64,000 nucleotides of DNA, taken from Hyphomicrobium sp. NDB2Meth4 (GTDB lineage Bacteria; Pseudomonadota; Alphaproteobacteria; Rhizobiales; Hyphomicrobiaceae). The notes beneath the pieces were generated by a model. It saw only the letters and a program-made list of their open reading frames with translations. It did no database searches and was not told the origin of the DNA. The stretch is taken from NCBI RefSeq assembly GCF_900117445.1, contig NZ_FPEJ01000005.1, forward strand, positions 310,001 to 374,000, read 5' to 3'. This document shows positions 1-64,000 of the stretch, in pieces (the stretch's first letter is position 1; the number at the start of each line of letters is the position of its first letter). Both the position numbers and the translations under genes were made by a program.

Positions 1-706
1 GCACCGCAGCCGCCGCAGCCAACGCAGCCCTTCCGCCAGCGTCGCATAACGTCACCACGCTGTCGTCGGCTCGCCCGCCGGCGCGCTCCATGAGTTGTAC
101 GAGATCCTCGGGCGAGCGAATGCGACCGTCGCGAAGCAAAGATGCATGAGGCACATGTCTCGCCCCTGGCAAATGTCCGCCGCGATCATTCTGCCGCAGA
201 TCTTCGCCGTCGTACTCAGCGCGTGTCCGCACATCTACAATGGCAACATCCGTTTCCAGCGCATCTCTTAGATCAGAGCGGCTGATCAGCTTCACAACCT
301 CACCAGCACCCTGAAGATCACCCGCTGAAGACGGCACCGGAGCACCAGCAATCTTATCATGTAGCGCCTCGATCGCCGGCCATCCGCCATTGACGATCCG
401 CGCTTCAATGCCGAAGTGCTGCAGGATCAGCCATGCGCGAGACGCTTCGATCAACCGGCCATCATCGTAGACGACGACAGGACGCTGGCCATCGATCCCG
501 AGCCTGGCGAACTCGCCTCGCCAGTAGTTCCCATCATCGAGCGCATCCTCAGTGGAGCGCGCTTTTGGCTCCCAGACCTCAACGGGAATGCGCCGGGCGT
601 TCTTGACGTGGCCATCTTCGAATACACCGAAGGAGCGGGCATCACAGACATATACTTCGCCCAGCCCGACAACAGCGGACGCATCGATGAAGGGGTCATT
701 TGACAT
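1..706 (-). CDS. Tandem-domain rhodanese (thiosulfate/3-mercaptopyruvate sulfurtransferase), 3' end cut
   Basis: The gene runs off the left edge; 235 residues are visible. Two rhodanese domains are present. The first (about residues 7-115) has an Asp (VVVYDDG) where a catalytic Cys would sit, as is usual for the inactive half. The second (about 140-235) carries the active loop LCDAGGRAA with Cys221. The start ATG follows GGAG with a 7-nt gap. Rhodaneses of this class move sulfane sulfur from thiosulfate or mercaptopyruvate to a thiophilic acceptor. Its place beside sulfonate, cysteine desulfurase and cysB genes suggests a role in sulfur relay. Thiosulfate and mercaptopyruvate specificity cannot be told apart from the sequence. 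Confidence 0.88.
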   Translation of the reverse strand, partial: MSNDPFIDASAVVGLGEVYVCDARSFGVFEDGHVKNARRIPVEVWEPKARSTEDALDDGNYWRGEFARLGIDGQRPVVVYDDGRLIEASRAWLILQHFGIEARIVNGGWPAIEALHDKIAGAPVPSSAGDLQGAGEVVKLISRSDLRDALETDVAIVDVRTRAEYDGEDLRQNDRGGHLPGARHVPHASLLRDGRIRSPEDLVQLMERAGGRADDSVVTLCDAGGRAALAAAAAV

Positions 707-876
707 TAAGATACTCCAATCGCTGAACTGTCCCGGTTCCCCTCTGCCAGCACCTTGCCACTACGCAACCAGGTGCCCCCGGCCCGACCCTATGCGCCCG
801 GCACCGGCGCCCCAATCAACAAAAGCTGCATTACTTATTCCACGCGTTACCCGCTTCCCTCGCAGATGAAATTACA

Positions 877-1028
877 ATGCTGATTTGCTTCGTTGCCTCG
901 CGACGAACCCTCTGTAGTCTCTGCGGTGACGGTCTCGTTCGTTCGCCTGTGTCGGCGGGCGCGACCGAATTAGCTTCCTTCCCAGACGAACACACACTAA
1001 GCCCCGCATCGCGGGGCTTTCTTTTTTG
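877..1028 (+). ncRNA. Candidate structured small RNA ending in a terminator
   Basis: The 472-base gap between the rhodanese start and a small membrane-protein gene has no convincing reading frame. It ends in a strong terminator and contains several potential hairpins, such as TTCGT/ACGAA near 885-905 and CGCC/GGCG near 945-957. A terminator on this strand with no upstream gene implies a transcript starting somewhere in 710-950. I could not match it to 6S, SRP or tmRNA. The 5' end is a guess. Confidence 0.25.
999..1028 (+). terminator. Rho-independent terminator
   Basis: GCCCCGC and GCGGGGC (1001-1007 and 1011-1017) pair around a 3-base loop and are followed by TTTCTTTTTT. There is no protein-coding gene directly upstream on this strand. 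Confidence 0.75.
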
Positions 1029-1178
1029 TGTGGCTGTTCGCTCTGCGGCGCGGCAGCAAACTGCGCGCCGCATCACGGAGCGGTGCTAGGAGTGGATTGC
1101 ATTCAAGATTTTCGTATTGGCCGCGCACGCTGCTTTTTGCCAAGTGTCAGTGGCGTTCCGCCTCGTGCGAGATATCCC

Positions 1179-1448
1179 ATGTTGACGATCGAAGACTATT
1201 GGATCACCTGGATCATCGTCGGCAGCCTCTCAGGCACCGTCTCGTCTTTCACACTTCGCAGTGATGAAGTCTACTATGCCCGCATGATCGATGGCATCCT
1301 CGGCGCCTGCGTAGGCGGCGAGATCATTCGCCGATGGGATCCTCTGCTTGTCACCGCCACCACCGGATTGGTCACAGCCGCCGTGACCAGCGCTCTCTTC
1401 CTTTTGGTAATCAGCCGGCTTCGCCGCTTGCGGGCCCTACACCGGTGA
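1179..1448 (+). CDS. Small membrane protein, function unknown
   Basis: This is an 89-residue protein starting MLTIEDYW. It has a hydrophobic stretch near residues 7-18, a glycine-rich middle segment (DGILGACVGG) and a clear transmembrane helix near the C-terminus (VTAAVTSALFLLVISRL) followed by a basic tail. The glycine-rich middle resembles small transglycosylase-associated (YeaQ/GlsB-like) membrane proteins, but the match is weak. The frame stays open upstream to 1026; I prefer the ATG at 1179 because the upstream part overlaps the terminator and looks non-coding. The 3' end overlaps the convergent flavoprotein gene by 12 bases. Confidence 0.5.
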   Translation: MLTIEDYWITWIIVGSLSGTVSSFTLRSDEVYYARMIDGILGACVGGEIIRRWDPLLVTATTGLVTAAVTSALFLLVISRLRRLRALHR

Positions 1449-2810
1449 GGTCGCATGCGCGTTGACCAGTTGGTTCGCCAGAACAGCCGTCTGCTGGCGG
1501 ATATCGGGAATGCTGATCGACTCCCAGAATTGTCCGCGCGTCAGTGGACCGATCGCGTAGAGATCGCTCGCCGCCTCGCCTGCATCATCGATGAGTGCGC
1601 AGTCTCTATCTACTGCCAACCCGAAACCATGGCGTCCGGTCCGAGCAAGTCCCTGTGTGAGCAGGCTTTGCAGGACCGGATTATTCGACTGCGCCGGATC
1701 GAGCTCGAAGCCTCTGCAATCAATGATCCCTTGAACAACGAGCTTTTGCTCGAAGTCCGTCCCACGACCACCGATTACGACCTCCGCCGCCTCACCAATG
1801 TCGGACACCGATTGCAGCCGGCCCGCGATCACACGCAGCCGATCCTCTCGCTGCAGCCGATCCAGCACGTTCGCAACGAAAGGTGCAAGGCGATGCCGAC
1901 GCACGTCGTATCTCGAACGCGCGTGGCGGATGAAGCGAGCCTGCTCCGCATCGGATAGACTCTGCCAGAGCTCTTGAGCATGCGGCCGTAAGCCATCAAG
2001 GACTGCGCGCCAATCAGATCCGGCACTTTCCGCCTGCTTGGCGAGAATGCGGACCCAGCGCCATACCGCGCTCAATCTCGCCCCGAATGGAACCTCTCGC
2101 GCATCGATACGCGCCGGCTCGACAGGCTTGTGCACCGACGGCATGAAGCCGTGACGCGACAGCAACGTGATCCTGCCGCGATACCCCGCAGCTAGCAGAA
2201 GCTGCACGTGATCAATTGCCGAGTGCCCGGTGCCCAGGATCAGCACATCCTGCACCGATGCGAGCGCATCCGTATCGATGGGCGCCCACGCCAGCCATTG
2301 ATGCGGAAAACGGTTCTGAGGCTTCACGCCGTAGCCGGTGGCCAGAACGACGGCGTCGCCCGCAATCTGCCGCCCGTTCTCCAGTCCGACAACTACGCCC
2401 GAAGCCGTCCGTTCGAGCGAGGTCGCGAGCCCGTGAATGGTCTGCAACCTGTCACGTCCCAATGGAGACAGCGTCAGCGCGTCCAGCTGCTCCGCTAGAT
2501 ACCGTCCGTAGATCCTGCGCGGCACGAACCGGAAACGCCCCTCACCTGTTACGTTCTCTGTGCTCGAAGTTCCATCGAGCCAATCGAGCAGGTGATCCGG
2601 AACGTCCAGGTAAGCGCTCATGTTCGCTGCGCGAACGTTGAGCAAGTGAAACGGCGCGGCTTCACCATAGGCAAAGCCACGCGCGAGAAGAGGGCGTGAC
2701 TCGATGAGCGTGGCAGTCACTCCACCGCTCGCACGCAGCAGGTTCAGGGCAAGCAGCGCACCGCTAGCGCCACCGCCGACGATGATAATATGACGAATGG
2801 CTACCCCCAT
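1437..2810 (-). CDS. FAD/NAD(P)-binding oxidoreductase of the sulfonate operon
   Basis: This 457-residue protein starts MGVAIRHIIIVGGGASG, a classic GxGxxG dinucleotide-binding motif, and has a second one near residues 180-190 (LILGTGHSAID). The fold resembles the NAD_binding_9 (HI0933/lycopene-cyclase-like) flavoproteins, whose substrates are mostly unknown. It begins 8 bases after ssuB and so is the last gene of the ssuD-ssuC-ssuB unit. That position suggests a redox role in sulfonate use, perhaps supplying reduced flavin or acting on the desulfonation product; this is inference. A TTG two codons upstream is an alternative start. No ssuE-type NAD(P)H:FMN reductase is visible nearby. Confidence 0.75.
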   Translation of the reverse strand: MGVAIRHIIIVGGGASGALLALNLLRASGGVTATLIESRPLLARGFAYGEAAPFHLLNVRAANMSAYLDVPDHLLDWLDGTSSTENVTGEGRFRFVPRRIYGRYLAEQLDALTLSPLGRDRLQTIHGLATSLERTASGVVVGLENGRQIAGDAVVLATGYGVKPQNRFPHQWLAWAPIDTDALASVQDVLILGTGHSAIDHVQLLLAAGYRGRITLLSRHGFMPSVHKPVEPARIDAREVPFGARLSAVWRWVRILAKQAESAGSDWRAVLDGLRPHAQELWQSLSDAEQARFIRHARSRYDVRRHRLAPFVANVLDRLQREDRLRVIAGRLQSVSDIGEAAEVVIGGRGTDFEQKLVVQGIIDCRGFELDPAQSNNPVLQSLLTQGLARTGRHGFGLAVDRDCALIDDAGEAASDLYAIGPLTRGQFWESISIPDIRQQTAVLANQLVNAHATSPV

Positions 2811-2818
2811 GCCCAAGC

Positions 2819-3619
2819 TTAGACTTGCTCGAGGATCTTCGATTGCAGCGCAACGATCGCAGCGTCTGAGCGCCGGCGCGGTCGCGGGATGGTGATCGGA
2901 ACATCGTAGGTGATCTGCCCATCCCTGATCACCACGACGCGATCCGCGAGCAATACGGCCTCAGACACATCGTGGGTAATAAGCAGTGTCGTAAACCCGT
3001 GTTGCAGCCACAGCCGCTCCAGCAGAGCGTGCATGTCGCTGCGGGTCAATGCGTCGAGGGCACCGAACGGCTCATCGAGAAGCAAGATGGACGGATGGCT
3101 GACAAGAACGCGTGCCAGCGCTACACGCTGGCGCTGGCCGCCCGACAGCACCGCCGGCCAATCGCTCTGACGATCGACAAGACCCACATCACCAAGCGCG
3201 GCCAGGGACGCCTCGCGCCACCCAGGGCGGCGGGCGATCCCGACATTGTTCAGGACGGTCTGCCAGGGGAGCAGGCGCGCATCCTGGAAGAGAAGCCGCA
3301 CGGACGGCTGCAAGCCATTAACAGGCACCCCATCGATGCGAACCTCGCCCGCGCCGGGTTTATCCAGACCGACGATGAGCCGCATAAGCGTTGACTTCCC
3401 GACACCCGAGCGCCCCACGACAGCAACGAACTGCCGCGCGGGGATGTCCAACGTCAGGCCATTGAGAACTTTCCGCTCGCCGAAGGCGACGTGCAGTCCG
3501 TCCAGACTGAGGGGGCGCCCCAAGGCGGCGTCGGCATCCACCACCGGCGCGACGTCGCTCGACACCGGCTCTTGTGTGACTTCGACGCGCTTCAGCGCCG
3601 GTGACGTTGAATTTCCCAA
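2819..3619 (-). CDS. ssuB: Aliphatic sulfonate ABC transporter ATP-binding protein
   Basis: ATPase subunit that powers sulfonate import through SsuC. The Walker A motif (GRSGVGKST), Q-loop (LLFQDARLLPW), signature (LSGGQRQRVALARVL), Walker B (ILLLDEPFGALD) and H-loop (LLITHDVSEA) are all intact. The frame is open to an ATG at 3778, but that would overlap ssuC by over 150 bases. A TTG at 3619 lies 8 bases after GGGAGG and just past the ssuC stop, giving a 266-residue protein, normal for the family. It is transcribed with ssuD and ssuC. Nitrate/taurine-type ATPases look similar; the SsuD neighbour decides the assignment. Confidence 0.88.
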   Translation of the reverse strand: MGNSTSPALKRVEVTQEPVSSDVAPVVDADAALGRPLSLDGLHVAFGERKVLNGLTLDIPARQFVAVVGRSGVGKSTLMRLIVGLDKPGAGEVRIDGVPVNGLQPSVRLLFQDARLLPWQTVLNNVGIARRPGWREASLAALGDVGLVDRQSDWPAVLSGGQRQRVALARVLVSHPSILLLDEPFGALDALTRSDMHALLERLWLQHGFTTLLITHDVSEAVLLADRVVVIRDGQITYDVPITIPRPRRRSDAAIVALQSKILEQV

Positions 3620-3623
3620 CGCC

Positions 3624-4424
3624 TCAGCCTCCCGCACTTCGCGCGGAATGATAGGCCGGGTGCCACGCCAGCATGCGGTGCTCCAGCGACTTGGTAACGA
3701 CATCAGCCGCCTTGCCGAGTAGGGCATAGACAAGAATACCGAGCACCACGACATCGGTCTGCAGGAACTCACGCGCATTCATCGTCATATAGCCAATGCC
3801 CGAGGACGCAGCGATCGTTTCGGCCACGATCAATGTCAGCCACATGATCCCCAGCGCGTAACGCAAACCAACGAGAACGGACGGCATCGCCCCCGGCAGC
3901 ACCACCCGCCAGAATACGGCGGCACGCCCCAATCCATTCACCCGTGCCATTTCAATGAGGCCGTGGTCGACCGTGCGGATCCCGTGGAACGTATTCAGAT
4001 AAACAGGGAACAGGGTACCGATCGCAACGAGGAACACCTTTGCCGTCTCATCGATGCCGAACCAGAGGATGACCATCGGTATGACAGCGAGGTGCGGCAC
4101 GTTGCGAAACATCTGCAATGCAGAGTCGAGCAGCAGCTCGGCGTGTCGCGACGTGCCGTTCAGCACCCCAAGCGCAAAGCCGAGCCCGCCGCCAGCAAGA
4201 AGACCAAGCAGCGCACGCTGGAAGCTGATCCCGACATGGTGGAACAACATTCCACTGGAAACGGTGTCCCAGAAGGCGACGGCGACCTGTGTCGGTGCGG
4301 GCAGCACGCGCTGCTCTATCCAACCACTCCGCGCCGCCACCTCCCAGAGCACAACAAGACCGAGTGGAACGAGCCACGGAGCCAGCCGCTCGAGTGAAAG
4401 CCTGTCCGCCCAGCGATGCTTCAT
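3624..4424 (-). CDS. ssuC: Aliphatic sulfonate ABC transporter permease
   Basis: This 266-residue inner-membrane protein has about six transmembrane helices. The EAA-type coupling segment for the ATPase is seen around [21 protein letters not shown], and the C-terminal half is typical of BPD_transp_1 permeases of the Ssu/Tau/Nrt group. Its ATG overlaps the ssuD stop in an ATGA arrangement, indicating translational coupling. With SsuB and the divergently encoded SsuA it forms a complete importer. Confidence 0.88.
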
Positions 4425-5593
4425 GACTGTCCCACCCGGAGCGCACCCGGAAGCTGATCGTTGGCGACGGTTTCACCAACAGGTCCCCCGCGGCGCTGAT
4501 CCTGCAGCGGCGAGGAATGCGCCAGCGGCAGAAGCGGGAAGACCAGCTCGGCAAAGCGATACGCTTCTTCCAGATGCGGATATCCGGAGAAGATGAACGT
4601 ACTGACGCCCACGCGCATGTATTCCTTGATGCGCTCTGCGACAGTTTCCGGGTCGCCTACCAGGGCCGTACCGGCACCGCCGCGCACGAGACCGACACCC
4701 GCCCACAGGTTCGGACTGACTTCGAGCTTGTCCCGCCTCCCCCCGTGCAGCGCGAGCATTCGCTTCTGCCCAACGGAATCCATTCGCGCAAAAGTCTCCT
4801 GCGCGGACGCCAGCGTTGCATCATCAAGATGCTTGAGCAGATTGTCTGCCGCGCGCCACGCCGCATCGTTCGTCTCGCGCACGATCACATGCAGCCGGAT
4901 GCCGAAATCGAGCTTGCGCCCGCGCTGCGAAGCTGCCGCCTGCACGACTTCAAGCTTCTTTGCCACCTCCGCAGGGGGCTCACCCCACGTGAGGTAGGTG
5001 TCGACGGTCTCTGCAGCGACGGCAATTCCTGCATCGGACGAACCGCCGAAATACAGCGGCGGATGCGGCCTCTGCAGCGGCGGAAACAGCAGGCGGCCGT
5101 CCTCGATCTTTATGTGACGCCCCTCGTAGTCAACGCGCCCGCCCGCCAGCAGACATTTGTACACGTCGAGAAATTCCTTCGTGACGACATAACGTTCGTC
5201 ATGCGGGAGAAAAATGCCGTCGCCCTTGTTCTCGACAGGGTCCCCACCCGTGACGACGTTGATGATGAGGCGACCGTCACTGATACGATCGAGCGTCGCC
5301 GTCATCCGCGCAGCCACTGCCGGTGACAGCAGCCCGGGCCGCACAGCGACAATGAGGCGCAAATTCCGGGTGCGCGGCGCGATAGCCGACGCGATCACCC
5401 AGGAATCCTCGCAGCTCCGTCCCGTTGGCAGCAGCACACCGCGATAGCCGAGCCTATCAGAGCCCTCTGCCACCTGCGTCAGATACGAGAGGTCGACTTC
5501 GCGCCCACCAACCGCAGAGCCCAGATATCGTCCATCGCCGTGCGTCGGCAAGAACCAATGGACATGCGCCTTTTCCGCAGCAGCGACACCCAC
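4421..5593 (-). CDS. ssuD: FMNH2-dependent alkanesulfonate monooxygenase
   Basis: It releases sulfite from alkanesulfonates using reduced FMN and O2 in the cytoplasm. The N-terminus [14 protein letters not shown] and the segment [14 protein letters not shown] are hallmark SsuD sequences of the bacterial luciferase-like family. The frame is open to an ATG at 5683, but homology begins near residue 35 of that reading. A GTG at 5593 lies 7 bases after GGGAG and gives 390 residues, close to the family length of about 380. It heads the operon ssuD-ssuC-ssuB-flavoprotein. The partner flavin reductase SsuE is not in the window. Confidence 0.9.
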
Positions 5594-5843
5594 GATCAGA
5601 CTCCCTTTGTGATCGACGTCACCCCAACCAAGCACGGCCGACCAGCGCGCCTCACCGACGCGCCGATCGACCAGCGTCCCCATGAAGCGCGTTATCGAAC
5701 AACTGGCACAGGCTGCACAAACAAGAAGATTCGAAATCTATTTCCGATTTTCATATTGGAGCAGCCGGCCCACTTCATCGCACTTAAGTCACGTGATGCT
5801 CGCCAGCTTCGTGGCGAGCCGCGAATGACGAAGGGGACCTAGG
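5594..5843. promoter_or_regulatory. Divergent promoter region of ssuDCB and ssuA
   Basis: This 250-base non-coding region separates the two halves of the sulfonate system. It includes an AT-richer stretch (about 5720-5760) with a TTCGAA-centred near-palindrome at 5728-5738, and CGTTATCG at 5690-5697, similar to a sequence upstream of the encapsulin gene. Control by the CysB-type regulator at 12.9-13.8 kb is plausible. The ssuA ribosome-binding site is AAGGGG, 7 bases before the ATG. Confidence 0.45.
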
Positions 5844-6818
5844 ATGAAAGTGCTTTCTCTCACGCGCGGCATCGCTGCAGTTGCCGCACTCTTTACGGCA
5901 GCTGCTGCAGTTCACGCAGCTGATGCGCCGAAGCAGGTACGCATCGGATATCAGAAGTCATCAACGCTCATAAACGTACTGCGCACCAACGGAGAACTCG
6001 AGAAGGCGCTGGCCGACGCTGGCTATAGCGTCTCCTGGTCAGAGTTTCCGAGCGGTCTGCCGTTGCTCGAAGCCCTCAACGTCGGCGCTGTGGATCTTTC
6101 CGGCGACGTAGCCGACACCGTGCCCGTCTTTGCGCAGGCCGCAGGCGCCAAGCTTACCTACGTCGCTACCGAGGCACCATCTGCCTCAGCCCAGGCATTG
6201 CTGGTCAAGGCCGACTCACCGGTCAAGAGTGTTGCCGATCTCAAGGGCAAGAAGGTCGCGGTGACGAAGGCCGCGGGCAGCCACTACCTGCTCATCGCGC
6301 TGCTGAAGAAAAGCGGATTGAAGTTTTCCGACATCACGCCGGCATTCCTCACTCCCGCCGATGGGCGCGCAGCATTCGAAACGGGTGCTGTCGATGCCTG
6401 GGTAACGTGGGATCCGTTCGTTGCGGCCGCGCAACAGCAATCCAAGGTCCGTGTCATTGCCGATGGCAAGGGCGTCGCCGACTATCAGCGCTACTATCTC
6501 GCATCCGCTGCCTTTGCAGCCGAGCATTCGGACGTTCTGCGGCTCGTATTCGACAAGCTGCGGCAGACTGGCAAGTGGATCAAGGCCCACCCCGATGACG
6601 CTGCCAAGGTTCTCGGACCGGCATGGGGCTTGAAGCCAGAGATCGTCAAAGCAGCCAACAGTCGGCGCAGCTACGATGTGCAGGCCGTAAAGGAGCAGAA
6701 CCTCGGCGAAGTCCAGAAGATTGCCGACGCGTTCTTCGCCGAAGGCGCTCTGCCGAAAAATATCGTGGCAAGCGAAGCCCACATCTGGTCGCCCGACAAG
6801 CAGGCGTCAACGCGCTAG
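5844..6818 (+). CDS. ssuA: Aliphatic sulfonate-binding periplasmic protein
   Basis: This 324-residue protein has a clear Sec signal peptide (residues 1-25, AAAAVHAADAP) followed by a periplasmic binding fold of the SsuA/TauA/NMT1 type: IGYQKSSTLINVL near residue 35, then KGKKVAVTKAAGSHYLL and VDAWVTWDPFVAAA. It captures sulfonates for the SsuBC importer. It is transcribed away from ssuDCB and toward the encapsulin genes, with 282 bases in between. Confidence 0.88.
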   Translation: MKVLSLTRGIAAVAALFTAAAAVHAADAPKQVRIGYQKSSTLINVLRTNGELEKALADAGYSVSWSEFPSGLPLLEALNVGAVDLSGDVADTVPVFAQAAGAKLTYVATEAPSASAQALLVKADSPVKSVADLKGKKVAVTKAAGSHYLLIALLKKSGLKFSDITPAFLTPADGRAAFETGAVDAWVTWDPFVAAAQQQSKVRVIADGKGVADYQRYYLASAAFAAEHSDVLRLVFDKLRQTGKWIKAHPDDAAKVLGPAWGLKPEIVKAANSRRSYDVQAVKEQNLGEVQKIADAFFAEGALPKNIVASEAHIWSPDKQASTR

Positions 6819-7100
6819 GCGCGTGTCGTGCCTCGCAAAAAGGTGGGGCACGCCAATCGTCTATGGCCATCAACCTCAGACATCACTGCACGTCAGCCAT
6901 CAAACGTTGCTCCGTTATAACGAAGGAAAGCGACGGCATCGCCATAGACTTCGTTGCGCGGGCCCGCGAGCGGAATGTAAATCCGCAATCGCCAACCGCA
7001 TTGCAAATTCTATCCCGTCTCGCGCTAGGCGTTATCCGCGCGCACAGGCCAAGCGGCCGGCGCGCAGGCACGTCGCATCAGAATTCGAAAGAGGACCATC
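6819..7100 (+). promoter_or_regulatory. Upstream region of the encapsulin operon
   Basis: This gap has no credible reading frame. It carries a perfect palindrome CGTTATAACG at 6913-6922. Sequences with GTTAT or its complement also occur near cysB and in the ssu divergent region, which makes this a candidate operator for the sulfur regulator. The encapsulin ATG is preceded by AGAGGA at normal spacing. I see no strong terminator after ssuA, so read-through from ssuA is possible. Confidence 0.35.
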
Positions 7101-8048
7101 ATGGCCGACGAAGGTCGCGGTACACTTGCAGAGGGCGCAGCAAGACAATTAGCCAACGCGACGAAAACCCGTGCCCAGTGGGGCGGAATTACGCCGCGAT
7201 GGCTCATTCCGTTTCTGCCTTGGACGCCCGTCGAAGCAGGCATCTACCGCCTCAATAAGGTGAAGGAGACGCGCGGGGCAACGTCGGCCAAATCATCTGA
7301 TGTCGAGTGCAGCCCACCGCGCGACCGCGACGCGGCACTGCCCGAAACGTTCGTCGATTACGAGGACAATCCGCGCGAGTACTTTCTCAACGCGGTGACC
7401 ACGGTGCTCGATGTTCAGACGCGCGTCTCCGACCTCTACAGTCACCCGTTCGATCAAATCCAGGAGCAGTTGAGGCTGCTGATCGAGAAGGTGAAGGAGC
7501 GCCAGGAAAGCGAACTCATCAATAACAAGGAGTATGGCCTCATCGCCAACTGCGCTGCCTCCCAGCGCATCTCCACGCGCTCTGGCGCGCCGACGCCGGA
7601 CGACCTCGACGAGCTGCTGACAAAGGTTTGGAAAGAGCCGTCGTTTTTCCTCGCGCATCCCCGTGGCATCGCCGCGTTCGGTCGCGAATGCACGCGCCGT
7701 GGCGTTCCACCGCCCACCGTGACCCTGTTCGGCTCGCCGTTTCTCACCTGGCGCGGCATTCCGCTGGTGCCCTCCGACAAGGTGCCGCTGACGGCAACGG
7801 GCAAATCGAAATTCCTTCTCCTGCGCACCGGTGAGAAGAAGCAAGGTGTCGTCGGCCTCTTCCAGCCCGGCGTTCCCGGCGAGGTATCACCCAGCCTCTC
7901 CGTACGCTTCATGGGCATCGACCGGCGCGCGATCGCCTCCTACCTGATCTCGCTCTATTGCTCGCTCGCCGTGCATACGGAAGATGCGATCGCGGTTCTG
8001 GATGATGTCGAGGTGGCGAAGTATCATGACTATCCCTCAGCAAAGTGA
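7101..8048 (+). CDS. Family 2A encapsulin shell protein (SrpI-like)
   Basis: This 315-residue protein closely follows the cyanobacterial SrpI/family 2A encapsulin pattern as I remember it. The N-arm is ARQLANATKT, followed by ITPRWLIPFLPWTPVEAGIYRLNKVK, TFVDYEDNPREYFLNAV, KERQESELINNKEYG, GAPTPDDLDELLTKVWKEP, RECTRRGVPPPTVTLFG and a C-terminus ending near VAKYHDY. These proteins have an HK97 phage-capsid fold and self-assemble into closed nanocompartments. Family 2A members are known to package cysteine desulfurases, and the next gene, overlapping by 23 bases, encodes exactly that. Compared with SrpI there is a short insertion near residues 58-72. Sulfur limitation induces SrpI; the sulfonate genes and cysB in this island fit that. 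Confidence 0.93.
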   Translation: MADEGRGTLAEGAARQLANATKTRAQWGGITPRWLIPFLPWTPVEAGIYRLNKVKETRGATSAKSSDVECSPPRDRDAALPETFVDYEDNPREYFLNAVTTVLDVQTRVSDLYSHPFDQIQEQLRLLIEKVKERQESELINNKEYGLIANCAASQRISTRSGAPTPDDLDELLTKVWKEPSFFLAHPRGIAAFGRECTRRGVPPPTVTLFGSPFLTWRGIPLVPSDKVPLTATGKSKFLLLRTGEKKQGVVGLFQPGVPGEVSPSLSVRFMGIDRRAIASYLISLYCSLAVHTEDAIAVLDDVEVAKYHDYPSAK

Positions 8049-10071
8049 CCTGATGGGCGGACCGGCGATGGTCGAGGCGTCGTCCGGTCCGGGCGATGCC
8101 GCTAGCTACGCGCCACCGCCGAACGTTCCCGATGCGGCTACGATCGCGCGGCTGGCAAATGCGTTCTACGCAGCCCCGCCCTCCCCGCCGCTACCGGGGC
8201 CGGGTGCGGCGTTGCCTTCCGCTCCCGTGTTCGCCGCCGAGCCGCTCTACAATTCCATTCCCGGAACGCCGGCGCTGACACTGCCTCTGTCTCCCAATCT
8301 CAATCCGGGCCTGCCGCCGGTGCCGATGCCCTCATCGGGCGCAGCACAGCCATCGGCACATGTGTTCGCGCTCGAGCCGCTGGTGGCGCAGGTGCAATCG
8401 CCGGCCTCTCCTCCTACGGTTACGCCGCAAGCCGAAAATGTCGGACGCGGTGACTCGCCCGGCGCTCCCGTTGCAATTGCGGCTTCGGAAGCGCCCGCAA
8501 CAATGGGGGCCGACCCGAACTTTGCCTCGCTGCCGTTCTCACTGGGCGATGCTCTCGCGTTCGTTCCAAGCTTCGATGATGTCGCGAGCCCTTACGGGCC
8601 CGGCACGCTGAGCGGTCCAGCCGAGAACTCCGCGGTTCCCGGCAGCACGTACTCATTCCTTGAACGCGGCGCTCCCTCAGCGTTCGACCCGACGCCGCCA
8701 ACCGCTGCGCCAGCTAAGCCCAATCCCAGCGCGAACCTGCCGTTTGCATACCAGGCTTCAGTGCTCGATCTTACGGCGCTCGGCTATCAGCATCGTTCCG
8801 ACCTCGGCGTGCCGGCGACTGGCATAACCGGTGTGCGCCCATTCGACCCTCGTGCGATCCGGCGCGATTTTCCGATCCTGCAGCAGAACGTCAACGGCCG
8901 GCCCCTGGTCTGGCTCGACAACGGCGCCACCACGCAGAAGCCCCAGAGCGTGATCGATCGGCTCGTCTACTTCTACGAAAACGAGAACTCCAACATCCAC
9001 CGTGGCGCCCACACGCTGGCCGCGCGCTCTACCGATGCATATGAGGCGGCGCGCGCCAAGGTGCGTGCGTTTATCAATGCGCCCTCGCCCGATAGCATCA
9101 TCTTCGTGCGCGGTACGACCGAGGGCATAAACCTCATCGCCAAGGCGTGCGGTGGCCGCAACGTCGGCGAGGGCGACGAAATCGTCATCACGCACCTAGA
9201 GCACCACGCCAACATCGTTCCCTGGCAGCAACTTGCCGCCGAAAAAGGCGCCGTGTTGAAAGTGGCGCCGGTCGACAACTCCGGACAGATCATTCTCGCG
9301 GAGTACGAGAAGCTGTTCACGCCGCGCACACGCGTTGCGTCCATGACTCAAGTCTCGAACGCGCTCGGCACCGTTGCTCCCATCGCCGATATGGTTGCCA
9401 TCGCACACCGCCATGGCGCAATCGCGATCGTCGATGGCGCGCAGTCGGTCTCGCATATGCCGATCGACGTGCAGGCCCTCGATGCGGACTTCTTCGTGTT
9501 TTCCGGTCACAAGATGTTCGCCCCGACCGGTATCGGTGCGGTGTACGGGCGCCCCAGCATCCTTGAAGCGATGCCACCCTGGCAGGGCGGCGGCAACATG
9601 ATCCAGGACGTCACCTTCGAGAAGACGACGTTCCACGGCGCACCGGCGCGCTTCGAAGCCGGCACTGGCAACATTGCGGACGCCGTGGGTCTCGGCGCGG
9701 CGATCGACTATCTCATGACCATCGGCATGAGCAACATCGCCGCGTACGAGCACGAGTTGCTCGGCTATCTAACGCAAGGGCTATTGAGCGTTCCGGGTCT
9801 GCGCATCATCGGGACGGCGAACGAGAAGGCAGGCGTCGCCTCGTTCGTGCTTGACGACTGCAGGGTGGAAGACGTCGGCAAGGCGCTAGCGGCCGAGGGC
9901 ATAGCGGTGCGTGCCGGCCATCACTGCGCGCAGCCGATCCTGCGCCGCTTCGGCCTCGAGGCGACAGTGCGGCCCTCGCTCGCGTTGTACAACACCACCG
10001 ATGATGTCGATGCGTTGGTGACGACGTTGCTGCGGATCCAGTCCGGACGGGGCAAGCGCGGCACTAAATAG
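8026..10071 (+). CDS. Encapsulated cysteine desulfurase with disordered cargo-targeting domain
   Basis: This is a PLP enzyme that takes sulfur from L-cysteine, giving alanine and enzyme-bound persulfide. The catalytic part (about residues 272-681) is SufS-like: PLP lysine K496 in VFSGHKMFAPTGIG, substrate region THLEHHANIVPWQ, and catalytic Cys634 in VRAGHHCAQP. The first ~250 residues are low-complexity, rich in Pro, Ala and Ser, and not part of the enzyme fold, as expected for the cargo domain that docks family 2A desulfurases inside encapsulins. This domain holds a repeated element (residues 60-75 and 105-119). The ATG at 8026 overlaps the shell gene by 23 bases; an in-frame ATG at 7984 is less likely. 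Confidence 0.92.
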   Translation: MTIPQQSDLMGGPAMVEASSGPGDAASYAPPPNVPDAATIARLANAFYAAPPSPPLPGPGAALPSAPVFAAEPLYNSIPGTPALTLPLSPNLNPGLPPVPMPSSGAAQPSAHVFALEPLVAQVQSPASPPTVTPQAENVGRGDSPGAPVAIAASEAPATMGADPNFASLPFSLGDALAFVPSFDDVASPYGPGTLSGPAENSAVPGSTYSFLERGAPSAFDPTPPTAAPAKPNPSANLPFAYQASVLDLTALGYQHRSDLGVPATGITGVRPFDPRAIRRDFPILQQNVNGRPLVWLDNGATTQKPQSVIDRLVYFYENENSNIHRGAHTLAARSTDAYEAARAKVRAFINAPSPDSIIFVRGTTEGINLIAKACGGRNVGEGDEIVITHLEHHANIVPWQQLAAEKGAVLKVAPVDNSGQIILAEYEKLFTPRTRVASMTQVSNALGTVAPIADMVAIAHRHGAIAIVDGAQSVSHMPIDVQALDADFFVFSGHKMFAPTGIGAVYGRPSILEAMPPWQGGGNMIQDVTFEKTTFHGAPARFEAGTGNIADAVGLGAAIDYLMTIGMSNIAAYEHELLGYLTQGLLSVPGLRIIGTANEKAGVASFVLDDCRVEDVGKALAAEGIAVRAGHHCAQPILRRFGLEATVRPSLALYNTTDDVDALVTTLLRIQSGRGKRGTK

Positions 10072-10109
10072 AGCTTGCCTTCTACTTACAGTTGGGCGAG
10101 GGACGCTGC

Positions 10110-10883
10110 ATGCGTTCTCTCGCCCAATCCGTTTCCGCCGATTTTGCCGGCGTTGAGTTCGTCCTAACCGACATGGACGACACGCTGACTTATCGTGGCC
10201 GATTGGCGGCCGCGACGTTCGACGCGCTGGAGAGGCTGCAGGACGCGGGAATCAAGGTCATTCCAGTTACTGCGGCCCCTGCAGGCTGGTGCGATCAGAT
10301 GGTTCGCATGTGGCCCGTCGATGCCGTCGTCGGGGAAAACGGCGGTGTCACCATGCTGCGTCGCGACACATCCATCGAGTACGCATTCTGGAGCAGAGAA
10401 GCGCGCGGTGAGGCGACGTGTCGGCTTGCTGCGTTGCGTGCAGACATTGCCTCGCGCTTTCCCTCGGCAACTCTGGCCAGCGATCAGCCGTTCCGGCTTA
10501 CCAGCCTCGCCTTCAACCGCCCGAGCGATGGTGATGACACGACCAGGCTATGCGCGTTCATTCGCGCAAGTGGGGCCGATGCTGTGGTGAATTCGCTTTG
10601 GGTGCTCGCGTATTTCGGGGGATACGACAAGCTCTCGGCTGCGCGACGGTTACTCGCATACGCTTATGGCGTCGATATAGATTCTCAGCGTGACGCCGTG
10701 GTCTATGTTGGAGATTCGGCAAACGATGCGCCCATGTTCGCCCACTTTCCGCGATCGGTGGGTGTCAGAACAGTGGTCGAGCATCTGGCGGAAATCGAGA
10801 AACCGCCGGAGTGGATTACGCGTGGCCCGGGCGGCTCCGGCTTTGTCGAGGTTGCAAACTCCGTGCTGGCGGCGCGTCGATAG
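10110..10883 (+). CDS. HAD-superfamily (subclass IIB) phosphatase
   Basis: A 257-residue hydrolase. HAD motif I is FVLTDMDDTLTYRG with the nucleophile Asp in DMDDT. Motif II is near VIPVTAAPAG, and the C-terminal motif IV is VVYVGDSANDAPMF. The large insert between motifs II and III places it with Cof/sucrose-phosphatase-like members. The ATG at 10110 lies 7 bases after GAGGG and 38 bases after the desulfurase stop, so it probably shares the encapsulin transcript. The substrate is unknown. Its link to sulfur metabolism comes only from position. Confidence 0.8.
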   Translation: MRSLAQSVSADFAGVEFVLTDMDDTLTYRGRLAAATFDALERLQDAGIKVIPVTAAPAGWCDQMVRMWPVDAVVGENGGVTMLRRDTSIEYAFWSREARGEATCRLAALRADIASRFPSATLASDQPFRLTSLAFNRPSDGDDTTRLCAFIRASGADAVVNSLWVLAYFGGYDKLSAARRLLAYAYGVDIDSQRDAVVYVGDSANDAPMFAHFPRSVGVRTVVEHLAEIEKPPEWITRGPGGSGFVEVANSVLAARR

Positions 10884-10905
10884 CGCAGCTCACACGCGCC
10901 GCGGC

Positions 10906-10917
10906 GATTATAAGCTT
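10906..10917. promoter_or_regulatory. Candidate sulfur-regulator site upstream of sbp
   Basis: GATTATAAGCTT lies 73 bases before the sulfate-binding protein gene. It shares ATAAGCTT with the region upstream of cysB (13901-13912). This is suggestive of a common CysB-type operator, but short. Confidence 0.3.
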
Positions 10918-10989
10918 CGCTCTATTTCTTCGTTCTCACCAATCCTTCTCCACTCCTAGGTTGCACGACTTCAACATCGGGAGGGGGGC

Positions 10990-12045
10990 ATGGTCCTTCA
11001 TCGCACTAGAGTTGGCGCAAGCATCGCCATCGCGGCACTCGCCGTCGCAGCATTCGCCGCAGTGGCGAGCGCTCAGGAACAGAAGCCCGCTGAACCTGCC
11101 GCGACACCAGCTTCTGCCAACGTGTTGCTGAACGCATCTTACGACGTCTCGCGGGAGCTCTATAAAGACATCAACGCTGCCTTCATCGCCGACTGGAAGA
11201 AGAAGACGGGTGAGCCCGTCACCATCAACCAGTCTCACGGCGGTTCGACCAAGCAGGCTCTCGCTGTGATCAATGGTCTGGACCCTGACGTCGTAACATT
11301 CAATCAGGCGCCCGATATCGACATCCTGGTCAAGCCGGGGCTTGTCTCGGCCGACTGGCGCAAAGCGTTCCCGAACGATGCTTCGCCCTACACCTCCACA
11401 TCAGTGTTCCTCGTCCGCAAGGGTAACCCCAAGGGCATCAAGGACTGGGATGATCTAGCCAAGTCCGGCATCAGCGTCATCGTCCCCAATCCCAAGACGT
11501 CCGGCAACGGACGTTACACCTACCTTGCGGCGTGGGGCTATGGCCTGAAGAAGTCGGGCAACGAGGCGGGCGCGCGGGGCTTCGTATCAAAGGTGTTCGC
11601 CAACGTGCCTGTGCTCGACGGCGGAGGACGCGGTGCAACGACCACCTTCACCCAGCGCAATACCGGCGATGTGCTCGTCACTTTCGAGAGCGAGGCTAAG
11701 CTGATCGGCAAGGAGCTGGGAGAGGATAAGTTCGATATCGTCTACCCGTCCGTGAGCATCGTTGCCGAGCCGCCTGTGGCGATCGTCAATCCGGTGGTCG
11801 ATAAACGCGGCACCCGCAAAATCGCCGAGGCGTATCTGAACTTCCTCTATTCGCCCGAGGGACAGAGGATTATCGCCAAACACGGGCTGCGTCCGCGCAA
11901 CGCTGAGGTTCTCAGCGCGAACGCGACTGAGTTCCCGGTGATCGAGACGTTCCGCGTCGAGGACCTGCTCGGAGGTTGGGAGGCAGTCAAGAAGCAGCAC
12001 TTCGCCGACGGCGCGACCTACGATCAGATTACGATCAAACAGTGA
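10990..12045 (+). CDS. sbp: Periplasmic sulfate/thiosulfate-binding protein
   Basis: This 351-residue protein has a Sec signal peptide (about residues 1-29) and the Sbp/CysP fold: LLNASYDVSRELYKDINAAF, the sulfate-contact segment NQSHGGSTKQA, VIVPNPKTSGNGRY and DVLVTFESEAKLIG. It binds sulfate or thiosulfate for a CysTWA importer. No cysT, cysW or cysA is present in the window, so this is an orphan copy that must dock with a transporter encoded elsewhere. The ATG follows a purine-rich GGGAGGGGGG. Sbp and CysP cannot be separated with certainty by eye. Confidence 0.88.
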   Translation: MVLHRTRVGASIAIAALAVAAFAAVASAQEQKPAEPAATPASANVLLNASYDVSRELYKDINAAFIADWKKKTGEPVTINQSHGGSTKQALAVINGLDPDVVTFNQAPDIDILVKPGLVSADWRKAFPNDASPYTSTSVFLVRKGNPKGIKDWDDLAKSGISVIVPNPKTSGNGRYTYLAAWGYGLKKSGNEAGARGFVSKVFANVPVLDGGGRGATTTFTQRNTGDVLVTFESEAKLIGKELGEDKFDIVYPSVSIVAEPPVAIVNPVVDKRGTRKIAEAYLNFLYSPEGQRIIAKHGLRPRNAEVLSANATEFPVIETFRVEDLLGGWEAVKKQHFADGATYDQITIKQ

Positions 12046-12057
12046 ATGGTCTGGGCG

Positions 12058-12096
12058 GAGCAGGGCTTGATAAAGGCTTCACCTCAAGCCCTGCTC
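12058..12096. terminator. Bidirectional hairpin between convergent genes
   Basis: A perfect 12-base inverted repeat (GAGCAGGGCTTG at 12058-12069 and CAAGCCCTGCTC at 12085-12096) sits between the stops of sbp and the convergent hydrolase-like gene. There is no long T run, so termination is likely but not certain. Confidence 0.55.
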
Positions 12097-12098
12097 AC

Positions 12099-12671
12099 TC
12101 AGATGGCGCGTGCCAGATGCGGGGTCTCGCGCAATGCGAGCTGCGGCATCCTCGTCTGCGCCGAAGAACGGAGCCCGTCAAGGAGTCGCAGAGCTTGCGG
12201 CCACGGGCCAAAGCCGCTCGCCGGATCCACACATCCGGCACGGCCCAGTTCAATCAGGTCGCAGCTCCAGTAGTTCGCCCAGAATGCTGCTTTACTCGAT
12301 CTCAGATAAGGATCGTTGCTACTCGCGGCGATCGCTGCGGGAAATGGCAGCGGCTCCTCGGGTAGCATCCACGCCAACCGCAATGCGTCCGCATCGAACG
12401 GCGCCACGAGAAGTGCGCTGGCAACGCGACCCGGACAATCCATCGATGCCCGCAACGCTGCCAAGCAGCCAAACCCGTGCGCAACCACGGTCGCAGGCTC
12501 GGCGCACTTGCTGATCTCTGCCCTCACTGCAGATGACCATTCGAGCAGGTCGAGAGAGCTTAGGTCTTTCTGAGTAACGCGGCGCGTGTCGGGAAGGACG
12601 CCTTCGATCCAACGGAGCCAGTGACCGGCGCCGCCGCCGTCAAGGCCAGGAACTACGAGAGTGGTCGTCAT
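12099..12671 (-). CDS. RBBP9/YdeN-family alpha/beta-hydrolase, apparently inactive
   Basis: This 190-residue protein belongs to the RBBP9/YdeN serine-hydrolase family: VVPGLDGGGAGHWLRW near the N-terminus, ASSNDPYL and ASGFGPWP near the end. Two of three expected catalytic residues are missing. The nucleophile elbow reads VAHGFGCLA with Gly66 in place of Ser, and the position of the usual His in GHIN reads GCVD with Cys147. Asp120 is kept. The ATG at 12671 follows GAGG with 7 bases. It may be a pseudoenzyme with a binding or regulatory role. It sits between sbp and cysB, and relatives often occur near sulfate genes. Confidence 0.8.
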   Translation of the reverse strand: MTTTLVVPGLDGGGAGHWLRWIEGVLPDTRRVTQKDLSSLDLLEWSSAVRAEISKCAEPATVVAHGFGCLAALRASMDCPGRVASALLVAPFDADALRLAWMLPEEPLPFPAAIAASSNDPYLRSSKAAFWANYWSCDLIELGRAGCVDPASGFGPWPQALRLLDGLRSSAQTRMPQLALRETPHLARAI

Positions 12672-12860
12672 GGTGATGCCTCGCGTAGTGAGCGTTTTGT
12701 CCTCAGTCTTCGCTAACCATCCCCTGGATTGACATTCCCTGTTTGAAGTTCTGCACGCCAGCCTACGCCGGCAATGCCACGCGGCAACCAAGAATTCAGA
12801 ATGTCCATATTCCAATTCCTGATGTCGCGAGGATCATTCTACGCCTGCCGCGGCGCTCAA

Positions 12861-13799
12861 CTATGCTCCTGACGTCGTCTCACCTTTGACAACGGCGCGC
12901 AGTCTCTTCTCGCTCAGCTGCGGCGAGCACATGCTTATGAAGTTATATATGAACCCGCGGAGATAGCGGCCACGACGGACAGCGAGACTGGAGGTGTTCA
13001 CCTCGAAAAGATGGCTGCAGTCGAGCTTTCGCAGTCCTACATCTCGCCCGGCATCGAATGCCATTCCCGCCATGATGCCGACGCCGAGCCCCAGCTCCAC
13101 GCATGATTTAATGACGTCGGCATCGAGCGCAGTAATCGCGATATCGGGTTCGACGCCGGACCCTGCGAACGCGGCGTCAATGCGTGCGCGCCCCGTAACT
13201 CCATCGTCGTAAGTGATAATGGGCCACTCAGCGATCGCCGCCAGTGTCAGCGGTCGCACCTGTTCCAGAGGATGCCCAACCGGCACTACCGTGACGTGTT
13301 CCCACTGCACATAAGGAAACGCTGCGAGGCCGGCATGCCCCTCGAGGGTATCGGTTGCAAGCCCGATATCCGCCTTGCCGTCGAGCAAAATGCCCGCGAT
13401 CTCCTTGGCGTTAGCCTGATGCAAGACCAGCCTCACTTGTGGATGGGCCTGCGTGAACTTGGCGAGCACGGGCGGCAGTGCATAGCGCGCTTGCGTATGT
13501 GTCGCCGCAATTCGCAGAGTGCCATCCTCGCCGTCGGCGAGGCGCGCGCCTACCTGCGCCAGGTTATCGACGTCGATCAAAATGCGCTCAATGATCTGCA
13601 GCGCTTCGGCCCCAGCATCGGTCAGGCGGAGCAGCCGCTTGCCCTTGCGCACAAACAGCTCAAGTCCAAGTTCGTCCTCCAGATCCTTGACGTGCTTACT
13701 GACGCCCGACTGGGACGTCAAAAGCACGTTCGCGACCTCGGTCAGATTGAAATTGCACCGCGCGGTCTCGCGCATGATGCGAAGCTGTTGAAAGTTCAT
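12861..13799 (-). CDS. cysB: CysB/Cbl-type LysR regulator of sulfur assimilation
   Basis: This 312-residue protein starts MNFQQLRIMRETARCNFNLTEVANVLLTSQSGVSKHVKDLE, nearly the textbook CysB helix-turn-helix region. The rest is the effector domain (IAATHTQARYALPPVL, then SCVELGLGVGIMAG). CysB proteins activate sulfate and sulfonate genes when cysteine is low, sensing acetylserine, sulfate or thiosulfate. The gene is transcribed toward the hydrolase-like gene. Placed at the edge of the sulfur island, it is the obvious candidate to control ssu, encapsulin and sbp transcription. CysB and its paralog Cbl cannot be told apart here. Confidence 0.9.
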   Translation of the reverse strand: MNFQQLRIMRETARCNFNLTEVANVLLTSQSGVSKHVKDLEDELGLELFVRKGKRLLRLTDAGAEALQIIERILIDVDNLAQVGARLADGEDGTLRIAATHTQARYALPPVLAKFTQAHPQVRLVLHQANAKEIAGILLDGKADIGLATDTLEGHAGLAAFPYVQWEHVTVVPVGHPLEQVRPLTLAAIAEWPIITYDDGVTGRARIDAAFAGSGVEPDIAITALDADVIKSCVELGLGVGIMAGMAFDAGRDVGLRKLDCSHLFEVNTSSLAVRRGRYLRGFIYNFISMCSPQLSEKRLRAVVKGETTSGA

Positions 13800-14259
13800 G
13801 CTCGCACTGCGGGCCGCTCGCGCTGCGCCCGCATCTTCCCACCGCTGAATGCCCAGCTCAACGTAAGCGCGCTGCTGAACGCGCGGAATAAAGTTATTCT
13901 GATAAGCTTATGAAGAACGCTGGTTTGAGCAGACCCTCAGCGATAGCTCCCGAACGTTGACGAAGCCGGAACCGTGCTGCCGACTTGCTCGTAAGGGCAA
14001 TTCCTCGGGAGTTCGAGTAGCGTGGTGGGCAAAGCCACCGGCTCTGGTTTGCCTAGGGTCGCTTGACGATCGACAGCGGAAGTGAACTGTCCGGCGCCGA
14101 GGGCCAAAAGCGGCCCACGCAAATTTCACACAAGCCACGGGCCATCGCGGCAACAGCGACGGGATCGCGAGCCAGCTGCTCGAGCGGATAACCTCACGTT
14201 GGTCGGGCGACGGAATGATCCTTAGGCCGACGCAAGAAGCGAGCACACGGCGACGCTTC
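13800..14259. promoter_or_regulatory. cysB upstream region and gap to hypF
   Basis: This 460-base region has no convincing gene; the overlapping 140-residue frame on the minus strand lacks any recognisable domain. At 13888-13912 there is an AT-rich block with two adjacent palindrome-like elements (ATAAAGTTAT and ATAAGCTTAT), fitting CysB-type autoregulation. Nothing further is seen in 13920-14259. No terminator was found after hypF. Confidence 0.4.
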
Positions 14260-16644
14260 TTACTTCGACACGCGTCGATCCGCGATGGCGCGCGCTGCGG
14301 CGATAACGGCTTGGCCAAGAGCGATGCCCCCATCGTTGGCCGGCACGCGCTGCGGGGTTAGGACGTCGACACCGCCAGCGCGCAGCCGCCGCGTGGTCTC
14401 AGCTAGTAGCAACCGGTTCTGCATAGTGCCGCCCGAGAGCACCACCCGACGGATTCGCCGCCGACGGGCGATGTCGAGGCCGAGCCGCGCGGTTCCATCC
14501 GCTAGTCCAATGTGAAAGCGCGCGGCGATCACCTCGCGCGAGACGCCGGCCGCGACATCGTCCAGCAGCGCGCGCCATAGCGCGCCCCAACCGATGACCT
14601 GCGGTGAACTGCCTTCGATGTCGACGTGATAGCCCGCGCCGGCCTCCTGCAGCCCGCCCTCGGCGAGCACTTCGAGCTCGATGGCCGCCTGCCCCTCATA
14701 AGACACGCCAGCCGTGCAGACGCCGAGCGTTGCTGCCACGGCATCGAAGAGCCTTCCCGCGGAGCTAGATAGCGGCGCGTTGATGCCGCTATTCAGCATC
14801 TTCCTCAGGACGCCTGCCTGCCGCGCGCCCACGTGCCGTACGATCTTAAGGTCAGGAAAACGCGCGGCGACCTCGTCCCAACCGATGAACCGCTCCAAGT
14901 GGGCAAACGCGTTTCGCCACGGCTCTCGCATTGCCTTGGCGCCCCCCACAAGCGCGACCGGTGCGAAACGCGCCAGCCGTTCATAACCTGTGTAGGTGCA
15001 AACCAAGAAATCGCCGCCCCACAAGGCGCCGTCATCTCCAAAGCCAAGCCCATCGAGAACGATCCCCAGTACCGGCGGATCCGAGAGTGGCGCCCCGTGT
15101 TCAGCGAGGCACGCTGCGACGTGCGCGTGATGATGCTGCACCTCGGCGAGCGTGGCACGCTCGTCGGCAGCGATGTTGCGTCCCCAACGGGTCGACAGGT
15201 AATCCGGATGAAGATCGACTGCGACAATATCGGGATCGAAGTCATAGAGCTGCCGATAGAGCTTCAGCGCGGAACGGTAGTCGCTATGGGTCTCTGCATT
15301 CTCGAGATCGCCGATGTGCTGGGAAAGTACAGCCTCTCCGCTGCGCAGGATGCAAAACGTGCTCTTCAGCTCCGCCCCCATTGCGAGGACGCGCGGAACT
15401 CCGGAAAATCCCTGAGGGAGTCGAATGGGTTCGGGCGCATACCCCCGTGCGCGACGTACAATCACCGGCGTGCCGTCAATGACCCGAGCCACGGAGTCAT
15501 CCAGCCGATTGACGATGTCACGATCATGCATCAGCCAGAAGTCGGCGACACCCATGAGGCGCGAGCGGGCTTCAGCATTCTGCGTGCATTGAGGCTCGTC
15601 GCTTCGATTGCCGGAGGTGAGCACGATCGGGCGGCTAAGCGTTTGCATCAATATTTGATGCAACGGCGTATAAGGCAGCATGAACCCAAGGCTCGATTGC
15701 CCGGGAGCCACGCTCGCCGCCAATGTTTCTGCGCGCGGTCTCTTATCGAGCACGACGATTGGCGCCGCTGAGCTATGCAGCAGCCGCGCTTCCGCCGGTC
15801 CAAGCAGAGCATAGCGTGAAATGGCGTCCTCGCTTGACGCCATGACCGCAAATGGCTTGTGATAGCGATGCTTGCGCAATCGCAAGCGAGCGACGGCCTC
15901 CTCGTTAGCGGCGTCGCACGCCAGATGAAAGCCGCCTATGCCTTTAATGGCGACGATGCTTCCGTCGCTGATTAGACGTGCAGTCGCAGCAATTGCGTCC
16001 TCTCCAGGCCTGCGGTTGACCTCCTGACCCGTTGCATCCTCGAGCCAAGCGCGCGGACCGCACTGCGGACAGGCAATCGGCTCGGCGTGGAATCGACGGT
16101 CGGCGGGATCCTCGTATTCACGCCTGCAACTGTCACACATCGCGAACGCGGCCATTGATGTCGCCGCGCGATCGTAAGGGATTGCGCTCACGATCGACAG
16201 CCGCGGACCGCAGTGCGTGCAATTGGAGAATGGGTAGCGATAGCGCCGGTCCGCGGCGTCGAACACTTCCTCTAGGCATGCCGGACACGTGGCGGCATCC
16301 GCAGCGACCCCCGTCGCCACTGCCGCCCGCTTGCTTTGCACGATGCTGAACGCGGCTGGCGCCGGCTTGTCGATGACAGAGAGATCCCGACGCTCGATCG
16401 CGTCGATCCGAGCGAGCGGCGGCGGCTCGGTCGAGAGCGCCGCTTCGAAGCCCACCAAATCGTCCTCCTGACCCCAAGCGCGGATCAGCACGCCCTCGCC
16501 ATCGTTCAGGACCTCGCCCGTAAGGCCGAAGCGCCGTGCCAACCGCCAAACGGTGGGACGAAATCCAACGCCCTGCACCAGGCCACGCACGCGGATCACC
16601 ACCCCGCGAATATCATCTCGTCGATCATGCGAGGCGACTTCCAC
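14260..16644 (-). CDS. hypF: [NiFe]-hydrogenase maturation carbamoyltransferase HypF
   Basis: HypF makes the carbamoyl adenylate used to build the CN ligands of the hydrogenase iron and transfers the group to HypE. Visible domains in order are an acylphosphatase domain (VRGLVQGVGFRPTVWRLA), paired zinc fingers (CPACLEEVFD, CTHCGPR, CDSCRREY, CPQCGPR), a YrdC domain and a Kae1-like carbamoyltransferase domain (HHHAHVAACLAEHG; VVLSGGTMQNRLL). I chose the GTG at 16644, 6 bases after AAGGAG and just past the hupV stop, giving 794 residues. An ATG at 16680 would overlap hupV. It is the last gene of the hup/hyp run. Confidence 0.92.
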   Translation of the reverse strand: MEVASHDRRDDIRGVVIRVRGLVQGVGFRPTVWRLARRFGLTGEVLNDGEGVLIRAWGQEDDLVGFEAALSTEPPPLARIDAIERRDLSVIDKPAPAAFSIVQSKRAAVATGVAADAATCPACLEEVFDAADRRYRYPFSNCTHCGPRLSIVSAIPYDRAATSMAAFAMCDSCRREYEDPADRRFHAEPIACPQCGPRAWLEDATGQEVNRRPGEDAIAATARLISDGSIVAIKGIGGFHLACDAANEEAVARLRLRKHRYHKPFAVMASSEDAISRYALLGPAEARLLHSSAAPIVVLDKRPRAETLAASVAPGQSSLGFMLPYTPLHQILMQTLSRPIVLTSGNRSDEPQCTQNAEARSRLMGVADFWLMHDRDIVNRLDDSVARVIDGTPVIVRRARGYAPEPIRLPQGFSGVPRVLAMGAELKSTFCILRSGEAVLSQHIGDLENAETHSDYRSALKLYRQLYDFDPDIVAVDLHPDYLSTRWGRNIAADERATLAEVQHHHAHVAACLAEHGAPLSDPPVLGIVLDGLGFGDDGALWGGDFLVCTYTGYERLARFAPVALVGGAKAMREPWRNAFAHLERFIGWDEVAARFPDLKIVRHVGARQAGVLRKMLNSGINAPLSSSAGRLFDAVAATLGVCTAGVSYEGQAAIELEVLAEGGLQEAGAGYHVDIEGSSPQVIGWGALWRALLDDVAAGVSREVIAARFHIGLADGTARLGLDIARRRRIRRVVLSGGTMQNRLLLAETTRRLRAGGVDVLTPQRVPANDGGIALGQAVIAAARAIADRRVSK

Positions 16645-16655
16645 GCTGCACTCCT

Positions 16656-18107
16656 TCAATGCACGGTACAGACCATGCAAGGGTCGAACGAGCGCACGAT
16701 GTGCTGAACGGCGACCGGCTCGATCTCTCCATCGCGTACGGGAGCGCCGACAAGCGCCTGCTCGCAGGCGCCGGGTACACCGGCGGCATCACGCGGCGAG
16801 AAGTTCCACGTGGTCGGCGCCACGATTTGATAGTTGGAGATACGGCCATTCTTTACGCTCAGCCAATGGCCAAGCGAACCACGCGCAGCCTCGATAAGCC
16901 CGACGCCCTCGGCGTTGGCCAGCGCCGGGGCATCGACGAAGAATGGCTCGTGCGGCGTGATCCTTTTCGCCCAAGCCTCCAGCGCCTGCACTACTCGCGC
17001 AATCTCGATCAGTCGCGCGATCACCCGATTGGCGACGTTGCCGCCGCTCCCCTGCACGAGATCGCGGATCAGGGGATGGTCGTCGACCACTTGTCGCGCA
17101 AGCGCGCCCACCTCGACCACCTGCCCCGCCAGACGCGGCGCCTTACACCATGTATAGGCGTCCTTTGCTTCGGCGTCGGGCATCGTCACGCCGCGCGAGG
17201 GATGTCGCGGTCCGTCACTGGGCGCAAACCAGCCGGACGATGAATCCTCGGTGATGCCTGCGGCATCGAACGCGAAATCGTTACCCTGTGCGTGCACGCC
17301 CTGCTTGAAGAGGAATGCATCGTCCAGCGCGTAGGCACCGTAGCTAAGGAAGCGATCTGTGGCACGGCCCATCGTATCGAGTGACAGTGCGTCGGCAAGC
17401 TTGAGGAAAAATCCGAAGTCGCTCGTTGCCGCTGGTTCGCGTTGCCGCCAGGCGTCGAGTTCGCCCTTAGAGCTCAGAGCCGTCACAGATTCGAGCCGAT
17501 CACCGAACATGCGCGTCTCGAGAAAGCGGCGAAAGGTGGCGAGCGATGCGAGCACGCGTACCTGAGCGGCACCATCGATCGAATGCGTCGTGCCTCCGGG
17601 CTGCAGTCCGAGGGTATGCGGCCAATGGCCGGCGAGCGTCCCCATAATGTGCATGAAGGCCGCACGAACGGGCAACACCTCCCGCGATGCTGCCCCTTCC
17701 ACGGCCTTGAAGCGCTTGACGACTTCAAGATGCCACGGCTCGTCGGCGTAAACAGGCCGCGCAAAGTCCGGCATGAAGAAGAGATAGAAGTGGGTGAAAT
17801 GGTCGGCGACGTTTTCCACTCCGAGAACGAGGTTGCGCATCAGCCGACCGTTCAAGGGAGGCTCGACGGAGCCGGCCTCAGCGAGGGCGATTGCCGCCGC
17901 CATGGATTGCGAAACCGAACAGATGCCGCAAATCCGCGGCGTGTATACGAGAGCGTCGCGCGGATCGCGCCCGCCGAGGATCTGCTCAAAGCCCCGATAA
18001 AGCGGTGAGTTGACCCAAGCTGCCTTCACCGAGCCTTGCTCGATGTCGAGCTTGATTTCCAGGTCCCCCTCGACGCGATTGAACGGCCCGACGATGCGAC
18101 GGCTCAT
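16656..18107 (-). CDS. hupV: Regulatory (H2-sensing) hydrogenase large subunit
   Basis: A 483-residue [NiFe] large subunit. N-terminal nickel ligands are C60 and C63 (RICGICSVSQS); C-terminal ligands lie in DPCMVCTVH. The protein ends exactly at this His, so it lacks the C-terminal peptide that proteases remove in energy-converting enzymes. That is diagnostic of the HupV/HoxC sensor class. With HupU it detects H2 and signals to HupT. The ATG overlaps the hupU stop (ATGA). A 571-residue upstream extension of the frame is not used. Confidence 0.92.
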   Translation of the reverse strand: MSRRIVGPFNRVEGDLEIKLDIEQGSVKAAWVNSPLYRGFEQILGGRDPRDALVYTPRICGICSVSQSMAAAIALAEAGSVEPPLNGRLMRNLVLGVENVADHFTHFYLFFMPDFARPVYADEPWHLEVVKRFKAVEGAASREVLPVRAAFMHIMGTLAGHWPHTLGLQPGGTTHSIDGAAQVRVLASLATFRRFLETRMFGDRLESVTALSSKGELDAWRQREPAATSDFGFFLKLADALSLDTMGRATDRFLSYGAYALDDAFLFKQGVHAQGNDFAFDAAGITEDSSSGWFAPSDGPRHPSRGVTMPDAEAKDAYTWCKAPRLAGQVVEVGALARQVVDDHPLIRDLVQGSGGNVANRVIARLIEIARVVQALEAWAKRITPHEPFFVDAPALANAEGVGLIEAARGSLGHWLSVKNGRISNYQIVAPTTWNFSPRDAAGVPGACEQALVGAPVRDGEIEPVAVQHIVRSFDPCMVCTVH

Positions 18108-19121
18108 TTCTGCGGCTTCCCCTTCACAACTGTGGGAGGGGTAATGATGTAGTCGGCAACGGCATTCATTTTGACGCGGTTGGGAGTCGCCGCCTTCGAC
18201 AGGGCGGCGAGCGCGACGAACCACGCCTTCGGCATGTCGGTCGGGAGTCCGATAGGAATGCCGGCGAGCTTCGGTGTTTCCAGGTACGGGTGCGAAGGAT
18301 CCTCGAAGCCGGGCTCGGTGCAGGAGATGCAGGGGTAGCCGGCGCGCGTGCACGAGCTGCCGCCATTCCATAGACGGATATTGCAGTCAGCGTGCACCTG
18401 GGTTGCCATGCATCCGAGGTGCTCCATGAGGCAACCCAGATTGGATAACCGCTCAGCGCTTGCCTTGTATTCATAATACTCGTTGCGCGCGCAGCCGTGG
18501 TGCACGAGGTGGTCAGCATAGAGCCGTGGGCGGCCCAGCGCATCGAGATCACCCTGCCGCAACGTGCCGAACGCAAGCTGCAGCAGCGTCTCTACGACCC
18601 AACCGGGATGAATTGGACAGCCCGATATGTTGATGACCGGCCGGCCAGAGTGGGCACGGAATGAAGGGCCAAGCAGCCCGCCAGGGTCCGAGCCATCGTA
18701 GACGAGCCCGGTCGCCTCGACGTGATTGGCGCCCCCGGCGGTAATGCCGCCAAAGGCAGCGCACGTGCCAATCGCCAGCACGTCGCCGGCGAGCACCGCG
18801 AGTTCTGCGATGAGTTCCTTCATCGGCGTGCCGGTCCCAGCCTGCACGTGAAACCGTCCGCTGCCATTGGGACCGTGGATCACCGAACCTTCAAGGCAGA
18901 GGATGTCGAGCGGAATGGCACCGGAGCGCACTCCGTCGATCACGGCGCTAAATTCGCTTCCCGTCGCCTCGCTCAGGGAGGGGTGCCAAAGAAGGCGGAT
19001 ACCCGCCGCATCGAGAGCCGACAGAAAGTCGGGCTGCTCGGCACAGATGAGTGACATCGTGCACCCACCGCATCCTCCCGACTGCAACCAAAGCAACGTG
19101 CGCTGGCGATTGCTTGCGCCG

Positions 19122-19129
<8 letters not shown>
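18104..19129 (-). CDS. hupU: Regulatory hydrogenase small subunit
   Basis: This 341-residue protein carries the iron-sulfur clusters of the H2 sensor. It starts MPDGASNRQRTLLWLQSGGCGGC with no twin-arginine signal, so it is cytoplasmic, unlike HupS. The proximal-cluster motif is C20-GG-C23 without the extra cysteines of the oxygen-tolerant uptake enzyme; oxygen tolerance in sensors comes from a narrow gas channel instead. Other cluster motifs include HGCARNEYYEY and CISCTEPGFEDP. It overlaps hupT by 8 bases. Confidence 0.92.
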
Positions 19130-20543
<1,414 letters not shown>

Positions 20544-22063
20544 CGAGGGCTTCAACCTTCTCCAGGCCGTAACGTTCTAGCTTGCTGCGTAGACCGACGC
20601 GCGACAGCCCAAGTTCCTTGGCGGCACGGCTCTTGTTCCATCTATTCCGGATCAATGTCTCGCGGATGATGCGCGCCTCGACCGATTCGACCCTTTCTCT
20701 CAACGTTCCGTCAAGTGCCCCGATGAAATCGATTTCTTCGCCCTCGTCCCCTGGCGCTGCCCGGAGAATCCGCGGTGAGAGCAGATCCGCCCCGATTTCA
20801 CGGTCCTCCGGCGCCATCACGAGTGCCTGTTGGAGCTCGTTTTGCAGCTCGCGCACGTTGCCGGGCCAATGATAGGCGGTGAGGCAGGTAATCGCCTCGT
20901 CAGAAAGGCCCCGCACGCGCTTGCCCAGCTGCTTCTGGGCCTTTTCTAGGAGCATACGCGAGATAATGGGAACATCGATGCGCCGATCACGCAGTGGAGG
21001 GATGTGGATCGATACGGTCGAAAGCCGGTAATAGAGATCCTCGCGGAAGCGGCCGGCCCGCACCTCGCTCTCCAAATCCTTGTTGGTCGCGGCAAGCACG
21101 CGGATGTCGACCTTGCGTGTCTGTCGACGGCCAACAGGCCGGATCTCCCCCTCTTGCAGTACCCGCAACAGCTTGACCTGAAATGCCGGCGAGACCTCAC
21201 CGATTTCGTCCAGGAAAACTGTGCCACCGTCGGCACGCTCGAAGAGCCCGATATGATCCTCGACCGCGCCGGTAAAGGCTCCGCGCTTGTGGCCGAACAA
21301 CTCGCTCTCGAGTAGCTCGCTGGGCATCGCGGCGCAGTTCTCGACCACGAAAGGCTTATCCCATCGCAGACTATTATAGTGCAGTGCGCGGGCGACTAGC
21401 TCTTTGCCGGTTCCGGACTCTCCCGTGATCAGAACCGAGACGTCATACGGCGCGATGCGCGAGATGCGGTCGCATACCTCGTTCATCGGGCTGTCACTGT
21501 CTCGCACGATACCGTCGTCGCGTTGATAGTGCTGCTTTAGTTCGCGCCGACGCGTCTCGATCACGCTTTCTGCCCGCTCGGAGGACATTTTGAGCTCGAC
21601 GGCAAGAAGCTCGTTTTGCCGCTGCAGGTCGAAAAGATGCACAGCGTTCTTGAGCGTCAAGATTAGGCTTTCCGGCTGCCAAGGCTTCATCACGTACTGA
21701 TAGATGCCGGCTTCGTTGATCGAGCGGATGATGTCTTCGGCATCGGTATAGCCCGAGATGATCATGCGCACGACCTCGGGCCATCGCTCGCGCACCGACT
21801 TGAGAAACTCGACACCCGAGACCTGTGGCATGCGCTGGTCGCACAAGATGACCTGCACCCACTCCCGCTCGAGGATCTCTTCCGCTTTCTCGACGCTCGT
21901 GGCGCTCTTGATGTCGAAGCAGTCCTCGAGAATGCGCTCCAGCGATTCAATGCTGCGCGGCTCGTCATCGACGATAAGCACCGTCGGCAGGCTGGTCATA
22001 TTTGATCCCTCCCGGAGCCTGTGCGTTGCTCGCCCGCTCTCTTATTCCGGCTCCGCATGAGCA

Positions 22064-23110
22064 TCAGCAGATCCTCGGCAGTTGCTCGCCAGTAAGCCAA
22101 TCGACGATACGGCTACCCCCGAATTCCGTCTCCATCTGCACGAAGCCGTTTGCGTCGGCGATGACCGAGCCGATGATCCCGGCTTCTCTGCCCAGCGGAT
22201 GCGCGCGCATCGCTTCAATCAGCAGCGGAGCGTCTTCTGCGGCACAGATCGCGATGAGCTTTCCCTCGTTCGCCACATAAAGCGGATCAAGTCCGAGAAG
22301 CTCGCAAGCTGCATGGACTTCTGGTTTCAGCCCTATGGCTTTCTCCACGATGCGCATTCCGACTTTGGACTGCTGCGCCAGCTCGTTCAGCGTCGTGGCC
22401 ACTCCGCCGCGTGTCGGATCACGCAGGCAATGGATCGCCGGCACAGCAGAGACCATGTCGGCAACCAGCCCGTGCAGCGCTGCGGTATCGGAACAAATCT
22501 CAGTTTCAAATTCCAGGTTGGCGCGCTTCGACAAAATCGCGACGCCGTGTTCGCCAATCGAGCCGGAGCAGATGATCGCATCGCCCGGCTGTGCCTTGTC
22601 GCCGGAGATATCGACGCCATCGGGGACAACGCCGATTCCCGTCGTCGTTATGAAGACTCCGTCGCCCTTCCCCTTCTCGACAACCTTGGTGTCGCCAGTG
22701 ACGATGGGCACGCCCGCCTCCCGCGCCGCCGTCGCCATGCTGGCAGCGATCCTCGCAAGGTCCGCCAGCGGGAACCCTTCCTCGATGATGAACCCCGCCG
22801 ACAGATAGAGTGGCCGCGCACCCGACATGGCAACGTCGTTGAGGGTGCCATGCACCGCAAGGCTTCCAATGTCACCGCCGGGGAAGAAAAGAGGCGAGAT
22901 AACGTGCCCATCGGTGCTCATGACAAGGCGTCCGGCAGGGACGTCGAATGTGGCTTGATCGTTACCGAGCGCCAGAATGGGATTGTCGAAATGTTGGACG
23001 AACAGCTCGGAGATGAGTTGTGCCGTCGCCCGGCCTCCAGCGCCGTGCGTCATATCCACGGCACCAGATCTCACATCGAGGCGAGATGAAAACCGCGTCA
23101 TGATCGTCAT
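22064..23110 (-). CDS. hypE: Hydrogenase maturation protein HypE
   Basis: A 348-residue protein that dehydrates the carbamoyl group received from HypF to a thiocyanate on its C-terminal cysteine, making the CN ligands. The C-terminus is PRIC, the required end. ATP-binding signatures of the PurM-like fold are DMTHGAGGRATAQLI and GDTKVVEKGKGDGVF. Its ATG overlaps the hypD stop (ATGA). Confidence 0.93.
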   Translation of the reverse strand: MTIMTRFSSRLDVRSGAVDMTHGAGGRATAQLISELFVQHFDNPILALGNDQATFDVPAGRLVMSTDGHVISPLFFPGGDIGSLAVHGTLNDVAMSGARPLYLSAGFIIEEGFPLADLARIAASMATAAREAGVPIVTGDTKVVEKGKGDGVFITTTGIGVVPDGVDISGDKAQPGDAIICSGSIGEHGVAILSKRANLEFETEICSDTAALHGLVADMVSAVPAIHCLRDPTRGGVATTLNELAQQSKVGMRIVEKAIGLKPEVHAACELLGLDPLYVANEGKLIAICAAEDAPLLIEAMRAHPLGREAGIIGSVIADANGFVQMETEFGGSRIVDWLTGEQLPRIC

Positions 23111-24267
23111 GCTGCAGCCTCCTTGTGCCGTTGGGTGCCATCCCCGCTTTGGCGGAACCGGCCATAGGTCCAATACGCCGCGCACGCGCCCTCCGAGGAG
23201 ACCATGCAAGACCCGATCGGACTCTCTGGAGTGCACACAGTGCCGAAGAGCTTACAATCGGTGGGCTTCTTGGCGCCACGCAGAATCGAAGGGCACTCGC
23301 AGCTTTTGGCATCGCGGACCTTTCTCGTACCGAGGGCGAAGCGCTTCTCCGCGTCGAATTCGGAGTAGGCGTCCTTGATCCGCAGCGCACTGGAGGGCAC
23401 TTCGCCCAATCCACGCCACTCAAAGCTCTCCCGCAGTTCGAAGACCTCCGCGACGAGCGCCTGCGCCTTTAGGTTCCCTTCGCGGGTGACCACCCGCACG
23501 TACTCGTTCTCGACCTCGTGCCGCTGTTCGTTTAGCTGTCGAATGACCATGAGGGTCGCCTGCATGACATCGAGCGGCTCAAAGCCGGCAATCACTACAG
23601 GCCGCTTGTACTCGGCAGCGAATGGCTCGTAGGGCCGGCTGCCGATCACAGCCGAAACATGCGCCGGTCCGAGGAAGCCGTCGATGGCCACCGTGCCGTG
23701 CTCGCGGACGTCAGGCGTCTGCATGATGCTCTGGATTGCCGGCGGCGTGAGGACATGGTTGCAAAAAACGGAGAAGTTCCTCAACCCCTCGGCCTGCGCA
23801 TCGCGAACGGCAACTGCCGTCGGCGGCGTCGTCGTCTCGAAACCTATCGCGAAGAACACGACCTCGCGTTGCGGCTCCTCGCGCGCGATTCGCATCGCGT
23901 CACGGATCGAGTAAACCATACGGATATCGGCCCCGGCCGCCTTAGCTTTGATGAGACTCCTGCGCTCCGACGCTGGGACACGCATCATGTCGCCGTAAGT
24001 GCAAACCGTTGCGCCGTGTCGCTCGGCAAGCTCGATCGCGTTGTCGATGCGGCCGATGGGAAGGACACAGACAGGGCAGCCGGGCCCGTGAACGAACTGC
24101 ACGTTCGCAGGCATCAGATCCTGGACGCCGTAGCGGAAGATTGCATGCGTATGCCCACCGCAAAACTCCATGACATGATACGCGCGACCGGTGTCAGCTT
24201 CACGGGTGATGCTGGCTGCTAGACGCTTGGCGAGATCGCCGTTGCGAAACTCATCGACGAACTTCAT
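23107..24267 (-). CDS. hypD: Hydrogenase maturation protein HypD
   Basis: This 386-residue iron-sulfur protein is the scaffold on which, with HypC, the Fe(CN)2CO unit is assembled. Conserved motifs EFCGGHTHAIFRYG, GPGCPVCVLP and the C-terminal cysteine-rich part (DAKSCECPSIL; CKLFGTVCTPESPIGSCMVSSEG) are present. Its start overlaps the hypC stop (ATGA) and its end overlaps hypE. Confidence 0.94.
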   Translation of the reverse strand: MKFVDEFRNGDLAKRLAASITREADTGRAYHVMEFCGGHTHAIFRYGVQDLMPANVQFVHGPGCPVCVLPIGRIDNAIELAERHGATVCTYGDMMRVPASERRSLIKAKAAGADIRMVYSIRDAMRIAREEPQREVVFFAIGFETTTPPTAVAVRDAQAEGLRNFSVFCNHVLTPPAIQSIMQTPDVREHGTVAIDGFLGPAHVSAVIGSRPYEPFAAEYKRPVVIAGFEPLDVMQATLMVIRQLNEQRHEVENEYVRVVTREGNLKAQALVAEVFELRESFEWRGLGEVPSSALRIKDAYSEFDAEKRFALGTRKVRDAKSCECPSILRGAKKPTDCKLFGTVCTPESPIGSCMVSSEGACAAYWTYGRFRQSGDGTQRHKEAAA

Positions 24268-24506
24268 GCGCTAAGCTCCTCGAGCGGATCTTCGCCCGCC
24301 TCCTCGATCATCCTCAGCGTGCGTGCGGCCTCATCTGGCGACAGCTTGTGCAAGGCAAAACCCACATGAACGAGAACGAAATCACCAACCTCGAGCTCAT
24401 TGAGCAGCGCGACGGATATCTCCTTCTTGACGCCGCCCAAGGTCACCACGGCCGTCTCATTGGCGCGGTCGATCGACACAACTTCTGCTGGTAGCGCAAG
24501 ACACAT
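24264..24506 (-). CDS. hypC: Hydrogenase maturation chaperone HypC
   Basis: An 80-residue protein that starts MCLALPAEVV, with the essential Cys2 that binds iron and the large-subunit precursor. Length and the HVGFALHKLSPDEA segment fit HypC. It works with HypD. It is paralogous to HupF in the same locus. It begins 3 bases after hypB and overlaps hypD. Confidence 0.94.
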   Translation of the reverse strand: MCLALPAEVVSIDRANETAVVTLGGVKKEISVALLNELEVGDFVLVHVGFALHKLSPDEAARTLRMIEEAGEDPLEELSA

Positions 24507-24509
24507 GGC

Positions 24510-25454
24510 TCACGATCCTTGCACGACAGAGTGCGCTGGCAGCCGCCCGACGCCTGCCATCGCATGCGCAGCCTTGATCCATTGGCACCAAGCCTCCAGC
24601 CCCTCGCCGGTCCGCGCCGAAAGCTGCAGCACCTTGATGCGCGGGTTCACCTTGCGCGCATTAGAAATGGTCTCCGCGACGCTGAAATCGACGTGTGGCA
24701 GCAGGTCGATCTTGGCGATGATCATGAGGTCCGCGGCATGGAACATGTCGGGGTACTTGAGCGGCTTGTCCTCGCCTTCCGTCACCGACAGGATCACCAC
24801 CTTGTGCGCCTCGCCCAGATCGAACGCGGCGGGACAGACGAGATTTCCCACGTTCTCGATGAACAGCACGCTGTCGGCGGCGGGACTCAGGTGCTCGATG
24901 GCATGCCCGACCATATGCGCATCGAGGTGGCAGCCCTTGCCCGTGTTCACCTGGATCGCCGGGACTCCTGTAGCCCGGATGCGGGCGGCATCGTTGGACG
25001 TCTCCTGATCGCCCTCCACGACCGCGACGGCTAGCTCCGCCGCCAGACACTCGATTGTTTTGACGAGAAGGGTTGTCTTACCTGATCCCGGGCTCGACAC
25101 GAGGTTCAATGCAAGTATGCCCTGGGCATTTAAATGCGCGCGGTTGTCCGCGGCGTATGCGTTGTTCTTCGACAGGATCTCCTGCTCAATCGCCACCGTG
25201 CGTGCTCGGCTCAAACCGGGCACGTGCGCATGCCCCTGGCCATAGGTGATAGCACCCTCGCCGTGCCGGTGATCGTGGTGGTGATGTACGTGATCGTCGC
25301 CGTGATGATGATCGTGGTGAACGTTGTGCTCGTGCTCGTGCCCATGCGCATGACTCACACCGTCGGCGTGAGTGTGGTGGTGATCGTGAGCGTGCCGCCC
25401 TCCGGCGTTCTCGATGCGGGTCTCGCCCGCGCCGCAACCGCATACTGAACACAT
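24510..25454 (-). CDS. hypB: Nickel-inserting GTPase HypB with long histidine-rich segment
   Basis: This 314-residue GTPase delivers nickel to the hydrogenase large subunit together with HypA. It starts MCSVCGCG, the high-affinity metal site, followed by a nickel-storage segment with 25 histidines in residues 21-77. The G domain has Walker [14 protein letters not shown] and the metal site [11 protein letters not shown]. Such His-rich HypB proteins both store and insert nickel. The ATG overlaps the hypA stop by one base (TGATG). Confidence 0.95.
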
Positions 25455-25795
25455 CAGTCGACCTCCAGATCCTTGATCCTCATCTCCTCACCCGCCGTCA
25501 CCTGCAGTTGATGGCCACCGCAGCCCGGGCATGCGTCATAGCGCTGGCGAATGGAAACGGTCCGCTCGCACATGAGGCACCACGCGCGGCCCTCGGTGTT
25601 GATGATCTCGAGCACGGCATTCTCCGCCAGCGTACCCCGCTTCACGACATCAAAGCTGAAGTAGAGCGCCTCCGGCTCGATACTCGACAGCGCACCGATC
25701 TCAAGCCTCACCTTGCGCACGCGGGAAAACCTTTGACGGCGCCCTTCGTCTTCGAGGATGCCAAGAATGCTTTCGGAGATGGCCATCTCGTGCAT
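25454..25795 (-). CDS. hypA: Nickel metallochaperone HypA
   Basis: A 113-residue protein that starts [11 protein letters not shown]; His2 is the nickel ligand. The zinc site consists of two CxxC motifs (WCLMCERTV and DACPGCGG). It hands nickel to the large subunit with HypB. The frame extends 10 codons upstream, but the ATG at 25795 overlaps the hupK stop by one base and matches the family. Confidence 0.94.
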
Positions 25796-26961
25796 CAGTG
25801 AACCCTCACCTCGTAACCGACGCAAGGGTCGACCGACGACACAAACAACGAGGCGAGTGCATGGACGTCGCCGTCGCGGACGGCGATCTCAGCGAGGCCC
25901 TGCGCTGCAGCACCCGCCGAGTGAAAGTTCCATTCCGTCGGCGCCAGGATCGCGTAGCGCTGCACAACTTCATCGGCGATTTCGACACCGTGCACGAGAC
26001 GCCCCCGCGCCGCTTCAACATGCGCGATGCCCCGCCCCTTGGGCAAACGTGCTGGTGGCGAGGCAAAGCCGTCGTCTGCGCAGAACACATCTGAGATCTG
26101 CCCCGGCAACTCGGCCATCTCGACCAACCGGGCCGTCAGGCGCGCCAACAAACCGGCCCCGTGCGCTCGCATCGTGTCCTTGACCAACGGATGCTCGACC
26201 TGTCGCGACAGAACACTTGTCTCACACGCCGCCCCATCCCACTCCGGCGCCGCCACGAAGGCCGAACTTTCTGAGCCGAAGAGGTGCGAGGCTATTTCCT
26301 GCTCCGGCAAATCCGGGAGCATATTGAGCGGAGCGCTACCAGCGTCGGCCCATGCTCGGTCAATCACCGTTCTGACGAGCTTCTGCGCCGGGGTCCGGCC
26401 GGCTTCGCACCAATCATCGAGATCGGCCCGCGTCGTGCGCTTATGCCACTGATGAAGCGGCTCCGTCAGAACGAGATCGCGGAGTAGTTGCTCGGCCTCA
26501 GCAAGAGAAGGCTGCAGTGCAGCGCAAGCTTCAGTCAAATCGACGGCGATCGTAAACGCTCTCGCGACGGGGTCGATGGCTCGTCGCGCCATCGTGAAAA
26601 GGCGCATGACGCGCAGCATTTCATCCGGTCGAGGCGACAGACCGAGGAAACTCGGCCAATCCATCGCCGCTCGAACCATATGCTCTCGAAGCATCTCCAA
26701 GAGAACGAGCGCCTTGCGCACCTGTTGCGTTCGCGGTGAGACGCTTATGCCGAGGGCACGCTCGCACGCCGCCACAGCGGCCGAACCTTGGGCCACGCCA
26801 CAGATATTGAATAGCAGGGGGATCGTTTTCACCACATCGTGGGCCCTGCCGCCGGCAAGAACGCGCGTGATACCAAGGGGACGGCTTGACGCGATACTGG
26901 CCCGCCCGGAACCATCGGGCGTGCGATCCAGATCGATCAAGAGACGCCCCTCGACGCTCAT
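25795..26961 (-). CDS. hupK: Hydrogenase assembly scaffold HupK (HoxV-like)
   Basis: This 388-residue protein is distantly related to hydrogenase large subunits but has lost half of the metal-binding cysteines: the N-terminal motif reads FNICGVAQG and the C-terminal one SVDPCVGYEVRVH, one Cys left in each. HupK/HoxV proteins are thought to be intermediate scaffolds for the Fe(CN)2CO unit in oxygen-tolerant hydrogenases. The region AHVEAARGRLVHGVEI and ILAPTEWNF echoes the large subunit. Start overlaps the hupJ stop. Confidence 0.85.
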   Translation of the reverse strand: MSVEGRLLIDLDRTPDGSGRASIASSRPLGITRVLAGGRAHDVVKTIPLLFNICGVAQGSAAVAACERALGISVSPRTQQVRKALVLLEMLREHMVRAAMDWPSFLGLSPRPDEMLRVMRLFTMARRAIDPVARAFTIAVDLTEACAALQPSLAEAEQLLRDLVLTEPLHQWHKRTTRADLDDWCEAGRTPAQKLVRTVIDRAWADAGSAPLNMLPDLPEQEIASHLFGSESSAFVAAPEWDGAACETSVLSRQVEHPLVKDTMRAHGAGLLARLTARLVEMAELPGQISDVFCADDGFASPPARLPKGRGIAHVEAARGRLVHGVEIADEVVQRYAILAPTEWNFHSAGAAAQGLAEIAVRDGDVHALASLFVSSVDPCVGYEVRVH

Positions 26962-27500
26962 GCTGCAGGATCCTGCTTGCCGGTGAGCTTGCCAGTTAGA
27001 AGCCCTCGTCGCGACATACTTGTGGCCGGTCGCTCGACGGTCGCCGCCGCTTGCGTCTTGGCTTCCTCGGTTGGGGCGTCGATGTCAGCATCAAAGAGCG
27101 CTTCGAGCGCTGCACGCCCGGCGATCCGCGCCGCTACCTGATCCTGAAACTCCAGCACGGGCGAGAATAGCGAACACATCTGATAGCGCCCGATGCCTTC
27201 CTCCTCGCCGATAAGGAAATCGAAGCGACCGGCGGGAAAGCGATGCGCAATCTCCGCACCGATCGCGAGATTGCGCCAAGCGTCAGCCTGATCGGTCCTC
27301 TGCGCCAGCAGCATCAGGTTGATGAACCACGGCGTGACGACGAGAGCGAGCCAATGCCCGTTCCAATCCTGTACGCCGATCACCTCCACCTCGAGGCGCG
27401 GATTGATGATCGGAACGCCATGCATGCGCTCGGTCCGGATCTTGTTAAAGACCGCTGCCAGCCTCTCCGACAGTTCCACGATCTCAGGGGCTTCCGACAT
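26958..27500 (-). CDS. hupJ: Hydrogenase assembly chaperone HupJ (HybE family)
   Basis: A 180-residue protein. The body (MHGVPIINPRLEVEVIGVQDWNGHWLALVVTPWFINLML; FPAGRFDFLIGEE) is typical of HybE/HupJ chaperones, which bind the small-subunit precursor during maturation and Tat export. The variable C-terminal tail ends SRRGLLTGKLTGKQDPAA. I used the ATG at 27500; it overlaps hupI by 17 bases, and a longer frame to 27710 lies inside hupI. Confidence 0.88.
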   Translation of the reverse strand: MSEAPEIVELSERLAAVFNKIRTERMHGVPIINPRLEVEVIGVQDWNGHWLALVVTPWFINLMLLAQRTDQADAWRNLAIGAEIAHRFPAGRFDFLIGEEEGIGRYQMCSLFSPVLEFQDQVAARIAGRAALEALFDADIDAPTEEAKTQAAATVERPATSMSRRGLLTGKLTGKQDPAA

Positions 27501-27726
27501 TGGGCCCTCCCTCGAGAACCATGAAGCCGGACCTCGCGCCGTCGCAGTTTGGGCATGTCCAGTGGTCGGGCAGGCGTGAAAACGGCGTACCTGGCGGGAT
27601 CTGCCAATAGTCGTCACCCTGGGCCGGGTCGTAGACATACCAGCAGATCTTGCACTCGAGCCGCGTGTGGTCGGTGATTTTTGCGGCATCACCGCCATAC
27701 GATCCTGCAAAGAAGCCCCCGCTCAT
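27484..27726 (-). CDS. hupI: Rubredoxin of the hup locus
   Basis: An 80-residue rubredoxin. It has the two iron-binding pairs LECKICWYVYDP and WTCPNCDGARSGF with the expected spacing. Hup-associated rubredoxins help small-subunit cluster assembly under oxygen. The N-terminal ~20 residues precede the fold. Overlaps hupH at its start and hupJ at its end. Confidence 0.93.
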   Translation of the reverse strand: MSGGFFAGSYGGDAAKITDHTRLECKICWYVYDPAQGDDYWQIPPGTPFSRLPDHWTCPNCDGARSGFMVLEGGPNVGSP

Positions 27727-28571
27727 CGGTACACCCCCAGGATCTCTTCGATGCGTTGCGCGCTGTCCGCCAAGTCCTCAGGAGCGGCGCACGCAACACC
27801 CGGCACGTCCACGATTTCGATGGTATTGAGCACGACGGTGTCACGCGAATTGTAGTATCTCACCCACCAAACGTTGCGCGTTCCAGTCGAGGTGATGCGA
27901 CAGTTGCCGTAGCCGCGCGAGAGAACCGTCACTGATCCGGGCCCGAGCCGGTGATCGAGGAACGCGACGTCCTCCTCGCTGAGCGGCAGCAGCGTGAGAT
28001 TGATCACGTATGCCTCAGCACCCGGCCGGTGCGCAGCGATCTTGTCGTCCAGCTCTGTCGCCAGCGCCGCTGCATTGACCACACCCGGAGGCAGGCTGCC
28101 GCGGTGGGAGCTCCCCTCCAAGGTTCCCTGATGCGCGATATCTAGTACCAGAGACGGGAAAGAGCCGACCTCGATGCAGTCGTGCTTGATTCTTCCCGTT
28201 ACACCGTATTCCTGCACGCGCCAGACGCCTGCAAATACCGACTCCTGTGCCTGAAACGTTGATCCAGCGACTATCGATACCTCACCGTCGCCCAACGCCT
28301 GATCTAGAAACGTGCGGTTTTGCGCATCAAGATCGGTGATGTCGATCGCGAACGGTGGGTCGTTGGCCCGCTGCGCGCTCGCGGCATCACGGATCTTGGC
28401 GAGGATGTCCAGCGCGTGCTCAACGCCCTGCGCGTCGTCCGGCTCCGGCAGCGCAGGCGCGGAATACGTGCGCATGGCCTTCGGCATTTCCATGTATTCG
28501 AGTTCGGCGCCATCCTCGCTCGCCGGCTGCGTTCCAGCGCCGACGATGCCGCCCATGTTGAAACCGCTCAT
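27723..28571 (-). CDS. hupH: Hydrogenase expression protein HupH (HyaF family)
   Basis: This 282-residue cytoplasmic protein matches HupH/HyaF. Family signatures include the acidic, proline-rich N-terminal part (MEMPKAMRTYSAP), FLDQALGDGEVSIVAG, GLEGSSHRGSLPPGVVNA-like and VLSRGYGNCRITSTGTRNVWWVRYYNS. The role is in small-subunit maturation of oxygen-tolerant hydrogenases; the exact chemistry is unknown. Start overlaps the hupG stop by 4 bases. Confidence 0.88.
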   Translation of the reverse strand: MSGFNMGGIVGAGTQPASEDGAELEYMEMPKAMRTYSAPALPEPDDAQGVEHALDILAKIRDAASAQRANDPPFAIDITDLDAQNRTFLDQALGDGEVSIVAGSTFQAQESVFAGVWRVQEYGVTGRIKHDCIEVGSFPSLVLDIAHQGTLEGSSHRGSLPPGVVNAAALATELDDKIAAHRPGAEAYVINLTLLPLSEEDVAFLDHRLGPGSVTVLSRGYGNCRITSTGTRNVWWVRYYNSRDTVVLNTIEIVDVPGVACAAPEDLADSAQRIEEILGVYR

Positions 28572-29029
28572 TGGAACTCTCCCCGTGCCGAATTCTCGCC
28601 CTCGCGTGCCATCCCGTTGGAGTAGCAGCCATCCGGGAACTCGAACGGCGGCGGCTCGCTCACATCGCGAGCCAGAATGGCCGCGATCTCATCCAGGTAT
28701 TCCGACCAGTCGAGCACGCGCGAAAGCACGCCGAGGTATCCGGTGCGGCGCATGAATACGATCGAGGGAAAGGCGTTGAAGCGGAAACGCCGTTGCAACA
28801 GGCGCTCGGAAGGCTTGGCCACCAGTGCCGGCGTGAGCTTGCCGCCGTAGACCTTGAGTATCTCCGGCAAGATGACGGCGACGTCGTTGCTTTCTACCAG
28901 ACGCTCGGCGTCGCCGGGAAAGAACAGGACGCTGTGCTCGCGTGCCTCGAGGAAGCCGTCGAGCGATTCCGTGTCGACGAGAGTGAAGCCGTGCCGTGCC
29001 GTCAGTGCTTCGATCAGCGGCGTGGTCAT
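28568..29029 (-). CDS. hupG: Hydrogenase chaperone HupG (HyaE family)
   Basis: A 153-residue protein with a thioredoxin-like fold but no CxxC active site, as is normal for HyaE/HupG. The segment NAFPSIVFMRRTGYLGVLSRVLDWSEYL is characteristic. These proteins bind the twin-arginine signal of the hydrogenase small subunit and hold it back until it is folded. It lies 13 bases after hupF and overlaps hupH. Confidence 0.85.
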   Translation of the reverse strand: MTTPLIEALTARHGFTLVDTESLDGFLEAREHSVLFFPGDAERLVESNDVAVILPEILKVYGGKLTPALVAKPSERLLQRRFRFNAFPSIVFMRRTGYLGVLSRVLDWSEYLDEIAAILARDVSEPPPFEFPDGCYSNGMAREGENSARGEFQ

Positions 29030-29042
29030 CGCAGAGGTATCC

Positions 29043-29375
29043 TCATGTTCGGCCCTTGGTGCGTTGGACCTTGAGATGCTCGGGAAGCTCGGGCTCGCGT
29101 CCGGCGAGATCGGGAAAGAGCCTGTCGAAGTCAGCAGAGGGATCCGTCCTCGCGACGGTCAACGCGTCGAGCGCTTTGCCGATGAGAGCGGCCTGCTCAG
29201 CGCTCACGACCTCGCGTGCGGCGTCCAGGAATACGAGCACCCAGGTATCGGGCCGCTGCTGGCCAACGAGCGCCATGTCGACCCAGGACTGCTCCTGGCG
29301 CCCCCTGCCGTAGCGCTCGCACAATGCGCGACCGGGGAGCACTTTGAGAACACGCATGGGAATTGCGATGCACAT
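29043..29375 (-). CDS. hupF: HypC-like chaperone HupF
   Basis: A 110-residue protein that starts MCIAIPMRV, with the HypC-type Cys2, and continues in the same small beta-barrel fold (SWVDMALVGQQRPDTWVLVFLDAAREVVS). It has a C-terminal extension relative to HypC. HupF protects the large subunit during assembly at high oxygen in rhizobia. It starts 2 bases after hupD. Confidence 0.9.
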   Translation of the reverse strand: MCIAIPMRVLKVLPGRALCERYGRGRQEQSWVDMALVGQQRPDTWVLVFLDAAREVVSAEQAALIGKALDALTVARTDPSADFDRLFPDLAGREPELPEHLKVQRTKGRT

Positions 29376-29377
29376 AA

Positions 29378-30025
29378 CTAGGGGTCCTCAGTCGCGGATG
29401 GTGCCGCTGCCGATGCCAGCACCCGCGGATCGCCGATGCGGCAGGCTTCGCTCTCCGACGGGCGCTCGCCCTCATAAAGCGCGAGCGCGAACTCCGGCGA
29501 GGACAGTGTGGCCGTGTCGGGAAGTGGATGAAGCAGCCGGTGGGGATTGACGCCGAAGCGGGCCAGGTATTCGAGCACTAGTTCGCCAGCGGGGCCGATC
29601 TGACGCTTGACCACATCGCGTAGCGAGCCGCCGAAGTCGTCAAGCTCGACCGGCTGCACGCCGATCAGGCACAGGTGCTGCGGCAGGTCCCCCAGCATAT
29701 CCGCCATGGCGAGCACTTCCTGGAACCCGGTCTGGTGCAGGCTCATCTTCTTGGCGCCGAGAAACTTTGGCACCTCATCCTGCTCGATGACTTTCAGGGT
29801 CCCCGGCGCAAGGCCGTAGTCGATGGCGTCAAGCACGACGAGAACGTCGGCGTTGCGGACGTGCTCGATCAGATAGATGCCCTGCGTGCCGCCATCCATG
29901 AGCGTCACGTGCTCGGGAAATACGAAGCCGCGATGCAGCGCCTCCACGGCGCGCACACCGAAACCCTCGTCTGCCCAAAGCAGGTTTCCGATCCCAAGGA
30001 CCAGAACTTGCGGTCGTTCCTCCAT
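29378..30025 (-). CDS. hupD: Hydrogenase maturation endopeptidase HupD
   Basis: This 215-residue protease removes the C-terminal peptide of the HupL precursor once nickel is in place. The N-terminus VLVLGIGNLLWADEGFGVRAVE contains the conserved GxGNxLxxDEG with the nickel-sensing Glu; Asp (DAIDYG) and His (SLHQTGFQEVL) ligands are present. The C-terminal tail is longer than usual. It opens the second transcription unit of the locus, about 50 bases downstream of a sigma-54 promoter. Confidence 0.92.
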   Translation of the reverse strand: MEERPQVLVLGIGNLLWADEGFGVRAVEALHRGFVFPEHVTLMDGGTQGIYLIEHVRNADVLVVLDAIDYGLAPGTLKVIEQDEVPKFLGAKKMSLHQTGFQEVLAMADMLGDLPQHLCLIGVQPVELDDFGGSLRDVVKRQIGPAGELVLEYLARFGVNPHRLLHPLPDTATLSSPEFALALYEGERPSESEACRIGDPRVLASAAAPSATEDP

Positions 30026-30073
30026 CGCACACCCTTATTTTTTTGGGGCCGAGTGTTGCGTTAACGTCCGTAA

Positions 30074-30090
30074 AGCAAGGGTCGGACCAA
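30074..30090 (-). promoter_or_regulatory. Sigma-54 promoter of the hupD-hypF unit
   Basis: Read on the minus strand, TTGGTCCGACCCTTGCT has the invariant GG and GC of -24/-12 promoters with exactly 10 bases between them. It matches the hupS promoter at 14 of 17 positions. Transcription would start about 35-40 bases before hupD. HoxA, encoded downstream, is the likely activator. Confidence 0.75.
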
Positions 30091-30237
30091 ACCCCAAAGA
30101 TGCGATATCACGCCGCTTTCAGCGCGACTTGCGTCAGCGCGCTGCAAACAGTCCTTCCAGCCTCCTGATCCAACTGAAAAGTAACTTTCCAGATCTCGTG
30201 CCAGCTTTGATCTCGCGCAAACGAGGCATCGCTTAAA

Positions 30238-30269
30238 CAAAAAATGCCCACCCTTGGGCAGGGTGGGCA
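30238..30269 (-). terminator. Terminator after hupSLEC
   Basis: On the minus strand TGCCCACCCT and AGGGTGGGCA pair around a 5-base loop and are followed by six T. It closes the structural-gene unit 55 bases after hupC, upstream of the hupD promoter. Confidence 0.85.
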
Positions 30270-30324
30270 GGCAGGAAGCCACACTGGGGCGCGGGCCGGG
30301 AAAGCCTTGGCTGGTACAGGTGCA

Positions 30325-31038
30325 CTACGCGTGGTCGTCGTCCGCGGGGCGGGCGTCCTTGAATGTGCGCCAGCCCGTGATCATCGTGCTCAAGATGCTT
30401 TGACGGGACATGATGTCCTCGCGCAGCGCAGCGTAGACGTGGACCATCACGAAGATCAGGATCACCCACATTCCAAGGTGGTGATAGGTGTGGACCCACT
30501 GGCTATTTCCGAAGAGCGGGATCACCCAACTGGAGAACAGCGTGTACTGCCAGGAATTCATGCCTTCGCCCTCGCCGTAGAGCGCGAGGCCCGTGATCAT
30601 CATGAAGATGATGCCCCACACGAACAGCAAGTGCATGGCGAGCGTGGCGAGTGGGTTATGGCCGACATACTTCTTCGGCTCCGAGGCGATGAACGCGTAC
30701 CACGCAATCTCGTGCCGCACCTCCGCCCACCATTTCGCGCTGAAGATCGGTGGCAGAAAGATCTGGCGTGCATGATCGTTGCCAACGAAAGCCCAATAGA
30801 TGCGTAGCGCGAAGGCGACAATCAGCACATAAGCCGCTGCAAAGTGCGTAAACCTGATGTAACCCATGAGGAAATGCTCGCTTGCCTCGCCCGGCATTGT
30901 CGGCAGGGGACTGCCGATAAAGTAGCCGCTTAGGCAGAGCGTCAGGATCGCCAGGGCGTTCACCCAGTGCCAGAGGCGCAGCGGTCCCTCGTACACATAG
31001 ACCTGGGTTTGGGCATGTGATTGGTCTGCGGTTGTCAT
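30325..31038 (-). CDS. hupC: Hydrogenase b-type cytochrome subunit
   Basis: A 237-residue membrane protein with four transmembrane helices. Heme-ligating histidines lie in LRLWHWVNALAI, RFTHFAAAYVL and WVHTYHHLGMWVI. It anchors HupSL on the periplasmic side of the membrane and passes electrons to quinone. It is separated from hupL by hupE, and is the last gene before the terminator. Confidence 0.93.
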   Translation of the reverse strand: MTTADQSHAQTQVYVYEGPLRLWHWVNALAILTLCLSGYFIGSPLPTMPGEASEHFLMGYIRFTHFAAAYVLIVAFALRIYWAFVGNDHARQIFLPPIFSAKWWAEVRHEIAWYAFIASEPKKYVGHNPLATLAMHLLFVWGIIFMMITGLALYGEGEGMNSWQYTLFSSWVIPLFGNSQWVHTYHHLGMWVILIFVMVHVYAALREDIMSRQSILSTMITGWRTFKDARPADDDHA

Positions 31039-31047
31039 GGCGCCCCC

Positions 31048-31632
31048 TCAAGCCGCGAGGAGGTAAGTGCCGGCCGCGGCAATCGCCGTACCAGCAGTAA
31101 TCGAGGCATACCGAACATTCGTGAGGGCAAGCCCAAGGCCGATGCCCGCCACGTGCAGCGTCGCCGTAGCGATGGCGAAGCCCGCCATGTACGCGAGGAT
31201 GCTGCCGGTCGCCTCGGCACCGTGCGCGTGGCCGTGGCTGATGGCGAAGACAGCAACAACGAGCACGCCGACGGCCAATGGGAGCTCAAGGCGCGCTACG
31301 ATCATCAGACCCAGCAGGATCACCGACAGCGCGATGGCCGTTTCGACCATCGGCAGAGCAACGTTGAGATACCCGAGCGTCGCGCCCAGCAGCATGGCGA
31401 CGACAAAGGCAGCTGGCGCTACCCACATGCGCCCCGTTTCGTTCTTGTTGGCGAGCGCCGACCAGATGCCGACGGAAAGCATCGCCAACAAATGATCAAG
31501 GCCGCCAAAGGGATGGCTCACGCCGGCGAAGAAGCCGCTGGTGTGCCCGATCCCTGTGTGCGCAAACGCCGGCCCTGCCCCACTCGCCAGGACGGCGAGA
31601 GCAGCGATGGCGACAATCCGTTGATTTCTCAT
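31048..31632 (-). CDS. hupE: HupE/UreJ nickel transporter
   Basis: This 194-residue membrane protein has a signal-like first helix ending GPAFAHTG and about six helices. The HPFGGLDHLLAMLSVG and AISHGHAHGAE motifs carry the His residues for nickel. HupE proteins import nickel by facilitated diffusion for hydrogenase. The ATG at 31632 is 8 bases after AAGGA; another ATG lies two codons upstream. Its position between hupL and hupC differs from the common rhizobial order. Confidence 0.9.
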   Translation of the reverse strand: MRNQRIVAIAALAVLASGAGPAFAHTGIGHTSGFFAGVSHPFGGLDHLLAMLSVGIWSALANKNETGRMWVAPAAFVVAMLLGATLGYLNVALPMVETAIALSVILLGLMIVARLELPLAVGVLVVAVFAISHGHAHGAEATGSILAYMAGFAIATATLHVAGIGLGLALTNVRYASITAGTAIAAAGTYLLAA

Positions 31633-31656
31633 TGTCATTATCCTTGTCCTCCCGTC

Positions 31657-33450
31657 TCAGCGCACTTTCACGCGCGCCAGCTCCCGGCCATCCTCGCTCA
31701 TGACGTGGGTCGAGCACGCAAGGCAAGGATCGAAGCTGTGAATCGTACGCAGTATCTCGACCGGCTCCTCGGGGCGCTCGACCTTGGTGTCCATGAGCGA
31801 GGCCTCGAAAGCGCCGATGTTACCCTCGTTGTCGCGCGGTGAACCATTCCAGGTTGTCGGCACGACGCACTGGTAGTTGTCGATCTTGGTGTCCTTGATC
31901 TTGATCCAGTGCGCCAAAGCCCCGCGCGGCGCCTCGGAGAAGCCGACGCCCTTGGCTTCCTTCGGCCAAGTTTCCGGGTCCCAGCGCTCGACGTTGGCAG
32001 TGGAGGAATCGCCCGCCTTGATGCGCGCGATCAGCTTGTCCATGAAATGGCGCTGCAGGTGGCAGCAGCGTTGCGCCTCAAGCGCGCGGGCTGCGGTCCG
32101 CCCCAGCGTAGAGAAAAGCGCGTCGATCGGCACGTTTAGTGCGGCGAGCGTCGCGTTGATTTGCTCGGTGATTTCCTTGTGTCCTGAAGCATAACCGACC
32201 ACGTAGCGGGCGAGAGGACCGACCTCCATAGCGTGTCCCCGCCAGCGCGGCGCCTTGATCCAGGAGTACTTGGCGTTCTCATCAAGCTCGATGATGTTAG
32301 TCTTGGTCCCCTTAGCGTTTGGACCAAGCTCGTAGTGCGGCACGGTAATACCGTCCCACGGATGCAGACCAACTTTTTCGTCAGGATACCTGTACCACGA
32401 ATGGGGCACGAACTCCTGGATCTGCTCGGGGTCGCGCAGATCCACAGGGTGCACTTCCTTGAGGTTGCCGTTGATGACCGCACCCTGCGGCAGCAGCAGA
32501 TTGGCTGCCGAGTAGTCGTTTGCGTTCTCGGGGATGTCTCCATAGGCGAGCACACTTTTGCCAGACAGCCCGCCGCCGTAGAGCCAGCCCTTGTAGAGGT
32601 TGCCAATCGCGATGATGTCCGGGATGTAGACGTTCTCGACGAACTCCGTGGTCTGGTTGATGACGTCAGACACAAAGTTCAAGCGCTCCATGTTGATCGC
32701 GCCAACGGCGCCGACCCCATCGACGTTGATCGCACACGGCACGCCGCCGACGATCCAGTTTGGATGAGGATCCTTGCCACCGAAGATAACGCGCGTCTTC
32801 ATGATCTGCGATTGGAAGTCGAGCGCCTCGAGGTAGTGCGTGGTGGCCATCAAGTCGGCCTCGGGCGGCAGAAGGTAGGCAGGATTGTCCCAATAGCCGT
32901 TCTTGAAGGGGCCCAGCTGCCCGCTTTCGACGAACCGTTTCAGACGGTTCTGCACGTCACGGAAATAGCCCGGCGATGACTTCGGGTGCTTAGGGGAAAC
33001 CTTTTGCTGCAGCTCACTGGTCGCCTTCGGGTCGGCCTTTAGGGCGTTGACGGGATTGACCCAGTCAAGTGCATGCAAATGGTAGAAATGCACGAGGTGG
33101 TCATGGATCTGCAGCGACAGCTGCATGATGTTGCGGATGGAGTTTGCGTTCTCGGGGATCTTGATATCGAGCGCATCCTCGACCGCGCGCACTGAGGTAA
33201 GCGCGTGCGTGCCCGTGCAAACCCCGCATATGCGTTGCGTGAAAGCCCATGCGTCGCGCGGATCCCGCCCCTTCAGGATGACCTCGAGCCCGCGCCACAT
33301 GGTGCCGGTCGACACCGCATTGTGAATTATATTGTCGGGGCCGATGTTCACCTCGCAGCGCATGTGCCCCTCGATGCGGGTCAAGGGGTCGACCACGACG
33401 CGCTTGCCGCTGGTATCGAGGTTGAATCCGTTTGGCGTCTGAATGGCCAT
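31657..33450 (-). CDS. hupL: Uptake [NiFe]-hydrogenase large subunit
   Basis: The 597-residue catalytic subunit, oxidising H2 in the periplasm. Nickel ligands are C75 and C78 ([10 protein letters not shown]) and C576 and C579 (DPCLACSTH). After H582 there is a 15-residue tail ([15 protein letters not shown]) for removal by HupD. Full length. Its ATG overlaps the hupS stop by one base (TAATG), so the subunits are translated together. Exported with HupS as a pair. Confidence 0.96.
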
Positions 33451-34520
33451 TATTCGTTCCCTCCCTTGGTGCGCGCGCGCTTCACGGCGCTGACTGCTGC
33501 GTGCGCAGCGACCGCGGCACCGACGACGCCGGCCGTGGCGAGACCGATCTCGTCCGCGTTCGCCTCGACGCCGAACTGATTGATGTTGGTGAGCCGGTTG
33601 TAGAACGAGCCGTTATCCCAGAACCCGTCCTCCGAGCAGCCGATGCAGCCGTGACCTGATTGGATCGGGAAGGACGTGCCGCCGTACCAGCGTGTGGTCG
33701 AGCACGCGTTGTACGTGGTCGGACCTTTGCAGCCCATCTTGTAGAGGCAGTAACCCTTGCGTGCGCTTTCGTCGTCCCACTGCTCGACGAACTGGCCGGC
33801 ATCAAAATGCGGTCGCCGATAGCACTTGTCGTGAATGCGCTGAGAGTAGAACATCTTCGGCCGCCCTTGACGATCGAGCTCGGGCAGCTTCTCGAACGTC
33901 GCGATATACGTGATGATCGCCGTCATGACCTCCGGAATGGGCGGGCAGCCGGGCACCTTGATGATCGGCTTGTCGTAGATAACCTTGTGGATTGGCACGG
34001 CCTGCGTCGGGTTGGGTCGCGCGGCCTGCACGCAGCCCCACGACGCGCACGAGCCCCAGGAGATGATCGCCTTGCAGTTGGAGGCAGCCTTCTTCAATTG
34101 GTCGAGATAGGGCTTACCGCCGATGATGCAGTACATTCCATCCTCGTTGAGCGGCGGGTTGCCTTCACAGGCGAGGATGTAGTTTCCGGCGTACTTCTCG
34201 ATGATCTCATCAACGATCGCCTCGGCTTGGTGTCCGGCCGCGGCCATGATCGTGTCGTCATAGTCGAGAGAGATCATCGACAAGATGACGTCGGACGCGA
34301 GCGGGTGCGCGGAGCGGATGAAGGCCTCCGAGCAGCACGTGCACTCGAGACCGTGCAGCCACAGCACCGGCGTGCGGGGCTTGGTCTCAAGTGCGTTGGC
34401 CATCGTCGAGACGAACTCTGGCCCGAGCCCGAGCGAAGCAGCGGTCAAGCTGCAGAATTTGAGGAAGCTTCGGCGGGATATGCCCTGCCTCCGCAGTACT
34501 TCATAGAAGGTCTCGGTCAT
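33450..34520 (-). CDS. hupS: Uptake [NiFe]-hydrogenase small subunit, oxygen-tolerant type
   Basis: A 356-residue electron-transfer subunit with a twin-arginine signal (SRRSFLKF, residues 15-22) and a C-terminal membrane anchor (about residues 318-345). The proximal-cluster motif is C60-T-C62-C63, and a second extra cysteine, C162, follows C157 in SCASWGC. These six cysteines mark the 4Fe-3S cluster of oxygen-tolerant group 1d hydrogenases. The ATG at 34520 is about 50 bases downstream of the predicted sigma-54 start site. The longer frame to 34598 would run into the promoter. Confidence 0.95.
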
Positions 34521-34581
34521 TGCTGGCGTTTCTCCCTCGCGCATCGCTGCTGTTCGGCGATGTCGTTCGTTAGAGTCACAG

Positions 34582-34598
34582 AGCAAGACGCGGACCAA
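34582..34598 (-). promoter_or_regulatory. Sigma-54 promoter of hupSLEC
   Basis: The minus strand reads TTGGTCCGCGTCTTGCT, with GG and GC separated by 10 bases as in -24/-12 promoters. An AT-rich stretch (34600-34630) lies just upstream, where integration host factor usually bends DNA for NtrC-type activators. Confidence 0.78.
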
Positions 34599-34656
34599 TC
34601 TTTAGTTATCTTTTAAAATCCGTGATTTGATCGCCTGGCGCACCCCCCGGTCCTGG

Positions 34657-34677
34657 TTGATGGACTCTCACCATCGA
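34657..34677. promoter_or_regulatory. Candidate HoxA upstream activator site
   Basis: TTGATGG-N7-CCATCGA is an inverted repeat with one mismatch, centred roughly 95 bases upstream of the predicted hupS transcription start. That distance is normal for an NtrC-family enhancer. No clear second copy was found upstream of hupD. Confidence 0.45.
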
Positions 34678-34811
34678 TACGAAGTGGATAGCGACTGACC
34701 GCCGCACGCTCGGTTGCTCGAGGTCAGTTTGAGGAGACCAATTGCCGAGTGCAGCGCAGCACGCGCACGCCTCTGCATGCGCTCTCAGTCGTCAGCAAGA
34801 CTCGGCAAACG

Positions 34812-35261
34812 CTACTCGCTGGCGATGTAGCTGCGCAGGAGTTGCGTCACGTGTTGCATCTCATCGAGCCGATGCATGAAGACGTCGCGCATGCCAATCA
34901 CCCCGACGAGGCAACCACCATCGACGACTGGCACGTGACGGATGTGGCGCGCGGCCATCACCTTTGACACCTCTGCGAGATTGTCCTGCGGGCTGCAGGT
35001 GACGACATTCTTCGTCATCAATGAGGAGACGGGGAGTGTATGCAGCTGCCCGCGATGAAGCGCCAGCGCATATGTGACGTCGCGTTCCGAGATGATTCCG
35101 TCGACTGACCGGCCATCCTTGCTGACGACCATCGCGCCCATCCGCTCTTGCTGCAGCCGGCGCGCAAGTATTGCGATACTTTCGGACGGCTTGATCGTCA
35201 CCGCCCCTGGAGCCTTTGTTTTCAGCAGGTCGGCAACTTTGTTCGAACGTCTCGTTCTCAT
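34812..35261 (-). CDS. CBS-domain pair protein
   Basis: This 149-residue protein is almost entirely two CBS domains (KPSESIAILARRLQQERMGAMVV...GIISERDVTYAL and CSPQDNLAEVSKVMAARHIRHVPVV...GVIGMRDVFMHRL). Such stand-alone modules bind adenosyl compounds and regulate partners, which are unknown here. I chose the ATG at 35261; the frame is open to 35354. It is read toward hupS, in the same direction as the hydrogenase genes, about 290 bases from hupS. Confidence 0.82.
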   Translation of the reverse strand: MRTRRSNKVADLLKTKAPGAVTIKPSESIAILARRLQQERMGAMVVSKDGRSVDGIISERDVTYALALHRGQLHTLPVSSLMTKNVVTCSPQDNLAEVSKVMAARHIRHVPVVDGGCLVGVIGMRDVFMHRLDEMQHVTQLLRSYIASE

Positions 35262-35565
35262 ATGTCCCGCTGCCTCTTGTTGACCGCCGCGCGATGCCTG
35301 CGGCTGCGAGGCCGCGTACGGAGCAAGACCCAGACCAATTTGGAATCGCAGCATCTATACCGCCCTTCCGGGAGCGCGTTCCCGATCGCACTGGGCGCGA
35401 TGTTTTCATTTCGTCACCGCGATGGATGCACGCTGACCACTTGTGTGTCTTGCCCATTACTCAGCGCGCCATTCAACGAGGGATGAGTGGCCCACCCTTC
35501 CGCTGCATCTCTATCGAGCACTATCGTCCGTAACGATCTCTGGTTGCGTTGCTTGGGTGATAGTC

Positions 35566-37755
35566 GTGCGTGTTTGGTTATTGGTGGCGTTTGGCATGCT
35601 GGCTGTAGCCTGCGCCGCTCCTTCGGCCGCGCAGCAGGTAGAACAGCTCCCGGCGGTGACTGTCGTAACGACCGCCAAGGAGTCAAAGCCAAAGTCCGCG
35701 AAGAAAACCAAACCGGCATCACCACCGGTTGAGGCCCAGGCGCCCTCCGCGGGGACCAAGGACGCGCCGGCGACACTGCCTTTCACGCCGCTCGACGTAC
35801 TAGACCCGCGCAGCTCTCAGGTCGGCGTGGCGCAATCCGCCAGCCAGGGCATCGTCACGGCCGCGGAATTGGCTGCGACGCCTGTCTATCGCACGGGTGA
35901 AATGCTCGAAACCGTGCCCGGGCTGACCGTCACGCAGCATAGCGGCGAGGGTAAAGCCAATCAGTACTTCCTGCGCGGATTTAATCTCGATCACGGGACT
36001 GACCTCGCCATCTCCGTCGATGGCATGCCGGTCAACATGCGCACGCACGGCCACGGCCAGGGTTACGCCGACACTAACTTCATCATCCCGGAAATCGTGC
36101 GCGGTCTCTCTTTTCACAAAGGCCCCTATTTCGCAGAGGAAGGCGATTTCGCCTCAGCGGGCGCCGTTCATCTCGACGTCGTCGACCAGACGCGCCCCAA
36201 CTTCGCTAAGCTTGAGATCGGGCAATTTGGCCAACGGCGCGCCGTTGGCGCGCAGACCGCTTCGCTCGGCGTCGACGGCTCGATCATGGTGGCCGGCGAG
36301 ATCGTGGGCTTCAATGGGCCATGGGAGAACCCAGACGACCTGCGAAAGCTCAACGGTGTCGTCCGCTATTCGAACGGCTCCTATGCTAACGGCTTCGCGC
36401 TCACAGCTATGACTTACTCAGGCCGCTGGAACTCCACGGACCAGATCCCCCTCAATGCGGTGGAGGCAGGGAATCTTGACCGCTTCGACGCCGTCGATCC
36501 GACGGACGGGGGAACCTCTCACCGCTACAGCCTCTCGGGCCGCTGGCATGCAACCGACGCCGACAGTGCGACACGCATCAATGCCTATCTGATCAAGAGC
36601 GACCTCGATCTGTTCAACAACTTCACGTATTTCCTCAACGATCCCGTGAATGGCGACCAGTTCCAACAGTCCGACGATCGCGTGATCGCGGGCGGGACCG
36701 CGGCGAAAACCTATTACTCTACTCTCCCGGGCATGGCACAGACTGCAGTGACCTTGGGCATCGACGTGCGTTACGACGACATCGATGTCGGGCTGTTCAA
36801 TACCAGGCAGCGCCAGCGCCTTTCGACCGTGCGCGAGGACGCCGTATCGGAATCGAGCGCCGGGGTGTTCATGGAGAACACCACGCGATGGACTCAGTGG
36901 ATGCGCACGACGATCGGACTTCGCGGCGATATTTTCAGCGTCGATGTCGCCAGCGATCGCGGGGAGAACTCGGGGGAGGAAACGGACGGGATGCTCAGCC
37001 CCAAAGCCGGCCTGGTGCTAGGTCCCTGGGCCAATACCGAGCTGTATCTCAACGCCGGTACCGGCTTCCACAGCAACGATGCGCGCGGCACCGCCACGAC
37101 GATCGACCCCGTAAGCCTCGCCAACGTGGATCCCTCTCCGCTGCTCGTGCGCTCCAAAGGCGCCGAGGTCGGCTTGCGCTCGCAGCCGACGCGCGACGTC
37201 ACGACGACGCTCGCTGCCTTTGTTCTAGATTTCGATTCCGAGATCCTGTTCGTGGGCGACGCCGGCACCACGGAGCCAAGCCGGCCAAGCCGGCGCATCG
37301 GAGCAGAGTTCAGCGTGAAGGCGCATCTGCTTCGCTGGCTCTATCTTGACCTCGACGCGGCTTACACCCAGGCGCGCTTCACTGACGAAGACCCGGCCGG
37401 CGATCGTATCCCGGGAGCTGTAGAAGGCGTAATTTCAGCGGGGCTATCGTTCGCTGAGCTCTGGGGCGGCATGTTCGGCGCCGCAAATGTGCGTTACTTC
37501 GGACCGCGTCCGCTCACCGAGGACAACAGCGTACGATCGAAATCGTCAGCGCCGGTCTCCGCGCGACTGGGATACAATTTTGGCCACGGGCTGATCGTGC
37601 AAGTCGACGGATTCAACCTCCTCGACGAGACCGCGAGCCAAATCGATTACTACTACGAATCTCGCTTTCCGGTGGCCGCCAGTCCGGAGGGAGGCATTCA
37701 CTTTCACCCGCTGGAGCCACGCTCGTTCCGGTTGGCGATCACTCAGCAGTGGTAA
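35566..37755 (+). CDS. TonB-dependent outer-membrane receptor
   Basis: A 729-residue receptor. A signal peptide (VWLLVAFGMLAVACAAPSAAQQ) is followed by a Lys/Pro-rich linker, a plug domain (EMLETVPGLTVTQHSGEGKANQYFLRGFNLDHGTD, residues about 110-230) and a beta-barrel ending in RSFRLAITQQW, the terminal aromatic expected for outer-membrane proteins. The ligand cannot be read from sequence. The GTG at 35566 gives a good signal peptide; starts at 35557 or 35443 are alternatives. Its place next to a nickel enzyme locus with hupE makes nickel or a nickel chelate a reasonable guess. Confidence 0.85.
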   Translation: MRVWLLVAFGMLAVACAAPSAAQQVEQLPAVTVVTTAKESKPKSAKKTKPASPPVEAQAPSAGTKDAPATLPFTPLDVLDPRSSQVGVAQSASQGIVTAAELAATPVYRTGEMLETVPGLTVTQHSGEGKANQYFLRGFNLDHGTDLAISVDGMPVNMRTHGHGQGYADTNFIIPEIVRGLSFHKGPYFAEEGDFASAGAVHLDVVDQTRPNFAKLEIGQFGQRRAVGAQTASLGVDGSIMVAGEIVGFNGPWENPDDLRKLNGVVRYSNGSYANGFALTAMTYSGRWNSTDQIPLNAVEAGNLDRFDAVDPTDGGTSHRYSLSGRWHATDADSATRINAYLIKSDLDLFNNFTYFLNDPVNGDQFQQSDDRVIAGGTAAKTYYSTLPGMAQTAVTLGIDVRYDDIDVGLFNTRQRQRLSTVREDAVSESSAGVFMENTTRWTQWMRTTIGLRGDIFSVDVASDRGENSGEETDGMLSPKAGLVLGPWANTELYLNAGTGFHSNDARGTATTIDPVSLANVDPSPLLVRSKGAEVGLRSQPTRDVTTTLAAFVLDFDSEILFVGDAGTTEPSRPSRRIGAEFSVKAHLLRWLYLDLDAAYTQARFTDEDPAGDRIPGAVEGVISAGLSFAELWGGMFGAANVRYFGPRPLTEDNSVRSKSSAPVSARLGYNFGHGLIVQVDGFNLLDETASQIDYYYESRFPVAASPEGGIHFHPLEPRSFRLAITQQW

Positions 37756-38088
37756 TTGGCTTCTGACTAGGCGAAACAGACTTGAAAAGCGCCGTCTCTT
37801 CGGACGCGGATGCCCGCATCGGGTCAGGACGGCACAAAGCCGTCTCCAGTAACGTGGTTCCCCAGACGGCGGATGCCGTTGTCCGACAATGATGGACCTT
37901 TCTTTCCCGAGTAGACCACGTGCCTTGACGCGCTAGGGCGCAGCACCCCCATCGGGCTCATGGTGCCCGAGCGAAAGCGCAAGGGCCGCGTCCTCGACCC
38001 GCGCCTCTTCCTGATGAACGAGGCGCGCAAGCGCGTTCGCAAAGCGGCAGAATGCCGGGGCAAAAGACTCGTAATACATTGAAATCAT
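37756..38088. other. Non-coding gap before tRNA-Lys
   Basis: These 333 bases lie between the receptor stop and the tRNA. The small frames inside have no recognisable product. A short inverted repeat (GCCGTC at 37791 and GACGGC at 37828) is present but no clear terminator or promoter. Confidence 0.4.
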
Positions 38089-38163
38089 TGGTGAGCCCGG
38101 ATGGGATCGAACCATCGACATCCTGATTAAAAGTCAGGCGCTCTACCGCTGAGCTACGGGCCC
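38089..38163 (-). tRNA. tRNA-Lys(UUU)
   Basis: The minus strand folds as a tRNA. The acceptor stem is GGGCCCG/CGGGCTC with one G-U pair, the D-arm is AGCTCAGCGGTAGAGC, and the anticodon arm CCTGA-CTTTTAA-TCAGG has anticodon TTT (38129-38131). The T-arm contains GGTTCGATCC. The CCA end is encoded (38089-38091). Confidence 0.96.
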
Positions 38164-38301
38164 CCAAGGGAGCCGTGCTTTTAGGCGGCTTGCCCCCCAA
38201 AGGTCAAGGCGACCGGACACTCAAAGCCTTGCCCCACCGGCTTCTCCCCTGTGCGTTTTGGCCCTTAGTCGGCGTCCCCATGCTGCGCTAAAGAAGCGCG
38301 C

Positions 38302-39285
38302 ATGGATCAAAGGACCGGAACAGAAGCCGCCCCTCGCGAGGCGGACGGGCACGTGCACCCCGGCGCTCAGGCGCCGCGCGAAACGCTCACCCCTGCCGCC
38401 GACCGTCTCAAGGCGATCGGGTTGATGTGCATTGCCGTCACCCTGTTCTCCGCCCTCGACACCTCGGCGAAGTATCTCGTCACGCACGCGCACCTGCCCG
38501 CGATCGAGGTCGTCTGGGCACGCTTCCTCGGCCAGTTCACGCTCATGCTGACGCTCCTGACCGCCATGCCGCTGTCGGCGCTTCTGCACACCAGAAAACT
38601 GAAGCTGGAACTGACGCGCTCCTTCCTCATGGTGTCGACCACGGCGTGTAACTTCATCGCCCTGCGCCATCTGCGCCTCGACCAGACCGTATCGGTCACC
38701 TTCCTGGCCCCGCTCATCGTCGCCCTGCTCGCCGGTCCGTTCCTCGGCGAATGGGTCGGCTGGCGCCGGCTGGTCGCAATCTTTGTCGGCTTCATTGGCG
38801 TACTCATCGTCGTGCATCCGGGCTTCGGCGCCCTGCACCCCGCCTTCGCCGTCTCCTTCACCGGCATGCTCGTCTATTCGTTCTTCATGATCCTGACGCG
38901 CTATCTCGCGGCCTACGACAAGCCGATCACCATGCTGTTCTATTCGATCCTCATCGGCACGTTCGCGCTCGCGCCCTTTGCCATCTGGCAATGGGTCTGG
39001 CCGCAAAACTGGAGCGAATGGCTGCTGCTGTCAGGTCTCGGGGTCTTCGGCGGCGTCGGGCATTACCTTTTCATCCACGCCTATCGCCTCGCGCCCGCAT
39101 CCAGCGTCGCGCCGTTCCTCTACGTGCAGCTTTTGACGATGGTGGCATTCGGCTTCGCCGTGTTCAGCGATATGCCCGACATCTACACGCTTGTAGGCTC
39201 GGCGGTGATCATCGGCTCAGGCATTTATCTTCTGCACCGCGAGAACAAGCTGCGCGCCGAAGTCGCCCCCACCGACCCACCCTGA
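38302..39285 (+). CDS. DMT-superfamily (EamA) transporter
   Basis: This 327-residue membrane protein has ten predicted helices in two EamA repeats, after a ~30-residue hydrophilic N-terminal segment. Examples are GLMCIAVTLFSALDTSAKYLV and the second repeat GMLVYSFFMILTRYLA. The family exports metabolites or amino acids; the substrate is unknown. The loop RHLRLDQTVSVTFLAPLIVALLAG is typical of the YdcZ/RhaT-like drug/metabolite group. Confidence 0.85.
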   Translation: MDQRTGTEAAPREADGHVHPGAQAPRETLTPAADRLKAIGLMCIAVTLFSALDTSAKYLVTHAHLPAIEVVWARFLGQFTLMLTLLTAMPLSALLHTRKLKLELTRSFLMVSTTACNFIALRHLRLDQTVSVTFLAPLIVALLAGPFLGEWVGWRRLVAIFVGFIGVLIVVHPGFGALHPAFAVSFTGMLVYSFFMILTRYLAAYDKPITMLFYSILIGTFALAPFAIWQWVWPQNWSEWLLLSGLGVFGGVGHYLFIHAYRLAPASSVAPFLYVQLLTMVAFGFAVFSDMPDIYTLVGSAVIIGSGIYLLHRENKLRAEVAPTDPP

Positions 39286-39752
39286 CGGACCGAGCGCAGC
39301 GACATGACTTCGTTATCCTCGGGCAGTCCTGCTGCTGTCCGGGTGAGGTCGGCAGCCGCCACCACTCCCGTCATGGCCGAGAAGTCGGCCATCCACGCCA
39401 CTATCGAGGCGCACAACCGTCGCCAGGAAATGGAGACGTTTCCTCTACCTCTCCAGCAATCTCTCAACGTCGCGATTGCTGAAGCTGGCGTGGACGGCCA
39501 CCTGCGTGGCCGTGACGGAATCATGTTCTGCGCCTAAGCCTATAGAATTCCGGCTGACTTCGTCATCCTCGGGCGCCAAATGCGCCCGTGCAGCTTGCGT
39601 CACCCCTGAAAAACGCCGCCGAAGGCGCCAAGGGCCCAAGGGGGCCCGGCGCGAGCGCCGGCCCTCAACCCGCGCGACATCAGCCGCAGACAAAGCTGCT
39701 CACCGCTTGCGTCACGAACAAAAAACGATGCTTCTTGCAGCTCGTGTCAGGC
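39286..39752. repeat. Non-coding region with a duplicated 20-base element
   Basis: This 467-base gap has no credible gene. TGACTTCGTTATCCTCGGGC near 39305 recurs with one change (TGACTTCGTCATCCTCGGGC) near 39557. GCTTGCGTCAC is also found twice, near 39594 and 39708. A GC-rich hairpin (GGGCCCGGCGCGAGCGCCGGCCC-like) lies near 39642-39665. These look like intergenic repeat elements of the genome rather than a gene. Confidence 0.4.
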
Positions 39753-40877
39753 CTACTCGATCTTACTAAGCGTCTCTTCTGCCCAGGCATCGAAGCGCCC
39801 CTCGGCAATCGCCGCGCGCATCGCCGCCATCAGCTCCTGATAGAACGCCGTATTCACCCACGACAGCAGCATCGCCCCCAAAAACTCGCCCGAACGAATG
39901 AGGTGATGCAGATACGCGCGTGAATAATCGCGCGCGGCCGGGCACGAGCTTTGCGGATCGAGCGGCGCTGAATCTTCCGCGTGCATGGCGTTGCGCAGGT
40001 TCACCTTGCCGTTCCAGGTGAAGGCGAGGCCATGACGCCCGTTGCGCGTCGGCAGCACGCAATCGAACATATCGACGCCCCGCTGCACCGACTTGATCAA
40101 GTCAGACGGCGTGCCCACGCCCATCAGATAGCGCGGCTTCGTCGTCGGCAGATGCGGCAGCACACCTTCCAGCGTGCGCAGCATCAGCTCCTGCCCCTCG
40201 CCCACCGCAAGACCACCGACCGCATAGCCGGGAAAATCCATCGCCACCAGCGCATCGGCCGAGCGCTGCCGCAGCTCCGCATCGGTCCCGCCCTGCACGA
40301 TTCCGAACAGCGCCTGTCCGGGCGCCGCACGCGTCTCGAATGCGCGCTTCGCCCGCTCCGCCCAGCGCAGCGACAGCTCCATCGCGCGCTCAACCTCCCG
40401 CCGCTCCGCCGGCAGCTCGATGCATTGGTCGAGCTGCATCTGAATATCCGAGCCAAGCAGGCACTGGATATCGACCGCGCGCTCCGGCGTCAGCATGTGC
40501 CGGCTGCCGTCGATGTGCGAGCGGAAGCGCACGCCCTCTTCGCTCATCTCGCGGATCTTCGACAGCGACATCACCTGAAAGCCGCCGCTGTCGGTGAGGA
40601 TCGGGCCATCCCAGCGCATGAACGTGTGCAGACCGCCGAGCCGCGCCACGCGCTCCGCACCCGGCCGCAGCATCAGGTGATACGTGTTGGCCAGAACGAT
40701 ATCGGCGCCGGCCGCCTTCACCTGATCGAAGTACAGCGCCTTCACCGTCCCCACAGTACCGACGGGCATGAAAGCCGGCGTGCGCACTGCCCCGTGCGGC
40801 GTCGTCAGCAGCCCGAGACGCGCCGCCCCGCTCTGCCCTTTCAGTTCGAAACCGAAACTCGCCACCCGCTCTTGCAT
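39753..40877 (-). CDS. tgt: tRNA-guanine transglycosylase
   Basis: This 374-residue enzyme exchanges guanine-34 for preQ1 in tRNAs with GUN anticodons, a step of queuosine synthesis. Active-site motifs are present: [15 protein letters not shown] with the catalytic/binding Asp, the nucleophile region [32 protein letters not shown], and the zinc site [15 protein letters not shown] near residues 315-345. It follows queA on the same strand, 78 bases apart. Confidence 0.95.
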
Positions 40878-40955
40878 CTAACCTATCGCTTTGGCCTTTT
40901 TGATCCGCGCACTGCAACTGCCATGTCTCATGGCACCTGTCACGCGGGCGAGGGG

Positions 40956-42029
40956 TTAATCCGCCCGGAACAACAATGAAGAGTCACCGTATGAATAGAA
41001 CCGGTAGCCTTGCGCAATCGCATGTGCGTAGGCCGCCTGCATCCGCTCCAGCCCGGCAAACGCCGACACCAGCATGAACAGCGTCGAGCGCGGCAGGTGG
41101 AAGTTCGTCATCAGGACATCGACCGACCGGAACCGGTAGCCCGGCGTGATGAAGATGTCGGTCGAGCCGCTGAACGGTTCGAGTTCACCGCTCACCGAAG
41201 CCGACTCCAGCAGTCGCAGCGACGTCGTCCCGACAGCCACGATGCGCCCGCCCCGCGCCCGCGCAGCCTTCAGCTCCGCCACCGTCTCGGCACTCACCTC
41301 GCCCCATTCGGAATGCATCTTGTGGCCGGAAGTATCTTCCGCCTTCACCGGAAGGAACGTTCCCGCCCCAACGTGCAGCGTCACGAAGTGCTTCTCGATG
41401 CCCCGCGCCGCGAGCGCTTCGAAAAGCTCCGGCGTGAAATGCAGCCCAGCCGTCGGCGCCGCGACAGCGCCATCGTGCGCGGCATAGACGGTTTGATAGT
41501 CGGCCCTATCCGCCGCCTCGACGCCGCGCTTGCCCGCGATGTACGGCGGCAGCGGCATCTCGCCCACAGCGGCAATCGCCGCATCGAGATCGGGACCGGA
41601 AAGATCGAACGCGACGTCGACCTCTCCTGCATCGCCGCGTGCTTCGACGGTTCCATCGAGCGCGCCCTGCATGCACATCTCGCCGCTATGCCCGAAGTGC
41701 AGCCGGTCACCCGGCTGCAACCGCTTCGCCGGCCGCGCCAGTGCACGCCAGCGATTGGCACCGAGCCGCTCGATCAACGTCAGTGCCACGTTCGCCGTCA
41801 GATCGCCTCGACGACGCACGCCTTCGAGCGCCGCTGGAATGACCCGGGTATCGTTGAAGACGAGCGCATCGCCCGAGCGCAGCAGCCCCGGCAGGTCTCG
41901 CACCCCGCGGTCCCCGAACGGGCCGCCACCTTCGGGCACCACGAGCATGCGCGCACTGTCGCGCGGGCTGGCCGGATGCAGCGCGATGGCTGCCTCGGGC
42001 AACTCGAAATCGAAAAGGTCGGTACGCAT
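40956..42029 (-). CDS. queA: S-adenosylmethionine:tRNA ribosyltransferase-isomerase
   Basis: A 357-residue QueA, which makes epoxyqueuosine by adding the ribosyl group of SAM to preQ1 in tRNA. Conserved blocks include [49 protein letters not shown] and the C-terminal [17 protein letters not shown]. It pairs functionally with tgt just downstream. Confidence 0.96.
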
Positions 42030-42479
42030 CTAGGTCAAGCGGATCAGCAGCGCCCCGGCGAGAAGCAGCACAGCGCCGCCGACGCGGCCGACGGTGATCT
42101 CGCGTACGGCAAGGCCGAAGTAACCGAAGTGATCGAGCACCAGCCCACCGACGAGTTGCCCCGTCACGATGAAAGCCATCGTGGCTGCCGTCCCGAGCTT
42201 CGGCGTCAGGATGATCGTAATTGTCACGTATGCTGCGCCTAGGCAGCCGCCGGCGATGAACATCCAGAGCGGAGGCGCGCGCCAAGCGATGGAGACGCCC
42301 TGCGCCAAGGAAGAAGCACTCGCCAGCGCCACCAGCACAACCGCGCCGGCGATGAACGACGCCGCCGCCGCGGCAAGGGGAAAGCCCAGATCGCGCGCCA
42401 GATGCGCATTGATCGGCGACTGCAGAGCGATGAACGCACCGGCCAGAACACCGGCAAGCCCCCAGACGAAACCCATCAT
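42030..42479 (-). CDS. DMT-family transporter, DUF606/YdcZ type
   Basis: A 149-residue protein with about five helices, a half-size DMT protein of the YdcZ (DUF606) type: GLAGVLAGAFIALQSPINAHLARDLG and TGQLVGGLVLDHFGYFGL are typical. Such proteins act as dimers. It starts at the first of two ATGs, after AAGGAG, and lies directly upstream of queA with no gap. The substrate is unknown. Confidence 0.82.
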   Translation of the reverse strand: MMGFVWGLAGVLAGAFIALQSPINAHLARDLGFPLAAAAASFIAGAVVLVALASASSLAQGVSIAWRAPPLWMFIAGGCLGAAYVTITIILTPKLGTAATMAFIVTGQLVGGLVLDHFGYFGLAVREITVGRVGGAVLLLAGALLIRLT

Positions 42480-42511
42480 GCGCCGACGTCTCCTTGCGAC
42501 GGGTATCTCCG

Positions 42512-42904
42512 TCAACCGCGTCCCGAGAACAGCTCCCATGCGCCGCCCAGCGCCACGATCAGCCAGCCAACGATCATCGTCGTCCCGCCCGTCGGAGCCG
42601 CCATCGGGAACAGCCGGTCGCCCGTAAACGTCCTCAGCGCGATGTCGCCGCTGAACAGCGTCGCACCGGCCAGCAGCAGGAACGCAGCAAACAGAAATAT
42701 CCCCGGATGCGACGCCCGTGCCGCAACCGCGATGATCGCCGCCGAGGCCGTTGCATGCATGATCAGGAAGTACGCCGGCGGCGTCAGTGCGGAAAGATCG
42801 CTGCCATGCGCTCCAGCAGCGGCAAGCGCCACGCCCGCCGCACCCGCAAGTCCGGCATAGACAATGAGTGCTGCGCCCATCGTGCTCAGGCTGGAAGCTT
42901 CCAT
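42512..42904 (-). CDS. DUF423 small membrane protein
   Basis: This 130-residue protein has four helices and the family pattern AGLAGAAGVALAAAGAHG near the N-terminus, the middle segment LFSGDIALRTFTGDRLFPMAAPTGGTTMIVGWL and a final helix. DUF423 proteins (YgdD-like) have no firm function. It lies 32 bases upstream of the YdcZ-type gene and is probably co-transcribed. Confidence 0.85.
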   Translation of the reverse strand: MEASSLSTMGAALIVYAGLAGAAGVALAAAGAHGSDLSALTPPAYFLIMHATASAAIIAVAARASHPGIFLFAAFLLLAGATLFSGDIALRTFTGDRLFPMAAPTGGTTMIVGWLIVALGGAWELFSGRG

Positions 42905-42931
42905 GACAAGTCCTCTTTCCGCACTCTTTGT

Positions 42932-43405
42932 TTACGCTGCGTCCGCGCCGACTTTCACCGACACCATGCGGTCCGGGTTCTGCACTGGCTCGCCGCGCTT
43001 GATCTTGTCGACGTTTTCCATGCCCTCGATCACCTTGCCCCACACGGTATACTGGCCGTCGAGGAAGGTGGCATCGTCGAACACGATGAAGAACTGGCTG
43101 TTGGCGCTATCCGGGCTCTGCGCGCGCGCCATCGAGCAAACGCCGCGCACGTGCGGCTCGCGGTTGAACTCGGCCTTCAGGTTCGGATAGCTCGAGCCAC
43201 CCGTACCGATGCCCTTCGGGCAGCCGGTCTGCGCCATGAAGCCTTCGATCACGCGATGGAACGGGATGCCATCGTAAAAGCCTTCGCGCGCCAGCGTCTT
43301 GATGCGCTCGACGTGCTTCGGTGCAAGATCGGGACGCAACTCGATCACCACGCGGCCCTGCGTCGTCTCGATGATGAGTGTGTTCTCCGGATCAGGCGTC
43401 GCCAT
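42932..43405 (-). CDS. ppiB: Cytoplasmic cyclophilin peptidyl-prolyl isomerase
   Basis: This 157-residue cyclophilin has the active-site signatures GIPFHRVIEGFMAQTGCP, NSQFFIVFDDATFLDGQYTVWGKV. It has no signal peptide. The ATG at 43405 is preferred over 43417. It is clearly paralogous to the exported cyclophilin gene next upstream, an arrangement common in alphaproteobacteria. Confidence 0.92.
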   Translation of the reverse strand: MATPDPENTLIIETTQGRVVIELRPDLAPKHVERIKTLAREGFYDGIPFHRVIEGFMAQTGCPKGIGTGGSSYPNLKAEFNREPHVRGVCSMARAQSPDSANSQFFIVFDDATFLDGQYTVWGKVIEGMENVDKIKRGEPVQNPDRMVSVKVGADAA

Positions 43406-43616
43406 GGTTGTCTCCAAGCTGGGGGGTTGAGGCTCGTAGCCGGGTTAGGGTTTAGGGGGTCGCGCCCGCGGGCGCAAATGCCGTGCCCGCGGCCTTCCGA
43501 CCGCCCTCGCACGCCTGTCGGGGCTCACGCGCACGGCGGGAATCAGGCAGCGCGCACGCTCCAGCACTCTGGCAGGTGCCCCCGCCAGACGGGCCAGGAA
43601 ATGAGCGTCCGCGCCG

Positions 43617-44165
43617 TTACTTCTTGGCGTCCGGCTGCAGGTAGACCTTTTCCATGATGTCGGGCACCGCCGGAGGCTCACCCTTGGCGATCTTGTCGAC
43701 GGCGTCCATGCCGTCGATCACCTGCCCCCACACGGTGTACTGGCCCGTCAGGCTCGAGCACCCCGTATCGTTGAAGCAGATGAAGAACTGGCTGTTCGCG
43801 CTATTGGGGTCCGCCGTGCGCGCCGCGCCCACCGTGCCGCGCCTGTAAGGTTCTGACGAAAACTCGGCCGGCAGATCGGGATAGTTGGAGCCGCCCGCGC
43901 CGCTACCCAGCGGATCGCCCGTCTGCGCCATAAAGCCGTCGATCACGCGATGGAACTTCAGGCCGTCGTAGAAGCCTTCCTTCGCCAGCGTCTTGACGCG
44001 CTCGACATGCTTGGGCGCCAGATCCGGACGCAATTTGACGAGAACCTTCCCGTGCTTGGTCTCGATCACCAGTATGTTGCCGTCGGCGCTCGCCTGTTGC
44101 TGGTCCGAGCACGCCGCGCCCGCAAGCGCAAAGAACGCCAGCATGAGGCAAGTCAACATCCGCAT
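43617..44165 (-). CDS. Exported lipoprotein-type cyclophilin
   Basis: A 182-residue peptidyl-prolyl isomerase with an N-terminal lipoprotein signal (MRMLTCLMLAFFALAGAACS, lipobox AGAAC) and the cyclophilin core (GLKFHRVIDGFMAQTGDP; NSQFFICFNDTGCSSLTGQYTVWGQV). A short Cys-containing insertion (DTGCSS) is seen in the active-site strand. It acts in the periplasm. The 200-base gap to the downstream ppiB gene holds only a GC-rich inverted repeat. Confidence 0.9.
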   Translation of the reverse strand: MRMLTCLMLAFFALAGAACSDQQQASADGNILVIETKHGKVLVKLRPDLAPKHVERVKTLAKEGFYDGLKFHRVIDGFMAQTGDPLGSGAGGSNYPDLPAEFSSEPYRRGTVGAARTADPNSANSQFFICFNDTGCSSLTGQYTVWGQVIDGMDAVDKIAKGEPPAVPDIMEKVYLQPDAKK

Positions 44166-44282
44166 GGGGCTTCCCTTCCCGTAGTTTCTGCTGAGGCACT
44201 GAGCGGCGGCATTCGAGCATCGACCGCTATCCGTGTCGATTTTACCGCTCCTCGCCGCGCGCGCAACGACGCCGTGCCCGGA

Positions 44283-44786
44283 CTAGCCCTTTTGCAGGGC
44301 TTTCGCTTTCAGCTTCGCAGCAACGGCGGGCGAAACGAACGAGGAGGCATCGCCCCCCATTTCAGCGATCTGGCGCACCAGATTCGCTGCGATATGCCCA
44401 ACCGAGGGGGTCGCCGCGAGAAACACCGTCTCGATGTCGGATGCCATCGCAGCATTCATGCTGCCCATGCGCACCTCGTAATCAAAGTCCGTGGCATCGC
44501 GCAGCCCGCGCACGATCACTCCGGCACCTGCAGCACGCGCGGCATCGACCGCCAGCCCGCCGAACGTTGTGATGTCGATCGTGACGCCCGACTCGTCCGC
44601 GATGGCTTTTGTCTCCGCCTCCAGCATCGCCACCCGCTCCGCCACGGAAAATAGCGGCCGCTTGGCGTCATGCGTGCCGACCCCGATCACCAGGCGGTCG
44701 AACAGACGGCAAGCGCGCGCGATGACATCCGTGTGCCCGAGCGTCACGGGATCGAAGGAGCCGGAATAAAACCCGATGCGTTGCAT
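44283..44786 (-). CDS. coaD: Phosphopantetheine adenylyltransferase
   Basis: A 167-residue enzyme of coenzyme A synthesis. The nucleotidyltransferase motif GSFDPVTLGHTDVI is at the N-terminus and VRGLRDATDFDYEVRMGSMNA in the middle. Full length. It heads the run coaD - cyclophilins - DUF423 - YdcZ - queA - tgt, all on the minus strand. Confidence 0.95.
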   Translation of the reverse strand: MQRIGFYSGSFDPVTLGHTDVIARACRLFDRLVIGVGTHDAKRPLFSVAERVAMLEAETKAIADESGVTIDITTFGGLAVDAARAAGAGVIVRGLRDATDFDYEVRMGSMNAAMASDIETVFLAATPSVGHIAANLVRQIAEMGGDASSFVSPAVAAKLKAKALQKG

Positions 44787-44873
44787 AGACGGTCAACACG
44801 CCTTGAGTTGTATGGGGCCACGCAATGTCGCGGCCACGCAGCCTACATCAACCCCGTAGCGTATCGCGTAAAC

Positions 44874-44909
44874 AAAAAAGAACGGGCGGGGCCTTCCGGC
44901 ACCCGCCCG
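44874..44909 (-). terminator. Terminator after ompW
   Basis: On the minus strand CGGGCGGG and CCCGCCCG pair, extended by GCC/GGC with a one-base bulge, around GGAA, followed by a T-rich run. It lies 30 bases after the ompW stop. Confidence 0.8.
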
Positions 44910-44938
44910 ATCGATTAATGGCTTTGCCTGGAACCGGC

Positions 44939-45625
44939 TTACTTCAGCGGCTCGACCGAGCGCGAACCGAAGAGGTCCGATAGGTTGAAGCGATAGCCAA
45001 GGTTGGCGGTCACATACAGCGGGTCGAGGTCGTGCTTGGCGGAAACGCCGCTCGAGTAGTTCAGCTCCGTGTCGAGCCACGCCTTCTTCACGTCGATGCC
45101 GAGCGACCAGCCCTGGCCGAGGTCGTAATCGACGCCGCCCTGCAGCACAAAGCCCCAGCTATCGTCGAAATCGACGCTGCTGCCAGCGAGGTTCGACTTC
45201 TCGTCGAAGTAGTGGATCCACTGCACGCCAGCGCCGACGTAAGGCTTGATGGGGCCCATGCCGTCGAAGTGGTACTGCGCAGTCAGGATCGGCGGAAACA
45301 CCCACGTGGAGGCCAGCTTGCCGAGGCTGCCAAGCTGGCCCGACTTGCCATCCACGTTCACCTGGGCGAAGCAGCAGAACAGCTCGACGGCCCAGTTGTT
45401 GGTGAGATAGTAGGTCAGCGCCAGCGTCGGGATGACCGTGTCGTTGACCTCAGCCGTGCCAAGCGGAACCGGCGACGTGGACGTCGTGTTGTCGTCGAAG
45501 ATAATGCCCGTCACGCCCAGCTTTGCTTGGAAATTGCCGCTGCTGTCGCCGGCCTGAGCGGGCACCGCCGCCATCACACCCATTACCAGCGCGGCTGCGC
45601 TAATCCAGATCGTCTTTGCTCGCAT
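44939..45625 (-). CDS. ompW: OmpW-family outer-membrane porin
   Basis: A 228-residue protein with a signal peptide (cleaved after PAQA, residue 25) and an 8-stranded barrel. Motifs AEVNDTVIPTLALTYYLTNNWAVELFCCF and PILTAQYHFDGMGPIKPYVGAGVQWIHYF are typical. It ends in Lys rather than the usual aromatic residue. OmpW forms a narrow hydrophobic channel. A perfect FNR-type box 250 bases upstream may link it to oxygen, as known for E. coli ompW. Confidence 0.9.
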   Translation of the reverse strand: MRAKTIWISAAALVMGVMAAVPAQAGDSSGNFQAKLGVTGIIFDDNTTSTSPVPLGTAEVNDTVIPTLALTYYLTNNWAVELFCCFAQVNVDGKSGQLGSLGKLASTWVFPPILTAQYHFDGMGPIKPYVGAGVQWIHYFDEKSNLAGSSVDFDDSWGFVLQGGVDYDLGQGWSLGIDVKKAWLDTELNYSSGVSAKHDLDPLYVTANLGYRFNLSDLFGSRSVEPLK

Positions 45626-45876
45626 CGTAGTGCCCCTTCTGTCTCAGCCCCGCTTCCGCGCCCCCACGGCGTTCGACTCGGGACCAAATCGATGTGCACA
45701 ACCTTCCCCTAAACCTGTGAATTGCCGAGGGATTAATCTGCGACTACACTGACGAATATCAGGCCTACAGACGCTCGATCAGTCCCTGTGGCGCGCCCGA
45801 CACGAAATGGTTGACGCCGCTCAAAAGTATCCTGGCAACTTCGCCGCGCGGCCTTCTGGTCGCACGTCCCCCGGCT

Positions 45877-45890
45877 TTGATCAGGATCAA
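45877..45890. promoter_or_regulatory. FNR/FixK-type binding site
   Basis: TTGATCAGGATCAA is a perfect match to the TTGAT-N4-ATCAA consensus of FNR and FixK. It lies between the divergent ompW and Crp/Fnr genes, 36 bases before the chosen Crp/Fnr start. It could autoregulate that gene or act on ompW. Confidence 0.75.
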
Positions 45891-45925
45891 GCCCGGAAAG
45901 GGCAATGCCGTGCACACTTGAAAAC

Positions 45926-46663
45926 ATGACAATCCTTGATAGCAGCGCGCACACCGTGAGCCAGCATCAGCCTTCCCAGCGTCTCGGTCCCCGGATCGGA
46001 GAATCGGAAACAGTCATGCGCGAGCATGCGACGCCCGTGCGCGCACGCCGTCGGCAGCGCCTCGCGCTCGATCAGGCGCCCGCCGAGGCCGTCTATATCG
46101 TCCGCTCCGGACTGCTCGGCACCGAAGCGTCCCCTCCCGGAAAACACAGGCAGTTGCTGGAGTTATTCTATCCGGGAGACATCATCCGCCGCGCGCTCGT
46201 GCCCGACCTTCCGGGCCTCACGCTCACAGCATTGAGCGTCACCGAAGTATGGCGCCTTCCCGCCCGCAGCTTCGATTCGCTGACTGCGGCCAACCCCGAT
46301 CAGATCAGTCAGACTCAGAAGCGTCTTGCTGAGCAGCACGCCCGTGCGACGCTCCACGCCTCGATTATCGGCGCGTTGAGCGGCGATGAGCGATTCGCTT
46401 CTCTGCTGATCGAATTGGGCCTGCGCCTCGGCATGCGCGGGCCGGCTGGGATCTCGTTTGATGTCCCGCTATCGCGCACCGACGTCGCCGACTACCTGTC
46501 GCTCAATCCCGACACTTTGAGCCGCATCACGTCGCGCTTCAAATCGCGTGGACTGCTGCAGCACGCCCGCAACGGGCACACCGTGCTTCCCGCCTGGGAG
46601 GCGCTGCTGCAGGCAAGCCCGATCGCAACGACGCTGCAGACGCTTCACGCGCCCAGCACCTGA
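45926..46663 (+). CDS. Crp/Fnr-family transcriptional regulator
   Basis: A protein of about 245 residues with a cyclic-nucleotide-type sensory fold (AVYIVRSGLLGTEASPPGKHRQLLELFYPGDIIRR) and a C-terminal winged helix (PLSRTDVADYLSLNPDTLSRITSRFKSRGLL) whose recognition helix resembles FNR/FixK proteins. It lacks the N-terminal cysteine cluster of oxygen-sensing FNR, so it is more FixK-like. The start is uncertain: an ATG at 45905 is very near the FNR box, and an internal ATG at 46016 would still leave most of the sensory domain. Confidence 0.82.
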   Translation: MTILDSSAHTVSQHQPSQRLGPRIGESETVMREHATPVRARRRQRLALDQAPAEAVYIVRSGLLGTEASPPGKHRQLLELFYPGDIIRRALVPDLPGLTLTALSVTEVWRLPARSFDSLTAANPDQISQTQKRLAEQHARATLHASIIGALSGDERFASLLIELGLRLGMRGPAGISFDVPLSRTDVADYLSLNPDTLSRITSRFKSRGLLQHARNGHTVLPAWEALLQASPIATTLQTLHAPST

Positions 46664-46683
46664 AACCAAACCGGTCGAAAAGC

Positions 46684-46714
46684 AAGGTCGACACCCTTCC
46701 GGGTGCGCGACCTT
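46684..46714. terminator. Bidirectional terminator between regulator and gyrA
   Basis: A hairpin with arms AAGGTCG-ACACCC and GGGTGC-GCGACCTT around TTCC sits between the stops of the convergent Crp/Fnr gene and gyrA. A short T run follows on the minus side. Confidence 0.55.
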
Positions 46715-46732
46715 CCGCGCTTCACCAACCGG

Positions 46733-49519
46733 CTATTCCGTTGCAGGCGTCTCGTCGCCGGCGCCCGCTTCGTCCTCGCCGTCCTCGGGCTCGCTGCCGT
46801 CGTCGGGGATGCGCTCCACCGACACGACCTTGTCGCCGTCCGTCTTGAAGATGCGCACGCCCTGCGTGTTGCGGCCGGCGATCCGCACGTCGTTGACCGG
46901 GCAGCGGATGAGCTGACCGCCATCCGTCACCAGCATGATCTGATCGCTGTCGACCACCGGGAACGACGCCACCAGCGGTCCATTGCGGTCGTTGACGACC
47001 ATGGCAACGATGCCTTTGCCGCCGCGACCGGAGATTCGATATTCGTACGACGACGAGCGTTTGCCGAAGCCGCGCTCCGACACCGTCAGAACGAACTGCT
47101 CTTTGGCTGAAAGTTCGGCGAACCGTTCCGGCGTCAACTCGGCAGCCGCAGCTCCCTCGACCTCTTCCTCGTCCGCATCCGCCGCCTCGACAACCTCGTC
47201 AGCGATATCATCGCCCTGTGCCCGGCGCAGCATGTTGGCCTGCTTCAGGTAGGCGGCACGCTCTGGCGCGTCGGCACCGACGTGCGTCAGCACCGTCATC
47301 GAGATGATCTCGTCGCCGTCGTCAAGCTTGATGCCGCGCACGCCGTCCGAGTCACGTCCCTTGAACAGACGCACCTCGTCTTCCAGCAGGAAGCGGATGC
47401 AGCGCCCTTTGGCGGTGGTCAGCAGCACGTCGTTATCGGGCGTGCAGATATTCACCGACACGATCTGATCGCCCTCGTCGAGCTTCATCGCGATCTTGCC
47501 GTTGCGATTGATATTCTCGAAGTCCGACAGCGCATTGCGACGCACCCTGCCCGAGCGCGTAGCGAACGCCAGTTGCAGCGTGCCCCACGTCTCGGCGTCT
47601 TCGGGTAGCGGCAGGATGGAGGTGATCACCTCGCCCTGCGCCAGCGGCAACAGGTTCACCAGCGCCTTGCCCACGGCCTGCGGTGTCGCTGCTGGCAGAC
47701 GCCACACCTTCATGCGGTAGCACATGCCGCGCGACGAGAAGAACAGCACCGGCGTATGCGTCGAGGCGACGAACAGCGTCGTGATGACATCTTCTTCGCG
47801 CGTGCCGGCGCCCGAACGCCCCTTGCCGCCACGCCGCTGCGCCCGATAGGTCGCCAGCGGCACGCGCTTGATGTAGCCCTTGTGCGAGACGGTGACGACG
47901 ACGTCCTCGCGCTGGATCAGATCCTCGTCCTCGACGTCGCCGTCCATCTCGAGGATTTCGGTCTTACGCGGCGTCGCGAACTCTTCCTTGATGGCCGTCA
48001 GCTCGCCGACGACGATATCGACGATCCGCCGGCGCGAAGCCAGAATGGCGAGATATTCGCGGATCTCTTCGCCCAGTTTCTTCAACTCGTCGGCGATCTC
48101 GTCGCGTCCCAGAGCCGTGAGGCGTGCAAGGCGCAAATCCAGGATCGCCTTGGCCTGCTCTTCCGACAGCTTGTAGGTGCCCTCGGTCGACACTTTGTGC
48201 CGCGGATCGGCGATCAGCTCTACAAGCGGCGCGATATCGCGCGCCGGCCAGTCCCGCGCCATCAACTGCTCACGAGCATCCGCCGGGCTCGGCGCATAGC
48301 GGATGAGCTTGATCACCTCGTCGATGTTGGCAACGGCAATCGCCAAGCCAACCAACACGTGCGCGCGATCGCGCGCCTTGTTGAGCAGGAACTTGGTGCG
48401 CCGGCTCACCACCTCCTCGCGGAAGGCCGTGAACGCCTCGATCATGTCCTTGAGGTTGAGCTGCTCAGGACGCCCGCCGGTGAGCGCCAGCATGTTGGCG
48501 CCGAACGAGGTCTGCAGGTCGGAGTAGCGATAGAGCTGGTTCAGCACCACGTCGGCAACCGCATCGCGCTTCAGCTCGATGACGATACGCATGCCTTCGC
48601 GGTTGGTTTCGTCCCAGATATCCGAGATGCCCTCGACGCGCTTCTCGCGCACCAGATCGGCAATCTTCTCGATCAGCGTCTTCTTGTTGACCTGGTAAGG
48701 GATGGCGGTGACGATCAGCGCCTCGCGATCCTTGCGGATCTCCTCCACCTCGACCTTGGCGCGCATCAGGATCGAGCCGCGACCCTTGTGATACGCGGCC
48801 AGAATCCCGGCGCGGCCGATGATCAGAGCGCCAGTCGGGAAATCCGGTCCCTGGATAATCCCGCACAGCTCGTCGATGGTGATCTCAGGGTTTTCCAGCT
48901 GCGCCAGGCAAGCGTCGATGACCTCGCCAAGATTGTGCGGCGGGATGTTCGTCGCCATGCCGACAGCGATGCCGCCAGCGCCATTGACGAGCAGGTTCGG
49001 AAACTTTGCCGGCAGCACCGACGGCTCGAGCAGTCGGTCGTCGTAGTTCGACTTGAAGTCGACAGTGTCCTTGTCGAGATCGTCGAGCAGATACTGCGCC
49101 ACCTTTGACAGGCGCGCCTCGGTGTAGCGCTCGGCCGCGGGCGGATCGCCATCGACCGAACCGAAGTTTCCCTGGCCGTCGATCAGCGGCACGCGCATGG
49201 AGAAGTCTTGCGCCAGACGCACCAGCGCATCGTAGATCGCGAGGTTACCGTGTGGATGGAAGTCGCCCATCGTGTCGCCCACGACTTTGGACGACTTCAT
49301 GTGCTTCTTGTTCCAGTCGAGCCCCAGTCGCTGCATCGCGTAGAGGATGCGGCGATGCACGGGCTTCAAGCCGTCGCGGACATCGGGCAGCGCGCGCGAG
49401 ACGATAACGCTCATCGCGTACTCGAGGTACGAGCGCTTCATCTCGTCCGAAATCGTCACGGGGCGGATGTCGCTCGGCTGTTTGCCTGCGGGCATCTGGT
49501 CGTCGGTGCTATCAGCCAC
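46733..49519 (-). CDS. gyrA: DNA gyrase subunit A
   Basis: A 928-residue subunit of the essential type II topoisomerase that introduces negative supercoils. The catalytic Tyr is in [10 protein letters not shown]. The C-terminal wrapping domain has six beta-pinwheel blades and the GyrA-box region ([10 protein letters not shown]), with an acidic insert (about residues 755-800, [14 protein letters not shown]) and an acidic tail. In the quinolone region the sequence is [11 protein letters not shown], so the positions of E. coli Asp82 and Ser83 are Asn and Leu, while Asp87 is kept. Confidence 0.97.
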
Positions 49520-49547
49520 GATTTGTTTGGGTCCGCTTCAACAGCGC

Positions 49548-49574
49548 GACGCACGCCTTTTCGGGGCGTGCGTC
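49548..49574. promoter_or_regulatory. Hairpin in the gyrA upstream region; rest of gap empty
   Basis: A perfect 10-base inverted repeat (GACGCACGCC and GGCGTGCGTC, 7-base loop) lies 29 bases upstream of gyrA, probably in its leader. The remaining 49575-49851 region serves as promoter space for gyrA and the divergent PRC-barrel gene; no further clear site was seen. Confidence 0.35.
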
Positions 49575-49851
49575 GGCAGGGTCAGAATCTGCCGTCAGAT
49601 TACCCCAAACGCTCCCTCTGGTGCAACGTGCGCGACGCTTTGTGGCACCGTTCTCAACCTCATAATTTTCATCGCTAAATCATCAACTTATTGGCCGGCT
49701 TTATCCTCAGGACCCGCCCCCTCCCGCCCCGCATCGGACTTGAGAGCGTCACAGTCTGGCGCTACATGCCTGCCCGCGCCCACGTATGGTTAATCCTACG
49801 CGGGGCACGGGCGCCGACGACGGGCCCGTTCGAGAACAACAGGAGAGTTCG

Positions 49852-50613
49852 ATGCAAAGAGGTGTGTTGGCCCTGGCAGCCGTTGCAGCGTTCTGGACGC
49901 TGCCGGCAATTGCAGACCCGGCCATCCCCCAGGACGTGTTCGTCACCACGCAGGGTGAAGGACAGTATCTCGCCAAGGATCTGCTCCTTGGCGCCAAGGT
50001 TCACAACAAGGATGGCGCCATCATCGGCGACGTCGAAGACCTCATCCTCAACGCCAACAATCAGGTCGAAGGCGTGATCCTGGGCGTCGGCGGGTTCGCC
50101 GGCTTCGGCGAGAAGCGCGTCGGCGTTGCCCTCCCCGCTCTGCAGATCAAGAACGAAAGCGGCGTCGTCATCGTCAGCCTGCCCGAAGCCACCAAGGAAA
50201 CGCTCGATGCGCTTCCGGCCTTCGAGCGCAAGCAGCCGCCGAAGTCGCTCATCGACCGCGCCATCGAGAAGGCTAAGGAGCTTTCCGACAAGAGCTCCGT
50301 GACGGCGAAGGACGCCTACGAGAAGGCCAAGGAAGAGGCCGGCCCTGCGCTTCAGCGCGCCGAGGAAGCGGCCAAGAAAACCTACGAGGAGAGCGTGAAG
50401 CCCGCTCTCGACAAGGCCGGCGAGGCGACCAAGGAAGCCTACGACGCCGCCAAGGACGCGATGGCTCCCAAGCCTGAAGCAACACCGGCCGAGACGCCGC
50501 CAGCCGCAGAAGCTCCCAAGACCGAGGCTGCACCAGCGGCACCAGCCGAAACGCCGGCTGAGACCCCGCCGGCCGAGGCTCCGAAGGACGCTGCTCCCGC
50601 GCCCACGCCCTAA
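49852..50613 (+). CDS. Secreted PRC-barrel protein with Ala/Glu/Pro-rich tail
   Basis: This 253-residue protein has a signal peptide (about residues 1-22, WTLPAIADPA) and a PRC-barrel domain (LLGAKVHNKDGAIIGDVEDLILNANNQVEGVILGVGGFAGFGEKRVGVAL). A charged helical part with LEA-like Ala/Lys/Glu repeats and a tail of Pro-Ala-Glu repeats follow. The ATG follows AGGAG. Such proteins are common in the periplasm of Hyphomicrobiales; the function is unknown. Confidence 0.85.
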   Translation: MQRGVLALAAVAAFWTLPAIADPAIPQDVFVTTQGEGQYLAKDLLLGAKVHNKDGAIIGDVEDLILNANNQVEGVILGVGGFAGFGEKRVGVALPALQIKNESGVVIVSLPEATKETLDALPAFERKQPPKSLIDRAIEKAKELSDKSSVTAKDAYEKAKEEAGPALQRAEEAAKKTYEESVKPALDKAGEATKEAYDAAKDAMAPKPEATPAETPPAAEAPKTEAAPAAPAETPAETPPAEAPKDAAPAPTP

Positions 50614-50639
50614 GCACGTTTCGCACGATCGAAGCTTCG

Positions 50640-50671
50640 AGAGCCCCGCCTCAGTGCGGGGCTCTTTTTTT
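50640..50671 (+). terminator. Rho-independent terminator after the PRC-barrel gene
   Basis: AGAGCCCCGC and GCGGGGCTCT pair around CTCAGT and are followed by seven T. It overlaps the stop of the convergent P-loop gene. Confidence 0.88.
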
Positions 50672-51208
50672 ATGCTGATGCAGTTTGTCGAGAACCTCAG
50701 CCACAAGCTCCAATTCGGATTTGCGCCCATCGACGCGAAGAGTGGGAGCAGTCTGCTCGGCAAGCCACGCTAAATGGCGGTGAAGACTGCGGCTCGTAAA
50801 TGTCGGGTCATCGTAGCGTGACGCCCACTCGGCGAACGCCTTGTGGTTCTCGTGCATGTCATTCCCCGGAAGAATGCGGTCCCCGTAACGCTGTTTTTCC
50901 CGCTTCTTCAGCCTTGCCATGCGCACGGGCGTTGGCGTGATCACCATCACGATGAGATCGACGGTCGATATGAGTGAGTCTCCCCACCCGTCGAACGACC
51001 CTGACAATACCCAAGCCCCGTCCCCCAGCGCCGCGGCGATCATCCGCACGCGCTTCTCTACTGGGCGCTTCTCGGTAAAGGGCGGATCAGTCGGCATCCA
51101 GTAGAAGTCGTCGCAGTCGACGTGCAGGGCGTGCAAGGCCTTCGCCAAGCCTGCGCCGAGCGTCGTAACGCCCGAGCAGGACGCGCCTGTCAGATAAATC
51201 CTGCTCAC
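50651..51208 (-). CDS. P-loop NTPase, adenylate-kinase-like, with altered Walker A
   Basis: A 185-residue protein with the fold of small nucleoside kinases. The N-terminal loop is GASCSGVTTLG, where the usual Walker A Lys is Val, followed by HVDCDDFYWMPTDPPF and a later KKREKQRYGDRILPG lid-like region. Relatives of this family often have Thr here, so loss of Lys may be a family trait. The substrate is unknown and activity uncertain. Confidence 0.75.
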   Translation of the reverse strand: MSRIYLTGASCSGVTTLGAGLAKALHALHVDCDDFYWMPTDPPFTEKRPVEKRVRMIAAALGDGAWVLSGSFDGWGDSLISTVDLIVMVITPTPVRMARLKKREKQRYGDRILPGNDMHENHKAFAEWASRYDDPTFTSRSLHRHLAWLAEQTAPTLRVDGRKSELELVAEVLDKLHQHKKRAPH

Positions 51209-51219
51209 GGCAGTCCCCC

Positions 51220-51254
51220 AAAAACGAAAGAGCCCGGCGGTGAGGCCGGGCTCT
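51220..51254 (-). terminator. Terminator after the tandem-domain secreted protein
   Basis: On the minus strand AGAGCCCGGC and GCCGGGCTCT pair around a 6-base loop, followed by TTTCGTTTTT. It lies 26 bases after the stop. Confidence 0.85.
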
Positions 51255-51279
51255 CGAAGTCAAGCAAGTCGAAGCCCAA

Positions 51280-52104
51280 TCAGCGGCCGAGGACGCACAC
51301 CGTTGCCGGGCCCTTGATCATGTTCAGTCCGAGCGTCTGCCGATACGTCAGGTCGACGCGGTCGATGATGCGACGCTCGCCGCGCAGATCGAGCGGAGGC
51401 GTCTCGTCGCCGTCGCCGATCTTCTTGCGCACGACGATCTGGTCGGGCGGCCCGCGCTCGTAAACGACCGTGAGGTCGATGAGTTCGATCTTGCTGCCGC
51501 GCACGAGCAGCTTGATCGCGCTGAAGCGTCCCTCGCGGCGACCGACGCGGATCGTATCGCGGTCAGGCTTGAGGCCCACCTTGCCGCAGCCCAACTCTTC
51601 CCAGCGCGCAACCGGCGGCGGAGGAGGAGGCGGCAGGTTCTTCAGTCCGAACACGGCGACCTTGGCTTGCCCACGGAAGCCCGGGCGCGAGCGGTAGACG
51701 ATCTCGATCCGATCGATCAGGCGATCACCGCCGACCAGATCGATCGGCCGGGTGCGGTCTCCGGCGCGGATGCGCTGGCGCACGCGAACGTCCTGCGGCA
51801 TGCCGCGCTTGAAGAACACCTTGAGATCGAGGATTTCGACGTCATTGTCGCGAACCTCCAGCGCAATCTTGCTGAAAAATCCCTCGCGGCGGCCGACGCG
51901 GATGACATCGCGGTCGACACCAAAGCCGACGGCCTGCTCGCCCAGCATTTCCCACTGCTCGCGCATGGGCGGCGGCGGCGGCCCGCGATCGTAGCCAGGA
52001 GGCGGCCCTCTGTCGCGGTCCCGCGGCTGAGCCGACGCAACGTCGGCGGTTACACCAAACGCAAGCACTGCAAGAAGTGGCGCCATAGTGGATCGCCAGA
52101 ACAT
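51280..52104 (-). CDS. Secreted protein with two copies of one domain, unknown function
   Basis: This 274-residue protein has a signal peptide (residues 1-25, ADVASAQP), an Arg/Pro-rich linker and two similar domains. The shared pattern is W-x-LG-x-x-x-V-G...DRD-x-IRVGRREG-x-FS-x-I-x-L-x-VR (EQWEMLGEQAVGFGVDRD near residue 50; ARWEELGCGKVGLKPDRD near 165), separated by a run of eight prolines. The domain may be DUF2541-like, but I am not certain. The ATG follows GGGAG. Confidence 0.72.
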   Translation of the reverse strand: MFWRSTMAPLLAVLAFGVTADVASAQPRDRDRGPPPGYDRGPPPPPMREQWEMLGEQAVGFGVDRDVIRVGRREGFFSKIALEVRDNDVEILDLKVFFKRGMPQDVRVRQRIRAGDRTRPIDLVGGDRLIDRIEIVYRSRPGFRGQAKVAVFGLKNLPPPPPPPVARWEELGCGKVGLKPDRDTIRVGRREGRFSAIKLLVRGSKIELIDLTVVYERGPPDQIVVRKKIGDGDETPPLDLRGERRIIDRVDLTYRQTLGLNMIKGPATVCVLGR

Positions 52105-52300
52105 TATCTTCACTCCCTTAAGTTGCTCCCGCGACCGGTGCCGGCGGGCGGCAAAAGCAATGCGGGTCTTCAGCGACGAAATTGTGATAGCTGCATCAAC
52201 CTGAATGCAGGCTGCACGTGAGCGGCCCAGCATTAACCCTTCATACCGCAGCCAAAACCGGTTGAAGCGCGCGTGACCGCCCGGAACAGCCGGCAGCCAC

Positions 52301-52329
52301 GAAAAAACCCCGGGGAAACACCCCGGGGT
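52301..52329 (-). terminator. Terminator after ssb
   Basis: On the minus strand ACCCCGGGG and CCCCGGGGT pair around TGTTT, followed by TTTTTT. It lies 23 bases after the ssb stop. Confidence 0.9.
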
Positions 52330-52351
52330 CGAAGTACGGGAGTAGCGTGGC

Positions 52352-52855
52352 TCAGAACGGAATTTCGTCGTCCAGCTGCTTGTCGAAGTTACCGCTGCTC
52401 TTCGCTCCGCCCCCGCGCGGGGCCGAACGAGCCGGAGGCGCGTCGGAGTAACCGCCCGTGTCGCCGGCGTAATCTGACTGACCGCCCTCGCTCATGCCGC
52501 CCGAGCGGCCATCGAGCATGGTGAGATTGCCGTTGAAGCCCTGCAGCACGACTTCGGTCGAGTAACGGTCCTGACCCGACTGGTCCTGCCACTTGCGCGT
52601 CTGCAGCGCGCCCTCGATGAAAACCTTGGAGCCCTTGCGCAGGTACTGCTCAGCGAGCTTGCACAGGTTCTCATTGAAGATCACGACCGAGTGCCACTCG
52701 GTCTTCTCGCGCCGCTCGCCCGTCGCCTTGTCGCGCCAGGTGTCGCTCGTGGCGATGCGCAGGTTGGCGATCGGACGGCCATCCTGCGTGCGGCGGATCT
52801 CCGGATCCCTACCGAGATTGCCGACCAGGATCACCTTGTTGACCGAACCAGCCAT
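52352..52855 (-). CDS. ssb: Single-stranded DNA-binding protein
   Basis: A 167-residue SSB with an OB fold ([66 protein letters not shown]), a Gly-rich disordered linker, and the acidic protein-interaction tip DDEIPF. The ATG at 52855 is chosen on homology; the frame extends upstream to 52924. A LexA box lies 163 bases upstream. Confidence 0.96.
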
Positions 52856-53017
52856 GCCGTCACTCCTCGCATTCCGTGGCGCCAAGCGGGCGCCGAAAGC
52901 CCTCAAGCTCCTCACCCGCCGCATCAGCCACGATGAGTCGCACTCGCAACCTTAGTTACCCTATCGCGCCGCCCGAATACGGTCCGGGTCGAGGTTTGCA
53001 CATGATTGTGTTTGCAC

Positions 53018-53032
53018 GTTCGCTATATGTTC
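53018..53032. promoter_or_regulatory. LexA (SOS) box upstream of ssb
   Basis: GTTC-GCTATAT-GTTC matches exactly the GTTC-N7-GTTC box of alphaproteobacterial LexA. In relatives this box often sits between divergent ssb and uvrA; here no uvrA is present on the other side. Confidence 0.75.
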
Positions 53033-53101
53033 TTAAGCTAGGGTAGAATTTGCCGCTCTGCAAGGGGGGCAGCACCACGAACGAGGAGACCGCGGCCGCG
53101 C

Positions 53102-55141
53102 CTAGTTGCGCACGGTTTCCGCGGTCGATGACAGATCGCGCATCACCTTTTCAGGCATGGTACTCGCGGCCGGGCAGGAAGTTGCCCGCAGTCCGTCATA
53201 GACCGAAACCACATCGCCGCGGAACTGAGGCGCCAGCGCCCGCCGCGCGATGCCCGTGGCAACGCCCCCATTGCTCCACCGCGCGCTGCACATCAGCTTG
53301 GTCAGGTACGTCGTGAGGTCGACGGTATAGTTCAGAGCCGGCGGAACCGGCGAAGCCCCGATCCAGCTCTGCCAGCGCTGCTGATCGAGCGAGCCGCTCC
53401 ACTTTGCGTCCTGCGCCGCCACCTGCGCCACGAACTCCTGGCTCCGCTGCCGCAGCTCCGGATCGGCAATCTGCTCCATCCGCCCCTTCATCGCCGCCCG
53501 CTCCTGCTCGTCGGGCGCCCGCACCACCAGCTGGCTCAAGTCCGTAAGCCCGGTAGAATCCCACGTCGGCGGCTGCGTCATCCACACGGCTGCGCCCCGG
53601 AGGTCGCTGCCCGTCATCTTCATGCCAGTCATGTCGACGCCGAGCAGCCGCGCATTCTGCAGGCTGGCAGCTTCGATGCTGGCGTCACGCAGCACTGCAC
53701 CATCGAGCCGCGCGAAGTTCAGCAGCGCCCCCTGCAGCGAGGCGCTGGAAAAATCGGCCAGCTGCAGCTGCGCGCCGGTGAGATCTGCCCCCTGCAGCGA
53801 GGCATTGAGGAAGTTTGCACCCTCGGCTCGCACCCCGCCTGTGAGGTCCGCCTTGTCCAGGCGCGCATTCGACAACGACGCCCCGACCAGCGAGGCGTTC
53901 GCCAGTTCCGCCCCTTCGACGAGCGCCTCGTCGAGCTTGGCGCCATCGAGGTCGATGCCCCATAGCTTCCCCTGGCCCAACTTGGCGCGGCTGAAATCGG
54001 CCCCCTTCGCCGAGGCGCACCGCCCCTTCACCCGGTTGTTGCTGAGCAGAACCACATCCGGCTCCGCGCAAGCCAGCGAGACGTTTTGCAGGTTGGCGCC
54101 AACGAGGCTCGCCCCATCGAGCTTTGCGCCCGTCAGGTCGGCTCCCGACAGGTCAGTGCGGTCGAGCTTTGCAAAACGCAGATCACGTCCCCGCAGCCGC
54201 AGCGATTTGTCGGCCCCTTCATCCCGGTCGGCGACGAGATCGGAATCGGTCACGACGAGATTGCGCCGGAATATCCCGAACAGCGCTCCATCCGACGAAG
54301 CGTTGACGAACGGCAGCGCAAAGCCGCCACCCTGCTGCACCTTGCCCCCAACGGCGGGCGAAACCAGCCCCGTCAGCCGCTGTCCGATCCGGTCCAGCCG
54401 CTCACCCGGCACGGTCGCCGAGAAGTATGACAGGTATGCCGCCACCATCAGCACCAGCACCGTCGCGACGACGCTCAGCGGATGCGTGATCGTGGAGCGC
54501 AGAAACGCCTGGAAAAACGAGGTTTCGGCCCGCATCAGGAACACGCCGATCAAGAGGATTCCCGCGATATCCAGCGTCAGGAAAATGCGGTTGATCCACG
54601 TCGTGGTGACGTCGTGATAGGGCAGGAATGCCACCTGCATGTAGAGCAGCAGCACCACCGGCAGAATGACGATGGTGAGCCAGGAAATGAGGTTCAGGAA
54701 GCCGCTCATCACAGCCGAACGCTGCGGACCCGCCAACGCCTGCACCAAGAAGAAATTGTGCACCTCGAGCCGCAGCGGGTGCGTGCGCTTGTTGGACAGC
54801 TCCAGATAGCGGATCGCCTGGTCGAACTCGAGCGCCTTGCGCGCCAGCAGCACCAATTGTGACAGTATCCCCAGGTGGAACAGCACCAGCACGATCGGCG
54901 CAAACTGGAAGAATTGCTTGAGCTGGATCTTCACCTGCAGGATCGGCAGCTGCACCGGGGTTTCCAGCAGCAGCGCCTCGTGCGTGACACCGGCAACCGC
55001 AATCACCAGATAGGTCATGATGGCGAGGAAAATCAGCCAGCCGGTGTGCGCGGTGTCACTCGAGCTGTTCACCGCCTCGAGCAGACTGTAGGGATTGACC
55101 GGCGTCTCGGTTTCGGGAGAAAGACGAGCCCTGTCCGTCAT
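53102..55141 (-). CDS. Membrane-anchored pentapeptide-repeat protein
   Basis: A 679-residue protein. The N-terminal ~260 residues hold about five transmembrane helices (TGWLIFLAIMTYLVIAVAGV; LTIVILPVVLLLYMQV; AGILLIGVFLM; VVATVLVLMVAAYLSYF). Residues about 325-530 are pentapeptide repeats of the A(D/N)LxG type (SGADLTGAKLDGASLVGANL; LNASLQGADLTGAQLQLADF), which form a right-handed quadrilateral helix. A C-terminal non-repeat domain with conserved cysteines (LMCSARW; ATSCPAAS) follows. The role is unknown; it may sense or scaffold at the membrane. Confidence 0.82.
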   Translation of the reverse strand: MTDRARLSPETETPVNPYSLLEAVNSSSDTAHTGWLIFLAIMTYLVIAVAGVTHEALLLETPVQLPILQVKIQLKQFFQFAPIVLVLFHLGILSQLVLLARKALEFDQAIRYLELSNKRTHPLRLEVHNFFLVQALAGPQRSAVMSGFLNLISWLTIVILPVVLLLYMQVAFLPYHDVTTTWINRIFLTLDIAGILLIGVFLMRAETSFFQAFLRSTITHPLSVVATVLVLMVAAYLSYFSATVPGERLDRIGQRLTGLVSPAVGGKVQQGGGFALPFVNASSDGALFGIFRRNLVVTDSDLVADRDEGADKSLRLRGRDLRFAKLDRTDLSGADLTGAKLDGASLVGANLQNVSLACAEPDVVLLSNNRVKGRCASAKGADFSRAKLGQGKLWGIDLDGAKLDEALVEGAELANASLVGASLSNARLDKADLTGGVRAEGANFLNASLQGADLTGAQLQLADFSSASLQGALLNFARLDGAVLRDASIEAASLQNARLLGVDMTGMKMTGSDLRGAAVWMTQPPTWDSTGLTDLSQLVVRAPDEQERAAMKGRMEQIADPELRQRSQEFVAQVAAQDAKWSGSLDQQRWQSWIGASPVPPALNYTVDLTTYLTKLMCSARWSNGGVATGIARRALAPQFRGDVVSVYDGLRATSCPAASTMPEKVMRDLSSTAETVRN

Positions 55142-55365
55142 GCAGTGACACCCCCACGCTGAACGCGTGCGAACTACGCAGACCTTATGGGAGAAAGTGT
55201 GACATCTGGCGCGCGTTTTTCCCCCGCGCGTTACAGAACCCCATCATCCCCCTTGCTCTTTCCCCATGCTGCATTGCATGAGTCAAGCAAGAGTCGGCAC
55301 CATCGCGACTCTCGACGTCCGTAGCGGCCCAAGGGTGGCCGAAACACCGCAGGAGAGCACCCCGC

Positions 55366-55740
55366 GTGAGCGCCGCTCAGTATAACTGCCGCAAATGCCC
55401 CGGTTATTGCTGCTCATACCCGCTCATCCCCTTGGATAAGCGCGATGTCGAGCGCCTGGCCCGTCATCACAACATGACCTTCGAGGCGGCCAAACAGGCC
55501 TTTACCAAGGAGGACCATGGCCGCAAGTACGCCATGCGGCGCAAAAAGGATGACATCTACGGCCGCATCTGCCGCTTCTTCGACACCAAGGAGCGCTGCT
55601 GCACGATTTATCTGGCCCGGCCGAGTGTATGCCGGTCGTTCCCGGGCGGCGGCCGTTGCGGCTACTACGACTTCCTCTCCTTCGAGCGCCGCGCTCAGGA
55701 GGACGAGAAGTTCGTCGCCCTCACAAATCACGAGGACTGA
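55366..55740 (+). CDS. YkgJ-type cysteine-cluster protein
   Basis: A 124-residue protein starting at GTG (MSAAQYNCRKCPGYCCSYPLIPL). The CxxCxxxCC motif at the N-terminus and the later cysteines (RICRFF, CCTIYLARPSVCRSFPGGGRCGYYDF) form the metal-binding cluster of the YkgJ (CxxCxxCC) family, binding zinc or iron-sulfur. The function is not established. GGAG lies 10 bases before the start. Confidence 0.82.
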   Translation: MSAAQYNCRKCPGYCCSYPLIPLDKRDVERLARHHNMTFEAAKQAFTKEDHGRKYAMRRKKDDIYGRICRFFDTKERCCTIYLARPSVCRSFPGGGRCGYYDFLSFERRAQEDEKFVALTNHED

Positions 55741-55831
55741 CACCGTTTCGCCTGTCATTCCGGGCGAGCAGGCCGCGGCCGGCGAGACCCGGGACCCAGC
55801 GAACGAGCGGCGCAGCCTCATTCTTTCGCCG

Positions 55832-57160
55832 CTAGCCCGTCGTCACGGCCGTTTCGACGTCCGACGGATCGACCCGCCGCTCAAGCCCACGCGCCAGCTT
55901 CTCGCGGTCGAGCTCGCCCTCCCACGCCGACACCACGATCGTCGCCACACCGTTGCCGATGATATTGGTGAGCGCCCGGCACTCGCTCATGAACTTGTCG
56001 ATGCCGAGCACGATCGCCATGCCCGGCACCAGCGCCGGGCTGACCACCGCCAGCGTTGCCGCCAAGGCGACGAACCCTGCTCCCGTCACCCCGCTCGCCC
56101 CCTTTGACGTCAGCATCGCAACGCCGAGGATCACGAGCTGCTCGCCGAACGTCAGCTCCACGCCCAGCGCCTGCGCGATGAACAAGGTCGCCAGCGTCAG
56201 ATAGATGTTGGTGCCATCGAGATTGAACGAATAGCCGGTGGGCACGACCAGGCCCACCACCGACTTCGAGCATCCCAGCCTCTCCAGCTTCTCCATCAGC
56301 TGCGGCAGCGCGCTTTCCGATGAAGACGTGCCCAGCACCAAAAGCAGCTCATCGCGGATGTAAGCGAGGAAGCGGAACATGGAAAAACCCGCCGCCCGCG
56401 CGATCAGGCCCAGCACTACCACCACGAACAGCGCCGACGTCACATAGAACGCCGCGATCAGCCCCGCGAGATTGCCCAGCGCCGACGGGCCATACTTGCC
56501 GATCGTGTACGCCATGGCGCCGAACGCACCGATCGGCGCAGCCTTCATGATCACGGCGATCACGCCGAAGAAAGCGTGCCCCATATCATCGACCAGAGCG
56601 CGCACCGTGTGCCCGCGTTCGCCCAGCACCATCAGCGAGAACCCGAACAGGATCGAGATCAGCAGCACCTGCAAGATCTCGCCATCGGCAAACGCGCCAA
56701 CGAGACTGTTCGGGATGATGTGCAGGATGAACTCGACCGTCGACTGATGCGTCGCGCGGTTCGCATAGTCGGCAACAGCGGCGGCATCGGCCGTTCCGGA
56801 AAAACCGTCCCCGGGGCGCCACACATTGCCAACCACCAGGCCGAGCACCAGCGCCAGGGTCGACACCAGCTCGAAGTAGACGAGTGCTTTGACACCAACG
56901 CGCCCCACCTTCTTCGCATCCTCGATGTGCGAGATGCCCGACACAACGGTGCAGAAGATGATCGGCGCGATCGCCATCTTGATCAGCTTGATGAAGCCAT
57001 CACCGAGCGCCTTCATCCACGGACTTTCGGCGACGTGCGGCGCAAGCCAGCCGACCAGAAAGCCCAGCACAATAGCGAAGAGAACCTGCACGTAGAGCAG
57101 CCGGTAGAACGGCCGGCGTTTCGGCTTCACGTCCTGTCCCGCAACCGCCTCGGCCATCAT
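55832..57160 (-). CDS. Dicarboxylate/amino acid:cation symporter (DctA/GltP family)
   Basis: A 442-residue secondary transporter with eight helices and two re-entrant loops. It has the serine-rich hairpin [18 protein letters not shown], the metal/substrate motif [19 protein letters not shown], and [15 protein letters not shown]. It imports C4-dicarboxylates or acidic amino acids with Na+ or H+. A second Met follows the first. DctA itself is likely but the substrate is not proven. Confidence 0.9.
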
Positions 57161-57237
57161 CGCCCCCCGCTGGCTTCCCGCCGGGCGATCTAAGCAATTC
57201 GTCTTGCCACAGGCAATCAGTCGCTACTAATCGCGTC

Positions 57238-58482
57238 TCAGCCGACCGGTCCCGCAGGGGATTGCACATGCTCCGGCCTGATCCCGACGCCAACGATCCG
57301 CGCCGGGATACGCTGCAGCAGCGGGGTCCGCCCCAACAATCGCAATGCCCACGGCACTTGCAATGGCGCGGTCGAGCGCAGAACGGGCTGCGCGAAGCGG
57401 TTCTGTGCCAGCACCTGCAGACGCTGCGTCACCCGCGTGGGCAAGGTTCGCCGATGCTGGACCTTGGCAAGATCGAACGTCGTCAGCGTTCCATCCTTCA
57501 GCGGCTTCCAGAGAATATTGGCCGCCGCCACTGCATCCTGGATCGCAAGGTTGATCCCGACGCCCCCCACCGGCGACATCGCATGCGCCGCGTCGCCGAT
57601 GCAAAGCAGCCCGGTGCGGTACCACGTGCGCAGCCGATCGATCTTGACGCTCAGCAGTTTGACATCGTCCCACGTCTGCAATTCGTCGACACGCCCGGCA
57701 AGGAACGGCAACGCCGCGGCCAGCTTTTGGCGGAATGCCGGCAATCCCGCTGCCTTGATCCTGTCCGCGGCTTCCTTGGGAATGACATAGGCGATCTGGA
57801 AGTAGTCACCCCGATCGAGTACGGCGATGAAGCTGCCGGCATTGAGATGACCGCCCGTCTCAGGATCGCCAGGCTTGCGCGAGATCCGCATCCATAGAAC
57901 GTCGATCGGCGCGCCTACGTCCTCCACCGGAAGACCAGCCTTGGCACGTACCGTCGAATGACGCCCATCGCAGCCGACCGTCAGCGCCGCATGGACGTCA
58001 AGCGGTCCATTCGGCGTCAGTGCACGCACGCCCGCTATGCGGTGACGGTCGCGGATCAGGTCCACGACGTTCGCCTGCATCACCAGCTTGAAGTTCTTAT
58101 ACGCCCGCGCCTTCTCGGCGAGAAAATCCAGAAAGTCCCATTGCGGCATCAGCGCGATGAACGCATGCCGCTTCGGCAGAAACGAGAAGTCGGCGAAGGC
58201 GACGTCCTCTCCACCGATCTCGACCGACACCTTCTGCACCTTGTTGTGCGGCAGCTTCAGCAGCTCATCGAGCAGACCTAGCTCATCCATCAACTGCAGT
58301 GTTGAAGGATGAATGGTGTCTCCCCGGAAATCGCGCAGGAAGTCGGCGTGCTTCTCCAGCACCACCACTTCGATACCCGAGCGCGCCAACAGCAAACCCA
58401 GCACCATCCCCGCCGGACCACCGCCGACGATACAGCACGTGGTATCGAGACGTTCGGCCGGAGATGCTGCATCTCCGTTCAT
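57238..58482 (-). CDS. FAD-dependent monooxygenase-like protein (UbiH/PHBH fold)
   Basis: A 414-residue flavoprotein. The FAD-binding GxGxxG is TTCCIVGGGPAGMVLGLLLARSG, a second FAD contact is VGCDGRHSTVRAKAG (DG motif), and GLLCIGDAAHAMSPVGGVGINLAIQDA is the GD motif. It belongs to the aromatic hydroxylase family, substrate unknown. The ATG at 58482 overlaps the upstream stop in an ATGA arrangement; an ATG at 58497 is the other option. Confidence 0.85.
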   Translation of the reverse strand: MNGDAASPAERLDTTCCIVGGGPAGMVLGLLLARSGIEVVVLEKHADFLRDFRGDTIHPSTLQLMDELGLLDELLKLPHNKVQKVSVEIGGEDVAFADFSFLPKRHAFIALMPQWDFLDFLAEKARAYKNFKLVMQANVVDLIRDRHRIAGVRALTPNGPLDVHAALTVGCDGRHSTVRAKAGLPVEDVGAPIDVLWMRISRKPGDPETGGHLNAGSFIAVLDRGDYFQIAYVIPKEAADRIKAAGLPAFRQKLAAALPFLAGRVDELQTWDDVKLLSVKIDRLRTWYRTGLLCIGDAAHAMSPVGGVGINLAIQDAVAAANILWKPLKDGTLTTFDLAKVQHRRTLPTRVTQRLQVLAQNRFAQPVLRSTAPLQVPWALRLLGRTPLLQRIPARIVGVGIRPEHVQSPAGPVG

Positions 58483-58925
58483 CGATTGAATCCGCAAGCC
58501 TGCATCAGTCCCTCGAAGCGCTGTTCCGATTCTTTCTCGACACTGTTCACTTTTTCCGGTGCGACGCCGCTCTCCATCAATCCCTTGGTGATGGCGACAA
58601 CCTTGCTCGCACTTCCTTCGAGACTAGCCGTCAACACAAGTCGCAAGAAGCGCGATAGATCTGTGCCGGCCTTGTCGGCAAGACAGCTGCAACTGTCCTG
58701 CTGCTTCGGCACATTGCGCTTCTCGCACGCGTCCAGCAGTGCCTGCCGCTCCTCAGGCGGATAGCTGCCGCCGATCGCGAGGTCGGATTCCGTCACCTTC
58801 ACGCTTTCAATGCCGCTCGCCCAATAGACGACACCGATGATCGCCACCGCGCCGGCAATGAACAACACGCCGAAAATCAGCAGCCCCCACTTCAGCACCG
58901 TCAGCTGTCGCGATGCATTTGCCAT
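58479..58925 (-). CDS. Single-pass membrane protein, unknown
   Basis: A 148-residue protein. An N-terminal helix (GLLIFGVLFIAGAVAIIGVVYW, residues 14-35) is followed by a periplasmic part with four cysteines (LLDACEKRNVPKQQDSCSCLAD and MQACGF) that could form disulfides. No known family recognised. It overlaps the flavoprotein start and lies 6 bases downstream of the next membrane gene, suggesting a three-gene unit. Confidence 0.6.
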   Translation of the reverse strand: MANASRQLTVLKWGLLIFGVLFIAGAVAIIGVVYWASGIESVKVTESDLAIGGSYPPEERQALLDACEKRNVPKQQDSCSCLADKAGTDLSRFLRLVLTASLEGSASKVVAITKGLMESGVAPEKVNSVEKESEQRFEGLMQACGFNR

Positions 58926-58931
58926 CTCAGA

Positions 58932-59471
58932 TCACCCGTAAGCCTTGCCAGCGCCGCCGGGTATACCGGACCCGTCTGTCGAACGTTTGAACCACAAAAG
59001 CGCAAAGCCGATGACCGGCAGCAGAATATCCGAATAGAGCATCACGCCGGCATTGCCTGGCGCCATGTTCCCCGTCTCCGCGATGTTGCGGACGTGCCCG
59101 ATCGCAGCGCCCCATTGGAAAAGCGCCGGCCCGAGGATAGCCGCCAGCCGCACCATGCAGTTGCCCTTGAAGGCGAGCAGCCCCACCGCCGCAAAACCAA
59201 GACTTGCATAGCCCACCTCGGCCTGGAACGGGCTATTCGCCCAGCCGATGAAGCTCGCCGCCACATCGCCGAAGAACACGTGGACCACGAAGTTGTAGAA
59301 GTAGGCGATCGCCACAGTGAACAAGATGAAGTAGGCGAGCAGCTCTTCCGCCACGTTGTCGAGCGCGAAGCCGCCCGGCTTCAACGCGATCGCGATCAGT
59401 GCAGCGACCACGCCGAACACAAAAAACGTCAGCGTGAAGTTGCTCATCGCCAGTCGAATGAGCTCGCCCAT
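58932..59471 (-). CDS. Multi-pass membrane protein, DUF6790-like
   Basis: A 179-residue protein with about five transmembrane helices (LTFFVFGVVAALIAIAL; FILFTVAIAYFYNFVVHVFF; and others) and the segment GWANSPFQAEVGYASLGFAAVGLLAF that I associate with DUF6790; this assignment is moderate. The ATG at 59471 follows AGAGG by 5 bases. First gene of the likely unit with 58479-58925 and the flavoprotein. Function unknown. Confidence 0.7.
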   Translation of the reverse strand: MGELIRLAMSNFTLTFFVFGVVAALIAIALKPGGFALDNVAEELLAYFILFTVAIAYFYNFVVHVFFGDVAASFIGWANSPFQAEVGYASLGFAAVGLLAFKGNCMVRLAAILGPALFQWGAAIGHVRNIAETGNMAPGNAGVMLYSDILLPVIGFALLWFKRSTDGSGIPGGAGKAYG

Positions 59472-59683
59472 GTGAACCTCTGTTACCGATAGGTTTATCT
59501 GCATCGCAACATAGTTCGGCGGTTCCTAAGACCGCGTGTGCGGAACGAGAGTTTACAAAATTTCAATTCCAAATTTTGCAACGATATAGCCTTGCCGTCC
59601 CGGCATGACGAAACCATTTTCCCTTCAGCCCTGCCGACAGAAGCAGGTGCGTATGGACGACAGCAACCCAATCGGAGGAAGCA

Positions 59684-59983
59684 ATGAAGGTTCTCACCGC
59701 CGTAGCAGCCGCAGCGTTTGCTCTCGCCCTTGCCGGACCCGCAGCCGCGGCCGTCACGGTCAAGAACACATCAGCCGGCGAGTTCACTGTTGGCGTCGAC
59801 CTCGGTAATTCCGAAAAGGTCGAGACCATCGCCGCTGGCAAGGAGATCAAGGTCGATTGCCCCGAAGGCTGTGGCATCACCGGCCCCTGGGGCTTCTCCT
59901 GGAAGGTCAAGGGAGATGATGTCATCAGCTCCAACGGCGAGTCGCTGATCTCCGTTCAGGAGCCCGGCGAGAAGAAGAAATAA
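59684..59983 (+). CDS. Small secreted protein, unknown
   Basis: A 99-residue protein with a clear signal peptide (residues 1-23, AGPAAAA) and a mature part of about 75 residues with a Cys pair in DCPEGCGI. The ATG follows GGAGG. A good terminator closes the gene. No family recognised. Confidence 0.72.
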   Translation: MKVLTAVAAAAFALALAGPAAAAVTVKNTSAGEFTVGVDLGNSEKVETIAAGKEIKVDCPEGCGITGPWGFSWKVKGDDVISSNGESLISVQEPGEKKK

Positions 59984-60019
59984 CGACTAGCAATCTTACG
60001 GGCGATGTTTGCGCCCGCA

Positions 60020-60052
60020 GGCCGCGGAACCCGTCTTCCGCGGCCTTTTTTC
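60020..60052 (+). terminator. Terminator after the small secreted protein gene
   Basis: GGCCGCGGAA and TTCCGCGGCC pair around CCCGTC and are followed by TTTTTTCTT. Confidence 0.9.
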
Positions 60053-60192
60053 TTGCCCGATGCGATTAGCTCTGCCCGCGCCGACCCATCTGCGCCTGCG
60101 CGTGCCTCAATACCTTTCGCGCGACCGCTCGCATGCCTATGTCAGTCGCACAGACCGCAAGCTCACCTTTCGACTGGCACCAGCCTCGCCGC

Positions 60193-60471
60193 ATGAAAAT
60201 CCCCTCCCCCTGCATCGACGTCTGCAAGTTCAGCAATGCCGGCCATTGCATCGGCTGCGGCATGACGAAGAAGCAGAAAAAGAAGTTCAAGCGGCTGGAC
60301 GGCAAGAAGGCCAAGCGCCGGTTCATCGGATGCTTGCGCGTCCAGCAGTTCCAGATCGGCCTCAAGGTCAATTGGGAGCGCGCCTACCGCCGCCGCTGCC
60401 GCAAGAAGCGCCTGGACTGCCCCCTCGATCACCCCGCATTGGCCAGCGCGCCGGCGCCTGCCGAGAGCTGA
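60193..60471 (+). CDS. DUF1289-like small cysteine protein
   Basis: A 92-residue protein starting MKIPSPCIDVCKFSNAGHCIGCGMT, the CxxxC...CxxC pattern of DUF1289, followed by a strongly basic segment (KKQKKKFKRLDGKKAKRR). The family is small, likely metal-binding and uncharacterised. Upstream ATGs at 60133 and 60139 are in frame; the family pattern begins at 60193. Confidence 0.7.
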   Translation: MKIPSPCIDVCKFSNAGHCIGCGMTKKQKKKFKRLDGKKAKRRFIGCLRVQQFQIGLKVNWERAYRRRCRKKRLDCPLDHPALASAPAPAES

Positions 60472-60632
60472 GCAACGGTCTCAGCAAACTCCGAACACGG
60501 CCAGCAACACGCCGAAACAACGGAAACACTGCGAAACCAATCGCCCGTTTTCGAGCATATCGCCGCCGCACTAGAGTTCGGCTGCGCGCCCAATAAGGCT
60601 TGTCTCGCTTTCGCTACGAACCGACGGGAAAC

Positions 60633-61232
60633 ATGCATAGACGCTCCTCGCATCGCGCCATGTCTGCGCTGATCAAGCACGGCATGGCACTGCCCCTCCT
60701 CGCGTCATTGCTCGGATGCGCACCCATCGGCGGCCCCATGGGAGGTAACCCCGGTCCCGGACAGAATGTGAGCGAAGCCGATCGCATGTTCGTCATGGCC
60801 GCGAACACGTGGGACCGCAACCACGACGGCCAGGTCACCTGCGGCGAGTGGCAGGCTTATGTGATCGAACTCGTAGCCACCGTGGACAAATCGAAGGACG
60901 GCGCGCTGAGCGAGGAGGAGTTTGCAAAGCTCGTACAAACGGACCGCCTGTTTGCCACCGCCGGATTCAAATATTGGGACACCAACAAGGATGGCAAAGT
61001 CACCCGTCCCGAAATGCTCGAGCACACCAACCCGGCATTCACCTTGCTGGATCGCGATACCGACTGCGTTCTGACATCGACGGAACTTTCCGCTGCCCGC
61101 TCGATACAGAGCTCGCCTGAAGGCGGAGGCGGACCGCCGGGCGGCGGTGGCCCCGGACGCGGCGGCCCTGGTGGCGGATCCGGGAGTTCTCCAGACATGG
61201 GCGGAGGCTCCAGCAGCTCCTGGCCGAACTGA
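60633..61232 (+). CDS. EF-hand calcium-binding lipoprotein
   Basis: A 199-residue protein with a lipoprotein-type signal (ALPLLASLLGC) and four EF-hand loops: DRNHDGQVTCGEW, DKSKDGALSEEEF, DTNKDGKVTRPEM and a degenerate DRDTDCVLTSTEL. The C-terminal 45 residues are Gly/Pro/Ser-rich. Likely periplasmic, calcium-binding. The start could also be the ATG at 60660. Confidence 0.82.
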   Translation: MHRRSSHRAMSALIKHGMALPLLASLLGCAPIGGPMGGNPGPGQNVSEADRMFVMAANTWDRNHDGQVTCGEWQAYVIELVATVDKSKDGALSEEEFAKLVQTDRLFATAGFKYWDTNKDGKVTRPEMLEHTNPAFTLLDRDTDCVLTSTELSAARSIQSSPEGGGGPPGGGGPGRGGPGGGSGSSPDMGGGSSSSWPN

Positions 61233-61243
61233 CCCCCGCTCGC

Positions 61244-61735
61244 TTAACCGCGGCGCGCGGCGACGATCTTCGCTACGTCGATCTTGCGCATATCCATCAT
61301 CGCCGCGAATGCGCGCTTCGCCTCATCGCCACCGATGGCGAGTGCCTCGGTCAGCACCCGCGGCGTGATCTGCCAGTTGACGCCCCACTTGTCCTTGCAC
61401 CAGCCGCAGGCGCTCTCCTGCCCGCCGTTTCCGACGATCGCGTTCCAGTAGCGGTCCGTCTCTTCCTGGTCGTCGGTCGCGATCTGAAATGAGAAGGCTT
61501 CCGACTGCTTGAACGCCGGTCCGCCGTTGAGCCCGACGCACGCAATCCCCGCGACGGTGAATTGGACGACGAGCACATCGCCTTCCTGGCCCGACGGATA
61601 GTCGCCCGGGGCGCGCAGCACCGCATCCACCGCGCTGTCGGGAAAGGTTTGCGCATAGAAGTGTGCGGCAGCCTCCGCATCCTTGTCATACCAAATGCAG
61701 ACGGTGTTCTTGGGCGTCGCGCGTTCCTGCACCAT
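61244..61735 (-). CDS. VOC-superfamily (PhnB/3-demethylubiquinone-methyltransferase-like) protein
   Basis: A 163-residue protein of the VOC fold: TVCIWYDKDAEAAAHFYAQTFPDS and VLVVQFTVAGIACVGLNGGPAFKQSEAFSFQI, then CGWCKDKWGVNWQITPRVL. PhnB-like members are mostly uncharacterised. The ATG at 61735 is 6 bases after GGGAGG; one at 61762 is possible. Confidence 0.85.
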   Translation of the reverse strand: MVQERATPKNTVCIWYDKDAEAAAHFYAQTFPDSAVDAVLRAPGDYPSGQEGDVLVVQFTVAGIACVGLNGGPAFKQSEAFSFQIATDDQEETDRYWNAIVGNGGQESACGWCKDKWGVNWQITPRVLTEALAIGGDEAKRAFAAMMDMRKIDVAKIVAARRG

Positions 61736-61848
61736 CGGTCGGCCTCCCAATTGCGATTTCATGCTTCCCACCCCATGAAAGCATCGAATGCCCCGAGCAG
61801 TTCCGCCGCGAGGCGCAGCCTCACGCATGGGCACGCTCGCACGTTTCC

Positions 61849-62868
61849 TCAACGTGCGCAGATCGGCGTCGGCTGCGGAGGTGGCGCGGGGTGGGCTTTC
61901 TCATACCGCGCAACGATTGGCTCCAGCCGCTCTTTCGCCCAGAACCTCGGGGTACCTATCGCCGCCAGACACGACGCATTCCAATATGCCCCGCTGGCCG
62001 ACAAAGCCGACCCCGTCTTCACAGCCTTCGCGACCGCTTCGATGTCGCGCGATTCCGGATAGATGTAGAGCGTCGCCGGCTTCTCCTTCAGCATCCCGAC
62101 AATCCGCGAAGCATCCGCCGGCGACCAGCTCGTGCAGCCGCTGCTCCGCCCGTCGGAATAGTTCTCGATCGTACCCAGCGGCACGAAGCCTTTGGTGTCC
62201 GCGTAGGGGCTGTCCGGCTTTTTGCTCAGGCACGCCTTTCGCAGCAGCACGGCCGCGTGTCCACCGATCTCGCGCTTTCGTGCATTGGCCGTCTCGCCTT
62301 CTCCATCGAACTGCACGAACGAGCGCATCAGCGGCGCCTGCTGTCCGCCGGGCCGGCGGTAATAGCCCTTGAATGACGTGGTCTGCTCGCTCGTCACATA
62401 AGCGCCGCCCGCCGTCAGGCTGGAACTCATGGCATTGCCGAAATTGCGCGCGCAGACCTTGCCGTTGGAAAAGTCCACAATGCCCAGCAGACGACGCCCG
62501 CCACCGTGGCCCGCGGAAATCGCCTCGAACGACCGCTTTGCTTCGCAGATGATATAGAACCGCCGCCCCAGTTGCCCGTTGCTCAACTTGCTCGGGCGCG
62601 TCGCGTCCATGGCGAAGTAGCAGGGGTTGCTCGCCGTCCCCGCACGCGTCTTCCGCAGATAGAGCGCGCGCGCACGCTCCAGCACCACGGGAGCGATCTG
62701 CCCGTCATTGTAGCCAACGTGGGCACGCAACCAAGCGGGTACACCTGTCAGCGGGTCGGCCGCAAAACAACTACCCGACCAGACGAGCGCCGCGGCAGCC
62801 ATGATCAGTCCGCCAGCGATGCGATCGAGATGGCGCGTTCGTGACGGCAAGAGCGAAATTCCCCTCAC
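61849..62868 (-). CDS. Murein L,D-transpeptidase-like secreted protein
   Basis: A 339-residue protein with a signal peptide (cleavage about AGSCFAADP, residue 37). A catalytic-type segment GRSSGCTSWSP with Cys245 and His204 (REIGGHAAV) resembles the L,D-transpeptidase catalytic-domain-like (YkuD_2) family. The N-terminal part (WLRAHVGYNDGQIAPVVLERARALYL) is also family-typical. It probably acts on peptidoglycan in the periplasm. Confidence 0.78.
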   Translation of the reverse strand: MRGISLLPSRTRHLDRIAGGLIMAAAALVWSGSCFAADPLTGVPAWLRAHVGYNDGQIAPVVLERARALYLRKTRAGTASNPCYFAMDATRPSKLSNGQLGRRFYIICEAKRSFEAISAGHGGGRRLLGIVDFSNGKVCARNFGNAMSSSLTAGGAYVTSEQTTSFKGYYRRPGGQQAPLMRSFVQFDGEGETANARKREIGGHAAVLLRKACLSKKPDSPYADTKGFVPLGTIENYSDGRSSGCTSWSPADASRIVGMLKEKPATLYIYPESRDIEAVAKAVKTGSALSASGAYWNASCLAAIGTPRFWAKERLEPIVARYEKAHPAPPPQPTPICAR

Positions 62869-62993
62869 GAGTTTCCTCTATGAACCAATTGCGCGTGCTT
62901 TGGCCCAGTGATCCCGCGCACTTGGGCGCCTCATTATGGCATCGAAATGATGACACCCGAACCCCATACCGCCGGGTCATTGTGACACCTCGA

Positions 62994-63683
62994 TCAGCAC
63001 GCGCCGTTCATCGTCGCCCGCCACCGCGCCAGCAGCTTTGCGCGCGACCCCGGATACCGTTGTGCGGAAATTTCCGCGCGGCGCACGCGGTCGGTGCGGA
63101 AGTGGCGAAAATCATCACGCATTTCGCACCACGCGATGACGATCCGCGACATCTCGAAATATCCCAGCGCCAACGGCCAGATGACACGCGTCGTCGCCCT
63201 GCCCTTCTCGTCGCTGTAGGCAATCTCGACCTTGCGACAATTGCGGATGGCAGCGCGCAGCGAAGCCACATCGATCGTCTCGTCCGGCAATTCCAGAGGC
63301 CACCGCGGCGCATCGACAGCCGGCTCGAACAGCACCGGCTTCAAGTGCACCGGCAGCATCTGGCCGATCTTGGCAACGACATCGGCCGCCGCCCGCGCCA
63401 GCGAGGCATCGCCTCGCGCTTCCACCCAGCGCAGCCCGACGAGCATCGCTTCGATCTCGTCGGCGTTGAACATGAGTGGTGGCAGATCGTAGCCGTCGCC
63501 GAGAACGTAGCCGATGCCGGCTTCGCCGCGGATTGGCACACCCTCGTCAATCAGTCCGGCGATGTCGCGATAGACGGTGCGCTGACACACCTCCAGCTCG
63601 TCCGCGATGACGCTCGCCGTCACCGGCCTGCGGTGACGTCGCAATATCTGCAGCAATCGAAGGAGTCGGTCTGCGCGCGCCAT
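62994..63683 (-). CDS. YafY-type HTH/WYL-domain transcriptional regulator
   Basis: A 229-residue protein. An N-terminal helix-turn-helix (ADRLLRLLQILRRHRRPVTASVIADELEVCQRTVYRDIAGL) is followed by a WYL-type ligand domain (residues about 150-215, VEIAYSDEKGRATTRVIWPLALGYFEMSRIVIAWCEMRDDFRHFRTDRV). It is divergent from the GST-like gene and lies next to a strong inverted repeat, presumably its operator. Confidence 0.88.
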   Translation of the reverse strand: MARADRLLRLLQILRRHRRPVTASVIADELEVCQRTVYRDIAGLIDEGVPIRGEAGIGYVLGDGYDLPPLMFNADEIEAMLVGLRWVEARGDASLARAAADVVAKIGQMLPVHLKPVLFEPAVDAPRWPLELPDETIDVASLRAAIRNCRKVEIAYSDEKGRATTRVIWPLALGYFEMSRIVIAWCEMRDDFRHFRTDRVRRAEISAQRYPGSRAKLLARWRATMNGAC

Positions 63684-63703
63684 GGATGACTACTGCCAGA
63701 ACA

Positions 63704-63726
63704 CTACTGACCATTGTTGTCAGTAG
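63704..63726. promoter_or_regulatory. Operator-like inverted repeat between WYL regulator and GST
   Basis: CTACTGAC-N7-GTCAGTAG is a perfect 8-base inverted repeat, with further half-sites (TACTGCCAG at 63691, GTCAGTAC at 63730). It sits in the 87-base divergent promoter space, as expected for autoregulation and control of the GST gene. Confidence 0.7.
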
Positions 63727-63770
63727 CATGTCAGTACGGTCTGCGGCAGCAAAACTCAAACAGGTGCCCG

Positions 63771-64000
63771 ATGATCACATTGTATGCCTTTGGCCCCAAT
63801 TTCGGACTGCCTGACTCCAGCCCCTTCGTCACCAAGGCCGACGTGCTGCTGAAAATGTCAGGCCTGCCCTACCGCGTCGACACCACCGGTTTCCGCAAGG
63901 CGCCCAAGGGCAAGCTCCCCTACATCGAGGATGATGGCCTCATCGTCGCCGACTCGACCTTCATCCGGCTCCATCTGCAGCGCCGCTATGCAACGGATTT
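63771..64000 (+). CDS. Glutathione S-transferase-like protein, 3' end cut
   Basis: The gene leaves the right edge after 76 codons. The visible N-terminus (MITLYAFGPNFGLPDSSPF, then KADVLLKMSGLPYRV and KGKLPYIEDDGLIVADSTFI) is a thioredoxin-fold GST domain with the cis-Pro (KLPYIEDDG) and the DS glutathione-contact pair. The metaxin-like branch is likely. AGG lies 6 bases before the ATG. Confidence 0.82.
   Translation, partial: MITLYAFGPNFGLPDSSPFVTKADVLLKMSGLPYRVDTTGFRKAPKGKLPYIEDDGLIVADSTFIRLHLQRRYATD

Follow-up and report, generated by a model that had tools for sequence, protein, structure and literature searches.

The window, a stretch of 64,000 nucleotides from the genome of Hyphomicrobium sp. 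NDB2Meth4, carries near its left end an encapsulin shell gene and an overlapping cysteine desulfurase gene, preceded by sulfonate-use genes and followed by a sulfate-binding protein. The genes and features considered here are listed below, the last of them lying just left of the window.

1-706, minus strand: two-domain rhodanese, truncated at the edge of the window (full length at L110:13919-14707)
1437-2816, minus strand: FAD/NAD(P)-binding protein (PF13454)
2819-3778, minus strand: SsuB-type ATPase (PF00005)
3624-4424, minus strand: SsuC-type permease (PF00528)
4421-5683, minus strand: SsuD alkanesulfonate monooxygenase (TIGR03565, 611.6 bits, cut-off 518.2)
5844-6818, plus strand: SsuA-type sulfonate-binding protein (TIGR01728, 199.6 bits, cut-off 163.5)
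6911-6924, plus strand: near-palindromic candidate operator TCCGTTATAACGAA, about 180 bases upstream of the start of the shell gene (upstream alignment)
7101-8048, plus strand: family 2A encapsulin shell protein, 315 aa (PF19307, NF041162, PDB 8t6r/6x8m)
8026-10071, plus strand: cargo cysteine desulfurase, 681 aa (NF041166, TIGR01979, 8kg1)
8026-8841, plus strand: predicted disordered N-terminal loading domain, residues 1 to about 272 (pLDDT, Pro/Ala-rich)
8125-8184, plus strand: conserved loading motif, about residues 34-53, VPDAATIARLANAFYAAPPS (window conservation against shuffles)
8842-10071, plus strand: SufS-type catalytic domain (alignment to E. coli SufS)
10990-12045, plus strand: orphan sulfate-binding protein (TIGR00971, 426.9 bits, cut-off 155.5)
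12099-12815, minus strand: serine hydrolase (PF06821), second copy, the other copy adjoining the other sulfate-binding protein
12861-13799, minus strand: CysB-family-like LysR regulator (NF009327)
L110:13004-13672 (G000:C15:309003-309671): XRE-cupin gene of the host (HTH_3 and Cupin_2)

The shell protein

Curated models and solved homologues agree on the identity of the shell protein, which the initial annotation had already called an SrpI-type family 2A encapsulin. The SrpI-like family PF19307 (E=7.5e-105) is the sole Pfam family found at E<=0.01 in its 315 residues, which are without the cyclic-nucleotide-binding domain that is a trait of family 2B. The NCBIfam model NF041162 (encap_f2a) was passed with 517 bits against a cut-off of 380; the 2B encapsulin model was also passed (427.4 bits, cut-off 400), through the shared domain only. 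The best solved chains in a sequence search were 8t6r (E 2.1e-139) and SrpI 6x8m (E 9.2e-135), and structure prediction, which had been proposed as a check, again returned family 2 encapsulins as the top Foldseek matches (8t6r at E=1.2e-23, 6x8m at 6.4e-23, TM 0.48-0.53), from a weak model with a mean pLDDT of 53.5. Because of the low confidence of this model, our assignment of the protein to the family 2A encapsulins with an HK97 fold rests on sequence homology. The shell gene is single-copy, and a shell search of the host genome found no second encapsulin.

The cargo desulfurase and its loading domain

The mechanical open reading frame of the cargo starts at 7984, and we chose the in-frame ATG at 8026 as its likely start, from which the gene overlaps the shell gene by 23 bases. 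The protein passed the family 2A cargo desulfurase model NF041166 (821.4 bits, cut-off 800) and scored 555 bits with the SufS model TIGR01979. Residues H393, K496, and C634 align with H123, K226, and C364 of E. coli SufS, and this His, PLP Lys and catalytic Cys are invariant in 38 sequences. The description of the overlapping gene as a SufS-like cysteine desulfurase is thus borne out, and the proposed structural check pointed the same way, with the catalytic part best matched by 8kg1, the Mycobacterium smegmatis cargo desulfurase (65% identity, structural alignment). The host genome holds 12 Aminotran_5 matches, 10 of them over the cut-off, and a search with 33 residues spanning the loading motif hit the window cargo alone, so that no second cargo was found in that genome. 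An apparent fusion of cargo and FAD/NAD protein in L034 proved to be a record artefact, as its 1073-aa reading frame crosses a stretch of N and is shifted in frame afterwards.

The low-complexity N-terminus noted in the initial annotation is real (P 18.8%, A 17.7%), with a length nearer 272 residues than the approximately 250 first given. Over these residues pLDDT is mostly <50 except for a helix at 37-49, the only N-terminal helix with pLDDT >60, which coincides with the conserved loading motif. When 12-residue windows were slid along the N-terminal region and compared with 73 related cargos, those with a start at residues 33-42 outscored every one of 20 shuffles in 84-99% of the cargos, and no others did so. 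These windows contain IARLANAFYAAPP, the counterpart of LARLANEFFS, the motif published for Synechococcus CyD (PMC8049743). A strict regular expression recovered this first motif in only 27/74 cargos, which shows that its details vary. The stretch PGSTYSFLERG (residues 205-215) is similar by eye to the second published motif, of AASPYYFLDG type, but the match is weak: its windows scored above shuffles in no more than 34% of the 73 relatives. The conserved LARLAN-type motif within a domain predicted to be disordered agrees with the known cargo architecture that had been proposed.

Genomic neighbourhood and linkage

The initial annotation placed the shell among ssuDCBA, a rhodanese, an orphan sulfate-binding protein and cysB. 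All of these genes are present, but two of the names are to be read loosely: the rhodanese reached 82 of 250 bits with its best NCBIfam model, 3-mercaptopyruvate sulfurtransferase, which is below the cut-off, and the regulator scored 397.4 bits against the NF009327 cut-off of 402, for which it is called CysB-family-like only. SsuD is single-copy in the host genome and lies 1.4 kb from the shell. Elsewhere in the host genome, the other copy of the sulfate-binding protein shares 57% identity with the window copy and belongs to an operon that also contains a serine hydrolase, two permeases, an ATPase and another CysB-family gene (names from our own reading and tblastn). The window repeats the sulfate-binding protein, serine hydrolase and CysB-like gene of that operon without the transporter; since the other copy sits with permeases and an ATPase, we regard the window copy as the orphan. 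No serine acetyltransferase or cysteine synthase adjoins the window shell. As a side observation, FAD/NAD(P)-binding-like genes also accompany Ssu-type genes in L093, L034, and L124 (in L124 by annotation).

The family is present in 12 of 100 relatives and, class-wide, 6 of 385 match, four of them over the cut-off, with the host included in both counts. We compared the best 80 of at least 578 confirmed relatives, with flanks of up to 10 kb; since these flanks often end early, the neighbour counts are lower bounds. By clustering, a serine acetyltransferase, which comes in two types, occurs in at least 55 of the 80 related shell loci, a cysteine-synthase-like gene in at least 19, a rhodanese in at least 17, a sulfate-binding protein and an SsuA-type binding protein in at least 14 each, a CysB-family gene in at least 8 and SsuD in at least 7. 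One representative each of the acetyltransferase, synthase, rhodanese and MetB clusters was checked with Pfam; the EpsC-type acetyltransferase gave a hexapeptide match only and takes its name from the annotation of L126 and L127.

Linkage was tested in 48 of the 80 loci, hand-picked for long flanks, with gene copies counted genome-wide. SsuD lies near the shell in 7/48 genomes against 0.17 expected (Poisson P 8.5e-10; 42 copies after six matches at 39-41% identity were dropped), a result that the choice of loci favours, because all 7 SsuD-bearing loci of the 80 are among the 48; the excess would remain with all 80 loci. Counting three Aquitalea genomes once leaves 5 lineages and P 1.2e-6, with other kinship as is. 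For the sulfate-binding protein the figures are 9/48 against 0.34 expected (P 1.3e-10; 78 copies, kinship as is), and the HypF control was found near the shell in none of the 48 genomes (0.16 expected). An encapsulin-specific clade of sulfate-binding proteins was also considered and dropped, since in L072 it is the 57% copy that is linked to the shell, while a 72% copy lies elsewhere in that genome.

Within the genus the picture is mixed. No Ssu gene was found near the shell in four Hyphomicrobium genomes of the same shell type, in stretches of up to 20 kb, two of which reach a contig edge or cover one side only, and the ssu adjacency in the window may therefore be local. Upstream of the shell, each of the four carries a cysteine-synthase-like gene; downstream, a sulfate-binding protein is present in three, and the contig of the fourth ends inside the cargo. 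Conversely, another Hyphomicrobium (L093), whose shell is 72% identical and falls in the other of the tree's main clades (a branch with 100/100 support, L093 itself lying on a long branch), has its shell adjoined by SsuA, SsuD, SsuC, SsuB, an FAD/NAD protein, CysB, a sulfate-binding protein and an acetyltransferase. Given the match of this locus, two shell lineages in Hyphomicrobium keep the same gene company. Genome statistics thus support a link of the shell to sulfur scavenging, and the tie to sulfur-starvation physiology first suggested from the neighbourhood gains from the linkage across 48 genomes, but loses from the missing ssu adjacency in the four same-type genomes.

A candidate operator and its possible regulator

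Alignment of shell-upstream regions revealed a conserved dyad, of which the near-palindrome is the window copy. A scan of the window returned two strand-wise matches that are one site, against an expectation of 0.33 for the first pattern across the 64 kb. At up to one mismatch, the symmetrised pattern TYCGYTATARCGRA has 9 sites in the 34.8 kb upstream of the shells of the 80 loci and none in the other 1,355 kb, a fit that is partly built in, because the pattern was set after some of the sites had been seen. At two mismatches there are 11 sites upstream of shells and 27 elsewhere. A wider locus set gave 13 rows, in which L102 repeats L014 and the site in L101 overlaps the shell start codon and was discounted; shuffled palindromes gave 0-8 matches in the same set. 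Among 19 further shell loci at two mismatches, five have a site 124-257 bases upstream, two have one at 14-15 bases and three sites lie elsewhere; L116-L118 repeat L119-L121, L122 repeats one of the 80, and several are kin of the defining loci.

The pattern is associated with a linked XRE-cupin gene, being found in 7/10 loci that have the gene and in 2/70 without it (Fisher P 1.3e-6, related loci counted singly), and the host has such a gene just outside the window. It is plausible that the XRE-cupin regulator binds the candidate operator. The E. coli regulator SutR (YdcN) is sulfur-linked and of XRE-cupin type. In the window and the genome stretch of the second sulfate-binding-protein operon, the palindrome stands before the shell only, with no copy ahead of ssuA/ssuD, the sulfate-binding protein or that second operon, which gives no support to a general CysB site, a role that we had also considered. 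The SrpI, Variovorax and Methylosinus OB3b loci yielded no copy of it, and a scan for sigma-70 promoters and terminators gave nothing above shuffles. We found no description of the candidate operator in the open-access papers searched.

An enzyme-free loading-domain gene in methanotrophs

In one methanotroph family, 6/38 genomes match a protein of about 380 aa that resembles the loading domain and is without the enzyme; one of these six matches ends at a contig end and one is partial. The gene directly follows the shell in all six genomes and precedes the desulfurase in the five where the contig continues. Its product carries LANALF-type and YYFLE-type motifs, with no Pfam or NCBIfam match. 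We found no description of such a gene in the open-access papers searched.

Discussion

The pair in the window is confirmed as a genuine family 2A encapsulin with its desulfurase cargo, of a kind already known. The closest described counterpart is SrpI/CyD of Synechococcus elongatus PCC 7942 (plasmid pANL), whose shell is 69% identical to ours (tblastn) and whose cargo likewise combines a desulfurase, a disordered loading domain and a LARLAN-type motif. In the Synechococcus locus, cysK and epsC immediately precede srpI and a rhodanese follows cyd, whereas the window has ssuA upstream, a sulfate-binding protein downstream and the palindrome. The published size of SrpI particles is about 25 nm. 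Synechococcus SrpI is induced by sulfate starvation and its cargo is loaded through the N-terminal domain (PMC8049743). The Mmp1 encapsulin (8wol) of M. smegmatis and its cargo desulfurase (8kg1) are also close (shell E 1.5e-121, cargo catalytic domain 65% identical), in a system that is actinobacterial, unlike the window. The nearest solved shell is the cargo-loaded family 2A encapsulin of Acinetobacter baumannii, 8t6r (A. baumannii records 69% identical), relative to which the window shell has an insertion near residues 55-72. This encapsulin, with its desulfurase cargo, reportedly stores elemental sulfur (Benisch et al. 2024). The nearest named relatives by shell, Hyphomicrobium BWSM_147 (L014, 95%) and H. 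sulfonivorans S1 (L015, 91%), also carry a form of the palindrome ahead of the shell gene, but differ from the window in an upstream cysteine-synthase-like gene and in having no ssu within the stretch compared.

We consider it probable that the locus specifies a Hyphomicrobium family 2A nanocompartment with a loaded desulfurase, a sulfur reserve, a local regulator and sulfur-uptake neighbours. In this model, the shell protein would form a hollow particle into which a short helix in the disordered N-terminal domain would draw the cysteine desulfurase; the encapsulated enzyme would take sulfur from cysteine, and the shell would keep sulfur or polysulfide as a reserve. Assembly, loading and storage are proposed by analogy with the systems above. 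The overlapping shell and cargo genes would be read as a unit from their own promoter region, and a local regulator on the 6911-6924 palindrome probably controls this unit, together with the sulfonate and sulfate uptake genes. For the XRE-cupin protein as the binder, and for a flow of sulfur from sulfonate through cysteine to the store, we infer only that both may hold. Among the open-access papers listed by our searches, we found no statement on a sulfonate link or a shell operator.

Several other readings of the locus deserve consideration. The compartment might deliver rather than store sulfur, so that persulfide would leave by the shell pores and a rhodanese or another carrier would take it up for cofactor synthesis, as the two-domain rhodanese beginning about 6.4 kb left of the shell and the recurrence of rhodanese genes with related shells would allow. 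Channelling to a carrier is proposed by Andreas and Giessen (PMC8346489), and Nichols et al. treat delivery and storage as both possible (PMC8049743). However, the rhodanese lies outside the shell operon, its best specific model is below cut-off, and a later paper refers to desulfurase systems of family 2 as stores of sulfur (PMC12407261), so that we judge delivery unlikely.

A somewhat poorer prospect is that the neighbourhood is incidental, the compartment having a general redox or cysteine-detoxifying role and the shell and cargo not being co-regulated with ssu or the sulfate-binding protein. The same-genus relatives of this shell type without ssu alongside would fit such a role, as would the position of the palindrome before the shell only, and not before ssuA/ssuD or either sulfate-binding-protein gene in the stretches scanned; yet the shell is linked to Ssu and sulfate-binding-protein genes in separate lineages much more often than expected, while the HypF control was negative. 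As for a prophage capsid remnant, suggested by the HK97-type fold and weak Foldseek matches to phage capsids, we rejected it as wildly improbable: the encapsulin model is passed, the seven best Foldseek matches are all family 2 encapsulins, the scanned neighbours are metabolic and the cargo gene stays paired in relatives.

Returning to the sulfur-storing nanocompartment, a broader proposal can be made tentatively, and with more doubt than conviction. In a large, mainly alphaproteobacterial shell clade, TYCGYTATARCGRA would be a dedicated operator read by the linked XRE-cupin regulator; the compartment of Hyphomicrobium and several further lineages would be a sulfonate/sulfate scavenging module that banks organosulfur-derived sulfur; and in some methanotrophs the enzyme-free loading domain would itself be cargo, as a scaffold or nucleator. 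The enzyme-free gene offers a way to ask whether the loading domain does more than addressing. Desulfurase encapsulins are widespread and their cellular role is only partly worked out; to these the window adds a member from a methylotroph genus, in which sulfonates may be a concrete source of sulfur, and the palindrome with its candidate regulator may represent a concrete switch for an encapsulin system.

Genes flanking the shell and its cargo

A FAD/NAD(P)-binding protein encoded in the window is a possible partner of sulfonate oxidation, given that none of the scanned window proteins could be identified as a flavin reductase. Its relatives adjoin sulfonate-use (Ssu)-type genes and shells in two loci (L034 and L093, the latter from another Hyphomicrobium), and by annotation one relative lies beside such genes and a shell in Azospirillum (L124).

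Window and host genes (L111, host stretch with the second sulfate-binding-protein operon)
1437-2816, minus: FAD/NAD(P)-binding protein
10101-10883, plus: HAD-type hydrolase (PF08282), between the cargo and sulfate-binding protein genes
12099-12815, minus: serine hydrolase (PF06821)
14260-19210, minus: interval holding genes for HypF and the nickel-dependent hydrogenase large subunit (domain matches)
18104-19210, minus: putative hydrogenase small subunit gene
L111:8789-9481, minus: serine hydrolase (PF06821)
Host contig G000:C15:309003-309671 (L110:13004-13672), minus: XRE-cupin regulator

The serine hydrolase gene is paired with the sulfate-binding protein gene in both host operons, and its cluster recurs in five of the 80 best loci from at least 578 confirmed relatives. 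The HAD-type hydrolase had no relative among 15 loci searched and none in its own protein cluster. Just left of the window, the regulator gene adjoins that of the rhodanese; its relatives occur near shells in 10 of the same 80 loci, mostly those bearing the candidate operator palindrome.

Shell systems in other lineages

In methanotrophs, a separate gene lies between those for the shell and the desulfurase. It encodes a disordered protein of ~360-390 residues that has motifs of the loading type and lacks any recognisable enzyme domain:

L055:3681-4814, plus
L054:5888-7027, plus

The same gene is present in L119, L120, L121 and L122 (the last copy cut short). In the methanotroph family concerned, 6/38 genomes carry it. 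Within Hyphomicrobium, the L093 and window shells are split between the two main clades of the shell tree, which suggests that the genus acquired its shells at least twice.
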